Positions 1 through 64,000 of a stretch of 64,000 nucleotides of DNA are shown one piece after another (position 1 is the stretch's first letter; each line of letters opens with the position of its first letter). The DNA lies in the NCBI GenBank assembly GCA_016713325.1, contig JADJPJ010000002.1:62001-126000 (forward strand), read 5' to 3'. A model generated the notes under the pieces. It was not told where the DNA came from. It did not search any database and saw nothing but the letters and a program-made list of their open reading frames with translations. Origin of the DNA: Candidatus Flexifilum affinis (GTDB lineage Bacteria; Chloroflexota; Anaerolineae; Aggregatilineales; Phototrophicaceae). The position numbers and the translations under genes were made by a program.

Positions 1-32
1 CGCTGCACCAGGTGAGGTGGCCACATCCATCT

Positions 33-1214
33 ATGCGACTACTGCTGGTTCACAACTACTACCAACAGCCCGGGGGCGAAGATGTTGTCTTCGCCTCCGA
101 GCGCGATCTGCTGGCGAAGATGGGGCATGACGTTCATGTCCTGACGGCGCACAACGATTCCGTCGCCGAGATTCCGCGCAGTCGGGCATTCGTGGAATCG
201 ATCTGGAGCCGATCGTTTCAGCGCATCCTCGACGCGAAGATCGCGGAAGTGCGTCCTGACGTGGTGCACTTCCACAATACGTTCATGGTGATCTCCCCGG
301 CCGCTTTCTACACGGTGAAGAAGTGGCGCATTCCGCTGGTGCAGACACTGCACAACTACCGTCTCGCCTGTCCAGCCGCGACCTTTTTCCGCGATGGACA
401 GATCTGCGAGGCGTGCCTGGGCCACTTCGTCCCACTGCCAGGCATCCGCCACGGATGCTACCGCGAGAGTAAGGTGACGACGGCGACGGTGGCCGCCATG
501 ATGACCGTGCATCGCGCGATGCGCACGTGGTCGAACCAGGTGGACCGCTTCGTCGTACTCACCGAATTCGCGCGCCAGAAGTTCATGGAGACGGGCCTGC
601 CGGACGAAAAGATGGTGGTCAAACCCAACTTCCTGGTCGAAGATCCGGACGTCGGCGCCAGAAGCGGCGGATATGCCCTGTTTGTGGGTAGACTATCTGA
701 GGAGAAGGGGGTGCGCACGCTGGTCGAAAGCTGGAGCGCCCTCCCGCACATTCCGTTGAAGATCGTCGGCGATGGCCCGCTCATGCCGGAGCTGCGTGCG
801 CTGGTGGAAAGCCGCTCGCTGACCAACGTCGAACTGCTCGGCCGGCGCTCTCGTGAGGATACACTGGCCTTTATGAAGGACGCCTACTGCCTGGTTTTCC
901 CCTCCGAGTGGTACGAGGGGCTGCCGATGACCATTGTCGAGGCCTTTGCCTGTGGTGTCCCGGTGATCGCGTCGAACGTTGGCGCCATGCGCGAGCTGGT
1001 GGCCGAAGGGCACACCGGGTTGTTCTTCACGGCCGGCGACACGTTCAGCCTGGCGACGACCCTGCAGCAGGCCTGGAGCCAACCCGACGCGATGTCGCGG
1101 ATCGGCCAGAACGCGCGGCAGGAATTTCTGGCCCGCTTCACGGCGGAACGCAACTACGAGCAGTTGCTGGCCGTCTATCAGAGCCTGACAGGCTCCGGCC
1201 AGCCGATCGGTTAG
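33..1214 (+). CDS. GT4-family glycosyltransferase
   Basis: A GT-B-fold family 4 glycosyltransferase that would move a sugar from a nucleotide-sugar donor to a glycan or lipid acceptor on the cytoplasmic side of the membrane. The 393-residue product begins directly on the first Rossmann strand (MRLLLVHNYYQQPGGED), has a cysteine group near residues 120-145 (CEACLG, HGCYR), and carries the donor-site motif YEGLPMTIVEAF near residue 295, whose two glutamates fit the GT4 E-x7-E pattern. An in-frame GTG at 12 would add seven residues; ATG at 33 fits the family start better. The next gene starts 16 bp downstream, so the two are probably cotranscribed, perhaps for surface polysaccharide. Donor and acceptor cannot be told from sequence. 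Confidence 0.9.
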   Translation: MRLLLVHNYYQQPGGEDVVFASERDLLAKMGHDVHVLTAHNDSVAEIPRSRAFVESIWSRSFQRILDAKIAEVRPDVVHFHNTFMVISPAAFYTVKKWRIPLVQTLHNYRLACPAATFFRDGQICEACLGHFVPLPGIRHGCYRESKVTTATVAAMMTVHRAMRTWSNQVDRFVVLTEFARQKFMETGLPDEKMVVKPNFLVEDPDVGARSGGYALFVGRLSEEKGVRTLVESWSALPHIPLKIVGDGPLMPELRALVESRSLTNVELLGRRSREDTLAFMKDAYCLVFPSEWYEGLPMTIVEAFACGVPVIASNVGAMRELVAEGHTGLFFTAGDTFSLATTLQQAWSQPDAMSRIGQNARQEFLARFTAERNYEQLLAVYQSLTGSGQPIG

Positions 1215-1230
1215 AGACTGGAGCCTATTT

Positions 1231-2742
1231 TTGCGCAGAAGAGCCATCTTTATCGTCGTCGCCCTGATCCTGGTGGTCGCGATCGGCGTCGTCGCCTATT
1301 TCCTCGCCAATCGGCCGCAAACCCCTGCTGAAGTGGCCTTGCTGCGAGACGCCGTGGACGTGCCGGTGGGATCGGACATTCAGTCGCTGGTGGATCAGCA
1401 TCCGCCGGGGACGACCTATCTCATCCGCGCCGGTCTTCATCGCGATCAGTCGATCGTGCCGAAAGATGGTGACTCGTTCTTTGGCGAGAGTGGCGCGGTG
1501 CTGAACGGCGCCCACACCCTTGACGGCTTCGAGCGCTCCGGCGACATCTGGGTGCTCGCGAATTTTCTGGCTGACGGCGAACCGGTCGAACCGTGGTTTT
1601 CCGGGACATGCATGCCGGGGTTCGAAGGTTGCAATAACGGGGAAGCCATTTTCTATGATGACGTTCCTCTGCGCCATGTACTGACGGTCGAGGAAGTTGG
1701 CCCCGGCACCTGGCACTTCGACTATGCAGCGCGATCGGTCTATCTCGGCGACGACCCGACCGGTCGCACCGTCGAGATGGCCGTCAACTATCAAGCCTTC
1801 AGCGGCGATGCGACCGGGGTGGCCATCCGCGGTCTGACCATTGAGAAGTACGCCGGCCCGGGGCAGATCGCCGCGCTGGATGGCCTGGAAAGCACCAACT
1901 GGATTGTCGAGAACAACATCATCCGGTTCAACCACGGCGTCGGCCTGACGGTCGGACCCGGTATGCAGGTGATCGGCAATCAGGTGGTGCACAATGGGCA
2001 GATCGGCGTGTCGGGCGTCGGCGACGGCGTGGTCGTGCGCGGAAACGAGATCGCCTACAACAACTGGTCGTATTACGATCCTGGCTGGGAAGCGGGCGGG
2101 ACCAAGTTCGTTCAGACCAACGGGCTGCTGGTCGAGGGCAATTACGTCCACCACAACATCGGCCCCGGCCTGTGGACGGACATCGACAACATCAACGTGA
2201 CCATCCGCAATAACATCGTCGTGGCCAATGCCAGCCAGGGGATCTTCCACGAGATCGGCTACGACGCGAAAATCTACGACAACGTCGTCAAGTTCAATAA
2301 CCCCACGCCGGCCGACTGGCTCTACGGCGGGCAGATCGTCATCTCCAGTTCGCGCAACGCGGAGATCTACGACAACGTGATCGCCGTCAGCGAGACGGGC
2401 GGCAACGGGATCACGATTGTGCAGCAGGAGCGCGGCGAAGGGGCTTACGGCGCCCACCTGGCGATCAACAACGTCGTGCGCAACAACCGCATCTATCATC
2501 TCGGCATCATGGGGCAAAACGGCGCGGCCGGCGAGTGGTCGGAAGGGGACTTCTGGGAGGAGTCGAACAATCGCTTCGACAGCAACCAGTACTTCGTCGC
2601 CGACACCCGCCATGCTTACTGGGGCTGGGAGAATGCCGTGAGGACCTGGGACCAGATTCGCCAACTGGGGCAGGAGACCAACGGGCAGATCTCCGATGGC
2701 ATCCCCCTCGACATCGTGCTGCCTCCGCACTGGCGACCCTGA
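1231..2742 (+). CDS. Membrane-anchored right-handed beta-helix protein
   Basis: A 503-residue protein with one N-terminal membrane segment (residues 5-26, hydrophobic after RRR) and an extracytoplasmic parallel beta-helix. Repeated short strands with N-x-I/V-V and N-N-x-I turns run from about residue 190 to 450 (for example VENNIIRFNHGVGL, VRGNEIAYNNW, IRNNIVVANASQGI), the pattern of pectate-lyase-like and PbH1 carbohydrate-binding or -cleaving proteins. The start is TTG at 1231, the first codon ahead of the basic and hydrophobic leader; no better ATG is near. It lies between a glycosyltransferase and an EEP protein, which suggests polysaccharide processing at the surface. A catalytic role is not demonstrated, since beta-helix repeats also occur in non-enzymes. 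Confidence 0.75.
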   Translation: MRRRAIFIVVALILVVAIGVVAYFLANRPQTPAEVALLRDAVDVPVGSDIQSLVDQHPPGTTYLIRAGLHRDQSIVPKDGDSFFGESGAVLNGAHTLDGFERSGDIWVLANFLADGEPVEPWFSGTCMPGFEGCNNGEAIFYDDVPLRHVLTVEEVGPGTWHFDYAARSVYLGDDPTGRTVEMAVNYQAFSGDATGVAIRGLTIEKYAGPGQIAALDGLESTNWIVENNIIRFNHGVGLTVGPGMQVIGNQVVHNGQIGVSGVGDGVVVRGNEIAYNNWSYYDPGWEAGGTKFVQTNGLLVEGNYVHHNIGPGLWTDIDNINVTIRNNIVVANASQGIFHEIGYDAKIYDNVVKFNNPTPADWLYGGQIVISSSRNAEIYDNVIAVSETGGNGITIVQQERGEGAYGAHLAINNVVRNNRIYHLGIMGQNGAAGEWSEGDFWEESNNRFDSNQYFVADTRHAYWGWENAVRTWDQIRQLGQETNGQISDGIPLDIVLPPHWRP

Positions 2743-2746
2743 TCCG

Positions 2747-3814
2747 ATGCAGGCACCGTCATCTCCCGCGGCGTACCCCACCCGACGCCGCCGGATGGTT
2801 CGCTGGATAGCCAACGCGATCAGCCTGCTTGCCTCGGCGGGACTGGTCGTCATCGACCTGTTTGTCCTGCTGCACATCACGGTCAACGAGCGCGTCGAGT
2901 GGATCGCCGCCAGCAACAATGTCGCCGTCTGGGTGTTGCTGGCGGCGATACCCCTTCTGCTGCTGATTCTCGCGATCCCCATCGGCCGGCGCTGGCGGGC
3001 GCTCCTTGCGCTGCCGGCGCTGGTGGCGCTTCTGATCTCTCAGGGACCGCTGTTTCTGCCAGACGGGGCGATCCTGGCGTCCGAAGTTCGCTTCACCGTC
3101 GCCAGCTTCAACGCCACCGCGCAGCAGGACGTTCCAGAACAGGCCCCACTGCGAGCGCAGGCGATGTTGTCCACCGGCGCCGACATCCTCGGCATTCAGG
3201 AATTCGACTTTCCGCCGCGCTATATTCCGCTGCTTGAGGAAACCTATCCCTACTATTTCACGCCCTCCGACCTGATCGGCACCGGGCACGACATGCCCTA
3301 TGCGCTGTTCAGCAAGTACCCGATCGATCCCTCCGAAGTGGAAGTGATTGCCGAACGGCCGGATCGCCAGCGGCCGGTGGCGGCGCGTTTTGTGGTCACG
3401 ATCGAGACACAGCCGATCAGCGTGTACGTGATGCATACGGTCAAACCGGATATCGCGCTGATCCCGCCGTGGTATGACGCCTGGGAACGCCGCGCGGGGA
3501 CGCTCGACGTGGTCGCCAGGGTTGGCGAGGACGACAACCCGGTCATCGTCCTGTGCGACTGCAACATGTCGGACCAGACGGCCGACTACGCGCGGATGGC
3601 CGAACTCCTGGCTGATTCGTGGTTTGAGCGGGGAAGCGGCTTCGGCTTCACCGTGCCCGCCGTCAGCTTCCGCGCGCCGTTCCCGTTCATGCGCGTCGAC
3701 TACATCTGGCACTCCGACGGCGTACAGACGGAATCGATCCACGTGGGGCAGGACAACGGCGGCTCCGATCATTTTCCGGTCATCGCGCAGATGAGTTTGC
3801 TGTCGGCGGATTAG
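2747..3814 (+). CDS. Membrane-anchored endonuclease/exonuclease/phosphatase (EEP) family protein
   Basis: The first ~110 of 355 residues hold three hydrophobic membrane segments. The rest is an EEP (DNase I-like) metal-dependent phosphoesterase domain. Family motifs are visible: ILGIQE (catalytic metal-binding Glu), VIVLCDCN in the place of the usual GDFN, RVDYIW, and GSDHFPV (general-base His). The position after three membrane spans suggests the domain faces outside and acts on phosphodiesters, lipids or phosphorylated glycans rather than genomic DNA. ATG at 2747 follows the preceding stop by 4 bp; an upstream in-frame start would overlap that gene. The Asp-Cys-Asn variant of the GDFN motif is somewhat unusual. 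The substrate is unknown. Confidence 0.8.
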   Translation: MQAPSSPAAYPTRRRRMVRWIANAISLLASAGLVVIDLFVLLHITVNERVEWIAASNNVAVWVLLAAIPLLLLILAIPIGRRWRALLALPALVALLISQGPLFLPDGAILASEVRFTVASFNATAQQDVPEQAPLRAQAMLSTGADILGIQEFDFPPRYIPLLEETYPYYFTPSDLIGTGHDMPYALFSKYPIDPSEVEVIAERPDRQRPVAARFVVTIETQPISVYVMHTVKPDIALIPPWYDAWERRAGTLDVVARVGEDDNPVIVLCDCNMSDQTADYARMAELLADSWFERGSGFGFTVPAVSFRAPFPFMRVDYIWHSDGVQTESIHVGQDNGGSDHFPVIAQMSLLSAD

Positions 3815-3862
3815 CCTACCTTATGCCAGCGTGACTGATGGCCCAAGCTTTTCAAGTTGGAA

Positions 3863-3881
3863 GGGCGGAGCATCTCCGCCC
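3863..3881. repeat. Small GC hairpin (GGGCGGA/TCCGCCC)
   Basis: A 7-bp perfect stem GGGCGGA/TCCGCCC with a 5-nt loop, 49 bp after the EEP stop. The same stem sequence recurs at 19087-19108 with a different loop, so it looks like a dispersed palindromic element rather than a dedicated terminator; no T-run follows. Confidence 0.5.
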
Positions 3882-3994
3882 ACTCCTCCGAACCTGGTTT
3901 TGCCTGTAGGCCGACGCCTGCCTCCAGACCTCTGAATTGGTCTTGATGAAATCCACCAGCTCGTCGACATCAGATAGGGCGCGGCGCCACTGCC

Positions 3995-4264
3995 CAGCCC
4001 ATGAAGCATGGTTACGCCACGTCCACCCGATCTTCGCGCTGGTCCAGGCCGATGGTTTCACCGGGAACCCTGCTGACCGATCAGGAGTATGGCGGCCTGT
4101 ATCAAAACTTCGATGCCTTCACACTTCAGCCGGTGGGGTTGGACAAGGCCAACATCTGGAAGGTGAACTACCACTACGCCATGTTCGTCACCGAAGCGCT
4201 GCGCCTGCAAGCGCAGTTTTCGGACCTCCTGACCGAGCTGGATGTGGCCGCTTCTGGCGCCTGA
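3995..4264 (+). pseudogene. Frameshifted remnant of an unrecognised protein
   Basis: Two plus-strand frames join into one plausible polypeptide C-terminus. One frame gives WLRHVHPIFALVQADGFTG; a shift at about 4063-4068 leads into TLLTDQEYGGLYQNFDAF and on to a stop at 4264. The final ~65 residues (KANIWKVNYHYAMFVTEALR and onward) have normal composition, unlike random translation. No start codon with a Shine-Dalgarno sequence is visible upstream. I do not recognise the family; the piece is too short to place. Confidence 0.35.
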
Positions 4265-4312
4265 AGTTATGCTCTATCGCAGGGAATGTCGTTACGGAGA
4301 AACAACAACAAC

Positions 4313-5293
4313 ATGCTGAGAATCGCCGAGGTGCTGCCGCCGCAGCCCAACAATTTATGGACGCTCGCCCGCCAGTGCGGGATTGACTACGTGGTCGGCA
4401 CCATGGACTGGAGCAAGGGCCTGGATGTCCCCAAAGAGGACCTGCCCTGGAGCTACATGTCGCTGGTGCGCCTCAAGTCGGCTTACGAGAACGCCGGCTT
4501 CACCCTGGAAGTGATCGAGAACCGGCCGCCGCTGAACAAGGCCAAGCTCGGTCTGCCGGGGCGCGACGACGAGATCGAGACCGCCTGCGACCTGATCCGC
4601 AATATGGGCAAGCTGGGCATTCCGGTCTGGTGCTATGAATGGATGCCCGTCTTCAACTGGATGCGCACCTCCACCAACGTCCCGGCGCGCGGCGGGGCGC
4701 TGGTCACCGGCTACGATCACGCCCTTATGAAGGATGCGCCGCTGACCGAGTACGGCGAGGTGACCGAGGAGCAGCTCTGGGAGAACCTGAAATACTTCCT
4801 GGACCGCGTCATTCCGGTCGCAGAGGCGGCCGGCGTCAAGCTGGCCATGCATCCCGACGACCCGCCGCTCTCGCCGATCCGCGGCCTGGGGCGGATCATG
4901 CGCAGCATCGACAACTACCAGCGTCTGCTCGACATGGCCCCCAGTCCGGTCAACGGCATTACACTGTGCCAGGGCAATTTCGCGCTCATGACCGACGACC
5001 TGCCGGGCATCATCCGGCATTTTGGCGCGCAGGGCAAGATCTTCTTCGTGCACATGCGCGACGTGCGCGGCACCCCGGAGAAGTTTGTCGAGACCTTCCA
5101 CGACGACGGCCAGACCGACATGCTGGCCTGCATGAAGGCCTACCGTGATATCGACTTCGATGGCCTTTGCCGCCCGGATCACGTGCCGACCATGCTCAAC
5201 GAGAACAATGAGCAGGCGGGCTATACCGCCGTTGGCCGGCTGTTCGCCATCGGCTATCTGAAGGGACTGCACCAGGCGGTCTACGCGAGTTAA
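4313..5293 (+). CDS. uxuA: Mannonate dehydratase
   Basis: A TIM-barrel enzyme of the UxuA family, which dehydrates D-mannonate to 2-keto-3-deoxygluconate in hexuronate catabolism and uses Mn2+ or Fe2+. The 326-residue protein shows the family signature [16 protein letters not shown] near residue 180, the metal-site stretch CQGNF, and HMRDVRG near residue 245. It is shorter than the ~390-residue E. coli enzyme, matching the compact bacterial branch. The start is ATG at 4313 with GGAGA about 12 bp upstream; an in-frame ATG at 4286 would prepend a poly-Asn leader. It stands alone between a decayed stretch and an intrinsic terminator. Other hexuronate-pathway genes are not next to it. Confidence 0.88.
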
Positions 5294-5325
5294 GTGCAAT
5301 CCAGGCCGGAGGGCTTGTTTGCAAG

Positions 5326-5361
5326 GGACGCTGCCGTAGCACGAACGGCGGCGTCCTTTTT
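5326..5361 (+). terminator. Intrinsic terminator after uxuA
   Basis: A 12-bp stem (GGACGCTGCCGT paired with ACGGCGGCGTCC, one G-U pair), a 7-nt loop and five Ts. It lies 33 bp after the uxuA stop and before the convergent sulfatase gene. This is the clearest rho-independent terminator in the window. Confidence 0.9.
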
Positions 5362-5399
5362 GAGTCCAGAGCGGGCCGTGGCTGACGCGCAGTCAGGCG

Positions 5400-6690
5400 T
5401 CAGGAGTCGCCGCCCAGCAGGCGCATGGCGCGGTGATAGTAGGGTGACGGGATCGGCCCCCGGAGAATCGGGTCGTTCGTCTCTTCCATCCACGCGAGCA
5501 GCGTCTGGGTGAGCGCCCGCTGGATCTCCGCGTGGGCCGGGTCGCCGGTGAGATTGTCGCGCTCCAGCGGGTCTTCCATCAGATCGTAGAGTTCGAGTGG
5601 CGGGCGCTCATCGGTCAGCTCGTCGATCATCTGCGGGTAGATCGGGCTGTGCTGAATGTCGGCCGGGACGTTGATGATGTCCACTTCAAGGTTGGCGATC
5701 AGCTTGTAGCGCTCCGTGCGAATCGCACGCTGTGGCTCATAGGCGGTATGGTAGGTTTTCTCCGCGAAAATGTGCTGCCGGGGAGTATACGGTTCGCCCT
5801 GGAGCAGCGGCCAGTAGCTTCGACCCTGAAGCCGATCGGGGATCGGCAGGCCGAGCGCGTCCAGGATCGTCGGCGTCAAGTCCACATGGCTGATCAGGTC
5901 GCGAATCACGCGGCCTCCCACCAGCCCGAACGGCTCGGCGAGCATGAGCAGCGCGGTCTCGATGCCGGGGTCATACAGGGTGCATTTGGCGCGCGGCATG
6001 GCGATGCCGTGGTCGGTGGTGAAGATCACCCATGTATCGTGTAGAAGCCCTTGCTGCCGCACTACATCGAGGATCGCGCCGACGGCGGTATCGAGGTGTT
6101 TGACCGACCCCTGCAGCTCGGCGGCTTCCTGGCGCGACTCCGGCGTGTCCGGCAGATACGGCGGAACTTCGACCCCCCTCACCCGATCCGGTGGGTGATT
6201 CCTGAATCGCCCGATCTCGTCGCGGTGCGTTTCGAAAAATCCGATGTTCAGGAAGAAAGGCTTTTCGTGCGGCTCGCTCAGGAACTGCGCGGTGTCGGCC
6301 ACGATCTGCGCGGCGTCGGACGTCGTGTACCCGGTCGAATCCCAGCTGGCGAATCGACTCCTCGTCGGCGCGCGTGACGTGCTGCCCGCCGATCAGGGCG
6401 GTTTCGTAGCCGGCTTCCTGGAGGTGGGAGGCCAGATAACGCTCATCCGCGTGCAGTCGCCAGCTAAACGGATCGTGCGCCAGCCCGAACATGCCGTTGG
6501 CATGGGGATAGCGCCCGGTATACAGCGTCGCCCGGCTGGGGCTGCACTGTGGGGCGGCGCAGAAGCTGCTCGCAAAGCGAATACCCCGCTCGGCGAGGAA
6601 ATCCAGGTTTGGTGAGTCTACCGTTCTGCGACCATAGCAGCCCAGATGCCGGCCCAGGTCGTGACAGTCGATAATCAGCAGGTTGGTCAT
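5400..6690 (-). pseudogene. Type I (formylglycine) sulfatase, frameshifted
   Basis: An arylsulfatase-family hydrolase for sulfate esters, probably on glycans. The N-terminal frame starts at ATG 6690 (MTNLLIIDCHDLGRHLGCYG) and carries the maturation motif CSPSR followed by TLYTGRYPHANG, in which Cys is normally oxidised to formylglycine. Near 6318-6326 one base must be skipped for the frame to continue as SDAAQIVADTAQFLSEPHEK and then KPFFLNIGFFETHR, VIFTTDHG and the rest of the sulfatase fold. Together the frames give about 430 residues. No slippery heptamer is visible at the shift. It is the last gene of an importer operon, 6 bp after the permease, so its substrate is probably the imported molecule. 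It is either a decaying gene or an assembly indel. No signal peptide is present, so the enzyme would be cytoplasmic. Confidence 0.85.
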
Positions 6691-6696
6691 GCGAAG

Positions 6697-7545
6697 TTAT
6701 CCCTTGACCGCGCCCGCCGTCAGACCGGCGACGATGCGCTTCTGGAAGATCAGCACCAGCGTGACCAGCGGGATCGTCACCACCATGGCGGCCGCCATGA
6801 TCTCGGCGATCGGCTCCTGCATGGCTTCGATTCCGCTGAACTGGGCGATAGCCACGGGGACCGTCTGGGCGGCGGGGGCGGTGACGGTGAAATTGAGGGC
6901 GAACAGGTACTCGTTCCAGGAGCTGACGAAGGCCAGCAGCCCGGTGGTGACCAGTGCCGGGGCGGTCAGCGGCAGCAGGATCAGGCGAAAGGTCTGGAAG
7001 GCTGTGGCACCGTCGACGATGGCCGCCTGTTCGATCTCTTCCGGCAGGCCGCGGAAGAAGCTGGTCAGCACCCAGACGGTGAACGGCAGCGTGAATACGG
7101 GGTAGGTCATGATCAGGGCGAAGGGCGTGCCGAAGGTGCCCGCCTCGCGCACGATGGTATACAGCCCGGACAGGATCGAGATCATCGGGAACATCGTCAT
7201 CGTGAGCACTATGTACAGCAGGACCGTCCGCCCTTTGAACTGCAAGCGGCCAAGGGCATAGGCCGCGAACGATCCGACCACCAGCGACAGCACCGCCGTC
7301 GAGCCGGACACGAAAGCGGAATTGCCCAGCGCGCGAATGAAGCTGCCATCGCGGAAGACATATTCGTAATTCTTGAGCGTCGGCTGCTGCGGCAGGTAGG
7401 TGGCTCGCTGAAACATCTCGTTTTCCGCCTTAAGGGACGTGTTGAACGCCCAGTAGAAGGGAAACAGGGCGTAAACGGCGATGAACAGCACGGCCCCGTA
7501 GAACATGGCGCGGCGCAGCACCTTGCCGATCGATCTGCTGTTCAT
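6697..7545 (-). CDS. Sugar ABC transporter permease, MalG type
   Basis: Inner-membrane permease of a CUT1 carbohydrate importer, 282 residues with six hydrophobic segments. The cytoplasmic EAA loop that docks the ATPase is visible as EIEQAAIVDGATAFQTF near residues 180-196. The ATG overlaps the stop of the upstream MalF-type gene by one base (TGATGA arrangement), implying translational coupling. Unlike its neighbours on both sides, it is intact. No ATPase gene lies nearby, as in the other three importers here. The transported sugar is unknown; the downstream sulfatase hints at a sulfated carbohydrate. Confidence 0.88.
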   Translation of the reverse strand: MNSRSIGKVLRRAMFYGAVLFIAVYALFPFYWAFNTSLKAENEMFQRATYLPQQPTLKNYEYVFRDGSFIRALGNSAFVSGSTAVLSLVVGSFAAYALGRLQFKGRTVLLYIVLTMTMFPMISILSGLYTIVREAGTFGTPFALIMTYPVFTLPFTVWVLTSFFRGLPEEIEQAAIVDGATAFQTFRLILLPLTAPALVTTGLLAFVSSWNEYLFALNFTVTAPAAQTVPVAIAQFSGIEAMQEPIAEIMAAAMVVTIPLVTLVLIFQKRIVAGLTAGAVKG

Positions 7546-9149
7546 CAGTTCGTCTCCACCCGTAAAAAGCGAACGTACATGACCGCGAAGGCGAAAATCA
7601 GGAAGAAGATCATCACGCTGACGGCGGATGCATAGCCATCCTGCTGGTTGTTGACCAGCGTCTCAAAGTTGTAGGTCGCCATCGTGAGCTGCTGCCGGCC
7701 GAAGAGGACGTTGAACAGGTCGAAGACGCGCAGCGAGTCCAGCGTGCGGAAGACCAGGGCGACGACGATCGTAGGGCGCAGCAGCGGCAGAGTGATGGAA
7801 AAGAGCTGCCGCAGCTTGCTGGCCCCATCGACGTCGGCGGCTTCGTAAAGGTCGGAAGGGATTAGCTGCAGGCCGGCCAGGAGCAGCAGCGCCATGAACG
7901 GCGAGGTTTTCCAGACGTCGACCATGATCGCCGCCGGAAGCTGCAAGGACGGTTCGGACAGCCAGGCCTGCGGCTGATCGATCAGGCGCAGGTCCATCAG
8001 CACCCGGTTGATGATCCCGGCGCTGGTGTCTTTCAGCATCAGTTCCCACAGGCGCGCCGAGATGACCGTCGGGATCGCCCATGGGATAAGCATCACGGCT
8101 CGCATGATGCCGCGTCCGGCGAAGCTGGAATTGACCGTCAGCGCCATGAACAGGGCGATCACCAGTTCGAGCGAGACCGAGAAGACGGCGAATACCAGTG
8201 TGGTCCCGATGCCTTGCAGGAAGTCGTCGTCGAGGCTGCTGATCGCCAGCGAGCGGTCGCTGCCCCAGAACAGGGGGATGTGCAGATTCCAGGTGGTGCG
8301 ATAGCCCGTCTGGAGGAGTTCGGAGTCGATCGACTCCCAGCGGGATGGCGCCATTGCCGCGCAGGCGTGCAGGGATCGCCTGGGGCATCGCGGCGGCATT
8401 CGACCACGTCGACGCGGATGCCGAGCAGGCTCTGGTAGTTCTGCAGCCCGACGAACTGCGGCACTTCGCGGCTTGCGAAGCGCTTATCGGTCAGGCTGCG
8501 GATGAAGGTCTGTTCCAGGGGGCGCGCCGCGACCAGAATCACCACCGCCAGCGACGGGATCAGCAGGCTCCAGGCCAGGCGGGTGGTGTCGTCGCGCAGC
8601 TTCTCGGTGCCGCGGAAGGCCCGCGTGAGGTTTCGACCCAGCCAGAAGAGCGCACCCGCCAAGTGATCAGCAGGGCGGCGATCGCCAGGAAAACGCCGGC
8701 CACCGATCGGCTCCAAAGGCGTAATTGGGCGTGCGGCTCAGCCGCTGAAACTCGTCGATGACGTTCAAAATGAGGAAGAGGATCAGACCCGCAATGACCC
8801 ACACCAGCGCGATCTGCGCCCAGCGCGCCGCGGACATTTGCCGCCTGGCCAGTCGCAGGCCCAGCACGATGAACAAACCGCCCAGGCCGAGAGCAAGGAG
8901 AGGAACCACCAGCCCGAAACTGTCCAGAAATGCCAGGATCACAGAAGGGCGCACCGCCTCGGCGTCGAGCGGTACCCACCCGACGGCGCTCTGGACGCCC
9001 GGGTCGACCAGCACCGCCGCCGCCAGCAGGACGATGGCGAACAGGCCGATCAGCACGAAATAAGCGGCCAGCAGCACGGCGCCGACCGCGCCAGCCATGC
9101 GGCGCTCTGCGAGGGCTGTGGTCAATTGGGAAGGCAAAAGATCCGTCAT
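7545..9149 (-). pseudogene. Sugar ABC transporter permease, MalF type, multiply frameshifted
   Basis: CUT1 permease with a long N-terminal membrane extension like MalF. Translation starts at ATG 9149 (MTDLLPSQLTTALAERRMAG) and reads through several membrane spans. Frame changes are needed near 8700-8709 (into VAGVFLAIAALLIT), near 8657-8663 (into LAGALFWLGRNLTRAF) and within 8345-8395 (into WESIDSELLQTGYRTT). After that an intact C-terminal half runs to 7545 with the EAA loop DLYEAADVDGASKLRQL. At least three indels in one gene argue against programmed shifting. It would pair with the MalG-type gene downstream and the binding protein upstream. If the indels are real, the importer is dead. Confidence 0.8.
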
Positions 9150-9215
9150 TGGCAGTCCTGGTCAGATAGGGTCTGCCGCACCCTGCGGGAGACGCCCGCT
9201 CCGGCGGTGAAAGGT

Positions 9216-9235
9216 GGGGCGGCCTGCGCCGCCCC
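9216..9235. promoter_or_regulatory. Hairpin between binding-protein and permease genes
   Basis: A perfect 8-bp stem GGGGCGGC/GCCGCCCC with a CTGC loop, in the 115-bp gap between the solute-binding-protein stop and the first permease. No T-run follows in the direction of transcription. Similar hairpins sit at the same place in the other three importer operons here; in E. coli malE-malF an intercistronic palindrome protects the upstream message. Confidence 0.65.
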
Positions 9236-9264
9236 GTTCTTACTGATTATGGACTCGGATCGTA

Positions 9265-10556
9265 CTACTCGCCGAGCAGCGCCTGGAGATCCAGTTCGAG
9301 CAGTTCGAGCGCCACATCGGCGTCTTCTTCGCCGGTCAGGATGGCGTGGACGGCGGTGAAGTACAGAGTCGAAACCTGATTGTAGAGTTCGGCTGTGATG
9401 GTGGAGGGACGTGCCGTCGTGATTTCGACAATGTTGGCCCGTGCGAATGGCATGGCCGTCTGGATCTCAGCATTCTCGTACAGGGATGCAATTGCCGGAG
9501 GCGACGAGGTCTCGACCGAGTAGGCGAGCTGCGATTCCTCGTTGGTGTAGAAGACGGCAAAGGCCGCTGCCGCTTCGGGGTGCTCGCTGTAGCGCGACAC
9601 ACCAATGTGCCAACCGCCGAGGGAGGCGGCGCCGATTCCGGCATCGCCCGCGGGCAGCGGAGCAACGTCGAACACGGTGCCCACTGCTTCACTTTTCAGG
9701 CTGGAGCTGTAGGCATACGGCCAGTTGCGCATGAAGGCGGCGTTGCCGGCGTGCCAGACCCCGCGGGCGTCTTCTTCCGCGTATCCGGTGACGCCCTGGC
9801 GGGCTGATGGTGTTCACCCAGCTGGCCGCACGCTCGAAAGCGGCGACGGTGGCGTCATTGTTGACCTGGATCTCGCCCTTCCGGGCTGACGATCGAGCCG
9901 CCGCCGTTGGAAACCTGCCATTCCAGGGCGTTGGTGGTCAGACCCTCGTAGGCATTCCCCTGCCAGACGAAACCCCAGAACTCGCTGTTGCCGTCGGCGC
10001 GTTCGCCATCCTGGATGACCTGGGCCATCTCGGCCAGTTCTTCCCACGTGGCCGGCGGCGCGTCGAAGCCGTACTTCTCCATCAGATCAGTGCGGTAGTA
10101 GAGCATGCCGAAGCCGATGCGCAGGGGAAGGGCCACCAACTGGCCGTCGACCGTGTCGTTGACGATCAACGCCGGCAGGTAGGACTCGAGCTGTTCCTGC
10201 GGCACGTATGGCGTCAGATCGAGCAGGTGTGGCGCCAGGATGCCGGGCCAGATGACGTCGACGCGAATGACGTCGAAGTCGCCGCTCTGCGCTTCAAAGG
10301 CCGACAGATAGGTGGACAGGAGTTCCTGGCCATTGGCCGATCCTTCGATGCGTTCGACGGTGATGTTCGGGCAGGCTTCCATGAATTTCTCGATCGCTGC
10401 GGCTTCGGCAATCGGGTGACGACCGGCAGGATCGCCCACGTAGGTGATCGTCACTTCGTCGGTGGTCCCGCAGTCCACTGCTGCATCCTGTGCGACCGCT
10501 GCCGAGAACGGAAGCGCCATCAAAAGAACGATTAGCAAGAGTGCCATTTTACGCAT
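9265..10556 (-). pseudogene. Extracellular sugar-binding protein, frameshifted
   Basis: Family 1 (MalE-like) solute-binding protein that captures a sugar outside the cell for the adjoining permeases. It starts at ATG 10556, eight bases after AAGGA. A Sec signal peptide (MRKMALLLIVLLMALPFSAA) leads to an AVAQ-DA cleavage region with no lipobox. The N-terminal frame runs to about 9884, where an extra base must be skipped to reach EIQVNNDATVAAFERAASW. A second shift near 9806 leads to GVTGYAEEDARGVWHAGNAA and an intact C-terminal lobe ending at 9265. Repaired, the protein is about 430 residues, normal for the family. Both shifts look like single-base insertions. Confidence 0.85.
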
Positions 10557-10715
10557 GGCAGGTTTCCTTTCTTAGAAATACTGATCACTAGTCGCTTGGG
10601 CACGTCCTGGTTGGCTTTCGTCGCCATCGCATCCTTTCTGCTCATCGAACCAATCGCGCTCACCTGCCCGCCACAGGCCGGATCGACCCGCACACGGCCT
10701 GGTAAGCACAATGAA
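10557..10715. other. Spacer between PHP protein and binding-protein genes
   Basis: A 159-bp gap holding the AAGGA ribosome-binding site of the binding-protein gene near its left end. I see no convincing promoter hexamers or terminator, so the PHP gene and the transport genes may share a transcript from the 12.3-kb promoter region. Confidence 0.4.
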
Positions 10716-12242
10716 CTAGGTTGAGGCGGGTTCGCCAATCCAGATCGGCGAACTCCAGGCCCACTGATCGTTGCGCTGGCGCACGCGGACGTAATACCAG
10801 TCGCGCTCGCGCAGGCCGCCGTCGTGCATGAACGCCATGTTCATCGCGAACTCCTGAAGCGGGATCGCCCGGTGAAAGCAAATCGCCGGGGACACAAAGC
10901 CGCCGAGATAGAAGGTGCGCGAGCCGTCGATGAGTTCAGCGAGCCGGATTTCCTGCTGCTGCCCGTTGAAGCGGGCGATCAGAGTCGTTTCCGAGTCGCC
11001 TTCGATCTCGACACAGATGCCCTCAGTGGCCGGCGTGTGCAGCGACAGGTTCTGCATCGTCTGCGTCTGGAACTGCACACGGTCGGGCGCTGGCCGCGTC
11101 AGATGGGAGGGGCTGAAATTGGCGGTTTCGCCCGGCGACGCGGTGGGGCCATAGCCGCGAAATCGGGGTTCGACGGTGCGCAGCGTGCCCTGCCGCACGG
11201 CGAGATCGACATCCCACACCGTAGGCTCGTCGCGTTCACCCCAGCCCAGTTCGACATGGACTTTGAAGGTGCCCGCCTGCTGACGCTGCGGAAAGACGCT
11301 CTCCCGGTGGATGATCTGGTTGTTGTGCAGCACCTCGACGTAGTCGATCGATCCGCCGCCGCGTACCCCCACGTCGATCCAGCGCTCCTGCGCCGCCGGG
11401 CCCAGATCGCCCATGATCTGATCGTTGATGCCGAAGGCCAGCTCGATGCGATCGCCGGTCAGCACGTAGGTGCGGCGCTGCTGGATGGCCTGCCAGAGCG
11501 CGTCGCGGGTGAGCGCCGGCGCCCAGATGCCCAGACGGCCATAGCCGTAGCTGCCGGGGAAGGCGTTGTGGTGATCGGTCGAGCCGACCAGCCCGAAGAC
11601 CAGCCCTCGCGCCCAACCGTGCTGCGCCGTGCTGAGCTGATGCCGGGGACCCATCGAATGCAGGTAGGGATAGGAGCCTTCGCTGCTCTCCGCCAGGCCG
11701 TGGAACGAGAAGATCTCGGCAACCGGCGACATTTCCGGCGAAAACGCATCCCAGTTGATGCCGCGGTAGCCCTGCCGGTAGCCAATGTGGTGCGGCAGCA
11801 CCAGGGCGGGCGTGTCGAACGTCCGGAGCGTGCGGCGCAGCGTTTCCAGGTCTTCGTCCGCCAGGATACGGTGATCGCCGGCATTTTTGAAGTAGATGCA
11901 GTGGTCGCCGTACTTGCAGGAGTGCCACTCAAAGCTGGGGAAGGTGACGAATTCGCCGTCGCAGTTCTCCCGTTCGGTCTGCGCCAGATATTCCGGCCAT
12001 TGGCGCTGCGCCTGTTCGAAGCCGCGGTGGTGATAGTCGATGAGGTAGGCGAGCTGAGGGTCATTGGACGGGAGATCGGGCCACGCGCCGTGGACGGTGA
12101 CGCTGGCGAAATCAAGCTGAAGCCGAGCATTGCGGAAGGCGGCTTCAAGCGAACCATGTCCATAACTGATATTGCAGTGGTTGTGCAGATCCCCGTAGTA
12201 GACGTTCAGGTCCGCATAGGAATCCCGATTAATCGATGACAT
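10716..12242 (-). CDS. DUF3604/PHP-domain metal-dependent phosphoesterase-like protein
   Basis: A 508-residue protein with an N-terminal polymerase-and-histidinol-phosphatase (PHP) type metal site: YYGDLHNHCNIS near residue 15, PSFEWHS near residue 100, LPHHIGY near residue 150 and GSTDHHNAFPGSYG near residue 228. These match the His/Asp ligand positions of DUF3604 proteins. The C-terminal part is beta-rich, with hydrophobic strand patterns and repeated aromatic residues. The ATG at 12242 is the first codon after the divergent promoter region; longer in-frame extensions would run into the ROK gene. It heads the importer-sulfatase operon. DUF3604 proteins often lie near sulfatases and glycan transporters, but the reaction is not known to me. 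The gene is intact, unlike four of its five operon and regulatory neighbours. Confidence 0.8.
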   Translation of the reverse strand: MSSINRDSYADLNVYYGDLHNHCNISYGHGSLEAAFRNARLQLDFASVTVHGAWPDLPSNDPQLAYLIDYHHRGFEQAQRQWPEYLAQTERENCDGEFVTFPSFEWHSCKYGDHCIYFKNAGDHRILADEDLETLRRTLRTFDTPALVLPHHIGYRQGYRGINWDAFSPEMSPVAEIFSFHGLAESSEGSYPYLHSMGPRHQLSTAQHGWARGLVFGLVGSTDHHNAFPGSYGYGRLGIWAPALTRDALWQAIQQRRTYVLTGDRIELAFGINDQIMGDLGPAAQERWIDVGVRGGGSIDYVEVLHNNQIIHRESVFPQRQQAGTFKVHVELGWGERDEPTVWDVDLAVRQGTLRTVEPRFRGYGPTASPGETANFSPSHLTRPAPDRVQFQTQTMQNLSLHTPATEGICVEIEGDSETTLIARFNGQQQEIRLAELIDGSRTFYLGGFVSPAICFHRAIPLQEFAMNMAFMHDGGLRERDWYYVRVRQRNDQWAWSSPIWIGEPAST

Positions 12243-12283
12243 AATGAGCTCAAATCCAACCAATAGCTTTTTTTCTGCTTCTG

Positions 12284-12307
12284 CTTTTATTATACGTTTT
12301 ATAAAAG
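12284..12307. promoter_or_regulatory. Inverted repeat in divergent promoter region (putative ROK operator)
   Basis: The 93-bp gap between the leftward PHP gene and the rightward ROK repressor is the most AT-rich stretch in this area. It contains the inverted repeat CTTTTAT-N10-ATAAAAG. ROK repressors commonly bind AT-rich palindromes in such divergent regions. A TTGTCA at 12311-12316 may belong to a promoter. The operator assignment is an inference. Confidence 0.5.
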
Positions 12308-12335
12308 CGTTGTCAAAAGGTTCAAGAGAACAGGT

Positions 12336-13534
12336 ATGGTTCCTCACACGGACATCCTCAAGATTCTGCGCACCCGCCCGATGTCGTTGGCCGACCTGCA
12401 GCAGGCAACGCAGGTCAGCCTGCCGACGTTGCGCAAGGCCGTGCAGGATCTGGTGGATGCACAATGGATCCGTATTGTGGGTCAGGCGGGGGCCAACGGC
12501 GGACGTCCGCCGAACATGTTCGGGCTGGACGACAGCCACTATGTGCTGATCGGCGTGCACCTTCAGCTCCCGGCATGCACCTGGTGACCGCCGATCTGAC
12601 CGGACGGGTGCTGCACGAAAAACGGATCATTCACGCAGCCATGCCGCTTCCCGACGAGGTGCTCAGGTCGATTTCCGACTACGTTGTGCGGGTCCGGAAA
12701 GAATTCGCAGACCAGCGTCTGCTGGGAATCGGCATCGCCACACCGGGCTTCCTGGACCCTGACTCCGGAGACATCCTGTTGATTGGCCGCGTCCCTGGCT
12801 GGCAGAACTTCCCCATCGGCAGCCGGCTGAGCATGCAGTTTGGGGCGCCGACGCGAATCGCCAATGACATCGACTGCATGGCCTTCGCCGAATTCCAGGC
12901 CAGCGGCGTTTCGTTTGACCGAAACCTGGTCTATGTCGGATTCGACGAAGGGGTCAAGGCCAGCCTGTTTCTCAACGGGGAGCTGTACAAGGGGGCGCTG
13001 GGCAACGCCGGCTTGATCGCCGGGAATCTGCTGCATGTCGAGGCCGATGACCTCCAGGACAAGCAGGCGGTCCTGTCCATTCACGGTATCGTCGAGATCT
13101 TCAGCAGCAAAGTGAACAGCCTGCCCACCGGCGAGCAGCGGGCTTACCAGCCCCTTCTTGCGATCGAGGATCCGCGCGAGCGCTTCGAGACCATTCTGCG
13201 CTCTGCAGCTGCCGGCCTGCCCCTCTGCCACGCGGTCGTGCAGCTCATGAACCAGACTCTGGCAGCGGCCATCGCCAATCTGATCTTCATCATTCAACCG
13301 GACGTGTTCGTCGTTGGCGGCCTGCTGGCGGTCATGCCGGCGGATCTGTTCGCTGATCTGGAAGCGCGGGTGAGGGTGTTTCTGCCCAGGTTAGTCAGCC
13401 ACAAGGTGATGATTCAGCTCGGCACTCGCACGTCCCCCAACCTGGCCGCCCTGGGCGCCGCGCACTATTTCCTCGACCATTTGCTGATCGATCAGGAAGA
13501 ATCGCAGCTTCTGCCTTATCTGTCCCGCTCCTGA
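12336..13534 (+). pseudogene. ROK-family transcriptional repressor, frameshifted
   Basis: NagC/XylR-like sugar-responsive repressor. An N-terminal winged helix-turn-helix (residues 5-65, SLADLQQATQVSLPTLRKAV) leads to GGRPPNMFGLDDSHYVLIGV. The frame breaks near 12570 (a lost G within CCCGGC would explain it) and continues as GMHLVTADLTGRVLHEKR. The ROK domain then includes LGIGIATPGFLDP, IANDIDCMAFAEF and LGNAGLIAGNLL, ending at 13534. About 398 residues when repaired, normal for the class. The cysteine-rich zinc motif of NagC-type ROK proteins is not evident. It is divergent from the PHP-importer-sulfatase genes, which it probably controls; an inverted repeat lies in the shared promoter region. 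It converges on the ROK kinase with a 15-bp gap. Confidence 0.82.
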
Positions 13535-13549
13535 CCCGGATCGACATGC

Positions 13550-14521
13550 TCAGCGGCCGATGGTCAGGCCGCGCTCCTGAAACACCTCGACGACTGCGCC
13601 CAGCAGGCCGGTCTCGCCGCCGCCTTCGCCCAGCACGATCTCTACATCCTTGAAATGACCGCCGGTGTTGGCCGCCAGATCGCGGAAGAAGTCGCCGACC
13701 AGTCGGTCGAACTCGGCCCGGCAGGCGTCGAGCAGGACCGGCCCCGCATGAGCCGTGCCGCCGGTCAGCGCCACCCGGTGTGGGTAGAAGATCACGCTCA
13801 GGCTGGCCAGCGTCTGCCCGATCCAGCGGCCGACCTGCGCCATGACGTCCGCTGCGACGGGGTCTGTCCCCGCCCGCGCCGCCGCAATCACCTCGTGCGC
13901 CTTGACCGCGCGGCCGTAGCGTTCCGATGCCAGCCGCTCGATGCCCGGCACGCCGATCAGCCCTTCGGCCGATCCCTGAATGCCGTTGGAGTCGCGACGG
14001 CCGTTCGGGTCGAGGATGATCAGGCCAGTGTTGCCGGAATTGCCTCCGTCGATGATCAGCGGCTTGCCGTCGACAAACATCGCCGCACCCAGGCCGGTGC
14101 CCAGAGCCATGCACATGAAGCGTTCGATGCCGTGGCCACAGCCGAAGAAGTACTCGCCCAACCCGTGGGCGACCAGATCGTTGTTCATGACCACCGGCTG
14201 CCCGTAGCGCCGTTCGATGGCGCCGCGCACGTCGACGTTGCGCAGCGCCGGCGTGTTGCCGGCGATGATCGGGCGGCGGCGTTCGCGGTCGACCTCGCCG
14301 TGCGCCGAGATGCCGATGCCGATCAGCGCCTCACCGGCCGCCTCGACCAGCGGGTCGGTGGCTGCGAACAGCCGCTCGAAGAACGGCGCTGGGTCACTCC
14401 CGTGCGCGTCGGTCGGTACTTTGCCGCTGCTGCGGATGGCGCCGTCCGGCTGTACCAGCCCCAGTTTGGTGGACGTGCCGCCGATGTCAATTCCCAGGAC
14501 GATCGGACCTGATTGGCTCAT
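13550..14521 (-). CDS. ROK-family sugar kinase-like protein
   Basis: An ASKHA-fold sugar kinase of the ROK family, 323 residues. It would phosphorylate a free hexose or amino sugar in the cytoplasm with ATP. The phosphate-1 motif DIGGTSTKLG lies at residues 12-21, the catalytic Asp in VMNNDLVAHG at D115, and the phosphate-2 region MALGTGLGAAMFVDG follows. The usual zinc motif (CxCGxxGCxE) is missing: the matching stretch reads GNSGNTGLIILDPNGR with no cysteines. This marks a divergent, zinc-free branch, so glucokinase specificity should not be assumed. The adenosine-specific kinase gene lies 12 bp upstream on the same strand, so they may form an operon. Confidence 0.82.
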   Translation of the reverse strand: MSQSGPIVLGIDIGGTSTKLGLVQPDGAIRSSGKVPTDAHGSDPAPFFERLFAATDPLVEAAGEALIGIGISAHGEVDRERRRPIIAGNTPALRNVDVRGAIERRYGQPVVMNNDLVAHGLGEYFFGCGHGIERFMCMALGTGLGAAMFVDGKPLIIDGGNSGNTGLIILDPNGRRDSNGIQGSAEGLIGVPGIERLASERYGRAVKAHEVIAAARAGTDPVAADVMAQVGRWIGQTLASLSVIFYPHRVALTGGTAHAGPVLLDACRAEFDRLVGDFFRDLAANTGGHFKDVEIVLGEGGGETGLLGAVVEVFQERGLTIGR

Positions 14522-14533
14522 CAGGAACGCGCC

Positions 14534-15016
14534 CTACGCCTTGTAACCAAAGCGGCGCAGCATGGCCTTGCGCTCGGCGATATGTTCTTCGGTCTCGATG
14601 CCCCTGGAGGCCATGCCGTCGATCACGCCCAGGATGCCGCGTCCCTGCTCCGTCTGGGCGACGATCACCTCCACCGGGTTGGCCGTCGCGCAGAAGACGC
14701 GGCACACCTCGGGCACCTGCTTGACGGCGTTCAGCACGTTGATCGGGAAGGCGTTCTCCAGAAAGATGATGAAGCTGTGCCCTGCCGACAGACTGAGGGC
14801 GTTCTGCTTGGCGAGGTCGATCATGGCGTCCGAGGTGCCGCTCCAGCGAATCAGCGCCGGGCCGGATGCCTCGCAGAAGGCCAGCCCGAATTTGATCCCC
14901 GGTACAGCCGTGACCAGCGCCTCATGCAGATCCTCGACCGTCTTGATGAAGTGCGACTGCCCCAGGATGAAGTTGGTGGTTTCCGGTTTCTGAATGGCGA
15001 CGATCATCAGTTCCAT
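14534..15016 (-). CDS. Adenosine-specific kinase family protein
   Basis: A compact 160-residue protein of the adenosine-specific kinase family, known from archaea and some bacteria and solved structurally from Pyrobaculum. Family-typical stretches are EDLHEALVTAVPGIKFGLAF near residues 28-48, the Ser/Gly-rich SGHSF-like site (LSLSAGHSFIIFLENAFPIN) and FCATANPVEVIVAQTEQGRG near residues 108-127. ATG at 15016 has AAAGGA nine bases upstream. It is followed by the ROK kinase and divergent from the PEP synthase regulator. The physiological role is poorly defined, possibly adenosine or nucleoside handling. Confidence 0.82.
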   Translation of the reverse strand: MELMIVAIQKPETTNFILGQSHFIKTVEDLHEALVTAVPGIKFGLAFCEASGPALIRWSGTSDAMIDLAKQNALSLSAGHSFIIFLENAFPINVLNAVKQVPEVCRVFCATANPVEVIVAQTEQGRGILGVIDGMASRGIETEEHIAERKAMLRRFGYKA

Positions 15017-15231
15017 CGTGAATGTCCTTTCCGTTTCATTTCTTGTTTAATCTCAAGAGGGATGCATCAAACGGGACGCAGCGCCCGAAATGGATCGAGT
15101 GCACCCCATTGTACCGTGCGCCGCACTGCGTGGGATCATTTGGGCGGGCGCCGGCGAGAGGAGAGAGGGTTACAATAGAGGTGAGGAACGGTTGACAGGA
15201 GGCACATCGACACAGGCAAGGAGAGAACACC
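15017..15231. other. Divergent spacer
   Basis: A 215-bp gap between the leftward adenosine-specific kinase and the rightward PSRP gene. A TACAAT at 15171-15176 could be a -10 element for the rightward gene, but no matching -35 is visible. I see no gene here. Confidence 0.35.
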
Positions 15232-16032
15232 ATGACGGCGATAATCATCATCTCCGGCGGGACGGGAGCCAGCGGTCGGCAGTTGGTGCGCACGGCGCTC
15301 GCTCAGTTCCCCGATGCCGACGTTCAGGTCGACATAGCCCCTCTGATTCGCAAACCCGAGCAGCTTGAAGACATCGTCATGCGGGCGTCGCTCTGCGATG
15401 CGCTGATCGCCCACACGCTGGTCGACGTGCAGCTCCGTCGCGAACTGGTGGCGCTGGCCCGCAAGCACCACGTGGTCGAGATCGATCTGATGGGGCCGCT
15501 GCTCGAACGGGTGGCCGGCCGGCTGAACCAGATCCCGCTGGGCCAGCCCGGCCTGTATCGCAAGCAAAACGAAGAGGATCTGCGGCGTATCGACGCCATC
15601 GAGTTTTCCGTCGAGCACGACGATGGCAAACGGTCGCACGAAATGTCGCAGGCCGAAATCGTGCTGCTCGGCGTCTCGCGGGTGGGCAAGACCCCGCTCA
15701 GCATGTATCTGGCGACACTCGGCTGGAAGACGGCCAACATTCCGCTAATCGTCAACCTGTCGCCCCCGCCTGAACTGGCCCAGGTGGATCGGCGGCGTGT
15801 CGTCGGTCTGACCATGCAGCCGGGGCAGTTGGTCCTCTACCGCAAGCAGCGCGTCCGTCACATGGGCATCATCGATTTGCCGACCTACGCTGAAGCGGAG
15901 GCGTCGGCCGAAGAACTCGACTACGCCCGTCACATCTTCCGCGAAGGCCAGTTTCGCGTCATCGACACCACCGACAAGCCGATTGAAGAGACGGCGCAGG
16001 AAATCCTGAACATCGTGCGCCCGTGGGAGTAG
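15232..16032 (+). CDS. ppsR: PEP synthase/PPDK regulatory protein (DUF299 kinase-pyrophosphorylase)
   Basis: Bifunctional regulatory protein that phosphorylates (ADP-dependent) and dephosphorylates (Pi-dependent) a catalytic-site Thr of phosphoenolpyruvate synthase or pyruvate, phosphate dikinase. It thereby switches PEP formation off and on. The 266-residue length is normal. The diagnostic P-loop GVSRVGKTPLS sits at residues 147-157, after an N-terminal domain starting with the family SGGTGASG stretch. ATG at 15232 has a purine-rich GGAGAG upstream. It converges on the deoxyribosyltransferase gene with only 3 bp between stops. The target enzyme is not encoded in the window. Confidence 0.88.
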   Translation: MTAIIIISGGTGASGRQLVRTALAQFPDADVQVDIAPLIRKPEQLEDIVMRASLCDALIAHTLVDVQLRRELVALARKHHVVEIDLMGPLLERVAGRLNQIPLGQPGLYRKQNEEDLRRIDAIEFSVEHDDGKRSHEMSQAEIVLLGVSRVGKTPLSMYLATLGWKTANIPLIVNLSPPPELAQVDRRRVVGLTMQPGQLVLYRKQRVRHMGIIDLPTYAEAEASAEELDYARHIFREGQFRVIDTTDKPIEETAQEILNIVRPWE

Positions 16033-16035
16033 ACC

Positions 16036-16443
16036 TTACCTATTCCTGACCATCGCGACCACGCTTTCGATGTCGCGGGCGATGGCCTGGCCTTCGCCGC
16101 ACAGACCCCAGATCAGGTTGTTGATCCGGCGAACGTCGTCGGTCACGCCGAAACATGGCTTGCCTTTCGCATAGGCATAACCCAGCTCGCCGCAGGTGCC
16201 CGAGTCGTGATCGGCGCCGGTGAGCAGGGCGACGACGATGTCGCAGGCGTCGAGCGCCTCCATGTCGCCCCGGAAGAGGCGGCGGCGCTCGCTGATGTCG
16301 TTGAGATCGCCAAGGATTCCGGCGTCACGGTGGGGCAGGAAAGTCTCGTAACCCTCATGTTCCAGTGCGGCGCTGAGCTGTTCCAGGTACCATCGCTCGT
16401 GGCTGTTGAAGAGCGGGCCGGCGACATAGATGGTCTGGGGCAT
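16036..16443 (-). CDS. Nucleoside 2-deoxyribosyltransferase family protein
   Basis: A 135-residue cytoplasmic enzyme of the nucleoside 2-deoxyribosyltransferase fold. It would exchange bases between deoxynucleosides or hydrolyse the N-glycosidic bond of (deoxy)nucleotides. It has the N-terminal substrate strand IYVAGPLFNSHER, the ACDIVVALLTGADHDSGTCG stretch, and the catalytic Glu in GTCGELGYAYAKGKP near residue 97. ATG at 16443 begins exactly with the family motif; a much longer minus-strand frame upstream is a shadow of the formate dehydrogenase gene. Together with the nearby adenosine-specific kinase it suggests nucleoside salvage. Confidence 0.85.
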   Translation of the reverse strand: MPQTIYVAGPLFNSHERWYLEQLSAALEHEGYETFLPHRDAGILGDLNDISERRRLFRGDMEALDACDIVVALLTGADHDSGTCGELGYAYAKGKPCFGVTDDVRRINNLIWGLCGEGQAIARDIESVVAMVRNR

Positions 16444-16503
16444 GGTTCGTACCTTTCTGAGCGGCGCTCCTGGGCGCATTCTCGCCTCGGCGTGATTAGG
16501 CGC

Positions 16504-16509
16504 TATAAT
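16504..16509 (+). promoter_or_regulatory. -10 element for the formate dehydrogenase operon
   Basis: A perfect TATAAT 39 bp before the fdhA start, in the 105-bp divergent gap. No recognisable -35 lies 16-18 bp upstream, so expression may need an activator. This is a weak assignment. Confidence 0.4.
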
Positions 16510-16548
16510 AACCGAAGAGAAATGTGACCGTTTATTGGTGAAAATACA

Positions 16549-18708
16549 ATGGCATCGACTCTCCGGCCTGACAGAGTCGTTCGGACAACCTGTCCCTATT
16601 GTGGGGTGGGCTGCCAGATGAACCTCCACGTTCAAAACGACCTGATTTACCGCGTCACCGCTCCCTTCGATAGCGCTCCGAACTTCGGCAACCTGTGCGT
16701 GAAGGGGCGCTTTGGCACCGACTTCACGACCCATCCCCGTCGGCTGCGCCGGCCCCTCATCCGCGATGGGGCGCCGGGCCAGTTTCGTGAGGCGAGCTGG
16801 GAAGAGGCCCTGACGCTGGTCAGCGAGCGGCTGGCCGACATCGTGCGGCGGCACGGCGGCGACAGCATCTCCACGTATGCCTGCGCCAAGGCGACCAACG
16901 AGGACAATTACGTCTTCCAGAAGTGGGTGCGCGCTGTGATGAAGACCAACAATGTCGATCACTGCGCGCGGCTGTGCCATGCCGGCAGCGTGACCGGCTT
17001 GCAGCTTGCCATTGGCTCCAGCGCCATGAGCAACAGCATCCGCGAGATGGAGCACCTCGACACCTTCATCGTCACCGGCAGCAACACCACCGAGACGCAC
17101 CCGGTCATCAGCCTCTTCCTCAAAAAGGCGGTGCGGCAAAACGGTGCACGGCTGATCGTCATCGACCCCCGGCAGATCGAACTGACCGACTTCGCCACGC
17201 TCTGGCTGCGACAGAAGCCCGGCACCGACGTGGCGGTCTTTCAGGCGATGGCCCATACGATTGTCACGGAAGGACTGACCGACCCGGCTTTCATCGCCAG
17301 CCGCACCGAAGATTTCGACGCCTATGTCGAGACACTGGAATCCTTCACGCCGGAATGGGCGGAAGAGGTCAGCGGCGTCCCGGCCGAGCACATCCGTCAG
17401 GCGGCCCGCATGTACGCCACCGCTGGCTCGGCCGCCATCTACTGGGGCATGGGCATCAGCCAGAGCACGCACGGCACGGACAACGCCCTGGCGCTGACCA
17501 ATCTGGCGCTGATGACCGGCCATATCGGCAAACCGGGGACCGGCCTCAACCCCCTGCGCGGACAGAACAACGTCCAGGGCTGTTCCGACAGCGGCGGGCT
17601 GCCCAATGTCTACACCGCCTATCAGCGCGTCGACGACCCGGTCGTGCGCGCCACCTTCGAGCGGGTCTGGGGCGCGTCGCTGCCGCCCATCCCCGGTCTG
17701 ACCGTCACCGAGATGGTCGACGCCGCGCTGACCGGGCAGGTCAAGGCGATGGTGGTCATGGGCGAGAACCCGCTGATGAGCGAGCCGAACCTGGCCCACG
17801 CCCAGCATGCCATGGATGCGCTGGAGTTCAGAGTCTGCATCGACATTTTCATGAACGAGACCGGCGAGCGCGCCGACGTGATCCTGCCGTCGGCCAGTTT
17901 TGCCGAGAAGGACGGGACGTTCACCAACAGCGACCGGCGGGTGCAGCGCGTGCGCCAGGCCCTGCCGCCTGTCGGCGAAGCGCGCCCGGACTGGCAGATC
18001 ATCTGCGAACTGGCGGAGCGCATGAGCGCGCTGCTCGGTCAAACGACCGGCGCCGGCTTCGACTACAGCGGGCCGGAGGCGATCTGGGAAGAGATGCGTG
18101 CCGTGACGCCGGACTTCTTCGGCATCACCTACGAACGTCTGGAGCGGGAGGGCGGGGTGCACTGGCCGTGTCCGTCGCTCGACCATCCGGGCACGCCCTA
18201 CCTGTTCGAGGACGAATTCCCGCGCGGCCGGGGCAAGTTCTGGCCGCTGGAGTACGGCACGGAGAGCGAGCTGCCCGACGCCGACTACCCCTACCATCTG
18301 ACCACCGGGCGGGTGCTCTTCCACTGGCACGGCGGCACGCTGACGCGCAACTCCAACCTCGACAAAGCCTTCCCCGAGCCGATTCTGGAGATGCACCCCG
18401 ACGACGCGCACGCACTCGGGCTGGTTTCCGGCGACTGGGTGGAGACGACTTCTCGGCGGGGCAGCGTCGTGTGCCGGGTGATGGTCACCGGTCGTTCGCC
18501 GCAGGGCACGGTTTTCCTGCCGTTTCACTTTGTCGAGGCGGCGGCCAATCTGCTGACACTGAACAAGATCGACAAGCGGGCCAAGATCCCCGATTTCAAA
18601 ATGGCGGCGGTGCGCTTGCGCAAGGGTGACGCGCCGGAGCGAGAGGGGGGCGATATCCCCCTGAGCGAGCGCGGGGCGATCAAGGAACCCACCCGCCATG
18701 TCCATTGA
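16549..18708 (+). CDS. NAD-linked formate dehydrogenase, catalytic subunit (Cys type)
   Basis: Molybdenum or tungsten bis-MGD formate dehydrogenase subunit that interconverts formate and CO2. The 719-residue protein has an N-terminal [4Fe-4S] site (C15, C18, C22, C50 in CPYCGVGC and GNLCVKG). The active-site stretch VDHCARLCHAGSV puts Cys143 where E. coli FdhF has selenocysteine, followed by the conserved His. The C-terminal MGD-binding domain includes YHLTTGRVLFHWHGG. No Tat signal is present, so it is cytoplasmic. The N-terminal ferredoxin-like extension of FdsA-type subunits is absent and is supplied by a separate gene at 20912. It heads an operon with mobA, a NuoE-NuoF fusion, the Fe-S subunit and fdhD, fitting a soluble NAD-dependent enzyme. 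Confidence 0.93.
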   Translation: MASTLRPDRVVRTTCPYCGVGCQMNLHVQNDLIYRVTAPFDSAPNFGNLCVKGRFGTDFTTHPRRLRRPLIRDGAPGQFREASWEEALTLVSERLADIVRRHGGDSISTYACAKATNEDNYVFQKWVRAVMKTNNVDHCARLCHAGSVTGLQLAIGSSAMSNSIREMEHLDTFIVTGSNTTETHPVISLFLKKAVRQNGARLIVIDPRQIELTDFATLWLRQKPGTDVAVFQAMAHTIVTEGLTDPAFIASRTEDFDAYVETLESFTPEWAEEVSGVPAEHIRQAARMYATAGSAAIYWGMGISQSTHGTDNALALTNLALMTGHIGKPGTGLNPLRGQNNVQGCSDSGGLPNVYTAYQRVDDPVVRATFERVWGASLPPIPGLTVTEMVDAALTGQVKAMVVMGENPLMSEPNLAHAQHAMDALEFRVCIDIFMNETGERADVILPSASFAEKDGTFTNSDRRVQRVRQALPPVGEARPDWQIICELAERMSALLGQTTGAGFDYSGPEAIWEEMRAVTPDFFGITYERLEREGGVHWPCPSLDHPGTPYLFEDEFPRGRGKFWPLEYGTESELPDADYPYHLTTGRVLFHWHGGTLTRNSNLDKAFPEPILEMHPDDAHALGLVSGDWVETTSRRGSVVCRVMVTGRSPQGTVFLPFHFVEAAANLLTLNKIDKRAKIPDFKMAAVRLRKGDAPEREGGDIPLSERGAIKEPTRHVH

Positions 18709-19063
18709 GGGCAGGGCGAAGGTGAATGTGACGGTCGCCATCATGGCCGGCGGCAAAAGCTCGCGGATGGGCACCGACAAGTCGTTTGTCCCTATCCTGG
18801 GCAAGCCGCTGATCGAGCACATTCTGGAACGGGTGGGTGACCTGGGGCAGCAGGAGACGGTCCTGATCACCAACCGGCCGGACGATTATGCCGCCCTGGG
18901 CCTGCCGATCCAGTTCAAGGTGGTAGGTTTCTACGATCGGGTGCGGGTGCGCACCGTCGACGAGGCGGAGTACGAGCCGTTCGATCCGCGCCATCTGTCG
19001 TTTTACAACGTCAATACGCCGCAGGAACTGGCGGAGGCGCAGCGGCTGGCCAATGAAATTTGA
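18698..19063 (+). CDS. mobA: Molybdenum cofactor guanylyltransferase MobA, internally deleted
   Basis: MobA attaches GMP to molybdopterin to make the MGD cofactor that the adjacent formate dehydrogenase needs. The N-terminus has the nucleotide-binding motif MAGGKSSRMGTDKSF and the C-terminus has the family ending FYNVNTPQELAEAQ. The protein is only 121 residues instead of about 190-200. The middle is missing: there is no GPLGG or CDMPF stretch, and the frame passes straight from NRPDDYAALGLPI to QFKVVGFYDRVRV. This is an in-frame loss of roughly 75-80 codons, including the metal- and substrate-binding aspartate, so activity is doubtful. It overlaps the fdhA stop by 11 bp. It is a natural deletion, a collapsed assembly, or an unusual mini-MobA. 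Confidence 0.8.
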   Translation: MSIEGRAKVNVTVAIMAGGKSSRMGTDKSFVPILGKPLIEHILERVGDLGQQETVLITNRPDDYAALGLPIQFKVVGFYDRVRVRTVDEAEYEPFDPRHLSFYNVNTPQELAEAQRLANEI

Positions 19064-19086
19064 TTTGTAAGTGCGGAGAACTGTAG

Positions 19087-19108
19087 GGGCGGACCAGCGT
19101 ATCCGCCC
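19087..19108. repeat. Small GC hairpin in the fdh operon
   Basis: Stem GGGCGGA/TCCGCCC with an 8-nt loop, 23 bp after the mobA stop. The same stem sequence occurs at 3863-3881. It follows TGTAG, a form common in dispersed intergenic palindromes of GC-rich genomes. It could also set transcript stability between mobA and the NuoEF-like gene. Confidence 0.5.
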
Positions 19109-19169
19109 AGAGCCATTTTCGGAAACGCTGTCCGCCTTACCAGCGAGCAGTTGAATAAAGGATGTTGTT

Positions 19170-20888
19170 TTGAACGTGAATGCTTCTTCGCAGACGCAAA
19201 CAATGCATTCCTGGGACGCGCTGTGCGAACGCTACCAGGGCCGGGCGCGCGAGGCGCTCCTCCCGCTGCTGTGGGAGATTCAGACCCAGGAGGGCTATCT
19301 CTCGCCAGAGGCGGTGCGCGCGGTCTCCCAGACCCTGCGCGTGCCCGAGGCCGACATCTACGGCGTGATCGGCTTCTACACCCTGTTCCACGACCAGCCG
19401 ACCGGCGACACGATCGTGCGCCTGTGCGCTGACCAGTCATGCGGGCTGGCCGGCTCGGAAGCGCTGTACGAAACGCTGCATCAGCAGTTGGAAGAGAAAC
19501 AGGGCGGTGGCGGATCGATTACGCTGGAACACAGCACCTGCCTGGGCCTGTGCGAACATGCGCCCTCTACGCTGGTCAGCCGCCGGGGTGAACCCGATAT
19601 TGCTTACGGGCCGGTGCGGTCGCTGGACGATGCCCTGGGCGAACTGCCCAATACCCCTGGCGTGGTCGCAGCCGGCTATCCCGCCGTACTGCTGGCCGGC
19701 GTGCAGGGCAAGCGGGTCGAGACGCTGGCGGACTACGGCGACTATGCCGGTCTGCGCCGCGTACTGGAGACGATGACCCCACAAGACGTGATCGCCGAGG
19801 TCAAGGCCTCCGGCTTGATCGGACGCGGCGGCGCGGCCTTCCCGACCGGCGTCAAGTGGGAGAGCATGTGGGCGAACCCGCCGGAGCGTCCCCGCTACGT
19901 GGTCTGCAATGCCGACGAGAGCGAACCCGGCACCTTCAAGGACCGGGTATTGATGGAAGGACGCCCGCACCTGCTGCTGGAGGGCATCCTGCTCTCCGGC
20001 TACGCCGTCGGGGCGCAGCAGGGCTATCTGTTCATCCGCGGCGAATTCCCGGAGTCGGCGCGGCGCATGCAGGCCGCCATCGATGAAGCGGCCTGCGCCG
20101 GGCTGATCGGCGAGAACATCATGGGCACAGGTTATTCGTTTAAGCTGGAGGTCCGCCGCGGGGCAGGAGCTTACATCTGCGGCGAAGAGACGGCCCTCTT
20201 CGAGGCCATCGAAGGCAAGCGCGGCTTCCCGCGCATCAAGCCGCCCTTCCCGACCACACACGGCCTGTTTGGCGCGCCGACGGCCGTCAACAATGTCGAA
20301 ACGCTGTGCGCCGTGCCGGGCATCCTGCGCCACGGCGCGGCCTGGTTCAAGCAGTGGGGTACGGAACGCAGCACCGGCACCAAGCTGGTCTCGGTCAGTG
20401 GTCATGTCGCACGTCCGGGCGTCTACGAGATCGCGCCGGGTGTGCCGCTGCGCACGCTGCTCACCGAGTACTGCGGCGGGGTGCGCGGCGATCTTCAGGC
20501 TGTGCTGATGGGCGGCGCTTCCGGTACCTTCCTGTCGCCGGATCAGATCGACGTGCCGCTGACCTTCGAGGATCTGCGGGCCATCGGCTCGACCTTCGGC
20601 TCCGGCTCGGTGATCGTCTACAACGCCACCGTCGATCTGCGCGATGTACTGCGGCGGCTGGGGCGCTTTTTCCAGCACGAGAGCTGCGGCAAGTGCTTCC
20701 CCTGCCAGTTGGGCACCCAGCGCCAGTTGGAGATCCTGAATCGGGCGGAGGCGGCGATCCCCGGCGACCGCCAGCGGCTGATCGACATCGGGCTGACCAT
20801 GACCGAGGCGTCGCTGTGCGCGCTGGGGCAGACGGCCGCCTCCGCGGTATTGAGCGCGCTGGAGAAATGGCCCGATCTGATTCCGTAG
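19170..20888 (+). CDS. NuoE-NuoF fusion: diaphorase subunit of formate dehydrogenase
   Basis: The electron-output module that passes electrons from the Fe-S subunit to NAD+. Residues 1-150 are a NuoE/FdsG-type thioredoxin-like [2Fe-2S] domain with C86, C91, C124 and C128 (CADQSC, STCLGLC). Residues 190-572 are NuoF/Fds[14 protein letters not shown] begins the flavin/NADH part, [17 protein letters not shown] and [13 protein letters not shown] follow, and the [4Fe-4S] motif is SCGKCFPC with a distal Cys in TEASLCALG. The two are separate proteins in Ralstonia-type Fds enzymes. TTG at 19170 is taken as start because AAAGGA lies about nine bases upstream; the alternative is ATG at 19203. The Fe-S subunit follows after 23 bp. 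Confidence 0.9.
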
Positions 20889-20911
20889 AACATGGCAGGG
20901 GAGGTGGGATC

Positions 20912-21619
20912 ATGAGCGAAACGGTGACGCTGACCATCGACGGGCAGGAGATCACCGTGCCGGCTGGGACCACGCTGCTGGAGGCGGCACGCCAGCTCGG
21001 CCAGGATGTGCCGGTCATCTGCTACCACGACGCGACCACTTCCGAGGGGCTGTGCCGAATCTGCGTGGTCGACGTCAACGGCGGACGGCGGCTGATGCCC
21101 GCCTGCGTCACCCCCTGCCAGGCCGGCACAAAGGTCGAGACGCGCAATGAGCGGGTGGATCGGAGCCGCCGCACCCTTCTGGAGATGCTCCAGTCGGCGG
21201 TCGATCTGTCAGGCGCGCCGGAGATTCAGGCGCTGGCCGACGAATACGATGCCGACCCGGAGCGCTTTCCGGGCGCGGCCCGGCGCGAGCAGCCGCTCTA
21301 CGACGACAACCCGTTCTATGTGCGCGACTACAGTCAGTGCGTGCTGTGCTGGCGCTGCGTCCAGGTTTGCGGCGACGATGCGCAGTACACCTTCGCCCTG
21401 ACGCTGACCCAGCGCGGCTTCGAGACCAGCGTCGCCACCGCTTTCCATGTGCCCATGACCGAGTCGCCCTGCGTCTTCTGCGGGCAATGCGTGGGCGTCT
21501 GCCCGACCGGCGCGCTCAAGCCGAAGATCGAGTACGGGCTGGAGCAGGGCTGGAGCGCGGACATGCTGCGCCAGAGCACCCGCCGCAAACGTGCGCCCAG
21601 GACCGAGGAAGAAGGTTGA
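20912..21619 (+). CDS. Iron-sulfur electron-transfer subunit of formate dehydrogenase (HoxU/NuoG N-terminus-like)
   Basis: A 235-residue protein linking the catalytic subunit and the diaphorase. Residues 1-75 are a plant-type [2Fe-2S] domain with C37, C48, C51 and C65. Residues 140-200 hold a two-[4Fe-4S] ferredoxin domain ([11 protein letters not shown] and [14 protein letters not shown]). The His-Cys3 [4Fe-4S] motif normally between them in NuoG, HoxU and FdsA is absent: the region reads [19 protein letters not shown] with neither His nor Cys. The subunit therefore appears to lack one cluster. ATG at 20912 follows GGGGAGG. The stop overlaps the fdhD start (TGATG), so translation is coupled. 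Confidence 0.9.
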
Positions 21620-22407
21620 TGGCGGAATACCATCCGGGCGCCGCGCCGTGCGATTACTGGCTCTGGCAGGAGGGTTCGGCCGAGCTGACCCGCGGCGGCA
21701 TCATCGAGGAGTCGCTCGTCACCCTCTACGTCAACGGCCAGGATCTGGCCACCGTCATGTGCAGCCCGCTCGACCAGGAGGCACTGGCCCTGGGTTTCCT
21801 CTTCACCGAGGGCGTTATCGCCTCGATGGACGAGGTGGGGCTGGTCAAGGCCAACGTGGCGCGGACCGTCATCGATGTGCTGCTCAATCGCAGCACCTTC
21901 GATCCGCCGCGGCGCATGATCCTCACTTCCGGCTGTGGGGGTGGCGTCACCTTCGACCATCTGACCGAAACGTACCCGCCGCTGATCAGCGACTACTGCA
22001 CGCAGGCTCCGGTCATCTTCGACCGCATGCGGGATTTGCAGGGGAGCGCCCAGCTCTATCAGCAGGTGCGCGGCGTACATACGGCTGTTCTGGCGAACGA
22101 CGAACGTCTGCTGGCCAGCGCCGAGGATGTTGGCCGGCACAATGCCGTGGACAAGATCGCCGGCAAGGCGCTGATGGCCGGCATCGACACCCGCGACTGC
22201 ATGATCCTGACCAGCGGGCGTATCAGTTCGGAGATGCTGAGCAAGGCGCGGCGGATGAACGTGCCGCTGGTCGCCAGCCGCACCTCGCCGACGACGATCA
22301 CGGTGCGGCTGGCCGAAGCGTGGAACATCTGCGTGGTCGGCTACGTGCGACATGGCAGTCTGCGCGTTTACACCCACCCGGAGCGGCTGGGGTTGCCGAC
22401 GGGTTAG
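21619..22407 (+). CDS. fdhD: Formate dehydrogenase accessory sulfurtransferase FdhD
   Basis: Cytoplasmic protein that transfers sulfur from a cysteine desulfurase to the MGD cofactor, a step needed for formate dehydrogenase activity. The 262-residue product shows the family core: EESLVTLYVNGQ, FLFTEGVI, the cysteine loop LTSGCGGG near residue 99, AEDVGRHNAVDKI near residue 172, and TSGRISSEML. E. coli FdhD has a CxxC in the loop, whereas here only the first cysteine is present, as in many other bacterial members. It starts within the stop codon of the Fe-S subunit gene and ends the operon, which holds everything except a full MobA for maturing a soluble formate dehydrogenase. Confidence 0.93.
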   Translation: MAEYHPGAAPCDYWLWQEGSAELTRGGIIEESLVTLYVNGQDLATVMCSPLDQEALALGFLFTEGVIASMDEVGLVKANVARTVIDVLLNRSTFDPPRRMILTSGCGGGVTFDHLTETYPPLISDYCTQAPVIFDRMRDLQGSAQLYQQVRGVHTAVLANDERLLASAEDVGRHNAVDKIAGKALMAGIDTRDCMILTSGRISSEMLSKARRMNVPLVASRTSPTTITVRLAEAWNICVVGYVRHGSLRVYTHPERLGLPTG

Positions 22408-22473
22408 CGTCCGTCTGGAATCCAGGGGGCTTGTCCTGGCTTGTCCTCTCCCCTGCTGCGCTTTGCCGACCTG

Positions 22474-22499
22474 CCCCTCTCCACTGCAATGGAGAGGGG
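22474..22499. repeat. Perfect hairpin between convergent genes
   Basis: A 9-bp stem CCCCTCTCC/GGAGAGGGG with an 8-nt loop, in the 127-bp gap between fdhD and the convergent secreted-protein gene. It lacks a T-run. The surrounding CCCCTCTCC...GAGGGGTGAGG text resembles elements at 53863 and 59085, so it may be a dispersed repeat that also limits read-through. Confidence 0.55.
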
Positions 22500-22534
22500 A
22501 CTGAGGGGTGAGGTCAGATGGCGCTGCCGACGCT

Positions 22535-23497
22535 CTAGCCGACGGGCACGTACTCCCCGTCCTGCCACTGGAACAGTACTTCCGTTGTGCGGCCGCAGTG
22601 CAGCGGAGAGCCTTCCTCGCCGCCATTGCTGGGCACGAAGACGCTGCCATCCTCGCGGATCTCCCAGTTCAACGTCGCGCCGGGGCTGCACCAGTCGTCA
22701 AAGGCCACTCGCAGCTCCACGGCCGGGAAGCGATCCTCCCAGGACAGCACGGCCAGCTCTTTCGCTTCGCCCGCGCCGGTGCTCCGAACCTGAGTGACGA
22801 ACGTCAGCGGCCCGCCTTCGACGTCCAGCACCGTCACTTCCGGTTCGGGGGCGTAGCCCAGCGCCTGGTGCGGCTCGGCGACGCTGAGCAGATGGTTCTC
22901 GGTCATGGCATAGGTGAGCCGTTCCGGGGTCTGGTCGGTGACGAACTCCGTGACCGGCGCGATCACCTGACCCTGCCAGCCCTCCGCTGTCATGAAGAAG
23001 GCGATGCTCAGGCCGCCGCGAATCTGGTAGACGGTCGCGTCGGAAAAGTAGGGTACCTGCGTGTGCAGCAGCAGTTCGTCGGTCCCATCCCCGTTGAGAT
23101 CGACCAGTGCCGTCGAGGGCGTGAAGTCGCTGCGCAGCGGCAGCGGGCTGTCCAGCCCCAGGTCAATCGACTCGATCGGCGCGGGCAGGAGGCTCGCCTC
23201 CGCCAGCACGTCGCGCAGTTCCTGCTGCTCGGCAAGCGGCTGTCCGGCGATCGCGCAGTGATTGAGGAGGAACTCGCTGGCGCCCACCAGTCGGCGGACG
23301 ATGTTCACCCAATCGTCGCTCTCCCATGCGATCACCCCATCGTCAATCTTGGCCGTCGAGCGGGCGTAAACTTCGGCGACGAAATCGCGCGTATCCGAAA
23401 AGCCTGAGGTGCATGCTTCCTGCGCCTCGGCCGCCGGGCCAGTGCCTGCCGCCAACAGGGTCAGAGCCAGGATGGCCAGCCAGAGTCTTTGCTTCAC
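22535..23497 (-). CDS. Secreted protein with an FG-GAP/VCBS-like calcium motif
   Basis: I do not recognise a named family. The 320-residue protein has a clear Sec signal peptide (MKQRLWLAILALTLLAAGTG, cleavage likely after AEA-QEA) and no lipobox. Residues 110-190 contain DLNGDGTDELLLHTQ, a calcium-loop pattern of FG-GAP/VCBS-type repeats, followed by strands typical of a small beta-sheet domain. Several cysteines (near residues 29, 81, 271 and 301) could form disulfides outside the cell. The gene stands alone, convergent with fdhD. Its function is unknown; it may be a surface sensor or binding protein. Confidence 0.65.
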   Translation of the reverse strand: MKQRLWLAILALTLLAAGTGPAAEAQEACTSGFSDTRDFVAEVYARSTAKIDDGVIAWESDDWVNIVRRLVGASEFLLNHCAIAGQPLAEQQELRDVLAEASLLPAPIESIDLGLDSPLPLRSDFTPSTALVDLNGDGTDELLLHTQVPYFSDATVYQIRGGLSIAFFMTAEGWQGQVIAPVTEFVTDQTPERLTYAMTENHLLSVAEPHQALGYAPEPEVTVLDVEGGPLTFVTQVRSTGAGEAKELAVLSWEDRFPAVELRVAFDDWCSPGATLNWEIREDGSVFVPSNGGEEGSPLHCGRTTEVLFQWQDGEYVPVG

Positions 23498-23925
23498 TGT
23501 CTACTCCTGAATCGCTACGCTTATGGGCACAGTATAGAGCGTAGGCGGAGCACGATTCATCGGACGGGCGGGTGACCGCCGATTCGGTTGTTTGTCCCAT
23601 ACGGCTCTCCGACTTTCGGCGCATCGCCGAATGGAAAAAGGCATGAAGCGGGATCGTCCCGGTGCAGGGGGACATCCGCACTGATTTCCGGTACTCTGGA
23701 GGTTGTGAGAACGCAACCCGACCGGCCTGTCGTCCAGAAGGCAGAGGGCGGCGGGCGCGGCTCCGCCGACACCTGCATGCATCGCGGTCAGGGTGGCCTA
23801 TGCGACCTTCCGACTTTCGGCGGAGCCGCGGTCCCGCTTTCGACGGATTTCTGCCGTCCTTCCTCGGTACAGGGGCGGTGTAGAGGGCCGGATCCGCGTA
23901 TAATTCCAGGACCAAAGACGAGAAG
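23498..23925. other. 428-bp intergenic region
   Basis: No convincing gene on either strand. It contains a 14-bp direct repeat (TCCGACTTTCGGCG at 23608-23621 and 23809-23822) and a TATAAT at 23899-23904 that could serve as -10 of the response-regulator gene, though the -35 is poor. Several short frames exist but lack ribosome-binding sites and protein-like composition. Confidence 0.5.
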
Positions 23926-24573
23926 ATGATGATGCCCATTCGTATTGTGATTGCGGACGATCATGCGGTCGTCCGTCAGGGATTGAAAATGTTTCTCAGC
24001 CTTGATCCGGAACTGGAGATCATAGGAGAGGCTGTCGACGGCAAACAGGCCATCGAACTGGCCGGCAGCCTGCGCCCGGATATTGTCCTGATGGATCTGG
24101 TGATGCCGGTCCTGGGGGGGGTGGATGCCATCGCCGCCATCCGGCGCGATCTGCCCGACGTGGAAGTGATCGCCCTGACCAGCGTTCTGGAGGACAAATC
24201 CGTGGTAGACGCCGTGCGCGCCGGCGCGATCGGTTATCTGCTCAAGGACACCGAAGCCGACGATCTGATCCGCGCCATCAAGTCGGCGGCGGCCGGCCAG
24301 GTGCAGCTTTCACCACGCGCAGCCGCCCGCCTCATGCGCGAAGTCCGTGCCCCGGAAAACCCGGAGACGCTGACCGACCGCGAGACCGAGGTGCTGCGAT
24401 TGCTGGCAGCCGGGCTGTCCAACAAGGAGATTGCCGAAAAGCTGGTGATCGGCGAGAAGACGGTCAAGACGCACGTGAGCAATATTCTGGCGAAACTCAA
24501 CATGACCAGCCGCACGCAGGCCGCGCTTCATGCCGTGCGCATTGGTCTGGTCGAAGGGCCGACCACGGAATGA
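23926..24573 (+). CDS. NarL/FixJ-type response regulator
   Basis: A 215-residue two-component regulator that binds DNA when phosphorylated. The receiver domain (residues 4-125) has the acidic pair D11-D12, the phospho-acceptor D57 in IVLMDLVMP, and the conserved Lys in GYLLKDTEADD. The C-terminal LuxR-type helix-turn-helix (residues 150-205) includes LTDRETEVLRLLAAGLSNKE and VIGEKTVKTHVSNILAKL. It lies 29 bp before a cytoplasmic GAF-domain histidine kinase, its presumed partner. The organisation and domain types resemble LiaR and NarL systems. Target genes cannot be inferred. Confidence 0.93.
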   Translation: MMMPIRIVIADDHAVVRQGLKMFLSLDPELEIIGEAVDGKQAIELAGSLRPDIVLMDLVMPVLGGVDAIAAIRRDLPDVEVIALTSVLEDKSVVDAVRAGAIGYLLKDTEADDLIRAIKSAAAGQVQLSPRAAARLMREVRAPENPETLTDRETEVLRLLAAGLSNKEIAEKLVIGEKTVKTHVSNILAKLNMTSRTQAALHAVRIGLVEGPTTE

Positions 24574-24602
24574 GCAGAGGGATTTGACCCGGAAAGGGCG
24601 GC

Positions 24603-26954
24603 ATGCCACAGACGGCGCTGCTTCAAGATGAGATAAACATTCTTTACGTTGCGTCCAACAAACTGACTCAGGCCTCCACTCCCATCGAGCAACTCGAAGC
24701 AGTCAGCGACTATGCGCGCAGCCACCGGGCAAACCGCGGCGTGCTGCTGTACTGCGACTTTGACCCGGCCGGTGAAGACGGGCACGGTGTCCGCATCGAA
24801 GAAGTGGTCGCGGAATGGACGATGGGCGATGCCCAGCCGATCGGTCTGGGCGCGCGCTTTCGCCACCTCCAGGCTCACATGTTCGCCGGAGATACCCCGC
24901 GCGATTCGCAGCACGTGACGCCGAAACCGCTGTTTTTCCACAATGCCCAGGAAGATGCGCTGGCCGACGCCGGCGCCAGAGCGCTCAACCAGCGATACGG
25001 TATTTATGGCTGCGTCTATCTGTCGTTGTTCAACAAAGGGCGCTGGGTAGCGGCCATCACCTTTGGCTGGGATGAGCCGCACAGCTTCGATGCTCGCGAC
25101 GAACGCATCTACACCGCGCTCCAGCAGCAGGTCGCCCCGGTGGTCGACTCGGTACGCCTGTTCGAGCAGACGCAGAAGCGCGCCGACGAACTGGAGCGAC
25201 TCAACCAGGAGATTAATCTCCTGTACCGTGCCAGCGAAATCCTGCAACGCGCCGAGACCTATGCCGAAGTGGTGGAGGGCATCGCCCAGTTTGATCTCGA
25301 AGCCGACGTCGTCACGCTCATGCTGTGGGAGGGCTTCGACTGGGAGACGGCCGATTATCTGGAAGTGGTCGCCGTCATCGACCGCATCGGCGGCGGCGTG
25401 ATTCAGCCGGGAGCGCGGCTGCCCAAAGCTAACTTTCCTGTCGCTCGCCACATGATCGGCGAGCGCGTCTGGTTGTTCGAGGACGCGCTGACCGACCCGC
25501 GCATCGACCCCGTCACCGGGGAGAGTTGGAAAATGCTGGGCATCCGCTCGTTCATGGGGCCGGCCTTCTACGCAGGCGATCGTTGGATCGGCGGCATTAC
25601 CTTCCAGAGCGCGCGTCCGCGAAAGTACAGCCAGCGTGAGGCGCGTCTGTTCGCCGGCATCGGCGACGTGGCGCTGGCGGCCATCGACCGCATTCGCCTT
25701 CGTATCGAGTCGGAGGCCTCACAGCAGCAGGCCGAGGCGCTGGCTCGCGCCAACACCGACCTGCTGGAACAGGCCCAGCGCCGCGCCCGCGAACTGGAAA
25801 TGGTCAATCGGGAGATTGACCAATTGTACCGCGTCGGCGAGAGCATCAATGCCGCCAACAGCTATGACGAACTGGTCCAAGCCGTATCTGGCATTATCAG
25901 CGGCGATACGGCGGTGGCGCTCTATTTCTGGGAGGGATGGGACTCGGAGACGGCCTCCTACGTGGAGCAGATTGCCGCCACCGGCTACATGGTCCCGGAG
26001 AATGGCCGGCGCATCCCTAAAGAAGCGCTGCCCTATACCAAATCGGTGCCGAGAGACCGGCTGCTCATCCTGGAAGACATCACGGCCGATCCGCGTCTGG
26101 ATGAGGTATCGGTCGCCAGCTTCGCCGCCAGCGACTTCCTGGCGGCGATCAGTATCCGCCTGTTCGTCAAGCAGCGCTGGATCGGCGCGCTGCTGTTTCA
26201 CAGCAAGGTGCCGCGTCCTTTTTCCACGCGCGAGCGGCGGTTGGCCCTGGGCGTGGGCGACTATGTGCGGGGCGCCGTCGAACGCATCCGTTTGCAGCAG
26301 GAAACCGAGGCGGCGCGGCGGGCAGCGGAATCGGTGGCGGAGCAGGCACAGCGCCTGGCCTCGCTGGAGGAGCGCACCCGCCTGGCGCGCGAGCTGCACG
26401 ATTCCGTCTCGCAGGTGCTCTACGGTATTGGCCTGGGCGCGCGCACCGCGCGGACGCTGCTGACTCAGAATCCGGCTCGCCTGCACGAACCGCTGGACTA
26501 CATCCTGTCGCTGGCGGAAGCCGGTCTGACCGAGATGCGGGCGCTGATCTTCGAGCTGCGCCCGGAGTCGCTGGCCGAAGAAGGGCTGGTCTCGACTCTG
26601 AGCAAGCAGGTGGCTTCGCTCAAGGCGCGCTACGGCGTCGAGGCCGAAACCGCGTTCTGCGAAGAGCCGCAGCTTCCTCTGGAGACAAAAGAAGGCCTCT
26701 ACCGCATCGCCCGCGAGGCGCTGCACAACACCATCAAACACGCCCAGGCCACTCATGTCCGCCTGACTCTGGAGGCGACCGGGACTGGCTACCAGTTGGA
26801 AATCGCCGACAACGGCCACGGCTTCGACCCGAACCAATCCTTCCCCGGGCATCTCGGCCTCAAATCCATGCGTGAGCGCACTGCCTCGCTCAACGGCGTG
26901 CTGTGCATCGATAGCGCTCCTGGCACGGGAACCCGCGTCGTCATCGCCGTTTAG
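24603..26954 (+). CDS. Cytoplasmic triple-GAF sensor histidine kinase (HisKA_3)
   Basis: A 783-residue kinase with no membrane span or signal peptide. Three GAF-like modules lie at about residues 20-190, 210-380 and 410-565, joined by two similar coiled-coil linkers (RADELERLNQEINLLYRASE and RARELEMVNREIDQLYRVGE), which points to internal duplication. The dimerisation/phosphoacceptor domain is HisKA_3 type with His599 in LARELHDSVSQVLYG. The ATPase domain follows, with REALHNTIKHAQATHV (N box) and IADNGHGFDP (G1 box). It probably senses a small cytoplasmic ligand or redox state and phosphorylates the response regulator encoded 29 bp upstream. The signal is unknown. Confidence 0.9.
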   Translation: MPQTALLQDEINILYVASNKLTQASTPIEQLEAVSDYARSHRANRGVLLYCDFDPAGEDGHGVRIEEVVAEWTMGDAQPIGLGARFRHLQAHMFAGDTPRDSQHVTPKPLFFHNAQEDALADAGARALNQRYGIYGCVYLSLFNKGRWVAAITFGWDEPHSFDARDERIYTALQQQVAPVVDSVRLFEQTQKRADELERLNQEINLLYRASEILQRAETYAEVVEGIAQFDLEADVVTLMLWEGFDWETADYLEVVAVIDRIGGGVIQPGARLPKANFPVARHMIGERVWLFEDALTDPRIDPVTGESWKMLGIRSFMGPAFYAGDRWIGGITFQSARPRKYSQREARLFAGIGDVALAAIDRIRLRIESEASQQQAEALARANTDLLEQAQRRARELEMVNREIDQLYRVGESINAANSYDELVQAVSGIISGDTAVALYFWEGWDSETASYVEQIAATGYMVPENGRRIPKEALPYTKSVPRDRLLILEDITADPRLDEVSVASFAASDFLAAISIRLFVKQRWIGALLFHSKVPRPFSTRERRLALGVGDYVRGAVERIRLQQETEAARRAAESVAEQAQRLASLEERTRLARELHDSVSQVLYGIGLGARTARTLLTQNPARLHEPLDYILSLAEAGLTEMRALIFELRPESLAEEGLVSTLSKQVASLKARYGVEAETAFCEEPQLPLETKEGLYRIAREALHNTIKHAQATHVRLTLEATGTGYQLEIADNGHGFDPNQSFPGHLGLKSMRERTASLNGVLCIDSAPGTGTRVVIAV

Positions 26955-27053
26955 AGCCTGTCCCCCATTCCTTCCATCCGATGAGGCTGAATTCCGCCTT
27001 TAGTCGGGTGATCTCCGGTGCACGCCCGCATATCGTATGAACATGAGTGTCGT

Positions 27054-27527
27054 ATGCGCCAATCCCAAAATCAGGATATCGGAAAGCACTGGGATTTCCG
27101 GGGGCTTATGCTTGTTCTCTCACGTGCGGTGATCATCACACTCACCAGCCTGATCGTGGTCGTCATGCTGGTCTCGCTCCCCACTCCGGTCTATGAGCGG
27201 CCGTGGCACAAGCTGCTGCATGTCCTGAGCGCGCTGCTGTTCGCCGGTCATGTCGGACTGGCGGCGGCGTGGCTTGCCCTGGCCGCATTCAGCCGTGAGG
27301 CCGGCGTGGTCCATCTCGCTCGCCACGCCGTCAGGCTGGCCGACGTGCTGTTCACGCTTCCCGGCGTGCTGCTGCTCGTGGTCAACGGCCTGGTGCTCAC
27401 ACCGGCGGCGGGCATCGTTGGAGATGCCGATGTGAACTGGCTGATTGGTGCGCTGACCCTGCTCGGCATCACGGGTTTGATCTGGGGCGGTTGCCTCATC
27501 CGTTGGTTGAACCGCTATCTCGTCTGA
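27054..27527 (+). CDS. Small integral membrane protein, possibly DUF2269-like
   Basis: About 157 residues with four hydrophobic segments, the first starting at LVLSRAVIITLTSLIVVVML and the last ending at GITGLIWGGCLIRW. A His-containing second helix (WHKLLHVLSALLFAGHVGLA) resembles DUF2269-type membrane proteins with a conserved His, but the match is only by pattern. The start is unsure: GTG at 27018, ATG at 27054 or ATG at 27108 are all in frame, and only the last has a G-rich sequence just upstream. No function is suggested by the neighbours. Confidence 0.55.
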   Translation: MRQSQNQDIGKHWDFRGLMLVLSRAVIITLTSLIVVVMLVSLPTPVYERPWHKLLHVLSALLFAGHVGLAAAWLALAAFSREAGVVHLARHAVRLADVLFTLPGVLLLVVNGLVLTPAAGIVGDADVNWLIGALTLLGITGLIWGGCLIRWLNRYLV

Positions 27528-27559
27528 GGAGACAAACGTGTAGAGCCTGGCTCGCCGAT

Positions 27560-27588
27560 CCGTCAATCACCCGTTGGATGGTTGACGG
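27560..27588. terminator. Hairpin after the small membrane protein gene
   Basis: A 10-bp stem (CCGTCAATCA paired with TGGTTGACGG, one G-U pair) and a 9-nt loop, 33 bp after the stop. No T-run follows, so termination is only possible, not clear. Confidence 0.4.
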
Positions 27589-27650
27589 ACCGGCAAATGT
27601 GCTCTAGAAAGAAGTCTAGGGGGTATCGTTTGTGAGTTCGGAGAGGTGAG

Positions 27651-28056
27651 ATGAAACAGCGCATCAATCAGGTCCGTCTGCTCGTCAGAGATTTTCCGGC
27701 TGTCTTCCGGTTCTACCGCGACGTCATGAGTCTGCCGGTCGGTTCCGGCAGCGAAGACGATGTCTATGCCGATTTTCAGCTCGACAACGGCCAGACGCTC
27801 GGCCTGTTTCGCCGCGACCTGATGGCCCAGGTCGTCGGAGCGGATGGCAAGCCCGCGCAGGGCCAGTGCGCAGGATTCCTCGCTGCTGGTGTTCGAGGTC
27901 GACGATGTCGACCAGGCGGTCCAATCGCTCCAGGGCAAGGGTGTGTCCTTCATCGCTATGCCCACCGACCGGCCAGACTGGGGGATGCGCACCGCCCACT
28001 TTCGCGACCCCGACGGCAACCTGCTGGAGATTTTCCACCCCCTGCCGATGAGCTGA
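27651..28056 (+). pseudogene. VOC/glyoxalase-family protein, frameshifted
   Basis: A small metal-dependent or binding protein of the vicinal-oxygen-chelate fold. The first half starts at ATG 27651 after GAGGTGAG (INQVRLLVRDFPAVFRFYRD, a typical VOC first strand and helix). It runs to about 27860, where the frame must change to reach SSLLVFEVDDVDQAVQSLQG and the family ending FRDPDGNLLEIFHP, with a stop at 28056. Repaired length is about 134 residues, normal for the family. One indel is enough to explain it. It converges on the SDR gene with 6 bp between the ends. The substrate is unknown. Confidence 0.82.
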
Positions 28057-28062
28057 TCGCTC

Positions 28063-28812
28063 TCAGTACGTCGCTCTGCCGCCCGACAGATCGAAGACCG
28101 CCCCGGTGGTGAAGCTGGCTTCTTCCGAGACGATCCAGCAGACCATGGCGGCGGTCTCCTCGACCGTGCCCAGCCGCTTCATCGGGATGCGCTCCAGCAT
28201 GTAGCGGAGTTGTTCCGGCGAAGTGTCCTCGTTCATCGGCGTGCGCACGACGGCCGGCGCCAGCCCGTTGACCGTGATGCCGCGGTCGGCGTATTCTTTG
28301 CCGACGGCCTTGACCATGCCGATCACCCCGGCCTTCGACGTCGAATAGCCGATCATGCCGGGGTTGCCTTCCTTCCCGGCGATCGAAGCGATCAGCAGGA
28401 TGCGCCCATAACCCTGTTCCAGCATCGGCGGGATAGCATGGCGGGTGATGTTGAAGCTGCCAAACAGGTTGACCGCCAGCACGCGCTGAAAGGCCTCGGA
28501 CGGGTAATCGACGATCTTTGTGCTGGTTGGCCCGACGATGCCCGCGCTGTTGACGACGATGTCCAGCCGTCCGTGCCGGGCCAGGATTCCGGCGACCCCG
28601 CCGGCGACGGCCGCTTCGTCGCTCATGTCGACGATCTGCCCCTCCGCGCCGCAGTCCGCCGCGACCTGCTCCAGGCGCTCCGGGTTCATGTCGAAGATCA
28701 CTACCGCAGCGCCTTCGGCCCGCAGCCGGCGGGCGACCGCCTCACCGATGCCGCTGGCGCCGCCGGTGACGATGGCGACCCGGTTTGCAAATCGATTCGG
28801 GAAAATGTCCAT
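28063..28812 (-). CDS. Short-chain dehydrogenase/reductase
   Basis: A classical SDR, 249 residues. It has the dinucleotide-binding motif GGASGIGEAVA near residue 17, an acidic residue after strand 2 (VVIFDMNPERL) that favours NAD(H), NSAGI near residue 90, and the catalytic Ser and the Y-x3-K in SIAGKEGNPGMIGYSTSKAG. It ends with the FDLSGGRATY tail common to sugar-related SDRs. It lies 20 bp downstream of an enolase-superfamily sugar-acid dehydratase gene on the same strand, so it probably oxidises or reduces an intermediate of the same sugar-acid pathway. ATG at 28812 has GAGG just upstream. Confidence 0.88.
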   Translation of the reverse strand: MDIFPNRFANRVAIVTGGASGIGEAVARRLRAEGAAVVIFDMNPERLEQVAADCGAEGQIVDMSDEAAVAGGVAGILARHGRLDIVVNSAGIVGPTSTKIVDYPSEAFQRVLAVNLFGSFNITRHAIPPMLEQGYGRILLIASIAGKEGNPGMIGYSTSKAGVIGMVKAVGKEYADRGITVNGLAPAVVRTPMNEDTSPEQLRYMLERIPMKRLGTVEETAAMVCWIVSEEASFTTGAVFDLSGGRATY

Positions 28813-28832
28813 GCTCGCCTCGCTTAGCTCGC

Positions 28833-30008
28833 TTACAAAGAAGGTGTCGTATAAAGGGTTTTTCCGCCGACGCGGATCTCGGTATCGACCAGGTACTTGC
28901 GCAGCGCCGCCACATCTGGCGTGAGGCCCAGTCCGGGGCCGTCCGGGACGTGAATCTGCCCGTTGCCGTCCGGCTCCAGGTGGTCGCGCGTCAGCTCATA
29001 CGCCAGCGACTTGAGTTCGACAGGGTACTCGCACAGGTCGTGCGCCTGCAAGCCGGCGTAGGGCTGAAGCGACGCGCTCAGCGCCAGATGCGAGGTGAAG
29101 GTGTGGTTGACGAACTGCACCTGGCGCGTCGCCGCATAATCCGCCACGCGCCGGGCCACGGTGATGCCCCCGATACGGCCGGTGTCCACCTGAATGACGC
29201 CGACGCCGCCGTAGTCGATCATATGGCGTGCCATGTGCTCATTGTGCGCGCCCTCACCGCCGGCGATGCGGACTGGTGCGCTCATCTCCGCCAGCGCCCG
29301 GTAGGCTCCGAGCGCGCCGGTATGTAAAGGCTCCTCCAGCCAGTAGGCGCCGGCGGCCTTGAGCGCCGCCAGGCGCGCCTGCGCCCGTGTCAGATCATCC
29401 CCCCAGATGGTACCGGCATCGACGCAGAGCACACCGTCTATGCCCAAGCCCTCGCGCGCCGCCATCACCTGGTCGCGGTCGTCCTCGACGCTGCCCTTGC
29501 CGTACGGCCCCCAGCCGAACTTGGCCACCCGGAACCCGCGTTCGCGAACCGCCCGCCCTTTGTTCAGGGTCTCCTGCGGAGTGTCGCCGAACAGCATCGA
29601 CGCATAGGGCGTTTTGGGGTAGGCCCGCGCGTCGCCGAGCAGCTTCCAGACCGGCTCCTGATGGCGCTGGCCGAGCAGATCCCAGAGGGCGATGTCGATG
29701 CCCGACAGCGCGTGATCGGCCTGGAGCAGATCCATGCTGTTCTGGTGCACCTGCTCATGGATGCGGCGGATGTCGTCCGGGCTGTCGAGCGCCGCGCCCA
29801 GGACCGAGGCCAGCACCGGTTTGCAGGCTGCGTGGGACATCGGGCAGATCATGCTGGCGATGGTCACCAGCGGTGCGGCTTCGCATTCGCCCCAGCCGAC
29901 GTACCCTCCGGCGACGACCCTCACCAGAAGTGCGTCCTGGCTGCCGTCGGCGATATCCTCGATCTGCGGCATCGCCAACGAGAAAAAATCGACCGCATCA
30001 ATTTTCAT
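28833..30008 (-). CDS. Enolase-superfamily sugar-acid dehydratase (mandelate racemase/muconate lactonizing type)
   Basis: A 391-residue enolase-superfamily enzyme that would abstract the alpha proton of a carboxylate, most likely dehydrating an aldonic or aldaric acid. Expected barrel landmarks are in order: FRVAKFGWGPYG (general base Lys), VDAGTIWG (metal Asp), LEEPLHT (metal Glu), AGGEGAHNE (metal Glu) and FVNHTFTSHLA (catalytic His). Only the first Lys of the usual KxK pair is present, so stereospecificity cannot be assigned. ATG at 30008 is preferred to the TTG one codon upstream. It forms an operon with the SDR and is divergent from a GntR regulator. Confidence 0.85.
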   Translation of the reverse strand: MKIDAVDFFSLAMPQIEDIADGSQDALLVRVVAGGYVGWGECEAAPLVTIASMICPMSHAACKPVLASVLGAALDSPDDIRRIHEQVHQNSMDLLQADHALSGIDIALWDLLGQRHQEPVWKLLGDARAYPKTPYASMLFGDTPQETLNKGRAVRERGFRVAKFGWGPYGKGSVEDDRDQVMAAREGLGIDGVLCVDAGTIWGDDLTRAQARLAALKAAGAYWLEEPLHTGALGAYRALAEMSAPVRIAGGEGAHNEHMARHMIDYGGVGVIQVDTGRIGGITVARRVADYAATRQVQFVNHTFTSHLALSASLQPYAGLQAHDLCEYPVELKSLAYELTRDHLEPDGNGQIHVPDGPGLGLTPDVAALRKYLVDTEIRVGGKTLYTTPSL

Positions 30009-30096
30009 CAAGAATCCTTAGCGTTGGAGAAGGGAACCACACCCACAGCCGATGCCATGGTTCTGTTCAGCGGCCACCCATCGGGCCTCCTCTTAT

Positions 30097-30125
30097 TTGA
30101 CAAAACGCTCTCAGATCCCTAGACT
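30097..30125 (+). promoter_or_regulatory. Sigma70-type promoter for the GntR-led operon
   Basis: TTGACA (30097-30102), a 17-bp spacer and TAGACT (30120-30125), 41 bp before the GTG start of the regulator gene. The -35 is perfect and the -10 matches at four of six positions. It sits in the divergent gap with the enolase-superfamily gene. Confidence 0.7.
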
Positions 30126-30166
30126 ATCGTGTATTGTCATTTGTCGCAAGCCATAGGACAGACGGC

Positions 30167-31144
30167 GTGCCTAAAGAGAACGTGACGGCTGAAGAGATCC
30201 AGCAGGCGATCATCCAGCGCATCATGACCCGCCGCTACAGTCCTGGCGAGCGTCTGCCGTCGGTGCGCGACATGGCCGGCGAGTTGGGATCCAACCGCAA
30301 CACCGTCAACAAAGCCTACCAGATGCTTTCCGAGATCGGCGCGATCGAAAGCCTGCCGGGCGGCCGCAAAGGCTTCATGGTCAAGGAGATCGCCGGGGCG
30401 CACCAAGAAACGACTGCCGAACTGGCGACTTTCTTCTACCAGCAGGCCGTCAACCTTTCCTGGCAGGCGCTGGCCGCCGGCATGACCTCCTCAGAAGCCA
30501 TGAACCACCTCACCAGGGCCGTGCACGAGGTCTACGAACTGGGTGCGGTCAGCATCGCCTTCTACGAATGCAACGAACACGACAGCCGTGACATGGGGAA
30601 GTACATCAGCCGCGAATTGGGGATGGAAATCCATTGTGGCACGCTCGACGAGCTGTTCGCCGACGCCGACGGGGCGGTGGAGAACTACGACCTTATCGTC
30701 ACGACCTTCCATCATCTGCTGGAGGTCATGGAGCGGCTCGGAGCCAGCGGCGACAAGGTCATCGGCATCGACACGCGCATGACGCCTGAGACGATGCTGC
30801 GGATCGCTCGGCTGCCCAACCCGAACATCGGGCTGGTGGCCACGCTGGAGACGACGGCGCACATGCTGAAGCACATTCTGTACAGCTACTATCCCGGCCG
30901 GAATATCCAGGCCGTCACCATCACCGATCTCGACGCGGTCGCGGCCCTAGCCCGCACGTGCAGCCATCTGGTGGTCACCCACACCTGCGCTCAGCAGGTG
31001 CGCCATCTGACGGGCGGCGAGCCCGACGTGGTGGTGAATTTCCAGGTCGACGAGCAGTCGATTCAGTTCCTCAGCCGCCGCGTGCATGAGATTCAGGCAG
31101 AGAAGACCGCGGCGCTTCACCCACCATTGGCTACCCAGGTCTGA
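30167..31144 (+). CDS. GntR-family regulator with an unfamiliar sensor domain
   Basis: A 325-residue transcription factor. Residues 1-75 are a GntR winged helix (SPGERLPSVRDMAGELGSNR, then NTVNKAYQMLSEIG). The remaining 250 residues match neither the FCD, UTRA, aminotransferase nor LacI-type effector domains I know. They look alpha/beta (AVSIAFYECNEHDSRDMGKY, YDLIVTTFHHLLEVM, PNIGLVATLETTAHMLKHIL, DVVVNFQVDEQSIQFL), perhaps a periplasmic-binding-like fold. GTG at 30167 is chosen because AGGA ends eight bases upstream; the in-frame TTG at 30134 lacks a ribosome-binding site. It is 69 bp upstream of the sugar-binding-protein gene in the same direction, so it probably senses the imported sugar and controls both this operon and the divergent dehydratase genes. 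Confidence 0.8.
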   Translation: MPKENVTAEEIQQAIIQRIMTRRYSPGERLPSVRDMAGELGSNRNTVNKAYQMLSEIGAIESLPGGRKGFMVKEIAGAHQETTAELATFFYQQAVNLSWQALAAGMTSSEAMNHLTRAVHEVYELGAVSIAFYECNEHDSRDMGKYISRELGMEIHCGTLDELFADADGAVENYDLIVTTFHHLLEVMERLGASGDKVIGIDTRMTPETMLRIARLPNPNIGLVATLETTAHMLKHILYSYYPGRNIQAVTITDLDAVAALARTCSHLVVTHTCAQQVRHLTGGEPDVVVNFQVDEQSIQFLSRRVHEIQAEKTAALHPPLATQV

Positions 31145-31213
31145 GGCGGTGAGAGTCCGCCGATGCGGCCGAGCAGCGAAAACCAGTGCATTGACTTACT
31201 CACGGAGAAGATT

Positions 31214-32515
31214 ATGTTCAAGAAACGTGTTCGCGTTCCTCTACTGATGTTGTGCAGCCTCCTGTTGGTTCTCGTGGGCATTGCCCCCATCGCCGCGCAG
31301 GAACCGGTTACCGTTGTCTTCTGGGATAACCTGTTCGCCATCGTTGAAGACGGCCCGCGTGAGGACCAGTTCATCCTGGTCGCCATTGACCGATTCCAGG
31401 AAGAATACCCGAATGTCGTCATCGAGCGCGTGCATCAAGCCCCCGATCTCGGCACGTTCGATCAACTGCTGCGTGCCGCCAGCATCGCCGGCAACGGCCC
31501 CGACGTGTTCAACCAGTTCGCGGGTGGCAGTCTGATCAGCTTCGCGCCGTTCATCGAGCCGCTGGACAGCTATTTCAGTGAAGAAGAGATGTCGCAGCTC
31601 GTCGGCTGGGACTCGGTCCGCAACGACTTCCGCGTCGATGGCGAGCTGCTGGGCGTTCCTTACGGCGCCGGCTCCTACTTCGCCGTCTACTACAACAAGG
31701 AAAAAATGGCTGAAGGCGGCGTCGATATGGAAAACTTCACGCCCCCGGCCACCTGGGAAGAAATGATTGCACTGGCGCAGGGCATCAAGGACAACGGTGT
31801 GCTGCCGTTCGCCATTGGCGAGCAGGAAGGTTACACCGGCGCATGGGTGATGGCGACGCTGGTCGGCGGTCTGATGGGCCCCGAAGTCTTCTTCAACATG
31901 CGTTCGCGCGAAGTGCCGATCAATACCCCCGAGTGGATCACCGCCTATGAAGCCTACCGCCAGCTCTACGACCTCGGCCTGACCAACGTCGATGCCGGCT
32001 CGACCCCCAGTGGCGAAGGCCAGCTCATGTTCACCCAGGGCGACTCGGCAATGTGGATTCAGGGCGGCTGGGCCAACAAGGACCTGGTCAACATCTTCGG
32101 CGACAACATCGGCCTGTTCCCCATCCCGGCGCTGGCCGATTCGGTCTTTCCTGGCGGCATCGCGGGCGGCCCGAACATTTCCCTGGCCGTCTCCAACTAC
32201 TCGCAGGTCAAAGAAGAGGCGATCACCTTCATCAAGTTCCTGATGCGTCCCGACATCCTCGACCTGTACGTGGCATTGAACCAGACTGAGCCGTCCAACC
32301 ACCTGCAGGCCGACACCTCGGTTCTCCAGAATCCGCTGCTTCAGGCCCAGGCCGACCAGCTTCTGGGTGGCAAGACGATTTATCCGTTCGACAACATCAT
32401 GCCGGGCGAGATCAACTCGATGTTCTACCGCCTCAACGCCGCGGTGTTCATCGGCCAGATGAGTTCGCAGGATGCCGCCAACGAACTTCAGGCTGCCTAC
32501 GACGCCATGCCCTGA
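31214..32515 (+). CDS. Extracellular sugar-binding protein of CUT1 importer
   Basis: MalE-like binding protein, 433 residues. It has a Sec signal peptide (residues 1-28, hydrophobic core LLMLCSLLLVLVGIAP, cleavage likely in AQ-EP) but no lipobox, so lipid anchoring is not evident. The mature part has family 1 features: FQEEYPNVVIERV, a Gly/Pro-rich hinge and GDSAMWIQGGWANKDLV with aromatic residues for sugar stacking. ATG at 31214 lies six bases after GGAGA. It is followed by a 14-bp perfect hairpin, then two permeases, an alpha-galactosidase and an alpha-mannosidase, so the cargo is probably an alpha-linked galactose- or mannose-containing oligosaccharide. Confidence 0.9.
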   Translation: MFKKRVRVPLLMLCSLLLVLVGIAPIAAQEPVTVVFWDNLFAIVEDGPREDQFILVAIDRFQEEYPNVVIERVHQAPDLGTFDQLLRAASIAGNGPDVFNQFAGGSLISFAPFIEPLDSYFSEEEMSQLVGWDSVRNDFRVDGELLGVPYGAGSYFAVYYNKEKMAEGGVDMENFTPPATWEEMIALAQGIKDNGVLPFAIGEQEGYTGAWVMATLVGGLMGPEVFFNMRSREVPINTPEWITAYEAYRQLYDLGLTNVDAGSTPSGEGQLMFTQGDSAMWIQGGWANKDLVNIFGDNIGLFPIPALADSVFPGGIAGGPNISLAVSNYSQVKEEAITFIKFLMRPDILDLYVALNQTEPSNHLQADTSVLQNPLLQAQADQLLGGKTIYPFDNIMPGEINSMFYRLNAAVFIGQMSSQDAANELQAAYDAMP

Positions 32516-32538
32516 ACCAGCGCACCAACATGCTCGTT

Positions 32539-32573
32539 CCTCCGCCCTGCCGCTTCTATCGGCAGGGCGGAGG
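32539..32573. promoter_or_regulatory. Long perfect hairpin between binding-protein and permease genes
   Basis: A 14-bp perfect stem (CCTCCGCCCTGCCG/CGGCAGGGCGGAGG) with a 7-nt loop, 24 bp after the binding-protein stop. There is no U-rich tail (GTCTTCAA follows). It probably protects the upstream message or lets only part of transcription pass, raising binding protein over permease. Confidence 0.75.
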
Positions 32574-32691
32574 TCTTCAAGCGACACCCCGTCGCAGGAC
32601 CTTGCCTCCTGGACGGCATTCCGGTTGGATGGCGGGGCAGGCGAGCGACTCCTGGCGCCGCGCCGCCATTGTTGTGAAAAGAGCCTTTGCG

Positions 32692-33567
32692 ATGAATAAA
32701 TTGGCAAGAGCGGAACAACGATTTGCTTACATCGCCATCCTGCCGGCCACCCTGCTGATCGGTGCGCTGCTGGTGTACCCGATTGCCTACGCGGTCTTCG
32801 TCAGCTTCCACCGCACGGCGAACGGCATCAGCTTCAGCTTCATTGGCCTCGACAACTACGTCCGCCTGCTCAACTCGCCGATCCTGTGGCGCGTCCTGGG
32901 AAACAACTTCATCTTCCTGGCCGCCGTGCCGCTGGTTCTGTTCTTCTCGCTGGTCTGCGCGGCGCTGATCTACGAGGAAGTCTGGGGCTGGCGCTTCTTT
33001 CGTGTCGTCTTCTTCCTGCCATCGGTGATCTCCACCGTCGTCATTGGCACGCTCTTCCGCCGCCTGTTCGACTACTCCGGGCCGATCAACCAGATTATCA
33101 TCGGCATTGGAAACGAACCGATCGACTGGCTGGCGCGCGGCAACACCTCAGTCATCGTGATCGTCCTGGTGCTGGTGTGGAGTGGTTTCGGTTACGGCAT
33201 GCTCGTCCTGCTCTCCGCCATGAGCGCCATCGACCCAACTATCTTCGAATCGGCGCGACTGGATGGCGCCAACTGGTGGCAGCGGCTGCGCTTCATCACC
33301 ATTCCGCTGATCGCCAAGGTGATCGCCTTCCTCACGGTGATCAACGTGATCTACACCTTCCTGTCGCTCTTCGGCCTGATTTACGTGCTGACGGGCGGCG
33401 GTCCCGGCTATGAGACGACCACGCTGGACTACTTCATCTACCTGAAAGCCTTCAGCGGCTTCGACTTCGGGCAGGCGGCGGCGCTGGCGCTCATGCTTGC
33501 GGTCATCACCCTCATTCTGACCGTCATTCAACTGCGGGTCACCCGCTTTGACCAGGAGACTTCATAA
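32692..33567 (+). CDS. Sugar ABC transporter permease, MalF type
   Basis: A 291-residue membrane subunit with six hydrophobic segments, from FAYIAILPATLLIGALLVYP to the C-terminal AAALALMLAVITLILTVI. The EAA loop reads IFESARLDGANWWQRLRF near residues 184-201. ATG at 32692 follows GAGCC and is the first codon before the basic MNKLARAEQRF start; upstream in-frame codons pass through the hairpin region and are not protein-like. The stop overlaps the next permease start (TAATG). It forms the channel with that MalG partner; the ATPase must come from elsewhere. Confidence 0.9.
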   Translation: MNKLARAEQRFAYIAILPATLLIGALLVYPIAYAVFVSFHRTANGISFSFIGLDNYVRLLNSPILWRVLGNNFIFLAAVPLVLFFSLVCAALIYEEVWGWRFFRVVFFLPSVISTVVIGTLFRRLFDYSGPINQIIIGIGNEPIDWLARGNTSVIVIVLVLVWSGFGYGMLVLLSAMSAIDPTIFESARLDGANWWQRLRFITIPLIAKVIAFLTVINVIYTFLSLFGLIYVLTGGGPGYETTTLDYFIYLKAFSGFDFGQAAALALMLAVITLILTVIQLRVTRFDQETS

Positions 33568-34451
33568 TGGCCAGTCAGGTACGCGCGCGTCCGCCGGTCT
33601 CCGAGGCGTTCAGCGACAACGCCCGGCTGCGGCATATCTTGCTGGTGAAAGTTCCGGTGTTCGTGCTCCTGTGCCTGGTGGCGGCCAGCACGCTGCTGCC
33701 CCTGGCCTACATGGCGATGACCTCCCTGAAGGAGCGCACTGAGTACTTCGTCAATCCCTACGGCCTGCCTCAGGCGCTCAACTTCGACAACGTTCGCATC
33801 ATGATCGAGACCTACGGATTCCTGCGCAGCTTCGGGAATTCCGTGTTCATCGTCGGGTCGGCGCTGTTCCTGTCGCTGTTCCTCGGCAGTCTGGCCGCCT
33901 TCGCGGTTGCCAAGCTGCGCTTCCGCGGCAAACGCGTCTTCTTTCTGACGCTGATCTCCCTCCAGCTCATTCCCGGTCAGGTGCTGCTCATCCCGATCTA
34001 TCTGCTCTTCTCACGCCTGGGCATGATCAACAACTACGCGTCGGTCATCCTGATGTATGCCGTCGGCAGTCTGCCGTTCAGCATCTTCTTCCTGAGCGCC
34101 AGTTTCCGCAGTATCCCTGACGAACTCATCGAAGCGGCCAAGATCGATGGGGCGACGCTCTGGCAGGTGTACCGAAGCATTGCCGTGCCGATCGGCAGCC
34201 CGTCGATCCTGACGTTGGGCATTCTGAACTTTCTCAGCATGTGGAACGAGTTGATCCTCGCGCTGCTGCTGCTTCCCGACGAAAATAAGCGCACCATCAC
34301 GACCTCGGTGGCGATGGTGGTGGGACGCTTCATCACCAATGAGCCGCTGCTGATGACCGGCCTGCTGATGTCCGCGCTGCCGACCGTCGTCGTGCTGATC
34401 ATGTTTTCCAATTATCTGGTCAAGGGAATATCGGCGGGTATCGGCAAATAG
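33567..34451 (+). CDS. Sugar ABC transporter permease, MalG type
   Basis: A 294-residue partner of the preceding permease, with six hydrophobic segments and the EAA loop ELIEAAKIDGATLWQVYR near residues 190-207. It starts inside the stop codon of the MalF-type gene, a translational-coupling arrangement. The C-terminus (ISAGIGK) is the usual short tail. It is followed after 40 bp by the GH36 gene, so uptake and hydrolysis are encoded together. Confidence 0.9.
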   Translation: MASQVRARPPVSEAFSDNARLRHILLVKVPVFVLLCLVAASTLLPLAYMAMTSLKERTEYFVNPYGLPQALNFDNVRIMIETYGFLRSFGNSVFIVGSALFLSLFLGSLAAFAVAKLRFRGKRVFFLTLISLQLIPGQVLLIPIYLLFSRLGMINNYASVILMYAVGSLPFSIFFLSASFRSIPDELIEAAKIDGATLWQVYRSIAVPIGSPSILTLGILNFLSMWNELILALLLLPDENKRTITTSVAMVVGRFITNEPLLMTGLLMSALPTVVVLIMFSNYLVKGISAGIGK

Positions 34452-34491
34452 CCTTGGCGAAGATGCCGTCCGCCAACACGGAGCAACCATC

Positions 34492-36543
34492 ATGACGACC
34501 GCCAGCACACGCTCGCAGGTGAACCTGTCCACGGCCGCGCTCGATCTCGTTCTCGAACGGGATACTGACACGCTGTCCCTCATCCACTGTGCCTGGGAAG
34601 GGCACTCCTGGCTGCATCCCGAAGGCGAAAAGGCGATTTTCGCCGTCACCATCGATGGACAGCGTCACACCAGTCGCACCCTCACGCTTTCGCGCATCGA
34701 GCTCAACTATGCGACTGCCGGGATGCAGCACCTGATCGCTCAGTTCGACGGCGATGGCTTCGAAGTCGATCATCACCTGAAGGTGGTGCACGACACCGCC
34801 CTGATCGAGATGTGGCAGGTGATCCGCTGCACGGGCGACCGCGCGATTCACGTCACCCGCATGGACTCCTTCACGCTCGACATTCCGGCCTCGACTTATG
34901 ACCTGCTCTACTACACGTCCGACTGGGGCGCCGAATTCGAGCCGGTCCACACCGGCCTGGAGGGGGGCAAGATTCTGGAAACGCGGACAGGGCGATCTTC
35001 CAAGGGGCAGCATCCCTGGTTCGCGCTGACCCGCAATGGCAGCGGCGTGCTGTCGGCGTCGGCCGCCTGGTCGGGCAACTGGATCTTCCGCTTCGAGCCG
35101 ATCGACGGCGGGCATCGCCTCAGCGGTGGTCTGCATGACTGGGAGTTTTCCAAAGACCTGCCGCCCCAGGGGGAGATGGAAAGCCCGGTCATGGTGCTCG
35201 TCTGGGGCAGCGACCTCAACCGGGTCGCGCAGCAGTACGCCCAGGTTGGACGGCGCTACTGGTACCCGCGCACGTCGCTTTCGGCCAGGGTGCCGGTGGA
35301 GTGGAATCACTGGTGGTCCTACGAGGACGATCACATCAACGCCGACATCTTCCTGGAAAACATTGCCGTCGCCCAGGGCATGGGTGTCGAAGTGTGCGTT
35401 CTCGACGCCGGGTGGTTCGGACCCAGCGACAAGGGCACCTTCTGGTACGACTATCGCGGCGATTGGGATCTGGTCAACGCCGAGCGTTTCCCTCAGGGTG
35501 TGCGCCCGCTCTCCGACGCGGCTCACGCCCGCGGCATGAAGTTTGGCATGTGGTGCGAGATCGAAGCCCTGGGCGTCAAGGCGCGCCTGGCCGAGACTCA
35601 CCCGGATCTGGTGGCGCTGCGCGATGGCGAGCGGTTGGGCTACGTCTGCCTGGGCAGCCCGGAAGGGCAGGAATTCGCCTACCAGACGCTGGCCCGCCTG
35701 ATCCGCGAGAACAATCTGGACTGGATTAAGCTGGATTTCAACCTTGACCCCGGCGCGGGCTGCAACCGCACCGATCACGGCCACGGGGTGGGGGATGGCC
35801 TGTACGAGCACTACATGGGCTACTACCACATGCTGGAGCGGGTGCGCCGCGACTTCCCGGAGGTTGTCCTGGAAGGCTGCTCATCGGGTGGGCTGCGCAT
35901 CGACCTGGGCCTGCTGCGCCGCCTCGACATGCACTTCCTGAGCGACCCGGACTACCCGGTGCACGACTTGCAGCTGTTCTGGGGCGCGACCACCATGCTG
36001 GCGCCGGATGCCTGCCTGCACTGGAGCTTCGGCGATTGGATCAACAAGAACCCGCCGCCCCAGCAGAACTTCAACCCGCGCGACCCGAAGCTCAAGCCGC
36101 ACCAGTTCGACTACTACACGCGCATCTCGATGCTCAACGTCTTCGGTTTCTCGCAGAAGCTGCCCGAACTGCCGGCCTGGATCGCCGATCGCCTGTTCGA
36201 GCACGCCCGCATCTACAAACAGTATGTCCGCCGCTTCGTGCGCGAGGGCGACCTCTACCGTCTTACGGGGCAGCCCCGGCGTGATGGCAGCGGGGAACGC
36301 TGGTGCGCCTTCCAGTACCGCCTGCCCGATCAGTCGGAAAATCTACTCTTCGTCTTCCGTCTGCCGGGCGGTGAGGCAGCGCGGACCGTTCGTCTGCTCG
36401 ACCTCCAGCCCGAGCGGCTGTACGGCATCGTCGGCTATGAGGGCGAGAATCTGGGGGCCATGCGCGGCAAGGAACTGATGGAGACGGGCATTCGCTTCGA
36501 CTCGCTGCCGGAAGAAGGCTCAATGCTGCTGCGTGTGGTCTAG
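34492..36543 (+). CDS. GH36 alpha-galactosidase
   Basis: Retaining glycosidase that removes terminal alpha-galactose from imported oligosaccharides. The 683-residue length and lack of a signal peptide fit cytoplasmic bacterial GH36 enzymes. There is an N-terminal beta-supersandwich (1-265), then a TIM barrel starting at PVEWNHWWSYEDD. The nucleophile is D415 in WIKLDFN and the acid/base D485 in HFLSDPDYP. LDAGWFG (D305) and EGCSSGGLRIDLG are further family hallmarks. ATG at 34492 has CGGAG about 11 bases upstream. It sits after the importer permeases and before a GH38 enzyme. Substrate linkage and ring specificity are inferred from the family. Confidence 0.92.
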   Translation: MTTASTRSQVNLSTAALDLVLERDTDTLSLIHCAWEGHSWLHPEGEKAIFAVTIDGQRHTSRTLTLSRIELNYATAGMQHLIAQFDGDGFEVDHHLKVVHDTALIEMWQVIRCTGDRAIHVTRMDSFTLDIPASTYDLLYYTSDWGAEFEPVHTGLEGGKILETRTGRSSKGQHPWFALTRNGSGVLSASAAWSGNWIFRFEPIDGGHRLSGGLHDWEFSKDLPPQGEMESPVMVLVWGSDLNRVAQQYAQVGRRYWYPRTSLSARVPVEWNHWWSYEDDHINADIFLENIAVAQGMGVEVCVLDAGWFGPSDKGTFWYDYRGDWDLVNAERFPQGVRPLSDAAHARGMKFGMWCEIEALGVKARLAETHPDLVALRDGERLGYVCLGSPEGQEFAYQTLARLIRENNLDWIKLDFNLDPGAGCNRTDHGHGVGDGLYEHYMGYYHMLERVRRDFPEVVLEGCSSGGLRIDLGLLRRLDMHFLSDPDYPVHDLQLFWGATTMLAPDACLHWSFGDWINKNPPPQQNFNPRDPKLKPHQFDYYTRISMLNVFGFSQKLPELPAWIADRLFEHARIYKQYVRRFVREGDLYRLTGQPRRDGSGERWCAFQYRLPDQSENLLFVFRLPGGEAARTVRLLDLQPERLYGIVGYEGENLGAMRGKELMETGIRFDSLPEEGSMLLRVV

Positions 36544-36570
36544 CGCTACCCTGCGAAACCTGGTGCCTTC

Positions 36571-39084
36571 ATGACGACACGCCCGGTAGTTCACCTGTTC
36601 TGCAACGCCCACATCGATCCGGTGTGGTTGTGGGGGTGGGAGGAAGGTCTGCGCGAGGCCATCTCGACCTTCCGCACCGCTGCCAATCTGCTCGACGAGT
36701 TCCCGGAATTCGTCTTCAACCACAACGAGAGCGTGCTCTACGAGTGGGTGGAGGAGTACGACCCGCCGCTCTTCGAGCGCATCCGCGCGCACGTGGCATC
36801 CGGCCGCTGGAACATCACCGGCGGCTGGTATCTTCAGCCCGACGTCAACCTGCCGGGCGGCGAGACCCTGGTGCGGGTGATCCTGGAGGGGCGGCGCTAC
36901 TTCGCAGAGAAGTTCGGCGTGCGGCCGCCTGTGTCCTACAATTTCGACACCTTCGGCCACCCCGGCAGCCTGCCGCAGCTTCTGGCTGGCGCCGATTTCC
37001 GCATGTACATCCACTACCGGCCCGACATCCGCCACCTCGACCTGCCTGGGATGGTCTACCGCTGGCGAAGCAAAGACGGCAGCGAAGTCTTCGCCGTCCG
37101 CCCGGACGCCTGGTACTGCACGCCCTGGCCCGGCTCCCCGGAACGCGAGACGCGTCGCGGGGTCGAACAGGCGCGCCAGAAGGGTCGTGACGTGATGGTC
37201 ATGTGGGGCCTGGGCGACCATGGCGGCGGGCCAACGCGCGAAGAGCTGATCAACTTCCGCAAGCTGATCGCCGAGTTCCAGGACGCCGACGTCGAAGTCC
37301 GCCACAGCACGCCGGAAGCGTTTCTGGCCGCTCATCAGCCTTACCTGCACGAATACCCGGTCTATGAGGGGGAGCTTCAGCGCACGCTCGTCGGCACCTT
37401 CACCAGCGTCGCGCCGATCAAGCGGCAGATGCGCGAGGGGGAGGCCCTGATGGCCTCGGCAGAACGTTGGGCGGCGGCGGCCTGGTGGCGCTTCGGGCGG
37501 CCGTACCCGGCGGATCAGCTTCGCGACGCCTGGAAGCGCCTGCTGTTCAACAGCTTCCACGACACGCTGTGCGGCACGCTGACCGAGGACGCCATGCCCG
37601 GCGTGGACGACATGTTCGGTTATGCCCACGACATTGCCCGGCGGGTCATCGTCAAGGGACAGCACGCCTTACTGCCGAACGTCGAGCCGACGCCCGAGAC
37701 CATCCCCATCTACGTCTGCAACTCGCACGGGTCGGCGGTGCGCGCCGCTGTCGGCCTCAACTTCCTGAGTGACTACGCGCCGCCGCCCAAACCGAAGGTC
37801 TACACCCTTTACGACGACCAGGGCGTGGTGGTGCCCCATCAGACGCGCGGCGGTGACACCAGCATCCTCGACGACAACGCCTGGAAGCCGTTCTGCGGCT
37901 TTGTCGCCGATGTGCCGCCGCTGAGCATCCGCCGCTATGAGGTGCGCTTCGAGCCGCCGCCGGCCTTCGATCAGAAGATACAGGTGCAGGAGGATGTCGA
38001 CGCCATCACGGTCGAGACGCCGTTCTGGACCGCCGGCTTCAGCCGGGCGCACGGCCTGGTCTCGCTGGTGGAAAAGTCCAGCGGTTGCGAGCTGCTCCGC
38101 GATGCCGTGTGCTTCGTGGCCATGCACGACCGCTCGAACGCCTGGGGCAGCGATTTCCGTGTCATCTTCAGCGAGCCATTCGCGCCGCTGGAGATTCTGT
38201 CGCCCGCCGAGGTCGGGGCGTATGCCGGCGCGGAGGGGCGGGAAGGGCCGGCGGTGCGCGTCGTGGCTTCCGGCGCGGCCTGGACGACGGTCGAATGTCT
38301 GAGTGGTTGGGCGCATACTCGCGCTTCGCTGCGTTTCACCTTCTATGCCGATCTGCGGCATATCGACCTGAACACTACGCTGTTCATGGGCGCACGGGCC
38401 AAGATGCTCAAGCTCCAATTCCCGTTCGACGCGCCGATCTGCCGGCCGAGCGCCGAGATCCCGTATGGCGTGGCCGAGTACCCGGCCGACACCGGAGAAT
38501 ATCCCTTCAGTCGCTGGGTCCGCCTGGACGCCCATCCCATGACCATTGGCGTGGCCAATAACGGACTGAACGGCTTCGACGCCAGCATCGACGGCAAGCT
38601 CAACCTGAGCGTGGCGCGCGGCGTGATACACGCCTCGCCGATGGAGGACGCCGCCGATCCGGGCAAGCTGTACACCTATACTGACCAGGGGCAGATCAAC
38701 ACGCGCTTCCGCATCGTCGCCGGCCTGAATCGCGCCGAGATTGCGCGGGCGCTGGTGGCCGCGGCGCTGGAACTCAACCAGCCGCTGGAGCGCTTCTTCG
38801 TCTACTATCCGCCGACCGCCCTGGAAGGTGCTGCAGCTCACCCCGCGCCGCTGTTGACCGTGACGCCGCCGCAGGTGGTGGTCGGTGCGCTCAAGAAGGC
38901 GGAGGGTGAAGATGCGTTGGTGATACGTCTGCACGAGACGGCCGGGGAGGCCGTCACGGCGCGCATCGAGTTAGAAGGCGCGCCGCCGCTGGACGCCGAG
39001 TTCGGCCCCTACCAGTTGCGGACGTTCAAGATCGCCAGGGGCGGCACCTGGAAGGCGTGCAATTTGCTGGAGGAAGCGTTGTAA
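36571..39084 (+). CDS. GH38 alpha-mannosidase
   Basis: Zinc-dependent retaining alpha-mannosidase, 837 residues, cytoplasmic. Zn ligands appear in NAHIDPVW (H14, D16), the nucleophile in SYNFDTFGH (D126) and another metal/acid-base stretch in GLGDHGGGPT (D216, H217). The alpha-mannosidase middle domain follows (about 285-380, with LLFNSFHDTLCGTLTEDAMP), then a large beta-sandwich. It belongs to a different GH38 branch from the enzyme at 46205-48922, which has HTHWDRAWY and PDGFGH motifs. It is the last gene of the GntR-importer-GH36 operon, suggesting alpha-mannosyl/alpha-galactosyl oligosaccharides as cargo. Confidence 0.9.
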   Translation: MTTRPVVHLFCNAHIDPVWLWGWEEGLREAISTFRTAANLLDEFPEFVFNHNESVLYEWVEEYDPPLFERIRAHVASGRWNITGGWYLQPDVNLPGGETLVRVILEGRRYFAEKFGVRPPVSYNFDTFGHPGSLPQLLAGADFRMYIHYRPDIRHLDLPGMVYRWRSKDGSEVFAVRPDAWYCTPWPGSPERETRRGVEQARQKGRDVMVMWGLGDHGGGPTREELINFRKLIAEFQDADVEVRHSTPEAFLAAHQPYLHEYPVYEGELQRTLVGTFTSVAPIKRQMREGEALMASAERWAAAAWWRFGRPYPADQLRDAWKRLLFNSFHDTLCGTLTEDAMPGVDDMFGYAHDIARRVIVKGQHALLPNVEPTPETIPIYVCNSHGSAVRAAVGLNFLSDYAPPPKPKVYTLYDDQGVVVPHQTRGGDTSILDDNAWKPFCGFVADVPPLSIRRYEVRFEPPPAFDQKIQVQEDVDAITVETPFWTAGFSRAHGLVSLVEKSSGCELLRDAVCFVAMHDRSNAWGSDFRVIFSEPFAPLEILSPAEVGAYAGAEGREGPAVRVVASGAAWTTVECLSGWAHTRASLRFTFYADLRHIDLNTTLFMGARAKMLKLQFPFDAPICRPSAEIPYGVAEYPADTGEYPFSRWVRLDAHPMTIGVANNGLNGFDASIDGKLNLSVARGVIHASPMEDAADPGKLYTYTDQGQINTRFRIVAGLNRAEIARALVAAALELNQPLERFFVYYPPTALEGAAAHPAPLLTVTPPQVVVGALKKAEGEDALVIRLHETAGEAVTARIELEGAPPLDAEFGPYQLRTFKIARGGTWKACNLLEEAL

Positions 39085-39140
39085 TCTGACGAAGCGGGCG
39101 AGGACATCGCCCCGCTCCTATGGAAAATCGGGAGTCCGCA

Positions 39141-39160
39141 GGGCGACTCGTGGGTCGCCC
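39141..39160. terminator. Hairpins between convergent operons
   Basis: Stem GGGCGAC/GTCGCCC with a 6-nt loop, followed after ten bases by a short T-run (39170-39173). A second imperfect stem (GCGGGCGA with TCGCCCCGC) lies at 39094-39115. Both are between the GH38 gene and the convergent FAD oxidoreductase gene, so they are plausible terminators for the rightward operon. Confidence 0.5.
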
Positions 39161-39193
39161 GCCTCGCCCTTTTGCATCTTGTGAACGTTCGCG

Positions 39194-40438
39194 TTACGCG
39201 GACTTCTGAAGCAGCGCAGGGCTGACCTTGACCTGCACCAACCCGTAGGCCAGCATGCGCACTGGGACGCTCTTGACCAGCGGGATCTGGGTGAACCACC
39301 CCGCCATCTTCCGCCCGATCTTGCTGCCCATGCTGTTCTTGGCCGTCCGCTTGCTGGCGTTCTGGATCGACGCCTGGAAGCCCTGCGTGATCTTGATATC
39401 CCATTCCACCTTGCGCTGCACCTGGGCCAACTGCTCCTTGGTCACCGCGCCCTGCTTGAGCGGTTCGACCAGCAGGTTGGCGGCCACCACCGCGTCGCGG
39501 ATTGCCAGGTTGATGCCCACGCCGCCGACGGGCGACATGATGTGCGCCGAGTCGCCGATGAGCAGCAGGCCGTCGCGGTACCACTTGATGGCGCGCTTGA
39601 GGTCCACCGGCAGATAGGACAGATCTTGCCAGTCGATGGCCTTCAGGCGCTCGCTGAATTCCGGGATCAAATTGCGCATCAGGCCGCGAAAAACCTGGAT
39701 GTCCTGGGCGCGCAGTTCTTTGAAGCTGCCCTTCAGGACGGTCACACCGATCTGCCAGTCGCGCTCGTACGGCCGGCGGAACATGAACAGCGAGTTGTTC
39801 TCGTCCTGGCGGGTGTTCAGATCTTCCCTGGGGTCGAGGGCGTCATCCATCGGCATGCGCAGCCAGATGATGTCGTCCGGCTGATTGGTGAGCGTCTTCG
39901 TCTCGATGTCCGCCAGCTTGCGAATCGCCGAGTTCCGTCCGTCGGCGCCGATCGTCAGAGGCGCGCGCAGGGTCTTGAGGTCGCCATCGGCAGTGCGATA
40001 CTCGACGCCGCGGATGACGCCGTTCTCTTCGACCAGCCCGTTCACGCGGGCGCGCATCTCGATGGTGAAATTGGGATACTGGCTGGCCTTCCCGACCATG
40101 AAGTCGAGGAACAGCGACTGCGACAGGATCATCACGTAGGGATACTTGCTGCGCAGGATGTCATAGCTGAGCATGTAGGGAATCGTACCGGAACCGCGCA
40201 GGGTGGTGACCTTGCCGTGGGGGAGCGCCATGATCTCGTCGATCAGGCCCAGCTCTTCAAGCAGATTGAGCGCCAGCGGGTTCAGCGTATCGCCGCGGAA
40301 TTCACGGTTGAAATCGGCCTGCGCTTCGAGGAGATGCACACGCAGACCTGCCCGCGCGGCCAAATATCCGAAAATCACACCGCCCGGACCGCCACCCACC
40401 ACGATTGCATCGACATATTCGGCTTTGTTGTCCACCAT
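39194..40438 (-). CDS. FAD-dependent oxidoreductase, aromatic-hydroxylase (PHBH/UbiH) type
   Basis: A 414-residue flavoprotein of the group A monooxygenase/geranylgeranyl-reductase-like family. It has the GxGxxG FAD motif (IVVGGGPGGVIFGYLAARAG, residues 11-30), the second nucleotide site in IGADGRNSAIRKLA, and the GD motif LLIGDSAHIMSPVGGVGINL near residue 292. A basic C-terminus with hydrophobic stretches may touch the membrane. ATG at 40438 follows AAGGGA by seven bases, better than the GTG two codons upstream. It is the last of a leftward run with corrinoid-protein genes; its link to methyl transfer is unclear, and it may instead act on the demethylated product. The substrate is unknown. 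Confidence 0.82.
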   Translation of the reverse strand: MVDNKAEYVDAIVVGGGPGGVIFGYLAARAGLRVHLLEAQADFNREFRGDTLNPLALNLLEELGLIDEIMALPHGKVTTLRGSGTIPYMLSYDILRSKYPYVMILSQSLFLDFMVGKASQYPNFTIEMRARVNGLVEENGVIRGVEYRTADGDLKTLRAPLTIGADGRNSAIRKLADIETKTLTNQPDDIIWLRMPMDDALDPREDLNTRQDENNSLFMFRRPYERDWQIGVTVLKGSFKELRAQDIQVFRGLMRNLIPEFSERLKAIDWQDLSYLPVDLKRAIKWYRDGLLLIGDSAHIMSPVGGVGINLAIRDAVVAANLLVEPLKQGAVTKEQLAQVQRKVEWDIKITQGFQASIQNASKRTAKNSMGSKIGRKMAGWFTQIPLVKSVPVRMLAYGLVQVKVSPALLQKSA

Positions 40439-40546
40439 GACCACGTCCCTTGCCGGCTGAGAAGATCAGCCCTGCCAAATCCGAGGTAATGATGGACCTG
40501 TCGAGTAAGCGCCGGGTAAGATCCGTCTGAGAGTTGAGTGAACCTG

Positions 40547-41293
40547 CTACGGCTGCTCACTTTCCGCGACGATCAGCTTGTCGTCCACCGACTGGACGAC
40601 CCGGTGCCCTGGCGGAACAATCAGGAAGTCCTCTTCCGACCACTTCCCGTCCATCAGCATGTTGATCAGCCGACGGTCGCCCTCGCGCCGGTCGAAACGC
40701 CAGCCGCGCTGATCGGCCTGATCGCGCGCCCGCTGTTCGTAGGCGGCGCCATCGCCCAGGCCGGTGTCAATGTAGACGGCCCGGTTGTAATGCTTGCCCC
40801 ACTCGCCCATCACCTGCATCAGATAGTCGGCGTTCTCCTGGCCGTACTTCTCGATGTACTGCTGGTAGATCGACTCGCCGATCTCGATGCTGGCCGCGCC
40901 CAGGGCCACGCCGGAACTGGACGGGTTGCGCTCCAGGTAGTCCTGGCTGTACCAGTAGGTTCCGGGGAAACTGTCGAACTCCGCCTTATAGCGTTCGCGC
41001 GAACCCAGATACAGCGTGATGCAGTCGTGGGCGCGCGGCAGGACGAGCGGCGTGTGGTGGGAGGTCAGCCCGAGCGTGGCCGTGCCGCAGATGCCGTAGG
41101 CCAGCAGGATGGCATCGCACTCACCGGGGGCGATGGCGTCGATGGCCGCTTGCAGCTTGCCACGCAGGTTGCGCGGCGCGTTGTGCAGCCCCTGGTCGAA
41201 CAGGCGCACCGAGACGACGGGTTCGGCGACGGCCGCCGCCGCGTAGACACTGCGCGCCAGGGCGGAGCAGGTGAGTGCGATAAAGTGTGCCAT
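40547..41293 (-). CDS. DUF1638 protein
   Basis: A 248-residue cytoplasmic protein of the DUF1638 family, recognised by LLAYGICGTATLGL and LPRAHDCITLYLGSRERY near residues 63-100 and the later GTYWYSQDYLE. Function is not established. Members often sit beside corrinoid methyltransferase and activator genes, as here, where the homocysteine methyltransferase ends 5 bp upstream. Conserved Cys and His residues (YGICG, AHDC) suggest metal or cofactor binding. ATG at 41293 is the first start after the upstream stop; a longer minus-strand frame overlapping that gene is a shadow. Confidence 0.85.
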   Translation of the reverse strand: MAHFIALTCSALARSVYAAAAVAEPVVSVRLFDQGLHNAPRNLRGKLQAAIDAIAPGECDAILLAYGICGTATLGLTSHHTPLVLPRAHDCITLYLGSRERYKAEFDSFPGTYWYSQDYLERNPSSSGVALGAASIEIGESIYQQYIEKYGQENADYLMQVMGEWGKHYNRAVYIDTGLGDGAAYEQRARDQADQRGWRFDRREGDRRLINMLMDGKWSEEDFLIVPPGHRVVQSVDDKLIVAESEQP

Positions 41294-41298
41294 CTGGA

Positions 41299-42192
41299 CT
41301 ATCCTTCCTCGTGCAGCGCTTCGGCGATGGCGCGGATGTGCGCCGGGGTGCTGCCACAGCAGGCGCCGATGATCCGTGCGCCGCCGGCCTTCGCGCGCCG
41401 GGCGTAGTCGGCCATCACCGGCGGCGCGGCATCGTACACCGTCTGGTTGTCGACCATGCGCGGCAGGCCGGCGTTGGCCTTGGCGATCAGCGGCGCGCCC
41501 GGGTTGGCCTGGCTCATACGGCCGAGCGCGGCCAGCAGTTCGTCGGGGCCGTTGCCACAGTTGGCGCCGTGCGCAGCCAGACCGAGACCTTCGAACACGG
41601 CCGCAGCCTGCTCCGGCGCGGTGCCCATCATCGTCCTGCCATGCGTATCGTAGGTCATGGTCGCCACCAGCGGGACATCCGGCGCGACGCGGCGGCAGCC
41701 CTCGACGGCCGCGCGCACCTCGTTCAGGTCGGCCATCGTCTCGATCCACAGCAGGTCGACGCCGCCCGCGACCAGGGCCGCGGCCTGCTCGGCGAAGATC
41801 GTTGCCGCATCGTCCGACTCCAGGTCGCCCAGCGGGGCCAGCATCTGCCCGGTCGGGCCGACCGAGCCGGCGACGACCACCGGATGAGCGGCGCTGTCGG
41901 CGGCGGAGCGGGCTACCTGCGCCGCCGCGCGGTTGAGCTCCGTCGTGCGGTCGCCCAGGCCGTGCATGGCGAGGCGCAGTCGGGTGCCGCCGAAGCTGTT
42001 AGTCAGGATGATTTGCGCCCCGGCGGCGATGTAGTCGGCGTGGATCTTGCGGACGGCATCCGGGTTTTCGACATTCCACAGCTCCGGCGAGTTGCCGCGT
42101 TCCAGGCCGGCGGCGAAGAGCATGGTGCCCATGCCGCCGTCGGCGACGAGAGTGGATTGGGTTTCAAGAAGCTGGGCGAGTGAGACGGACAT
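41299..42192 (-). CDS. Homocysteine S-methyltransferase-domain protein
   Basis: A zinc-dependent methyltransferase of the Hcy-binding TIM-barrel family (the N-terminal module of MetH and BHMT), 297 residues. The three zinc cysteines are visible as C212 (GANCG) and C278-C279 (GACCG). Start-of-barrel VADGGMGTMLFAAGL and TNSFGGTRLRL are typical. It would move a methyl group from a methyl-corrinoid, a betaine-type donor or an S-methyl compound to homocysteine to make methionine. Its neighbours, a B12-binding protein and a RACo-type activator, argue for methyl-cob(III)alamin as donor. No pterin-binding methyltetrahydrofolate domain is encoded nearby, so the methyl source would not be folate. Confidence 0.88.
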   Translation of the reverse strand: MSVSLAQLLETQSTLVADGGMGTMLFAAGLERGNSPELWNVENPDAVRKIHADYIAAGAQIILTNSFGGTRLRLAMHGLGDRTTELNRAAAQVARSAADSAAHPVVVAGSVGPTGQMLAPLGDLESDDAATIFAEQAAALVAGGVDLLWIETMADLNEVRAAVEGCRRVAPDVPLVATMTYDTHGRTMMGTAPEQAAAVFEGLGLAAHGANCGNGPDELLAALGRMSQANPGAPLIAKANAGLPRMVDNQTVYDAAPPVMADYARRAKAGGARIIGACCGSTPAHIRAIAEALHEEG

Positions 42193-42229
42193 GATGGAGA
42201 TTCCTTCCTGAGCAATTGCTGCCGTCTGG

Positions 42230-44188
42230 CTATGCTCTGGCGGTCGATAGATGTGGAAAGTCGTCGCTGGCGTGGGGCAGGGCCATCGCCTCGACGAAAT
42301 GATCCTGAAAGGCGGGGTGGGCGGCCGTTTCGATGAACTCGGCGCGGCGGGCGAGGGCCGCTGCCTGACGCCGCTCTTCGGCGTTGAGCAGGGCCAGACG
42401 AGCGCCGTCGCCGGCGGCGTTGCCCACGGCGATCACCCGGCTGAGATCGCAGTCGGGGATCATGCCGATGGTCATGGCGTACAACGGGTCGATGTAGCTG
42501 CCGAACGCTCCAGCCAGGTGAATGCGGTCCACCTGCTTGAGGCCCATATGATCCATCAGCAGGCGCGCCCCGGCGTAGAGCGCCGCCTTGGCGAGCTGCA
42601 CGGCGCGAATGTCGAACTGCGTGATGATGATCTCCCGCCCGCCGGCCGTTTCGTCGGCCGGCACCAGCACGAACTCGGCGGTCTTGCCGGATTCGCCGGC
42701 CGGGCGCACCGCCGGATGTCGGTCGGTGGGCGGGAAGCGGCCGCTGGCGGCAACCAGCCCAGCGCTGTACAGCTCGGCCACGATCTCGATGATGCCCGAT
42801 CCGCAGATGCCGGTCGCAGCCAGGATCTGCCCAGGCGGCAGTTCGTCGCTCCAGCGTTCGTCGCCGATCACGCGATAGCGCGCCGCGCCCGTCTGGCGAT
42901 CGATGCGGAATCGTTCAATCGCGCCGACGGCTGCCCGCTGCCCGTGCTTAATCTGCGCGCCCTCGAAGGCCGGGCCGGTGGGGCTGGACGTGACCAGAAT
43001 GCGCCCTCCCGCCACCAGCATGATCTCGGCGTTGGTGCCGATGTCCAGGATGAGCAGGGCTTCGTCTTCCGGGAAGGGCATGCTGGCCAGCAGCGCCGAC
43101 ACGCAATCCGCGCCGACGTAGCCGGCGATGCAGGGCAGCAGATGGACCTGCGCGCCGCTGTGCAGCGCCTTGAGGCCGAAATCCTGCGCCCGCATGTCGA
43201 CGGCTTCCTCGGTGGCCAGGGCGAACGGGACGTGCCCCAGCTCGACCGGGTCGATGCCCAGCATCAGATGGTGCATGAGCGTATTGCCAACCAGCACGGC
43301 GTCGGTCACGCTGTGCGGGTCAATGCCGGCGCTGTGTCCGACGCCTTCGGTTAGGTCGTTGACGGCCTTGATGACAGCATGATGCAGCCGCCCCAGGCCA
43401 CCCGATTCGCCGTTGGCGTACGAGATGCGGCTCATCAGGTCTTCGCCATAGCGGACCTGCGGATTCATCATCGCCTCGCTGGCCAGCACGGCGCCGGTGA
43501 GCAAATCGCACAGGTGGCAGACGATGGTGGTCGATCCGACGTCGACGGCGATGCCGTACAGACTCTCGACGTAGCCCGGCTCGACGCGAATGACCCGGCG
43601 CTCGTTCCACACCGTGACCGTGACTTTCCAGTCGCCGGCGCGCAGAGAGGCCTGCAGGGTCCGCAGCAGCGGCGGGTCAATCTCCAGGTCGGCCAGCGTC
43701 CACTGCTCGGCGAGCGCCTGTTGCAGGCGCTGCCAGTCCGCCGCGCCGCCCAGTCCCGCCGGTTCGACCTCGACGTAGACCATCCGCACGGCCGGGGCCA
43801 CCTCGATGGCGATCTCGCCGGCGGCCTTGTGGATGACCTGCTTGCGGGCCAGGCTGGTCTCCGGAACGTGCAGCAGCACATCGCCGACGATGTGGGCGGC
43901 GCAGGCCATGCGGCACGTTTCGAGGTCCAGGTGGTGGGCCGAGGCATACGCCCGTTCGTCGTCGTTGGGCGGCGTAAGATGATCCTGTGCGGAGGTGATT
44001 CCGTGCTTGAGGAAGTGTCCTTGTTCGGGGCTGACCAGGCACTTGCCACAGGTCTGCCGGCCGCCGCAGATGGCCTCCAGGTCAATGCCGAGACGGCGCG
44101 CGGCGTCCAGAACGGTGAGGCCGGCGGGAATATCTCCCTGCCGGCCGGAGGGCATCAGTATGAGGCGGTGCGTTTGTTCGGACGACAC
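42230..44188 (-). CDS. RACo-type reductive activator of corrinoid proteins (ASKHA domain)
   Basis: ATP-dependent activator that returns inactive Co(II) corrinoid protein to Co(I). The 652-residue protein has an N-terminal [2Fe-2S] ferredoxin domain (C41, C47, C50 in CGGRQTCGKC and a fourth Cys near 112 in LETCRMAC). A linker follows, then an ASKHA ATPase core with YGIAVDVGSTTIVCHLCDLL near residue 210, LILDIGTNAEIMLVAGG near residue 375, and HLAGAFGSYIDPLYAMTIGM near the C-terminus. This order is that of RACo and RamA-related proteins. It lies between the B12-binding protein and the homocysteine methyltransferase genes, giving an activator matched to the corrinoid protein. ATG at 44188 is used. 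Confidence 0.9.
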   Translation of the reverse strand: MSSEQTHRLILMPSGRQGDIPAGLTVLDAARRLGIDLEAICGGRQTCGKCLVSPEQGHFLKHGITSAQDHLTPPNDDERAYASAHHLDLETCRMACAAHIVGDVLLHVPETSLARKQVIHKAAGEIAIEVAPAVRMVYVEVEPAGLGGAADWQRLQQALAEQWTLADLEIDPPLLRTLQASLRAGDWKVTVTVWNERRVIRVEPGYVESLYGIAVDVGSTTIVCHLCDLLTGAVLASEAMMNPQVRYGEDLMSRISYANGESGGLGRLHHAVIKAVNDLTEGVGHSAGIDPHSVTDAVLVGNTLMHHLMLGIDPVELGHVPFALATEEAVDMRAQDFGLKALHSGAQVHLLPCIAGYVGADCVSALLASMPFPEDEALLILDIGTNAEIMLVAGGRILVTSSPTGPAFEGAQIKHGQRAAVGAIERFRIDRQTGAARYRVIGDERWSDELPPGQILAATGICGSGIIEIVAELYSAGLVAASGRFPPTDRHPAVRPAGESGKTAEFVLVPADETAGGREIIITQFDIRAVQLAKAALYAGARLLMDHMGLKQVDRIHLAGAFGSYIDPLYAMTIGMIPDCDLSRVIAVGNAAGDGARLALLNAEERRQAAALARRAEFIETAAHPAFQDHFVEAMALPHASDDFPHLSTARA

Positions 44189-44297
44189 GACAACTCCCGC
44201 AGATCAGTCGACAGGGCTGATCGCGCTTCTTTCCCTATGCTGCTCAGCGCGCAAAATCCGACGATTCGCCGGGCGCTGGTTTCTGCTATTGTACCGC

Positions 44298-44930
44298 CTA
44301 AGCGCGGATCAGTTCGCGCACCTTACGCACCGCGCTGGAGGCATCTGGCGCGTAGCCGTCGGCGCCGATCTGCTCGGCATAGGCCTGGTTGACCGGCGCG
44401 CCGCCGATGACGATTCGCGTCTGGGTGCGCAGCCCGGCGGCGTCGATGGCGTCCACAACGCTCTTCATGTTCGGCATGGTCGTCGTGAGCAGGGCGGAGA
44501 GGGCGACGACCTGTGCGCCCTGGCGCACCGCTTCGACGAACTTCTCCGGCGCCACGTCGATGCCCAGGTCCATAATCTCGAACCCGGCGCCTTCCAGCAT
44601 CATGCTCACCAGCTTCTTGCCGATGTCGTGCAGGTCGCCCTTCACGGTGCCGATGGCAACGCGGGCGATGGGCTTGACTCCGGCCTCCGTGAGATAAGGC
44701 CTGAGGATCGTCAGGGCTCTGTCCATAGCGCGGGCGGCGATGAGCATCTCCGGGACGAAGGCGACGCCTTCCTCGAACAGTTCGCCGACACGCTGCATGG
44801 CGCTGATCAACCCCTGGTTGAGGATGACCTCGGCAGGTTCGCCCGCTTCGAGCGCCTGCTTGACTTTTTCGACGACGACATTGGCCTGGCCCTGGATGAC
44901 TCCTTGGCGAATTTCTTCTATCAGGGACAT
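44298..44930 (-). CDS. Corrinoid (B12-binding) methyl-carrier protein, MtbC/MtaC type
   Basis: A 210-residue carrier that shuttles a methyl group on a corrinoid between a substrate methyltransferase and an acceptor enzyme. A helical cap (residues 1-85, with EMLIAARAMDRALTIL) is followed by the Rossmann B12 domain with the cobalt-ligand motif GDLHDIG (D99, H101, G104), then LSALLTTTMPNMKSV and IVIGGAPVN. This matches the MtbC1/MttC family. ATG at 44930 is chosen over a TTG ten codons upstream because GGGGAAG lies just before it. No substrate-specific methyltransferase of the MttB or MtaB type is adjacent; the UroD-like pair at 53.9-56.2 kb are candidates. Confidence 0.93.
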   Translation of the reverse strand: MSLIEEIRQGVIQGQANVVVEKVKQALEAGEPAEVILNQGLISAMQRVGELFEEGVAFVPEMLIAARAMDRALTILRPYLTEAGVKPIARVAIGTVKGDLHDIGKKLVSMMLEGAGFEIMDLGIDVAPEKFVEAVRQGAQVVALSALLTTTMPNMKSVVDAIDAAGLRTQTRIVIGGAPVNQAYAEQIGADGYAPDASSAVRKVRELIRA

Positions 44931-44987
44931 CTCTTCCCCCAAACGATCACTGCACGACAAAAAACTGCTGCATCCCCAGCGGCGAAG

Positions 44988-46115
44988 TTAACTCGCGACC
45001 GGAGATACGGCAGAGGATTCCTGCACCAGCGCCTGACAGGATGCTCGCAAGACGAGCGAGGCCTGGAGCGCAAACTGCTCAAGATGATCATGTTCGCCGC
45101 TGATGCGCCGCAGCAGCAGTTCGGCGGCCGTCCGGCCGATTTGAGCGAACGGTTGGGCGATGGTCGTCAGCGGCGGGTCCAGATGCGCCGAAACGTCCAG
45201 ATCGTCGAATCCGAGCACCGACAGATCTCCCGGAACGGACAGTCCGAGGCTGGTCGCCGCGCGATAGATGGCGATGGCGATCTGATCATTGGCGGCAAAG
45301 ACGGCTGTTGGCCGGTCCGGGCCGCTCAGAAATTCGCGCAGTGGCGTCCGCTCGATCATCGGATAGCCCTCGACACGGCAGATCAGACGCTCGTCCAGCG
45401 GCAGACCGCGTTCCTCCACCGCCTGACGGTAACCCAGGAAGCGGTGTTCCATGCTAACCGCTGGCGACAGCCAGGTGATGAAACCGACACGCGTATGGCC
45501 CAGATTGAATAGGTAGTGGGTCCCGCGAATCGCCCCGTCAAAGTGGTCGGTCATGACGTAGTCGGTCGACAGCATGCGCAGGTAGCGGTCGATCAGCACG
45601 ATCGGAAAGCGCGCGTTGTTCAGGTTCTCGATCAGCGCGATGTACTCGGAGTTGATCGGGTAGAGGGCGATCCCCGCGACATTTTCGTCGATGAGCTTGA
45701 GGATCACCCGTTCCTGCTGCTGGAGGTCGTTGTTGACGTGATTGAAGATGACAGAGTAATTGGCCTGTTCGGCGACCTGCTGGAAGCCGACCAGGATGGC
45801 CGGTATGGACGAGTCGCGCACGTAAGGCACCACGAAGGCCAGGCGCTGCGATCGGCTGCGATTGGCGCTGAATTCGTGCCACTGGACGAACGTCCCCCGA
45901 CCCTGCTCGCGACTCAGATAGCCTTCTGCCTCCAGGCTGGCCAATGCCTGCCGCACCGTCCCGCGCGCGACATCGAACTCGGCGCACAGCTCTTTTTCAG
46001 ACGGAATGCTGCTGCCGTTGCTCCAGGTGCCATTGTGGATGCGCTTCTTGAGGATGGCGGCAACTTGAATGTGGAGGTGCGGCGCATCCGGGTTTCGATC
46101 AAGGACAATGGGCAT
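44988..46115 (-). CDS. AraR-like repressor: GntR DNA-binding domain fused to a LacI-type sugar-binding domain
   Basis: A 375-residue sugar-responsive repressor. Residues 5-75 are a GntR winged helix (SIPSEKELCAEFDVARGTVR, then QALASLEAEGYLSREQGRGT). Residues 90-370 are a LacI/periplasmic-binding-type domain (FVVPYVRDSSIPAILVGFQQ, AVFAANDQIAIAIYRAA, LSVLGFDDLDVSAHLDPPLT). This fusion defines the AraR type. ATG at 46115 is used; a TTG at 46133 would take in TTGTACAA, which may be regulatory. It lies between an alpha-mannosidase gene (89 bp upstream) and the corrinoid-protein gene (57 bp downstream), on the same strand. Its own promoter carries a GTCTATAC site, suggesting autoregulation, and related sequences occur at 48.96 and 56.2 kb. 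Confidence 0.9.
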   Translation of the reverse strand: MPIVLDRNPDAPHLHIQVAAILKKRIHNGTWSNGSSIPSEKELCAEFDVARGTVRQALASLEAEGYLSREQGRGTFVQWHEFSANRSRSQRLAFVVPYVRDSSIPAILVGFQQVAEQANYSVIFNHVNNDLQQQERVILKLIDENVAGIALYPINSEYIALIENLNNARFPIVLIDRYLRMLSTDYVMTDHFDGAIRGTHYLFNLGHTRVGFITWLSPAVSMEHRFLGYRQAVEERGLPLDERLICRVEGYPMIERTPLREFLSGPDRPTAVFAANDQIAIAIYRAATSLGLSVPGDLSVLGFDDLDVSAHLDPPLTTIAQPFAQIGRTAAELLLRRISGEHDHLEQFALQASLVLRASCQALVQESSAVSPVAS

Positions 46116-46147
46116 AGGTCTCAACTTGTACAACGGAAGACGAAAAG

Positions 46148-46189
46148 GTCTATACCTGTTACTCTACATCACATCGATTCCTTTGTCAA
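46148..46189 (-). promoter_or_regulatory. Promoter and putative operator for the AraR-like repressor gene
   Basis: On the minus strand TTGACA (46189-46184), a 17-bp spacer and TAGAGT (46166-46161) form a promoter. Just downstream is AGGTATAGACCT, whose plus-strand core GTCTATAC (46148-46155) fits the HutC-type GntR consensus GTMTAKAC exactly. TTTGACAAAGG at 46190-46180 recurs at 48940-48950 in the divergent mannosidase/importer promoter. A second palindrome, TTGTACAA, lies at 46126-46133. Binding is inferred. Confidence 0.6.
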
Positions 46190-46204
46190 ATGTTCAGACT
46201 TCGC

Positions 46205-48922
46205 TCACGAACTGGCGAATCCAGCCGGCTCCAGGCGAAGGGTGAACACCTCACCGGGCCGCACCTCAATCGGAATCGGTTGGCCGTCGGCGGCCGCCAG
46301 CGTCTCCAGAACCGTTTCGTCCATGCGCACACGTTCGGCGTGGGCCAGCGGCAGGCCGAAGGCGATTGTACCATTGATGGTGTGCGCTGTCGGGTTGTAA
46401 CCCCGGACAATCAGCACGCTGCCGCTCTGATAGACCGCGCTCAGGATCAGCGCCGGCGGATCGACATGCACGATGCTCAGCTCGGATGCCAGGTGACCAT
46501 TGCGCGGCCATGGCACCGGCTTGACCAGCGCCGGGTTATCCCGCGTGATGTTCATCTCGCGCAGTTCCAGGCCGGGGTGCGTATTGGCGCGGCGGACCAT
46601 CACCGGCACATTGTAATTATGCGCGCTGCGATAGGCATGGCGCCAGTCGCCGGCGTGGGTCAGAACGGCGTACTCATACGTATAGTCTTGCAGGCACTGT
46701 GCCCCAGGCGTCGGGACCAGCGGGCCGGCCGCGATGCGCCGCACCCACAGATCGTCGCGCGACAGCCAGCCGACGCTGCGCAGCAGGGTCAGGGCGATGG
46801 TGCCATCCTCGGTGACCTCCACCGATGGCAGGCCGCGGTTGAAAACGGCCAGTCCTCGTTCGCCATCGCTGAGGTCGGTGAACGTGCGCTGGTGCATGAG
46901 CGCGGTCGGGTCTTCTACCCATCCCGTCGAATCCGGCAGGCGCAGCGCCCGCTCGGCGACCATGAATGACTCGTCCACCTGGGCGTTCTCGGCCTGGATG
47001 CCGGAGGGGAAAACGACCGTGAGCTTGTGATCCTTGGCCTTGTTGGTCAGTTTGGTCGTGATGTACACGCCCGGCTGGCCGGCATAAACGTGGACATCGG
47101 TCGTGACCGGGATCTCGACCCGTTCGGCGCTGCGGCTCTGCCGGTCGTCGCTCAACTGCGCGGGCAGGCGCAGGGCGTGAGTAATGCGGAAGGCCGCGCG
47201 GCACGGACCGGCCTCGGTGCGGACGATCTCCGCTGTCGAGCCGGCGGTGGTGAACGGTTGATCGCCCTTCAGCGGGCAGAAGGTGTACTCGTCGCCCGCG
47301 TCGGCGACATCGTAAAGGTGCCCCAGCCCGGCGTAGGTGTGGCCGGTCAGTTTGTCGGTGAGGGTCAGACCGCCGTCGTCGGCGATCGTCAGCGACAGGT
47401 GGGTGTTTTCCGCTCCGCGTTCCGTGACCAGCAGGTCGGTTGAGGTTGGTTGGCCCGTGGGCGGCTGAATGGTGAAGGTGGTATAGCCGCACGAAGGCGC
47501 CTGTGCCGGGAACAGCACGTTGACGCGGCGCTTGCGATTCGGCTTGAGCACTTCCATCCAGAAAGTCTGCTCGTCGCCAACCACCTGGTGCGGAATCACC
47601 TCGCCCGCCGCGTTGACCACCTGGAAGTCATCCGCCGTGGCATCGTCGAAGTCGAAATCGATTACGCCTTCGACGACTTCCTTGCGCTCCCAGCCGAGCG
47701 GGTTGAAGGCGATGACCGGCAGGCCGTCGTGAGCGGTGAAGTTCACCTGACGCGCTAGGCGGCGCAGGCTGTCGCGCACCAGCGCCTCGCCGATCTGGCG
47801 GGACTGGCTGAAGCGGAAGTCCATCTCGTGATGCACTTCGTCGATGCCGCTGCCATAGATATCGTCATGCGGGTGGTTGAGCAGCAGCCAGTGCCAGGCG
47901 AGGTCGAGCATGTCCGGTATGCCGACGGGGGCTTGCGCGCCGGCCAGCCAGGCGAAGGCGGCCAGCGGCTCGGCGTAGCGCTCCAGCAGGGTTTCGCCGG
48001 CATGATTGGACTGCTTCAGATGAATGCGGGTGGAATAGACACCCTGAAGGATCTCGGAATATCGGCCCCAGCGGAATTCGCCGCTGAAGGTCGGGAGTTC
48101 AACGCCGGAGTCGCGCACGCGCGCCAGATGGTCGGCCAGCGTGCCCTGGACGATCTTGACGTCGGAAAGCTGCTCGTTGGCCTGGGTGATGATCGCCGGG
48201 ACGCGCGGCTCTGCTTCGGCATGGTCGATGCCATTCATCAGCAGCAGGGCATCGGTGTTGGCCATCGGCGTCAGCTTGTTCACGGCGCGTTCGATCTTGT
48301 CCAGCGCCAGTTCCATATCAAACGACATCTGCGAGGTATCGCCCCAGTGAATGCCGTAGCCCAGATTGGTGACGTTGTGGTATCCCCAGGGCATGAGAAT
48401 GGTGGTGACGTGGGTGCCGTCGGGCGCCGCCCAGACGAATTCCGTGCCCAGTTGGTTGCCCTCAGCGCCCATGCCGCGCCAGAAAAACGCATTGTCTATA
48501 CCAAAGCCGCGAAGGATCTGCGGAAGCTGCGCGATGTGGCCGAAACCGTCCGGCACGTAGCCAATTTTGACCACGCCGCCATAGGCTTTGCCCATACGGT
48601 GTCCCAAACGCCGTTTGCGGATGAGCGCTTCCGGGCTGACCAGGAATTCGTCGGCCAGCACAAACCACGGGCCGACCTGGATGCGCCCAGACCGGCAGTG
48701 CGCCCGCAGAACCTCTGCACGCCCCGGACGCGCTTCCAGATAGTCTTCGATCACACTCATCTGGCCGTCGAGCATGAAGCAGCGGAAATCCGGATACGCC
48801 TCCAGGATATTGAGAAGATTATCGACGAGTTGTACCAATCGCAGCCGAAACTCTTGAAAGGTACAGTACCATGCACGATCCCAGTGGGTATGACTAACCA
48901 GGGTAGCGTGAAATCGAGCCAT
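46205..48922 (-). CDS. GH38 alpha-mannosidase (MngB-like branch)
   Basis: A 905-residue cytoplasmic GH38 enzyme. Zn ligands lie in SHTHWDRAWY (H13, D15), the nucleophile in YVPDGFGHIAQLPQIL (D125), with LLLMNGIDHAEAEP and LLLNHPHDDIYGSGIDEVHH as further active-site segments. This set is typical of the MngB/YbgG-like branch that hydrolyses alpha-mannosyl glycerate or mannosyl oligosaccharides. It differs clearly from the GH38 at 36571-39084. ATG at 48922 begins directly before the first barrel strand (MARFHATLVSHTHWD); a codon further upstream at 48991 lies inside the promoter. It is divergent from an importer and followed by the AraR-like repressor and corrinoid genes. Confidence 0.9.
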   Translation of the reverse strand: MARFHATLVSHTHWDRAWYCTFQEFRLRLVQLVDNLLNILEAYPDFRCFMLDGQMSVIEDYLEARPGRAEVLRAHCRSGRIQVGPWFVLADEFLVSPEALIRKRRLGHRMGKAYGGVVKIGYVPDGFGHIAQLPQILRGFGIDNAFFWRGMGAEGNQLGTEFVWAAPDGTHVTTILMPWGYHNVTNLGYGIHWGDTSQMSFDMELALDKIERAVNKLTPMANTDALLLMNGIDHAEAEPRVPAIITQANEQLSDVKIVQGTLADHLARVRDSGVELPTFSGEFRWGRYSEILQGVYSTRIHLKQSNHAGETLLERYAEPLAAFAWLAGAQAPVGIPDMLDLAWHWLLLNHPHDDIYGSGIDEVHHEMDFRFSQSRQIGEALVRDSLRRLARQVNFTAHDGLPVIAFNPLGWERKEVVEGVIDFDFDDATADDFQVVNAAGEVIPHQVVGDEQTFWMEVLKPNRKRRVNVLFPAQAPSCGYTTFTIQPPTGQPTSTDLLVTERGAENTHLSLTIADDGGLTLTDKLTGHTYAGLGHLYDVADAGDEYTFCPLKGDQPFTTAGSTAEIVRTEAGPCRAAFRITHALRLPAQLSDDRQSRSAERVEIPVTTDVHVYAGQPGVYITTKLTNKAKDHKLTVVFPSGIQAENAQVDESFMVAERALRLPDSTGWVEDPTALMHQRTFTDLSDGERGLAVFNRGLPSVEVTEDGTIALTLLRSVGWLSRDDLWVRRIAAGPLVPTPGAQCLQDYTYEYAVLTHAGDWRHAYRSAHNYNVPVMVRRANTHPGLELREMNITRDNPALVKPVPWPRNGHLASELSIVHVDPPALILSAVYQSGSVLIVRGYNPTAHTINGTIAFGLPLAHAERVRMDETVLETLAAADGQPIPIEVRPGEVFTLRLEPAGFASS

Positions 48923-48940
48923 GAGACTAGCCTTTACTGT

Positions 48941-48969
48941 TTGACAAAGGGGCGTATTGACTATATATT
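48941..48969 (+). promoter_or_regulatory. Strong promoter for the Tat-type importer, with putative operator in the spacer
   Basis: TTGACA (48941-48946), a 17-bp spacer and TATATT (48964-48969): a near-consensus sigma70 promoter 84 bp before the binding-protein gene. The spacer contains GTATTGAC (48954-48961), seven of eight matches to GTMTAKAC, running into TTGACTATA. On the other strand a TTGTCT and TATATA pair 18 bp apart could drive the mannosidase gene, so the two promoters overlap back to back. A repressor bound here would block both. Confidence 0.7.
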
Positions 48970-49052
48970 TTGAGATGGGTTGTTTAGACAAATTTGATTA
49001 TACCACGCATCCAGAACAATTGCCCATCCATCTTACCTGAAAGGAACTCCTC

Positions 49053-50375
49053 ATGAAAAAAGATGAGCAGACGCAGTTGATGAAACGTGGGATGTCTCGC
49101 CGCATGTTCCTCAGGGGAACTGCCGGCAGCATCGCAGGCGCGCTGGCCGCCACCGGGCCCGGCAAATTCCTGTCCACCGGGATGTTCGCCCCCAATCTCA
49201 TCCGCCAGAACAATACGGTCGTTTTCGCCATTCAGGAGTTCGCCCATCCCGTCATTCAGGAGGTTCTGCCGCAGTTTGAGGCGGACACCGGCCTGACCGT
49301 TCAGCTCGAAGGTGGCCCGGTCAGCGGCAACGACATGCTCACCCGCTACAGCCCGGCCTTTGCCTCCGGCACCAGCCCGGTCGACCTGTTCAGCGATGCC
49401 GACGACAGCTCGCCGACCTTCATGCGCGCCGGCTGGGTCAAGCCGCTCAACGAGATCATCCCACAGGAAACCTGGGACGACTTCCCGCCCAGCATGCAGG
49501 ATCACATCCGCGGCTTCCTCAGCATCGACGACGTGCCCTATCGCATCCCGCACGAATTCGCGGTGGGCTACTTCTTCAACCGCCAGGACCTGCTGGATGA
49601 AAAGGGCCTGGCCATTCCGACAACCTGGGAAGAGCTGGTCGAGGTCGGCAAGGAAATGACCGACGCCGAGAACGGCGTGTGGGCCACCACCGACGCGCTG
49701 ATCAAGCCGGCGCTGCTCTACGTCTATGTCGCCTACCTGACCTCGCAGACCGGCGGTAAGGTCTTCGAGTTCGACGACGGCACAGCAGAGGCGCTCCAGT
49801 TCCTGTACGACATGATCCATACGCACAAGATTTTCCCGGAAGAGGCGCTCAACCAGGACTACACGGCGCAGAACAACCTGTACATGGGCGACAAGGTCGC
49901 CTTCATGCGCCAGTGGCCGTTCTTCCAGGGCGTCGCCGAAGGCAATGCCGAATGGTATGCGCCCGAGAAGATGGTCATCTCTCTGCCGCCGGCGGGTCCC
50001 GCGGGCAGCAAGAGCTGGATCGGCGGCTGGGGCTATTCGGTCCCGACCTATGCGCCGAACCCCGATGGCGCGGCCGCGCTCATCCAGTACCTGACCTCCA
50101 CGGAAATCGCGCCACAGTTGGCCGCGGCGCAGGGCTTCCTGCTCACGCCCCGCTACTCGATCCTGGAAGCGCTGAAGGACACTGGCGACGAACTGATCGC
50201 CGCCATGGGCCTGTATGCGGAAAACAACGTCTTCGCGCCGCGCGCCTTCCACCCGCGTGTCGCCGAGGCCCAGACCGTCGTCGACGATATGGCGTCGCTC
50301 TTCCTGACCAACCAGTCCAGCCTGTCCGAGGTCCTGGAGCAGGGCAAGTCGCTCATCGCCGCTCTCGACCAGTAA
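49053..50375 (+). CDS. Extracellular sugar-binding protein with a Tat signal
   Basis: A 440-residue family 1 solute-binding protein. Its N-terminus has a twin-arginine signal (MSRRMFLRGTAGS, R16-R17, with a modest hydrophobic stretch GSIAGALAATGPG), unlike the Sec signals of the other three binding proteins here. It would therefore be exported folded. The mature part shows QEVLPQFEADTGLTVQLEGG, WIGGWGYSVPTYAPN and the usual two-lobe pattern. ATG at 49053 lies nine bases after AAGGA. A 12-bp hairpin separates it from the permease genes. Divergence from an alpha-mannosidase/repressor run suggests a mannosyl or related cargo. Confidence 0.88.
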   Translation: MKKDEQTQLMKRGMSRRMFLRGTAGSIAGALAATGPGKFLSTGMFAPNLIRQNNTVVFAIQEFAHPVIQEVLPQFEADTGLTVQLEGGPVSGNDMLTRYSPAFASGTSPVDLFSDADDSSPTFMRAGWVKPLNEIIPQETWDDFPPSMQDHIRGFLSIDDVPYRIPHEFAVGYFFNRQDLLDEKGLAIPTTWEELVEVGKEMTDAENGVWATTDALIKPALLYVYVAYLTSQTGGKVFEFDDGTAEALQFLYDMIHTHKIFPEEALNQDYTAQNNLYMGDKVAFMRQWPFFQGVAEGNAEWYAPEKMVISLPPAGPAGSKSWIGGWGYSVPTYAPNPDGAAALIQYLTSTEIAPQLAAAQGFLLTPRYSILEALKDTGDELIAAMGLYAENNVFAPRAFHPRVAEAQTVVDDMASLFLTNQSSLSEVLEQGKSLIAALDQ

Positions 50376-50439
50376 CTTTCGTACGCCTGCCGGCGCGTCG
50401 ATGTCCTGTCGCGCCAGCGACGGCAGACCCTGGAGTCCT

Positions 50440-50484
50440 CCCCTCGCCCGCCCCTGCCATGATGAGTGCAACGCGGGCGAGGGG
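50440..50484. promoter_or_regulatory. Hairpin between binding-protein and permease genes
   Basis: A 12-bp perfect stem (CCCCTCGCCCGC/GCGGGCGAGGGG) with a 21-nt loop, 65 bp after the binding-protein stop. The loop is longer than in the other three operons. No T-run follows. Confidence 0.65.
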
Positions 50485-50576
50485 AATGCTTGATGACAAT
50501 GGCCCAGGCGCACCCCTCGCGACGCGCCGGGCCAGGAATGATCTTTCGTTGAATAGAGAGTCGGTCAGTACGCCTC

Positions 50577-51506
50577 ATGGGGACCCAAACGCTCGCTGTT
50601 CGCCGGCCCGGTCGTTTTGCCCGGATGACCCTGCGCCAGCGCTTTTACGTGATCGCAATTCTGCTGCTGCTCCCCGCAGTGGCGATGCGGATGTTCACCG
50701 CCTTCTATCCCTTCTTGCAGACCGCTTATCTCAGCCTGCATAAATACAACCCTGCCTTCGATCACAATGGGCCGGTTTTTGTCGGCCTGAACAATTTCCA
50801 GCGCATGAGCAATGACCCGGTGGTGCTGGCCAGCATCAGCTTCACGCTGGTCTTCGTGCTCGGGGCGACCTTCCTTCAGCTCACGTTCGGGCTGGCCGTC
50901 GCCCATCTGCTCAACGCCTCGTTCAAACTGCGCTATCTGTCACGCGCCCTGGTGCTCATTCCCTGGGCCATTCCCATGGCGGTGGCCGCGCTCGGCTTCC
51001 GCTGGATGTTCGACGACCAGTTTGGCATCATCCCGGACTTGCTGCGCACCTTTCTTGGCACAGAGATCCGCTGGCTGATCGACCCCTACAACTCGAAACT
51101 GGCCGTCGTGTCGGTCGCCGTCTGGAAGAGCACACCCTTCGTCGCGCTCGTGCTGCTCGCTGGCCTGCAAGGGATCGGCCGCGATCTGTACGAAGCGGCG
51201 CGCGTCGACGGGGCCAGTTCGTGGACGTGTCTGCGCTTCATCACTATCCCGATGCTCCTGCCGATCCTGATCACGACCGGCATGTTCATGGTTGTCTGGC
51301 AGCTTGCCGTGTTCGACCTGCCTTTCCTGATGACCGGCGGCGGTCCCGGCTATGCCACGACCGTCATCGCACAAAAGATCTACCTGGAGAGCAATTCGCT
51401 CAACTACGGATATGCCGCGTCCATCAGCATGGTGCTGGTGGGCATTGTCGCCGTCGTCGGCGCGGTTGGGCTGTACCTGTTCCGCCGCTTCGACGTGTCG
51501 ACGTGA
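50577..51506 (+). CDS. Sugar ABC transporter permease, MalF type
   Basis: A 309-residue membrane subunit. A short basic N-terminus precedes six hydrophobic segments from VIAILLLLPAVAMRMFTAFY to SISMVLVGIVAVVGAVGLYL. The EAA loop is DLYEAARVDGASSWTCLRF near residues 203-221. ATG at 50577 is used; an internal ATG (MTLRQRFYV) 16 codons later is possible, as no strong ribosome-binding site decides. The MalG-type partner starts 13 bp after the stop. Confidence 0.88.
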   Translation: MGTQTLAVRRPGRFARMTLRQRFYVIAILLLLPAVAMRMFTAFYPFLQTAYLSLHKYNPAFDHNGPVFVGLNNFQRMSNDPVVLASISFTLVFVLGATFLQLTFGLAVAHLLNASFKLRYLSRALVLIPWAIPMAVAALGFRWMFDDQFGIIPDLLRTFLGTEIRWLIDPYNSKLAVVSVAVWKSTPFVALVLLAGLQGIGRDLYEAARVDGASSWTCLRFITIPMLLPILITTGMFMVVWQLAVFDLPFLMTGGGPGYATTVIAQKIYLESNSLNYGYAASISMVLVGIVAVVGAVGLYLFRRFDVST

Positions 51507-51519
51507 GAGGGCCCCGCTG

Positions 51520-52425
51520 ATGTCGTCCAGTCACGCTTCCACTACTCTTCAGCCGGTCAGCCAGGCGCCCGCCCGCTCGTGGCTGGCGCTCTTTGGCCGC
51601 TACGGCCAGCCCGTGCTCATCTATGCCAGTTTCGCCCTCTTCGTGCTGATCATCGGCCTGCCGTTCTACTTCATCTTTGTCTCGTCCATCACGCCTTCCA
51701 CGGAGCTGTTTCGCATCCCGCCGACCTACTGGCCGAGCGCGCCGACGCTGGACAACTTCGTCAAGATGACGACCTCCATCCCGTTCCTGACCTACTTCCG
51801 CAACTCGCTGATCTTCGCGATCGGCTCGGCGGCAGTGTCGGTGGCGGCGGCGGGCATGGCCGCCTACGCGTTGGCGCGCATTCGCTTCCCCGGCAGCAAC
51901 ATCATCTATCTGGCGCTCATCCTCTCGGTGGCGCTGCCCCAGATCGCCGTGCTGGTGCCGATGTTCCAGACCTTCAACACCTTCCGACTGGTCAACACCC
52001 ATCACGGGCTGATTCTGATGATGAGCAGCCTGATGCTGCCCTTCACCATCATGAGTCTGGTGTCGTTCATCAACCAGGTGCCGGCTGAAATTGAAGAAGC
52101 CGCTTACATCGATGGCGCCAACACGGTGCAGATCATCCTCCGCGTCCTGCTCCCATTGGTCCGCCCGGCGTTGTTCACGATGTTCCTGATCAACTTCATT
52201 ATCAGTTGGAACGAATTGTTGTATCCTTTGGTCTTCGCACACAACGTCGATACCAAGACGCTGAGCGTCGGCCTGACCGAACTGACCGACCCCGGCTCGA
52301 CCTACACCAAACCCTGGGATCAGATGAGCGCGCTGAGCGTGTTCATGATTGTCCCCGTGCTCGTGATCATCCTCTTCGGACAGCGGATGATCATCTCCGG
52401 CCTGGCGCGGGGCGCGGTGAAATGA
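51520..52425 (+). CDS. Sugar ABC transporter permease, MalG type
   Basis: A 301-residue partner permease with six hydrophobic segments (first VLIYASFALFVLIIGLPFYF) and the EAA loop EIEEAAYIDGANTVQIILR near residues 190-208. ATG at 51520 lies 13 bp after the upstream stop; earlier in-frame codons overlap the upstream gene and are not membrane-like. No ATPase gene follows. Next comes a ferritin-like protein gene. Confidence 0.88.
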   Translation: MSSSHASTTLQPVSQAPARSWLALFGRYGQPVLIYASFALFVLIIGLPFYFIFVSSITPSTELFRIPPTYWPSAPTLDNFVKMTTSIPFLTYFRNSLIFAIGSAAVSVAAAGMAAYALARIRFPGSNIIYLALILSVALPQIAVLVPMFQTFNTFRLVNTHHGLILMMSSLMLPFTIMSLVSFINQVPAEIEEAAYIDGANTVQIILRVLLPLVRPALFTMFLINFIISWNELLYPLVFAHNVDTKTLSVGLTELTDPGSTYTKPWDQMSALSVFMIVPVLVIILFGQRMIISGLARGAVK

Positions 52426-52445
52426 AATAGACGGCTATGAGATAA

Positions 52446-53723
52446 GTGGAGCAGACGGAATCTATGGAAAGCACGACGCGTCACATCACGATTGAGCAGA
52501 ACACGGAGATCCTCAAGCGCTACGCCTTCCTGGAGAAGGCCTGTATGCGCACGCTCTCCGGTTGGCTGCCCGGCGTGCCGGAATGGGAGGCCAAGAACGA
52601 GATTGGCCTGCATCTGTGGGAAAGCGCCGATTCCGCCGACCAGCTTTATCAGCGGCTGCGCGAGCTGCGCGCCTATCAACCGGAACGCAAGCTGAGTGAA
52701 CGACTGCTCCGGTTGGGGCAGGCGCTCGACCGGGCGCAGAACAGCGCCGAGCTCATCGCCACGGTCTACCTGGTGATCCGCAAGCAGCTTCTGGAAGCCT
52801 ATCGCACGCATCCTGACGTGACCTGGAGCCAGTTCGACCGTCCTACCGTGAAGGTGACGGAGGCGGTGCTGCCGGCCATCGAACGGCAGGTTGCGTGGGC
52901 CGAGAAGTTCTTCCCCGAGGTGGCCGAACGCTACCCCGGCTGGGAGGCGTGGCGCGACTATATCGCCGGGCTGCTGGCGGCCGATGGCGGAGTCACCGGT
53001 ATGGAAGAGCCGGCCGCCGAACCCCAGGAACCCGCCGATCACCCGCTGCTGCTGCCCTGGAAGAACTGCCAGCGCATGCCCGGTTGGCCGATCTTCGACC
53101 CGTCCGTCGATGTCGAGCCGGATCGCAAGACGGAGCCGGAGGCCCACCGTCTCTGGCGTTTCAAGCACTATCTCAACGAGATGACGGCGGCGGAGACGCT
53201 CGGCTCAATCCTGTGGATGACGCCGGAGATGATCTGGGAATACCAGCATAATGTGGCGCGCCACTGCTGGGACGAGATTCGCCACAGCCAGCTCGGCATG
53301 GTCCGCATCCAGCAGCTCGGCCTGAAGGTCGAAGAGGTGCCGCAGGTCGTGCAGATCTACGACGTCATGATGACCCTGCCGGCCGTCGATCAGTACGCGC
53401 TGCTGACCACCGTCATCGAGCCGAACGGCATGCCGGAGAAGAGCGCCAACCGCGAGCACTGGGAAGAGATCGAGGACGACATCTCGGCGGCGGCGGTCAG
53501 CTATGACTGGTCCGACGAGAATTTCCACATCCGCTGGGGCAAGAAGTGGACCCCGGTGCTGCTGGAGACCTACGGCTACAAAGAGACTCCGGTCGAGATC
53601 GCCGCGCGCACCGAGGCCTGGCTCCTGGAGCATACGCCGGTCAAGATGCAGCAGAAGATGGCCGTCGCCGCGCACGAGACCGACAAGCCGGCCGACGGCG
53701 GCGACGCACAGCCGTACAGTTAG
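52446..53723 (+). CDS. Ferritin-like diiron protein of unknown function
   Basis: A 425-residue soluble, mostly helical protein. Ferritin-like metal-ligand patterns are visible: NEMTAAETLG near residue 245, HNVARHCWDEIRHSQLG near residue 275 (E-x-x-H), and SDENFHIRWGKKW near residue 356. They resemble DUF455-type ferritin-like oxygenase/oxidase domains. The N-terminal 230 residues are helical and Trp-rich, without a motif I know. GTG at 52446 and ATG at 52464 are both possible starts; the second has GGAA close by. The gene follows the importer by 20 bp and is convergent with the methyltransferase pair. A role in oxidising or demethylating the imported compound is conceivable but unproven. Confidence 0.65.
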   Translation: MEQTESMESTTRHITIEQNTEILKRYAFLEKACMRTLSGWLPGVPEWEAKNEIGLHLWESADSADQLYQRLRELRAYQPERKLSERLLRLGQALDRAQNSAELIATVYLVIRKQLLEAYRTHPDVTWSQFDRPTVKVTEAVLPAIERQVAWAEKFFPEVAERYPGWEAWRDYIAGLLAADGGVTGMEEPAAEPQEPADHPLLLPWKNCQRMPGWPIFDPSVDVEPDRKTEPEAHRLWRFKHYLNEMTAAETLGSILWMTPEMIWEYQHNVARHCWDEIRHSQLGMVRIQQLGLKVEEVPQVVQIYDVMMTLPAVDQYALLTTVIEPNGMPEKSANREHWEEIEDDISAAAVSYDWSDENFHIRWGKKWTPVLLETYGYKETPVEIAARTEAWLLEHTPVKMQQKMAVAAHETDKPADGGDAQPYS

Positions 53724-53862
53724 AGCCTACAAATCCCGTCGCGCAGAAACAGAGCACCTGAACGTGACCTGCAAATGGACCTCATCCCTGCTGCGCTGCG
53801 CTTAGTCCCACCTCAGCCATTTTCGCGGCTATGGGGACAACAGAAGTGGCCCATGACAGGGT

Positions 53863-53883
53863 CCCCGCTTGCGTGGGAGAGGG
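53863..53883. repeat. Dispersed 21-bp intergenic element, copy 1
   Basis: CCCCGCTTGCGTGGGAGAGG plus one more G is identical to positions 59085-59105. It sits just after the stop of the second UroD-like gene on the minus strand. Such short GC-rich elements are probably mobile or spread palindromes; function is unknown. Confidence 0.6.
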
Positions 53884-53886
53884 CCG

Positions 53887-55044
53887 CTACTCGTACCGCC
53901 CGTACAGTTCCGCCGCTTCCATCATGGCGTTGATGTTCTCCAGCGGTGAACCGGGCGGGATGTTGTTGCCGTCCTGGATGATCAGCCCGCGCGACGGCCC
54001 CAGCTTCTCGATCACCTGGCGCACCGCCTCGCGCACTTGCTCCGGCGTGCCGCTGTGGATCAGCATCGGGTTGATGTTGCCGAGCAGCACTACCCGCCCG
54101 GCCAGCACCGAAGCGATCCGATCCAGATTGACCTGGTAGCCGAAACCCTGAAGCTCGTTGATTTTCAGATCGTCCCGGAAGATCTCCAGCAGGTGGTCCG
54201 ATCGGCCGCACATGTGCATGCTGAGCCAGCCGTCGAAATGGAAGCGCAGCTTCTGCTCGAAGGGCAGCACCAGTTCGCGGTAGCTGTCGGCCGACAGCGA
54301 CACAGCCAGGTCGTCGGTCCAGGCGAAGTCCTTCGGCGTCGGCAGCTTTTCTTCCTCCCAGCAGAAGTCCAGCCACTCGATCAGCTTGTCGGTCACGATG
54401 CGCAGCAGTTCGCGCGCGAAGTCGGGCCGTTCATAGACATCGGTGAACAGCTCGACCTGTCCCCTCACGTCGCCGGCCACGCCGAACGGCCCGTCCGACG
54501 TATGGGTCAGGTTGGGGTTGGCGCCGGGGTAGAACACCGGCCCGCCCTGGAAACGCACCGGGTACTTCTCCGCCACGTTCATCATGGCACGGCGATAGGC
54601 GATCTGCTTGCCATTGATGCCGCCGTGGACGAAGTCCATCGCCTCCAGCTTCCTGAGATCTTCGTCGGTATTCACCCAGCCGGGGCCGACCCAGGGGATG
54701 TCGTCATCCTGGAAGACGATCTCGCAGCCCAGGCTTCCGGATTCAAAGGTGTTCTGGAAGTCGGTCCACCCGCCGACCCACGCCCCGGTGATCGAGTAGG
54801 CGTCGGTGCGGATGTTCTCCATCAGCCACTTCTGCGCCAGGATCTGCGTGCGCAGCATGGTCTCCGGGTCGCTGTAGTAGTCGCGAAAGCTCACGCCGAC
54901 CTGCGGCACCAGGAAGCGGTGGGCGATGGCCGGCACCACCGGCACGCGATCGGGCGTCTCGAAGCGCTTGGTCCGGGCGATGCGCTCGCGCCGCGCCTCG
55001 ATCTCTTCGATCGGCACGGCGATCTCGATGATCTTCTCAGCCAT
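53887..55044 (-). CDS. UroD/MtaA-superfamily methyltransferase-like protein (second of pair)
   Basis: A 385-residue TIM-barrel protein of the uroporphyrinogen-decarboxylase superfamily, the group that includes MtaA/MtbA-type corrinoid:thiol methyltransferases. The zinc-type H-x-C pair is present in LSMHMCGRSD (H277, C279). The region that usually supplies the third Cys (GCGIPP in MtaA-like enzymes) reads IIQDGNNIPPGSPLENI, so the Cys is replaced by Asn. ATG at 55044 lies six bases after GGAGG and overlaps the upstream UroD-like gene by 8 bp, so the two are coupled and may form a heteromer. Uroporphyrinogen decarboxylation is unlikely because this gene has no heme-gene context. It is a candidate partner for the corrinoid protein at 44.3 kb. 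Confidence 0.82.
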   Translation of the reverse strand: MAEKIIEIAVPIEEIEARRERIARTKRFETPDRVPVVPAIAHRFLVPQVGVSFRDYYSDPETMLRTQILAQKWLMENIRTDAYSITGAWVGGWTDFQNTFESGSLGCEIVFQDDDIPWVGPGWVNTDEDLRKLEAMDFVHGGINGKQIAYRRAMMNVAEKYPVRFQGGPVFYPGANPNLTHTSDGPFGVAGDVRGQVELFTDVYERPDFARELLRIVTDKLIEWLDFCWEEEKLPTPKDFAWTDDLAVSLSADSYRELVLPFEQKLRFHFDGWLSMHMCGRSDHLLEIFRDDLKINELQGFGYQVNLDRIASVLAGRVVLLGNINPMLIHSGTPEQVREAVRQVIEKLGPSRGLIIQDGNNIPPGSPLENINAMMEAAELYGRYE

Positions 55045-56209
55045 AGGTGCACCTCCGTGCTTCATCGGCGAAAGCTTCGAGCAGGGGCAGGTCTGCTTCG
55101 AAGAAGTGGTCGGACGGACTGAGGATGTAGCCGCCGTTGGGTCCGGCCGCCTCGAAGCAGCGGCGCACCTCGGCGCGCGTCTCCTCCGGCGTGCAGCCGA
55201 CATAGTAATGGAACTGGTCGAAGCCGCCGATCATGCAGGCCCGGTCGCCGATGCGCTGCTTGGCCTCGGCCAGTCGGACGTCGCCGCCCATGTCCACCGG
55301 GGTGAACGTCTCCATGGCGTCCGGCTTCATGTCGGCGATGCGCTCCAGGATCGGCATCATGCCGCCGCAGGTGTGGTAGACGATGCGCTGGCCGGACTCG
55401 TGGGCCATCGCGATCAGCTCGCTGTCGTACGGCGCCACGAATTCGTCGAACAGCCGCGGCGAGATCACCGTCGAAGAGGCCGCGCCGCCGCCCAGTTCGA
55501 GCAGATCGTAGCGGGCGCCCTTCAACGAGCGGATGAATGTCTTCTTACGATCCTGAAGGATCCTGATCAACTCATGCACCCATTCCGGGTCGTCGTACGT
55601 CTCCAGGATCAGCCGCTCGGTGCCGACCAGTTCGACGGCGTCCTGCCAGCAGCCCGGCTGTCCATAGATGTCGAAGTAGCAGATGTGCCCGCGCACCAGC
55701 CCGCGCTCGCCAAAGGCTTCCGCAGTGCGGTTGACGCTCTCCACGTCGATGGTGGGGTGGGTCACCCATTTGGCGATCAGGTCGATCTCGCGCTTCTCTT
55801 TGATCAGCGGTTCGACCACCCAATCGGTGTACTGGTTGCCCTGCAGAAGCATGGTCAGCGTGCCGTCGGGCGTCACGAAGCGGTAGCGTGTGGTCTTGTA
55901 CTCCGGATCCGGCACGTCTTCGGCCTCGATCCGCCAGTTGTCGGAGACGACACGGTGGGTGCCATCCAGAGGATGTATGTACGTCTGATTCGGGTCGAAG
56001 TATTCGCCCTTGGCGGCGTCCGGCTTGTACGGCACCGTCCAGACGTACGCATCCAGGCCGAGGCGATCGAAGAACTCGTGATAGGAGATGCCGTTGAAGT
56101 ATTTGTCCAGGAAGGAGAGCATCACGTGATGGGTGGTGACGGGAAGGCGGTCCGGGACTCCGCCCTGTAAGGCTGTCAGCATCCGCTGGCGGGAAGTCAT
56201 TGCGGCCAT
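55037..56209 (-). CDS. UroD/MtaA-superfamily methyltransferase-like protein (first of pair)
   Basis: A 390-residue paralog of the downstream gene. The barrel starts with MTSRQRMLTALQGGVPDRLP, typical of UroD-like corrinoid methyltransferases. The H-x-C pair is in IVYHTCGGMMP (H279, C281). The expected third zinc Cys near the C-terminus is not at its usual place (ILSPSDHFFEADLPLLEAF), although other cysteines are near (DRACMIGG, YVGCTPEE). ATG at 56209 is used. A good promoter (TTGGCC-17-TATAAT) and a TTGACTATACC sequence that may bind the AraR-like repressor lie upstream. Substrate and methyl acceptor are unknown. Confidence 0.82.
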   Translation of the reverse strand: MAAMTSRQRMLTALQGGVPDRLPVTTHHVMLSFLDKYFNGISYHEFFDRLGLDAYVWTVPYKPDAAKGEYFDPNQTYIHPLDGTHRVVSDNWRIEAEDVPDPEYKTTRYRFVTPDGTLTMLLQGNQYTDWVVEPLIKEKREIDLIAKWVTHPTIDVESVNRTAEAFGERGLVRGHICYFDIYGQPGCWQDAVELVGTERLILETYDDPEWVHELIRILQDRKKTFIRSLKGARYDLLELGGGAASSTVISPRLFDEFVAPYDSELIAMAHESGQRIVYHTCGGMMPILERIADMKPDAMETFTPVDMGGDVRLAEAKQRIGDRACMIGGFDQFHYYVGCTPEETRAEVRRCFEAAGPNGGYILSPSDHFFEADLPLLEAFADEARRCTYG

Positions 56210-56212
56210 AAG

Positions 56213-56274
56213 TTGACTATACCTTTGCGCATTTCACTACGGACAATTATATATACAATTAGGCGACCGGCCAA
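56213..56274. promoter_or_regulatory. Divergent promoters with putative shared operator
   Basis: Minus strand: TTGGCC (56274-56269), 17 bp, TATAAT (56251-56246) for the UroD-like pair. Plus strand: TTGCGC (56225-56230), 17 bp, TATATA (56248-56253) for the Gfo/Idh gene. TTGACTATACCT (56213-56224), with GACTATAC matching GTMTAKAC at seven of eight positions, lies in the UroD leader and resembles the sites at 46148 and 48957. A direct repeat ACAATTA-TATAT-ACAATTA covers both -10 elements (56243-56261). Confidence 0.55.
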
Positions 56275-56321
56275 AAAGACGTGATCGGGTAGGGCCGGGG
56301 CGCAAACACCGTGGACAAAGG

Positions 56322-57455
56322 ATGAACGTGAGCGGTAAAACGGTACTGGGCATCGGCATTATCGGTTTTCACGAAGGACGTACTCTGCTGAGGGCGCTCA
56401 ACTTTCCCATTCCCGCGACGGTGGGCGAGCCGGAGGAAGTGCGCTACCGCGCCCCGCACGCCCGAGCTGTCGCCGTGTGCGACCTCAACCCGGAGAAGCT
56501 GGCCGAAGCGCGCGAGATCGACCCAGCCGTATTCGCCACTGCCGACTACGACGCGATGCTGCGCCGCGACGATGTCGATATCGTCGCCATCTACACTCCC
56601 GATGCCCTCCATGCCGATCACATTATCCAGGCCTTCGAGGCGGGCAAACATGTCATCTGCACCAAGCCGCTGGTCAACAGCATTGACGATGCCCGGCGCT
56701 TATGGGCGGCCTCGCGCCAGACGGACCGCAAGCTGCTGGTCGGGCAGAGCGTGCGCTTCTTCGAGTCTTTCCGACGGCAGCGCGCTGCCTACGATGCGGG
56801 TGAACTGGGGACCATCGAACTGGCCGATGCGCACTACATCCACCGCATGGACTGGTACTATCGCAAGAGCCCCTGGGCGGCGACGGCCACCGACTGGATC
56901 TTCCTGGGCATGAGCCACCCGCTCGACGCGCTGTGCTGGTATCTGGGCCCGATTGCTGAAGTGTCGGCCTACGGCGGGCGTTCGGCGCTGGCCGATCGCT
57001 TCGAGGTGCGGTCGCACGACATCTGCACCGTCAACCTGCGCGCCGTCGACGGCCGGCTGGGGCGGGCGCTCGGTCACTATGGCCTGCACGAGCTGCCCTC
57101 TGCCCGCAACGCGCTGGAGCTGATGCTCTACGGCTCCGCTGGCACCAGCCTGGCGCAGTACCACGACATGCGCTACCTGTATACCCGCCCGGACGGCACG
57201 GAAGTCCGCGAGGACATGCTCTATGCCTACCGCGCCGCCTACTTCAACAACGACACGCACGGCATGCACTATGGCGAGTTCGCGAACTATGCCGAGACGT
57301 TTGCCTTTGCCCTGCTGGAGGGCCGGCCCTATTCGCCGAACCTGGAGGACGGGTTGGCGGTCTTCGCTGTGATGGAAGCCGCCCGCCGCTCGATCGCGAC
57401 CGGCCAGCCGGTCGCCGTCCCGTCCATCATCAAAGAAATGAGAAACGAGAGCTGA
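56322..57455 (+). CDS. Gfo/Idh/MocA-family oxidoreductase
   Basis: A 377-residue NAD(P)-dependent sugar or inositol dehydrogenase-like protein. It has an N-terminal Rossmann fold (VLGIGIIGFHEGRTLLRAL), CDLNPEKLAEA after strand 2, the DVDIVAIYTPDALHADH region, and HVICTKPLVNSIDDARRLW in the position of the family E-K-P motif, with Thr replacing Glu. The C-terminal alpha/beta domain contains SHPLDALCWYLGP, a catalytic-His-like stretch. ATG at 56322 lies in a divergent gap with the UroD-like genes, so it may be coregulated with them. The substrate is probably a sugar or sugar acid. Confidence 0.85.
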   Translation: MNVSGKTVLGIGIIGFHEGRTLLRALNFPIPATVGEPEEVRYRAPHARAVAVCDLNPEKLAEAREIDPAVFATADYDAMLRRDDVDIVAIYTPDALHADHIIQAFEAGKHVICTKPLVNSIDDARRLWAASRQTDRKLLVGQSVRFFESFRRQRAAYDAGELGTIELADAHYIHRMDWYYRKSPWAATATDWIFLGMSHPLDALCWYLGPIAEVSAYGGRSALADRFEVRSHDICTVNLRAVDGRLGRALGHYGLHELPSARNALELMLYGSAGTSLAQYHDMRYLYTRPDGTEVREDMLYAYRAAYFNNDTHGMHYGEFANYAETFAFALLEGRPYSPNLEDGLAVFAVMEAARRSIATGQPVAVPSIIKEMRNES

Positions 57456-57534
57456 GGGATGCAGGTAGGTGAGGTTGAAGACGGGGCACCTGTGTCCGCT
57501 TGCCCAACGCTCTCCCTCATTTCTCGCTTCTCAT
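57438..57534. repeat. 22-nt inverted repeat spanning the Gfo/Idh stop
   Basis: ATGAGAAACGAGAGCTGAGG (57438-57457) and its neighbours pair with 57513-57534 (19 of 22 positions), leaving a 53-nt loop. The left arm covers the final codons and stop of the Gfo/Idh gene. It may act as a bidirectional barrier between convergent genes or be the remnant of an inverted duplication. Confidence 0.5.
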
Positions 57535-57560
57535 CTCTCATATCTTTGTTGTTCTCGCCC

Positions 57561-58922
57561 TCACACCCACCCCGATTTCTCGGTGGTGTGATCCAGCTGG
57601 TCGGTGGTGGCGATGGTCTCGCCGCTGCCGCTGAACTGGTTGTCGCCGATCTCGACTTCCGGCCCCTGGACCAGCAGCACCGCCCGCTGGTTGCCCTCGA
57701 AGGTGTTGCCGCTTAGCACGGTTTGCTTGACGCGATGCAGTCGCGCGCCGACCAGATTGCCTTTCAGGGTGTTGCCTCGTATACGAAAGTCAAAGCTGGC
57801 CTTGTCCTCCGGGATCTCCGGGCCGGTATAGGCATTGAAGCCGATCCGGTTCTGCTCCAGCAGATTGCCCTCGACGGTGTAGTCGTACGACACCTCGGAT
57901 TCCGGCCAGGCTTCCAGCACCGCTCCGCCGCGCGTGAACAGGCGGATGCCCTCGCGGTTGTTCTGAATCTGGTTGCCGCGGATGACGTAGCCACGCCCGT
58001 GCTCGATCGCCATGCCGACCATCCGGCAGGAGTCGACGATATTGTCCTCGAGGACGTTGTCCCACGAGTAGCCCATCCAGAAACCGTAGTTGGACCGGCT
58101 GCAATCGTTGCGGCGGAAGATGTTGCCCCTGGAGAACGAGGACTCGATTCCGTTGTTGGGGCTCAGCCGGCAGTCGTTGTCTTCGACCAGGTTGTCGTTG
58201 CACGATCCCCGCCCGCCCTTGAAGTCGAAGCCGGCGATGTAGATCCCGTCGCCGCCACACACGCAGCTATTGCGCAGCAGCTTGTTGCGGCTCGACCCCT
58301 CGACCAGGGCCATCCCGGCGGTATCGGCCTCGACGCGGACCAGACCGCTTTCCGGCCGGCGATACAGGCGGTTGCAGAAGTCGAATCGGTTGCCCTGCAC
58401 GACATTGTCGCTCGACGCGTTGAGGTAAATGCCCCAACCGCTGTTGAACGAGGCGTTGTTATTTTCGACCGCCACCCCGCGGGTTGCATAGAGCAGGATG
58501 CCGTTCATCTGGTGCTGAAGGTCGCTCAGGCGTACCATGCCGCCCTTGACGTCATTGAGCAGGATGGCGGCGCTGTAGACTTCTTCGATCGGGTGCCACA
58601 GGTACAGGAAGGTGTCGATGCCCTCGATCTCAAAGGTGTCTCTCACCCGCAGGCCTTCAAGGGTCACATCGCGGCAGTGGTCGAAGCGCAGCCCGTGATA
58701 GAAGCCGGACAGCGCCAGTCCGCGCACGGTGATGCCCTGACGATTCTCGGCATAGACCCCGACGCCGGCCCGCGCGTCGTTGACCAGCAGGACCCCTTCC
58801 GCCTCGACGGTTACGCCGTCGGCGGCGATGGTCAGCCCCTCGTTCAGGGCGTATACCCCCGGCTCCAGCCGGGTATCCTCGGTGATGACCAGGCCGTCCA
58901 CCGGAATGACGTTCTCTCTCAT
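57561..58922 (-). CDS. Right-handed beta-helix protein, cytoplasmic
   Basis: A 453-residue parallel beta-helix with dense NosD/PbH1-type turns along almost the whole length: VENNNASFNSGWGIYLNASS, NVVQGNRFDFCNR, NIFRRNDCSRSNYGFWM, VIRGNQIQNNREGIRL. No signal peptide is seen, which is unusual because such proteins are normally exported. ATG at 58922 follows AAAGGA by six bases. It is the last gene after the TIM-barrel glycosidase-like gene and the importer, on the same strand, though separated by about 200 bp. Function may be carbohydrate cleavage, epimerisation or binding; no catalytic set is certain. Confidence 0.75.
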   Translation of the reverse strand: MRENVIPVDGLVITEDTRLEPGVYALNEGLTIAADGVTVEAEGVLLVNDARAGVGVYAENRQGITVRGLALSGFYHGLRFDHCRDVTLEGLRVRDTFEIEGIDTFLYLWHPIEEVYSAAILLNDVKGGMVRLSDLQHQMNGILLYATRGVAVENNNASFNSGWGIYLNASSDNVVQGNRFDFCNRLYRRPESGLVRVEADTAGMALVEGSSRNKLLRNSCVCGGDGIYIAGFDFKGGRGSCNDNLVEDNDCRLSPNNGIESSFSRGNIFRRNDCSRSNYGFWMGYSWDNVLEDNIVDSCRMVGMAIEHGRGYVIRGNQIQNNREGIRLFTRGGAVLEAWPESEVSYDYTVEGNLLEQNRIGFNAYTGPEIPEDKASFDFRIRGNTLKGNLVGARLHRVKQTVLSGNTFEGNQRAVLLVQGPEVEIGDNQFSGSGETIATTDQLDHTTEKSGWV

Positions 58923-59084
58923 GGTGTGTCCTTTCGTGCCAATTGCATGGTGTTGCACCCCCTGGGGGTGATGTATGTTGTTTCGTTCGCGGACGCGCCA
59001 TTGCGTGTCCCTACAGACAGGATGCGTAGAGACGCCGTGCAAACGGGCGCCCAACGTGCCGACGCGCAGTTGCCATTCCCCCTC

Positions 59085-59105
59085 GCCCCGCTTGCGTGGG
59101 AGAGG
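59085..59105. repeat. Dispersed 21-bp intergenic element, copy 2
   Basis: Identical to 53863-53883. Here it is flanked by CCCCCTCG on one side and GGGGTCAGGGGGTGAGGGGG on the other, giving a longer palindromic look (CCCCCTC...GAGGGGG). It lies in the 202-bp gap before the beta-helix gene. Confidence 0.6.
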
Positions 59106-59124
59106 GGGTCAGGGGGTGAGGGGG

Positions 59125-60726
59125 CTAGGTGTTATTCTTCCCTCGCGCCAGCGCGATCACCGCGTCAATTTCCTCTTGAGCCGCTTCCAGCGTGCCGTCG
59201 ACGAAGGCCAGAGTCGGCAGGTAGTGCGGTTCGTCCGGCAGGCGCTCGTAGGCCGCATAGCCGGACTCGAACACGCCGGTGCTGCCCCGGCTGGCCTCGC
59301 CGTCGCAGATGTGCCCCATCAGCCGGGCGTAGCGGCCCACCCAGCGCGGCACCTGCCGCCACTTCGACGTCTGCTGGAAGATCGGAAAGATCGGCACCAG
59401 GCCATCCCACCAGTCCTCGCCGGTCACCAGCAGATCGGGGCGGCCGTCGCGCAGCCGCTCGACCAACTGGCGGTAGCCCTCGCGGATGTTGAAATCCGGG
59501 TCATTGGTGAACACCTCGACCGTATCCAGAAACACGGAGTCAAAACCGTACTGGTCCATCAGCCGGGTGATCTGGCGGAGCAGCTCATTCTGCCAGGCCG
59601 GCGCGCCGGGGTTGAGCCAGGCCTGCCATCCGGTGTCATGGGCGCGGCTCAGGTTCCAGTCCGGTTGATTGCCCAGAAATACGTTGCGCGTCGCCGATTT
59701 CATGTACGACGACGGGCCGAAGGTATGGAAGTTGGGCATCCAGCTGTTGGCGCAGTTGCCGCCGAACATCGGCATGACGTGCACGCCGAGTGCCCGGGCG
59801 CCGTCGCACAGCGCCTCGAAGCCGTCGGCGCCGCCCAGCCGTGGCTCGGGCCGGAAGTCGCCATACTGCCAGTAGTAGCGCCCCTCCCAGCCGGGCAGGT
59901 AGGCCAGCACCTGCCGGCCGTCGATGCGCTCGGCGACGTAGCGAATGATCTCCAGCATGCGGGCGTAGTCGTTGAAGACCGCGCCGGACCAGTGCATGCC
60001 GTGCAGCGTCAGCACCAGCTTCAGATCGCGCGCCCAGCCCGGCACGTCGGTCCGCCCTTCCCAGGGAGTCAGGCCGGTGTGCGCTTCGTTGAAGGCGAGC
60101 TGCGCCGCGCGGAAATCGTCCGGTGCGGCGTCGCGGGCCAGCACCCAGGCCGGAACGCGGATCGCCGTATCGAGGTGGCGCGCGTCCTCGTCGTGAATGC
60201 ACTCGATGGCCAGGCGGCCGGTCAGCGGACCCATGCGCTCGGCATAGGCGCAGAAACGCTTGGGCCGCTGCTCCGGATCCTCACAGCGCAAGCCGATCCG
60301 GCTGCTGTCGCCCAGCGCCGCCAGCCAGACCGGCAAACGAAGTTGGTTTGGGTAGCGGTCGAGCAGGCCGTCGGTCGGCACGGCGCGCGGCTGATCGAAC
60401 ATGTCGAGCGGCTGAAGTGCGGCCAGGTCGCGGATGAGCAGCTTGACCGAGGTGATCGGCTCCGGCGCGTGGGCGTCAACCGTCAGGCGCAGGCCGCCCG
60501 CGCCGTCCGAGACGATGTCGGCGCTGAGCGATCCGTCGGCGCGTTCCTGACCGCCGGCCCAGCTCAGGCGTTTGCAGGTCAGCCGCCAGCCGCCGGGCGC
60601 GGGCGACAGGGTCAGGTCTTCCAGTGCCAGTCCGTAGATGTTTTCCAGTGTGATCACCTGGAAGCTGAGCTTCCAGCCGCCGACCTCGACGATCGGATCG
60701 CGCGCGTCGAAACTGTAGAACTGCAT
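59125..60726 (-). CDS. Putative TIM-barrel glycoside hydrolase
   Basis: A 533-residue protein without a signal peptide. The first ~190 residues look beta-sandwich; the rest reads as a TIM barrel. Candidate acidic residues are in FDSVFLDTVEVF near residue 400 and LLVTGEDWWDGLVP near residue 434, typical places for a retaining glycosidase pair. The segment LAYLPGWEGRYYWQYGDFRP is rich in aromatics for sugar stacking. I cannot assign a CAZy family; DUF6259-like or GH66-like proteins are possible relatives. ATG at 60726 is one base after the permease stop, so it belongs to the importer operon and probably degrades the cargo. Confidence 0.65.
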   Translation of the reverse strand: MQFYSFDARDPIVEVGGWKLSFQVITLENIYGLALEDLTLSPAPGGWRLTCKRLSWAGGQERADGSLSADIVSDGAGGLRLTVDAHAPEPITSVKLLIRDLAALQPLDMFDQPRAVPTDGLLDRYPNQLRLPVWLAALGDSSRIGLRCEDPEQRPKRFCAYAERMGPLTGRLAIECIHDEDARHLDTAIRVPAWVLARDAAPDDFRAAQLAFNEAHTGLTPWEGRTDVPGWARDLKLVLTLHGMHWSGAVFNDYARMLEIIRYVAERIDGRQVLAYLPGWEGRYYWQYGDFRPEPRLGGADGFEALCDGARALGVHVMPMFGGNCANSWMPNFHTFGPSSYMKSATRNVFLGNQPDWNLSRAHDTGWQAWLNPGAPAWQNELLRQITRLMDQYGFDSVFLDTVEVFTNDPDFNIREGYRQLVERLRDGRPDLLVTGEDWWDGLVPIFPIFQQTSKWRQVPRWVGRYARLMGHICDGEASRGSTGVFESGYAAYERLPDEPHYLPTLAFVDGTLEAAQEEIDAVIALARGKNNT

Positions 60727-60727
60727 G

Positions 60728-61585
60728 TTAGCCTTTGACTCCACTGAGGGCGATGCCCTGGATGAAATAGCGCTGTGCCAGAATGTACACGACCAGCACC
60801 GGCAGCATGACGACGACCGAACCGGCCATCAGCAGCGGCCAGTTGGGTTGCAAAAAGGCGTTGGGGCGGGCGTTGAAGTAGGCCAGACCCAGTTCAAGCG
60901 TGCGCATCTCCTCGGTTCGCGCGATCAGCAGCGGCCAGATCAGGTCGGTCCAGGTGCCCATGAAGGCGAACACGCCCAGCGTCGCCAGCGTCGGGCCGTT
61001 GAGCGGCAGGAAGATACGCGCGTAGATGGTGAATTCGCTGGCGCCGTCGATGCGCGCGGCATCCTGGTAGTCGCGCGGGATATTCAGGAAGGATTGACGC
61101 AGCAGGAATATACCGAAGGCGCTGGAGATGCCGGGGACTATCAACCCCTGATAGGTGTTGACCCAGCCCAGTTGGGTGATGATCAGGTAGAGCGGAATGA
61201 GCGTGATCTGGAAGGGGATCATCATCGTCGTCAGATACAGCACGAAGATCGTGTCACGTCCCATGAAGTTGAGACGGGCGAAGCCGTAGGCGGCCAGCGA
61301 GCATACCAGCAGTTGGCCCAGGACGGTCACGACGGTAATTGCCAACGTATTGAGGAAGTAGCGGAAGAACGGCAGATTATTGAACAGTGTCTGGTAGTTC
61401 GTGACATCGAACTGGGTGGGAAGGATCTGCGGCGGATAGCTGAATTCCGTGCCTGGCGTTTTGAATGATGTGGTGACCATCCACATGAAGGGAACCACCA
61501 TCATGCCGGCGACTGCGACCAGGATCAGGTAGCCGAAGATGCGGCTGACGATCATCATCGGGGTGACTTTTTGTACCATGGCCAT
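60728..61585 (-). CDS. Sugar ABC transporter permease, MalG type
   Basis: A 285-residue membrane subunit with six hydrophobic segments (first IFGYLILVAVAGMMVVPFMW) and the EAA loop DYQDAARIDGASEFTIYAR near residues 185-203. The start is the ATG at 61585, with GAGGAG about ten bases upstream; a second in-frame ATG lies two codons on. It follows the MalF-type gene by 21 bp. The C-terminal IALSGVKG tail is the usual MalG ending. Confidence 0.88.
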   Translation of the reverse strand: MAMVQKVTPMMIVSRIFGYLILVAVAGMMVVPFMWMVTTSFKTPGTEFSYPPQILPTQFDVTNYQTLFNNLPFFRYFLNTLAITVVTVLGQLLVCSLAAYGFARLNFMGRDTIFVLYLTTMMIPFQITLIPLYLIITQLGWVNTYQGLIVPGISSAFGIFLLRQSFLNIPRDYQDAARIDGASEFTIYARIFLPLNGPTLATLGVFAFMGTWTDLIWPLLIARTEEMRTLELGLAYFNARPNAFLQPNWPLLMAGSVVVMLPVLVVYILAQRYFIQGIALSGVKG

Positions 61586-61606
61586 AGCGTATCGCTCCTC
61601 TCAGCC

Positions 61607-62545
61607 CTAGAACTGCACTTCTTCGCTGCGGCGGCGCACGTAGATCATCTGGATCAGCGTCGCGATGAAGATCACGCCGAACAGCACCCACGACTGGGCC
61701 GAGGCGTAGCCGAAATCGAACTCCTGGAACGCCCGGCGGTAGATGTGGAACACGGCCGTGTTGGTCGAATCCAGCGGGCCGCCGCGCGTCAGCACATACA
61801 CCGGTGTGAACACCTGAAATGAGCCGATCACCCCTGTGACAGCCATGAAGAACGACGTTGGGGCGAGCAGGGGCAGAGTCAGAAAGCGGAATGACTGGAG
61901 CCGGTTGGCTCCGTCGATCGAGGCCGCTTCATAGAGTTCCCGCGGGATGGCCTGCAAGCCCGCCAGCCAGATCACCATGTTGAAGCCCGCGCTCTTCCAG
62001 ATCGCGATCAGCACGATGGCGGGCATCGCCCATCGCGGATCGCCCAGCCAGTTGATCGGCTGTATCCCGAACCAGCCCAGCACATAGTTGACGATCCCGA
62101 CGTTGGGGTCGAGCAGCGTCAGCCAGATGATCGACACTGCCACCCATGACGAAACGACCGGCATGAAGAACAGCGTGCGAAACAGCGCGATGCCCTTCAG
62201 CTTCTGATTCATCACCAGCGCGATTCCCAGGCTGAAGGCCATGCCGAGCGGCACGGCCAGGGCGGTGTAGTAGGCGGAGTTGCCCATCGCCTGCCAGAAC
62301 CGGCGGTCGCCCATGAGGAACTCGTAATTTTCCAGGCCAATGTAGGGCGCATCGGCAAAGGTGGGGCGCGTCCAATCGCGAAAAGAAAGAAAGAAACTGA
62401 GAACAAGCGGGATGAGAAGAAACGAGATGATGTGCACGAGCGACGGCAGGATGAACAGATAGCCAATGCGCTCGTTGCTCCGGCTCCAGAAACGACGCCA
62501 TAAGCTGGGGCCGGTACCAGCGCGCAAGGCGGTCATTTGTGCCAT
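61607..62545 (-). CDS. Sugar ABC transporter permease, MalF type
   Basis: A 312-residue membrane subunit. A basic N-terminus (RRFWSRSNERIG) precedes six hydrophobic segments. The EAA loop reads ELYEAASIDGANRLQSFRF near residues 208-226. It starts 68 bp after the binding-protein stop, beyond a 12-bp hairpin. No ATPase gene is nearby. Confidence 0.88.
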   Translation of the reverse strand: MAQMTALRAGTGPSLWRRFWSRSNERIGYLFILPSLVHIISFLLIPLVLSFFLSFRDWTRPTFADAPYIGLENYEFLMGDRRFWQAMGNSAYYTALAVPLGMAFSLGIALVMNQKLKGIALFRTLFFMPVVSSWVAVSIIWLTLLDPNVGIVNYVLGWFGIQPINWLGDPRWAMPAIVLIAIWKSAGFNMVIWLAGLQAIPRELYEAASIDGANRLQSFRFLTLPLLAPTSFFMAVTGVIGSFQVFTPVYVLTRGGPLDSTNTAVFHIYRRAFQEFDFGYASAQSWVLFGVIFIATLIQMIYVRRRSEEVQF

Positions 62546-62570
62546 GAGGGGGGTACTCCATGTTACGGGA

Positions 62571-62598
62571 CAGGGGCAGCCCGTGCGGGCTGCCCCTG
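62571..62598. promoter_or_regulatory. Perfect hairpin between binding-protein and permease genes
   Basis: A 12-bp perfect stem (CAGGGGCAGCCC/GGGCTGCCCCTG) with a GTGC tetraloop, between the binding-protein stop and the permease start. It lacks a T-run. This is the fourth hairpin found at this site among the window's importer operons. Confidence 0.75.
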
Positions 62599-62613
62599 CC
62601 GGAAATACGGGAG

Positions 62614-63957
62614 TTAGCGGGACAGCTCGCGGTTGATCTCTTCGACGGCCAGTGCAACCTCGGCCTCGACCTCACCGCCGGCCAGGATGGCCTCCATCAT
62701 GGTGTCCAGACGGGCCTCAATCGTGGGCCAGTTGGCGTAGATCGCGCCATACGGCGCGCGGCCGAACTCGACCTCGTCGAAGAAAGCCTGCTCGACGGCC
62801 GGGTCGGCGCTCTGATCGATGGCCGCGGCGGCCGCTTCCTGGTTCGCGGAGATGGCGATGCCGGTCAGTACCTTGGTGTCCTGATAGGCGCTGCTGGTCG
62901 CTGCTGCCGCGAACTGGCACGCCGCCAGCTTCTTCTCTTCCTCGATGTCGGCGCGAATGACGAACCCGGACTCGTACATCACGGTGGCGCGCGCAGCGTT
63001 CTGCGGCTGGCCGACGACGCCAAAGGCGCCTTCGGTGAAGTTGGCGTTGGAGCGCAGGCCGACCAGTTCCCAGTGGCCGCGATCGAACATGGCGAAGTCG
63101 CCGACCAGGAAGCGATCCAGGAAGCCGAGCTGCTGAATCATCTGATCGAGCGTCGTGGGGGGCGGGGCGGCCTGATATTCCGTCACCAGATCGCGCAGCC
63201 AGGTGATGGCGGCGATGCTCTCCGGCGAATCCAGGTAGCCGCTGGCGGTCGTGCCATCGGGCGAAATCACGTCGCCGCCGGCCTGCCACACACGGTACAG
63301 CCACTCAAAGGCGAAACGGCGCACGCGGAAGCCCCACTGCACGACGTTTTCGGCGTCGAAGTCCGGGCTGGTGGCGTTGTTGCCACTGGCATCGAGGGTC
63401 GTCTGCTGGGCGATCGAAACCAGGTCGTCCCAGGTCCATCCGGCCTGCGGCGGTTCAATGCCGGCGCGTTCGAAGGCCACGTTGCTGTAGTAAATGACCA
63501 TTGGCGTGAAGTCATTCGGCACGCCATAGATCGGTCCACCCTCTTCGCGCTGGTGAATGGCCAGCACGGACGGGAAGAAGCGATCCATATTGAATTCCGG
63601 CACGAGCGCGGTGCACTCATTCATGTCGAGGACGTAGCCGCCGTCGACCAGGCGCGCCAGAGTGGAGGCGTCCTGGTTCCACAGGTCAGGGGCGGTGCCA
63701 GCGGCCAGGTCGACCAGCAGCTGCGTGTCGAATTCCGGCGGAGTTTCTGGCGTCTCGACGTTGACGCCGGGATGCGCTTCCTCGAAGTCGGCGATGAACT
63801 TCTGGTAGGCCTCGTCGAGGGGGGTGCCCTGCTCTTCGAGCGGAACGACGAAACCCAGGACGGTGAGCGTTACATCATCCTGGGCGGTGACGCTGCCGAG
63901 GACCGGCAGAAGCAGCAGGCCGGTCAGCAGAAGGAACAGACGAACACGTGAAGACAT
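62614..63957 (-). CDS. Extracellular sugar-binding protein of CUT1 importer
   Basis: A 447-residue family 1 binding protein with a Sec signal (MSSRVRLFLLLTGLLLLPVL, cleavage likely after VTA-QDD) and no lipobox. The mature lobes show FIADFEEAHPGVNVETPETP, PIYGVPNDFTPMVIYYSN (typical closing-lobe segment) and FAMFDRGHWELVGL. ATG at 63957 lies seven bases after AGGAGG, the strongest ribosome-binding site in the window. It is the first gene of the leftward importer/glycosidase/beta-helix operon; the promoter must lie beyond the right edge. Cargo is unknown. Confidence 0.9.
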   Translation of the reverse strand: MSSRVRLFLLLTGLLLLPVLGSVTAQDDVTLTVLGFVVPLEEQGTPLDEAYQKFIADFEEAHPGVNVETPETPPEFDTQLLVDLAAGTAPDLWNQDASTLARLVDGGYVLDMNECTALVPEFNMDRFFPSVLAIHQREEGGPIYGVPNDFTPMVIYYSNVAFERAGIEPPQAGWTWDDLVSIAQQTTLDASGNNATSPDFDAENVVQWGFRVRRFAFEWLYRVWQAGGDVISPDGTTASGYLDSPESIAAITWLRDLVTEYQAAPPPTTLDQMIQQLGFLDRFLVGDFAMFDRGHWELVGLRSNANFTEGAFGVVGQPQNAARATVMYESGFVIRADIEEEKKLAACQFAAAATSSAYQDTKVLTGIAISANQEAAAAAIDQSADPAVEQAFFDEVEFGRAPYGAIYANWPTIEARLDTMMEAILAGGEVEAEVALAVEEINRELSR

Positions 63958-64000
63958 GGAACAACCTCCTGAAATAGAAAACCTCTCTCAAACCAAGTTG

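What the first reader, a model, noticed from the sequence alone, without database searches (positions are those of the whole stretch)
39194..48922. Corrinoid methyl-transfer set embedded in a sugar-responsive alpha-mannosidase gene run
Seven genes on one strand with gaps of 5-109 bp join a GH38 alpha-mannosidase and an AraR-like repressor to a B12 methyl carrier, its RACo-type activator, a homocysteine methyltransferase, a DUF1638 protein and an FAD oxidoreductase. Known corrinoid demethylation systems act on methanol, methylamines, betaines and aromatic ethers. The sugar-type repressor and glycosidase suggest here a glycan-derived methyl donor, for example O-methylated mannose. The donor is speculation; the gene order and motifs are visible.
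Basis: partly seen in the sequence, partly recalled or inferred. Interest (0 to 1): 0.75.

Follow-up and report, generated by a model that had tools for sequence, protein, structure and literature searches.

The report
Sugar-linked vitamin B12 methyl-removal gene cluster
A bacterium of the Chloroflexota keeps vitamin-B12 methyl-transfer genes together with a mannose-trimming enzyme and a sugar uptake system, in a pattern conserved in relatives, which suggests (not yet proven) that it strips methyl caps from methylated sugars.

Summary
The gene run is real: GH38 mannosidase, GntR/LacI regulator, corrinoid carrier, RACo activator, homocysteine methyltransferase and DUF1638, in one direction, plus an FAD oxidoreductase found in none of 21 relative loci compared. 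The six-gene block, with a divergent sugar ABC transporter, recurs in three other Chloroflexota genomes. In 81 genomes of the order, UroDb occurs in 15; all 15 carry this GH38, 8 of them with UroDb directly behind it. Genomes with UroDa or UroDb have RACo in 14 of 16 against 15 of 65 others, and a methyl-THF:corrinoid methyltransferase in 15 of 16 against 12 of 65. The ordinary alternative, a split methionine synthase (four genes match that of Phaeobacter), explains the parts but not the sugar linkage; all 16 of these genomes also have a MetH reactivation domain. Best reading: UroD enzymes move methyl groups from a glycan-derived O-methyl sugar (O-methyl mannose is the leading guess) to the corrinoid protein, then to homocysteine or folate.

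The parts
46205..48922 (-). GH38 alpha-mannosidase-like (GH38a), 905 aa, no signal peptide apparent by eye
   Evidence: PF01074 3.4e-36; nearest solved chains 5kbp, 3lvt, 2wyh (GH38 / alpha-mannosidase); HTHWDR motif
44988..46115 (-). GntR-type DNA-binding domain fused to LacI-type sugar-binding domain (AraR-like architecture)
   Evidence: PF00392 + PF13377; LacI/ribose/arabinose repressor chains, incl. 3tb6 arabinose repressor
44298..44930 (-). corrinoid (B12) methyl-carrier protein, 210 aa
   Evidence: PF02607 + PF02310; DLHDIG motif; tree
42230..44188 (-). RACo/RamA-type ATP-dependent corrinoid activator with N-terminal cysteine motif
   Evidence: PF14574, PF17651, PF17650; motif
41299..42192 (-). 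homocysteine S-methyltransferase (MtgE/Bmt-type methyl acceptor module)
   Evidence: PF02574 2e-76; NF005718 above cut-off
40547..41293 (-). DUF1638 protein
   Evidence: PF07796 2.8e-39; conserved downstream of HcyMT in L002, L003, L005, L006, L011, cut in L001
53887..55044 (-). UroDa: UroD-family protein, candidate substrate:corrinoid methyltransferase; overlaps the end of UroDb
   Evidence: PF01208 5.8e-30; start taken from the 385-aa model P0121; invariant HMCG and QDG in 25 homologues
55037..56209 (-). UroDb: UroD-family protein, candidate substrate:corrinoid methyltransferase, constant genomic partner of GH38a in the order
   Evidence: PF01208 1.2e-23; invariant H279-x-C281-G-G and D367-H368 in 40 homologues; profile's best solved chain is MtaA 4ay7
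49053..50375 (+). sugar ABC transporter solute-binding protein, divergent from GH38a
   Evidence: PF01547 7.2e-30; conserved in L001-L003
50577..51506 (+). ABC permease 1
   Evidence: ORF; conserved in L001-L003
51538..52425 (+). ABC permease 2
   Evidence: ORF; conserved in L001, L002 and L083 of G003
52446..53723 (+). ferritin-like DUF455-type protein, conserved beside the UroD genes
   Evidence: PF04305 1.2e-6, below its cut-off; homologues in L081, L082, L083, L092, L250-L252, L255, L257
46147..46156 (.). candidate operator GGTATAGACC just downstream of the regulator promoter
56214..56223 (-). candidate operator GGTATAGTCA between the UroDb promoter and its start codon
48957..48965 (-). 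weaker copy TATAGTCAA in the divergent GH38a/transporter promoter region

Best explanation
This is a sugar-regulated corrinoid demethylation system. The ABC transporter brings in an oligosaccharide; GH38a trims it in the cytoplasm; UroDb and/or UroDa (UroD-family, MT-I role) transfer a methyl group from an O-methylated sugar to the Co(I) corrinoid protein; RACo, with ATP, re-reduces the corrinoid when it is oxidised (DUF1638 helps in an unknown way); the methyl group leaves to homocysteine, giving methionine, and in relatives also to tetrahydrofolate through an MtgD-like enzyme elsewhere in the genome. The GntR/LacI regulator senses a sugar and probably controls the regulator-corrinoid transcript and the UroD transcript. 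Shown: gene content, conservation, linkage, co-occurrence. Inferred: that UroDa/UroDb are corrinoid methyltransferases, the direction of transfer, the sugar donor and its identity (terminal O-methyl mannose is the leading guess), and regulation.
For: Whole block plus divergent transporter in L001, L002, L003, with UroDb-UroDa beyond the transporter in G001 and G002. In the order (81 genomes) UroDb in 15, all with GH38a of at least 58% identity; 4-17 bp between match ends in 8, same contig within 18.1 kb in 13, different contigs in 2; UroDa on the same contig as GH38a in 9 of 11, under 115 bp in 5. RACo in 14 of 16 UroDa/b genomes against 15 of 65 (p=3e-6); MtgD-like in 15 of 16 against 12 of 65 (p=3e-8). 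Two genomes with GH38a but no UroDa/b lack RACo. In G139 RACo-HcyMT sits in one run with a UroD gene and sugar-type ABC genes; G322 shows the same run up to RACo. In the wider class, carbohydrate genes lie within 6 kb of 15 of 30 UroD-linked corrinoid genes against 5 of 67 others (p=6e-6; gene list picked after seeing the maps). UroDb keeps the H-x-C-G that aligns with MtaA. A MetH reactivation domain is present in all 16 UroDa/b genomes, so this is not their only methionine synthase. A fitting natural substrate exists: Chlorella N-glycans end in 3-O-methyl and 3,6-di-O-methyl mannose that resist jack bean alpha-mannosidase (PMC6344472 passages).
Against: No chemistry or expression data. Of the 11 UroDa genomes in the order sample only G001 has RACo next to the GH38/UroD genes; in the others it lies elsewhere or was not found. 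A corrinoid gene was seen in only 2 of 20 loci fetched around UroDb homologues of the class (a third, G109, has one just beyond). G440 and G445 have UroDb without a detected RACo. UroDa and UroDb are below the MtaA/CmuA family cut-offs; single-sequence searches score true UroD chains about as well as methyltransferases, and their third metal ligand differs from the cysteine I recall in MtaA. Genomes are related, so the Fisher values overstate independence. A test holding the window corrinoid protein inside the split-methionine-synthase clade is not rejected (p 0.26). The motif is mostly absent outside the close lineage.
Confidence: 0.55

Rival explanations
1. The corrinoid protein, RACo, homocysteine methyltransferase and DUF1638 are a split (second) methionine synthase of the Phaeobacter/Ruegeria kind, fed by methyl-THF through an unlinked MtgD; lying beside the mannosidase is incidental or reflects growth control.
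For: Four of the five genes supported by fitness data in P. inhibens are here (PMC5764234 passages); MtgD-like genes exist in G001 and G002 away from the block; other Chloroflexota loci show RACo-corrinoid-HcyMT, with a pterin-binding protein on the same contig in those checked; AU test does not exclude it (p 0.26).
Against: MetH reactivation domain present in all 16 UroDa/b genomes, so no evident need for a second synthase; no MtgD in the block; the window corrinoid protein falls outside the 23-row split-synthase clade and nearest to RACo- and UroD-linked ones in the tree; the block sits with sugar genes in four genomes (window, L001-L003); UroDa/b co-occur with RACo.
Confidence: 0.22
2. A UroD/corrinoid demethylase system that acts on a non-sugar methyl donor (aromatic methyl ether, methyl sulfide, haloalkane, or a methylated cyclitol) released from or eaten together with the glycan.
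For: The UroD-type donor enzymes named in the passages I read act on non-sugars (O-, S- and halogen-demethylases; PMC13222342 and PMC10418091). Some class loci pair UroD and corrinoid genes with Gfo/Idh/MocA and xylose-isomerase-like genes, which also suits methyl-inositols.
Against: UroDb directly follows an alpha-mannosidase in 8 of 15 genomes and sits with sugar transporters.
Confidence: 0.15
3. UroDa/UroDb are not methyltransferases at all but carry out another sugar-linked reaction; the corrinoid genes are an unrelated insertion in this lineage.
For: UroD is a broad fold; both proteins fall below named family cut-offs; corrinoid genes are adjacent only in the window lineage and a few others.
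Against: Co-occurrence of UroDa/b with RACo and MtgD; GH38-corrinoid-UroDb run in G010 (L089) and UroD x5-corrinoid in G109 (L195, L247).
Confidence: 0.08

Closest known systems
MtgBCDE + RamA + DUF1638 of Ruegeria pomeroyi / split methionine synthase of Phaeobacter inhibens (PMC12478193, PMC5764234)
   Same: Corrinoid protein, homocysteine methyltransferase (MtgE), RamA-like activator and DUF1638 are the same kinds of protein; there too one corrinoid core links a demethylase with methionine synthesis.
   Different: Their donor enzyme MtgB is of the MTTB family and acts on glycine betaine; here the candidates are UroD-family and sugar-linked; P. inhibens lacks metH, the relatives here keep a MetH; MtgD is not in this block.
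UroD-type corrinoid methyltransferase systems: CdmBCA, MtvB/OdmB/VdmB, MtoB, CmuA, MtaA
   Same: UroD-fold donor enzyme, corrinoid carrier, ATP-dependent activator; UroDb profile's best solved relative is MtaA 4ay7, UroDa's is CdmB 9rui, closely followed by true UroD chains.
   Different: Members named in the passages act on methoxy-aromatics, haloalkanes or thiols; similarity here is weak; linked to glycosidases and sugar transport; the acceptor gene in the block is a homocysteine methyltransferase.
Type 1 mlp gene clusters (MtaA-like proteins; PMC10418091)
   Same: UroD-superfamily methyltransferases outside methanogens with corrinoid proteins.
   Different: Proposed role is methyl-sulfur/methyl-selenide metabolism; the words sugar and Chloroflex do not occur in its main text.
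GH38 alpha-mannosidases (2wyh, 3lvt, 5kbp; from Gram-positive cocci, recalled)
   Same: Domains, HTHWDR motif, overall similarity.
   Different: Here paired with UroD genes.

Membership tests
Split methionine synthase (P. inhibens type) | Separate homocysteine methyltransferase module (PF02574) | tested here: met
Split methionine synthase (P. inhibens type) | Separate corrinoid protein, RamA-like activator and DUF1638 | tested here: met
Split methionine synthase (P. inhibens type) | Separate methyl-THF (pterin) methyltransferase in the genome | tested here: inconclusive
   not in the block; window genome not held; present away from the block in G001 and G002, only the MetH copy found in G003-G006
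Split methionine synthase (P. inhibens type) | Stands in for classical MetH (no PF02965) | tested here: not met
   PF02965 is present in the nearest held genome, G001, and in all 16 UroDa/b genomes of the order; the window's own genome could not be searched
Split methionine synthase (P. inhibens type) | Corrinoid protein belongs with split-synthase corrinoid proteins | tested here: inconclusive
   outside that clade in the tree; AU test p 0.26
UroD-type corrinoid demethylase system | UroD-family donor enzyme in the locus | tested here: met
   UroDa, UroDb PF01208
UroD-type corrinoid demethylase system | Corrinoid carrier and ATP-dependent activator | tested here: met
UroD-type corrinoid demethylase system | Second methyltransferase to THF or a thiol | tested here: met
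   homocysteine methyltransferase in the block; MtgD-like in 15 of 16 UroDa/b genomes of the order
UroD-type corrinoid demethylase system | Metal-binding H-x-C...C of MtaA-like members (ligands recalled) | tested here: inconclusive
   H-x-C invariant in both; third position is D/H or D; some members need no zinc (PMC13222342)
UroD-type corrinoid demethylase system | Methyl-Co(III) formation from a defined donor | not testable with these tools
   needs purified proteins
MTTB-type demethylase (MtgB) | PF06253 protein | tested here: not met
   none among 28 window proteins scanned with Pfam; not every ORF of the window was scanned
AraR-type sugar repressor | GntR HTH plus LacI-type effector domain | tested here: met
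AraR-type sugar repressor | Sugar effector | not testable with these tools
   needs binding assays

The most novel reading that the evidence does not exclude
UroDb/UroDa are the first vitamin-B12-dependent O-demethylases of sugars: they remove methyl caps from mannose (for example from algal N-glycans) so that the partner alpha-mannosidase can proceed, and pass the methyl group to methionine or folate. The many other UroD-corrinoid-sugar clusters of the Chloroflexota would then be a family of such enzymes for other methylated sugars or cyclitols, giving a function to large unassigned UroD clades.
Probability: 0.4. Interest if true: 0.85.

Novelty: new variant of a known kind. Interest (0 to 1): 0.68.

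Why it matters
O-methyl mannose caps the N-glycans of several algae, and in Chlorella the methylation gave resistance to an alpha-mannosidase (PMC6344472 passages). The enzymatic way I recall for opening a sugar methyl ether is oxidative (P450 on 6-O-methyl-galactose; recalled, no call). A corrinoid route would work without oxygen and would save the methyl group. The linkage also offers a testable function for UroD-superfamily proteins of unknown substrate, and one carrier organism, Aggregatilinea lenta (identified by inference), is in culture (recalled).

Tried and rejected
Considered and lowered: (1) plain split methionine synthase, see rivals. (2) FAD oxidoreductase as part of the system: no hit in 21 relative loci. 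(3) A single operon of seven genes: a promoter-like site before the regulator makes two transcripts likely. (4) A simple AraR-type palindrome TTTGTN4ACAAA as operator: 8 matches with up to 2 mismatches against 5.7 expected, no excess. (5) DHPS (FolP) as the explanation of the standalone pterin-binding proteins in G001/G002: NCBIfam names the G002 protein as methyl-THF:corrinoid methyltransferase just above cut-off (260.8 against 259); the G001 protein is 93% identical. (6) Structures of UroDa/UroDb: not possible, the predictor was switched off; fold search was therefore not used. (7) Literature searches for a corrinoid sugar demethylase: (13, 82 and 96 gave no paper); none of the listings named one, but only open-licence PMC papers are held and most listed papers were not opened. 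Dropped before a count: a 125-residue GH38a-like fragment of G435 (79% identity) was left out of the 17; G435 has no UroDa, UroDb or RACo at the thresholds used, so with it the figures are 15 of 18. The list of carbohydrate genes was chosen after the maps had been seen, so that test is exploratory. Mistake made and mended: the DUF1638 query was out of frame; corrected coordinates (40547-41293) were used from then on. Not used: viral-contig scans, the padloc and phrogs libraries, Rfam, the third protein search.


Full report
OBSERVATION. The gene run exists as described (details in the observation check). Motifs expected for function are present: D-L-H-D-I-G for His-on corrinoid binding, C-x5-C-x2-C in the activator, NCG and CCG in the homocysteine methyltransferase, HTHWDR in the GH38 (what these motifs mean is recalled knowledge).

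Four of the genes match the split methionine synthase of Phaeobacter inhibens: PF02574 protein, corrinoid protein, ferredoxin/DUF4445 (RamA-like) protein and DUF1638, whose mutants there are rescued by methionine (PMC5764234, passages read). [quoted passage not shown] So the parts by themselves do not prove demethylation.

CONSERVATION OF THE BLOCK. A scan of GTDB species genomes with the homocysteine methyltransferase kept the best 80 loci of 137 confirmed. Of the 80, three (L001, L002, L003; 80, 77 and 66% identity) carry GH38a-regulator-corrinoid-RACo-HcyMT in the same order with the divergent sugar transporter; in L003 some 1.4 kb lie between the corrinoid and RACo frames. DUF1638 follows in all three, cut by the contig end in L001. 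A RACo match occurs in 21 of the 80 loci; many loci are cut by contig ends. L005 has corrinoid(-)/RACo-HcyMT-DUF1638(+) with sugar-type transporter genes upstream; L006, L011 and L015 have RACo-HcyMT without GH38a in the fetched stretch. The FAD gene is in none of 21 loci compared.

NOT THE HOUSEKEEPING METHIONINE SYNTHASE. All seven genomes of this first group (G001-G007) carry a pterin-binding domain inside a 1194-1244 aa MetH-like frame, and PF02965, the MetH reactivation domain, is in 73 of 81 genomes of the order of G001, including all 16 with UroDa or UroDb. In nine genomes examined there is one RACo gene each (G003 gives two adjacent matches, see noticed items). The window's own genome is not held, so this rests on relatives.

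THE LIKELY DONOR ENZYMES. UroDb (56209-55037) and UroDa (55044-53887) lie on the same strand as the corrinoid genes, beyond the transporter. The arrangement UroDb-UroDa-(a third, UroDc, not seen in the window)-DUF455-transporter//GH38a-regulator-corrinoid-RACo-HcyMT is the same in G001 (L081) and G002 (L082, L002); in G003 its pieces lie on two contigs (L003/L083 and L091). UroDb has invariant H279-x-C281-G-G and D367-H368 in 40 aligned homologues, UroDa invariant H-M-C-G and Q-D-G in 25 (40 of 120 and 25 of 120 listed hits used). The UroDb profile's best solved relative is the methylcobalamin:CoM methyltransferase MtaA (4ay7, E 1.7e-6), with the H-x-C-G aligned; as a single sequence it matches a true UroD (4wsh) and MtaA about equally weakly. 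UroDa's best is CdmB (9rui, 1.9e-6), closely followed by true UroD chains. Neither reaches a named-family cut-off.

LINKAGE ACROSS THE ORDER. In 81 genomes of the order: RACo 29, UroDa 11, close GH38a (at least 58% identity over most of the protein, my reading of the rows) 17 (a 79% fragment in G435 left out), UroDb 15. All 15 UroDb genomes have GH38a. UroDb lies 4-17 bp from GH38a (between match ends) in 8 of 15, within 18.1 kb on the same contig in 13 of 15, and on different contigs in 2 of 15 (G445, G405). UroDa lies on the same contig as GH38a in 9 of 11, under 115 bp away in 5; in G445 they are on different contigs and G430 has no close GH38a. RACo is in 14 of 16 genomes with UroDa or UroDb and 15 of 65 without (Fisher p 3.2e-6); the methyl-THF:corrinoid methyltransferase (MtgD-like) is in 15 of 16 and 12 of 65 (p 2.8e-8). 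The two of the 17 GH38a genomes with neither UroD (G407, G095) lack RACo. In G434 (inferred to be Aggregatilinea lenta) one stretch holds SBP-UroDb-GH38a, transporter, UroD, DUF455, UroDa, UroDc, a GH31-family gene (PF01055) and a GntR-type regulator, and a second holds corrinoid-DUF1638-RACo followed by MtgD. In G139 a run reads SBP (weak match)-permease-permease-UroD-RACo-HcyMT; in G322 the same run is read up to RACo, the next frame not being called as HcyMT by my script. Genomes share ancestry, so the true significance is weaker than these p values.

LINKAGE IN THE WIDER CLASS. Corrinoid-protein homologues occur in 129 of 150 genomes drawn from the class. I fetched 100 regions around listed hits (chosen from the listing, not at random); 95 of 100 gave 97 corrinoid genes by my caller: 30 have a UroD gene within 2.5 kb, 14 an MTTB gene, 10 methionine-synthase-type genes, 43 none of these. 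Carbohydrate genes lie within 6 kb of 15 of the 30 and 5 of the other 67 (p 5.9e-6; the gene list was chosen after seeing the maps). UroDb homologues at E 1e-50 or better occur in 43 of 396 class genomes. Of 20 loci fetched around the best of them (G001 and G010 aside), I read sugar-type transport, kinase/isomerase or glycosidase-like neighbours in 12, a GH38 homologue in 4 and a corrinoid gene in 2. G010 (L089) has GH38-corrinoid-UroDb in a row; G109 (L247, L195) has GH38, regulator, transporter, five UroD genes and a corrinoid gene.

WHICH CORRINOID PROTEIN. In a quick tree of 122 corrinoid proteins, one clade of 23 rows (support 100) holds 18 of the 23 rows that I had labelled as next to methionine-synthase-type genes, plus 5 others; the remaining 5 so-labelled rows lie elsewhere. 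The window's protein and its three block counterparts lie outside it, nearest to the A. lenta protein and a UroD-linked one (L087), with moderate support (82-85). Holding them inside that clade costs 22.7 log units but is not rejected (p-AU 0.26).

REGULATION. A motif GGTATAGWC lies just after the regulator promoter (46147-46156) and between promoter and start of UroDb (56214-56223), with a weaker copy between GH38a and the transporter (48957-48965). Counts in the window are 10 with up to one mismatch against 1.3 expected (most of the one-mismatch hits are away from these promoters) and 3 against 0.2 for TATAGWCMA, one of them inside GH38a. With the looser expression the window also has hits inside coding sequence at 48493 and 61105. 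Counterparts: regulator promoter in L081 and L002, UroDb in L082 and L091, GH38a in L003, between DUF455 and UroDa-GH38a in L092. Background in the other loci is 34 in 2.71 Mb, 0.80 per 64 kb. The motif was read from these same promoters, and of ten more distant loci (L249-L258) only L255 has a copy in a promoter position. I call it a candidate operator of the close lineage only.

WHY A METHYLATED SUGAR. [quoted passage not shown] the same paper cites 6-O-methyl mannose in Porphyridium and Chlamydomonas (PMC6344472, passages read). Papers on mosses, molluscs and a diatom also hold the term (search listing only). A mannosidase whose partner removes methyl caps would make sense; this is inference.

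VERDICT. What is new is the constant GH38a-UroDb pair and its co-occurrence with corrinoid machinery. The donor remains to be shown.

Noticed in passing
window 16549-22407: NAD-linked formate dehydrogenase set (FdhA over the NCBIfam cut-off, NuoE/F-like fusion, further ferredoxin-like and FdhD-like frames by eye); it could oxidise C1 units from demethylation, but no link was tested.
   Followed up: partly
window 39194-40444: FAD-binding oxidoreductase (PF01494) behind DUF1638, absent from all 21 relative loci compared.
   Followed up: yes
window 52446-53723: Ferritin-like DUF455-type protein is conserved beside UroD genes in relatives (e.g. L081, L082, L092, L250, L251, L255, L257); its role is unknown.
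   Followed up: partly
L133, L141, L142, L212 (UroD-corrinoid clusters): A recurrent set of UroD and corrinoid genes with an FGGY kinase, a galactokinase-like kinase, xylose-isomerase-like TIM barrels and (in three of the four) Gfo/Idh/MocA-type genes; perhaps another methylated sugar or a methyl-inositol.
   Followed up: partly
L154, L165, L169: Corrinoid gene, UroD, L-fucose-isomerase-like gene and sugar-type ABC transporter genes together in three genomes.
   Followed up: partly
L086 (G001:C291:219-6199): Four UroD genes around a corrinoid gene in the nearest relative, on a different contig from the block.
   Followed up: no
L085 (G005:C202): A homologue of the window's other GH38 (36571-39084) and sugar ABC genes lie about 10 kb from the corrinoid gene of G005.
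   Followed up: no
window 56322-63957: Gfo/Idh/MocA dehydrogenase, beta-helix protein, a weakly DUF6259-like protein and a second sugar ABC transporter; the part up to the first permease keeps the same order next to UroDb in L082.
   Followed up: partly
G003:C381:14246-15044 (L003): RACo of G003 gives two adjacent matches, so that copy may be frameshifted or misassembled.
   Followed up: no
window 4286-5293: Mannonate dehydratase (UxuA), so hexuronate breakdown genes are nearby as well.
   Followed up: no
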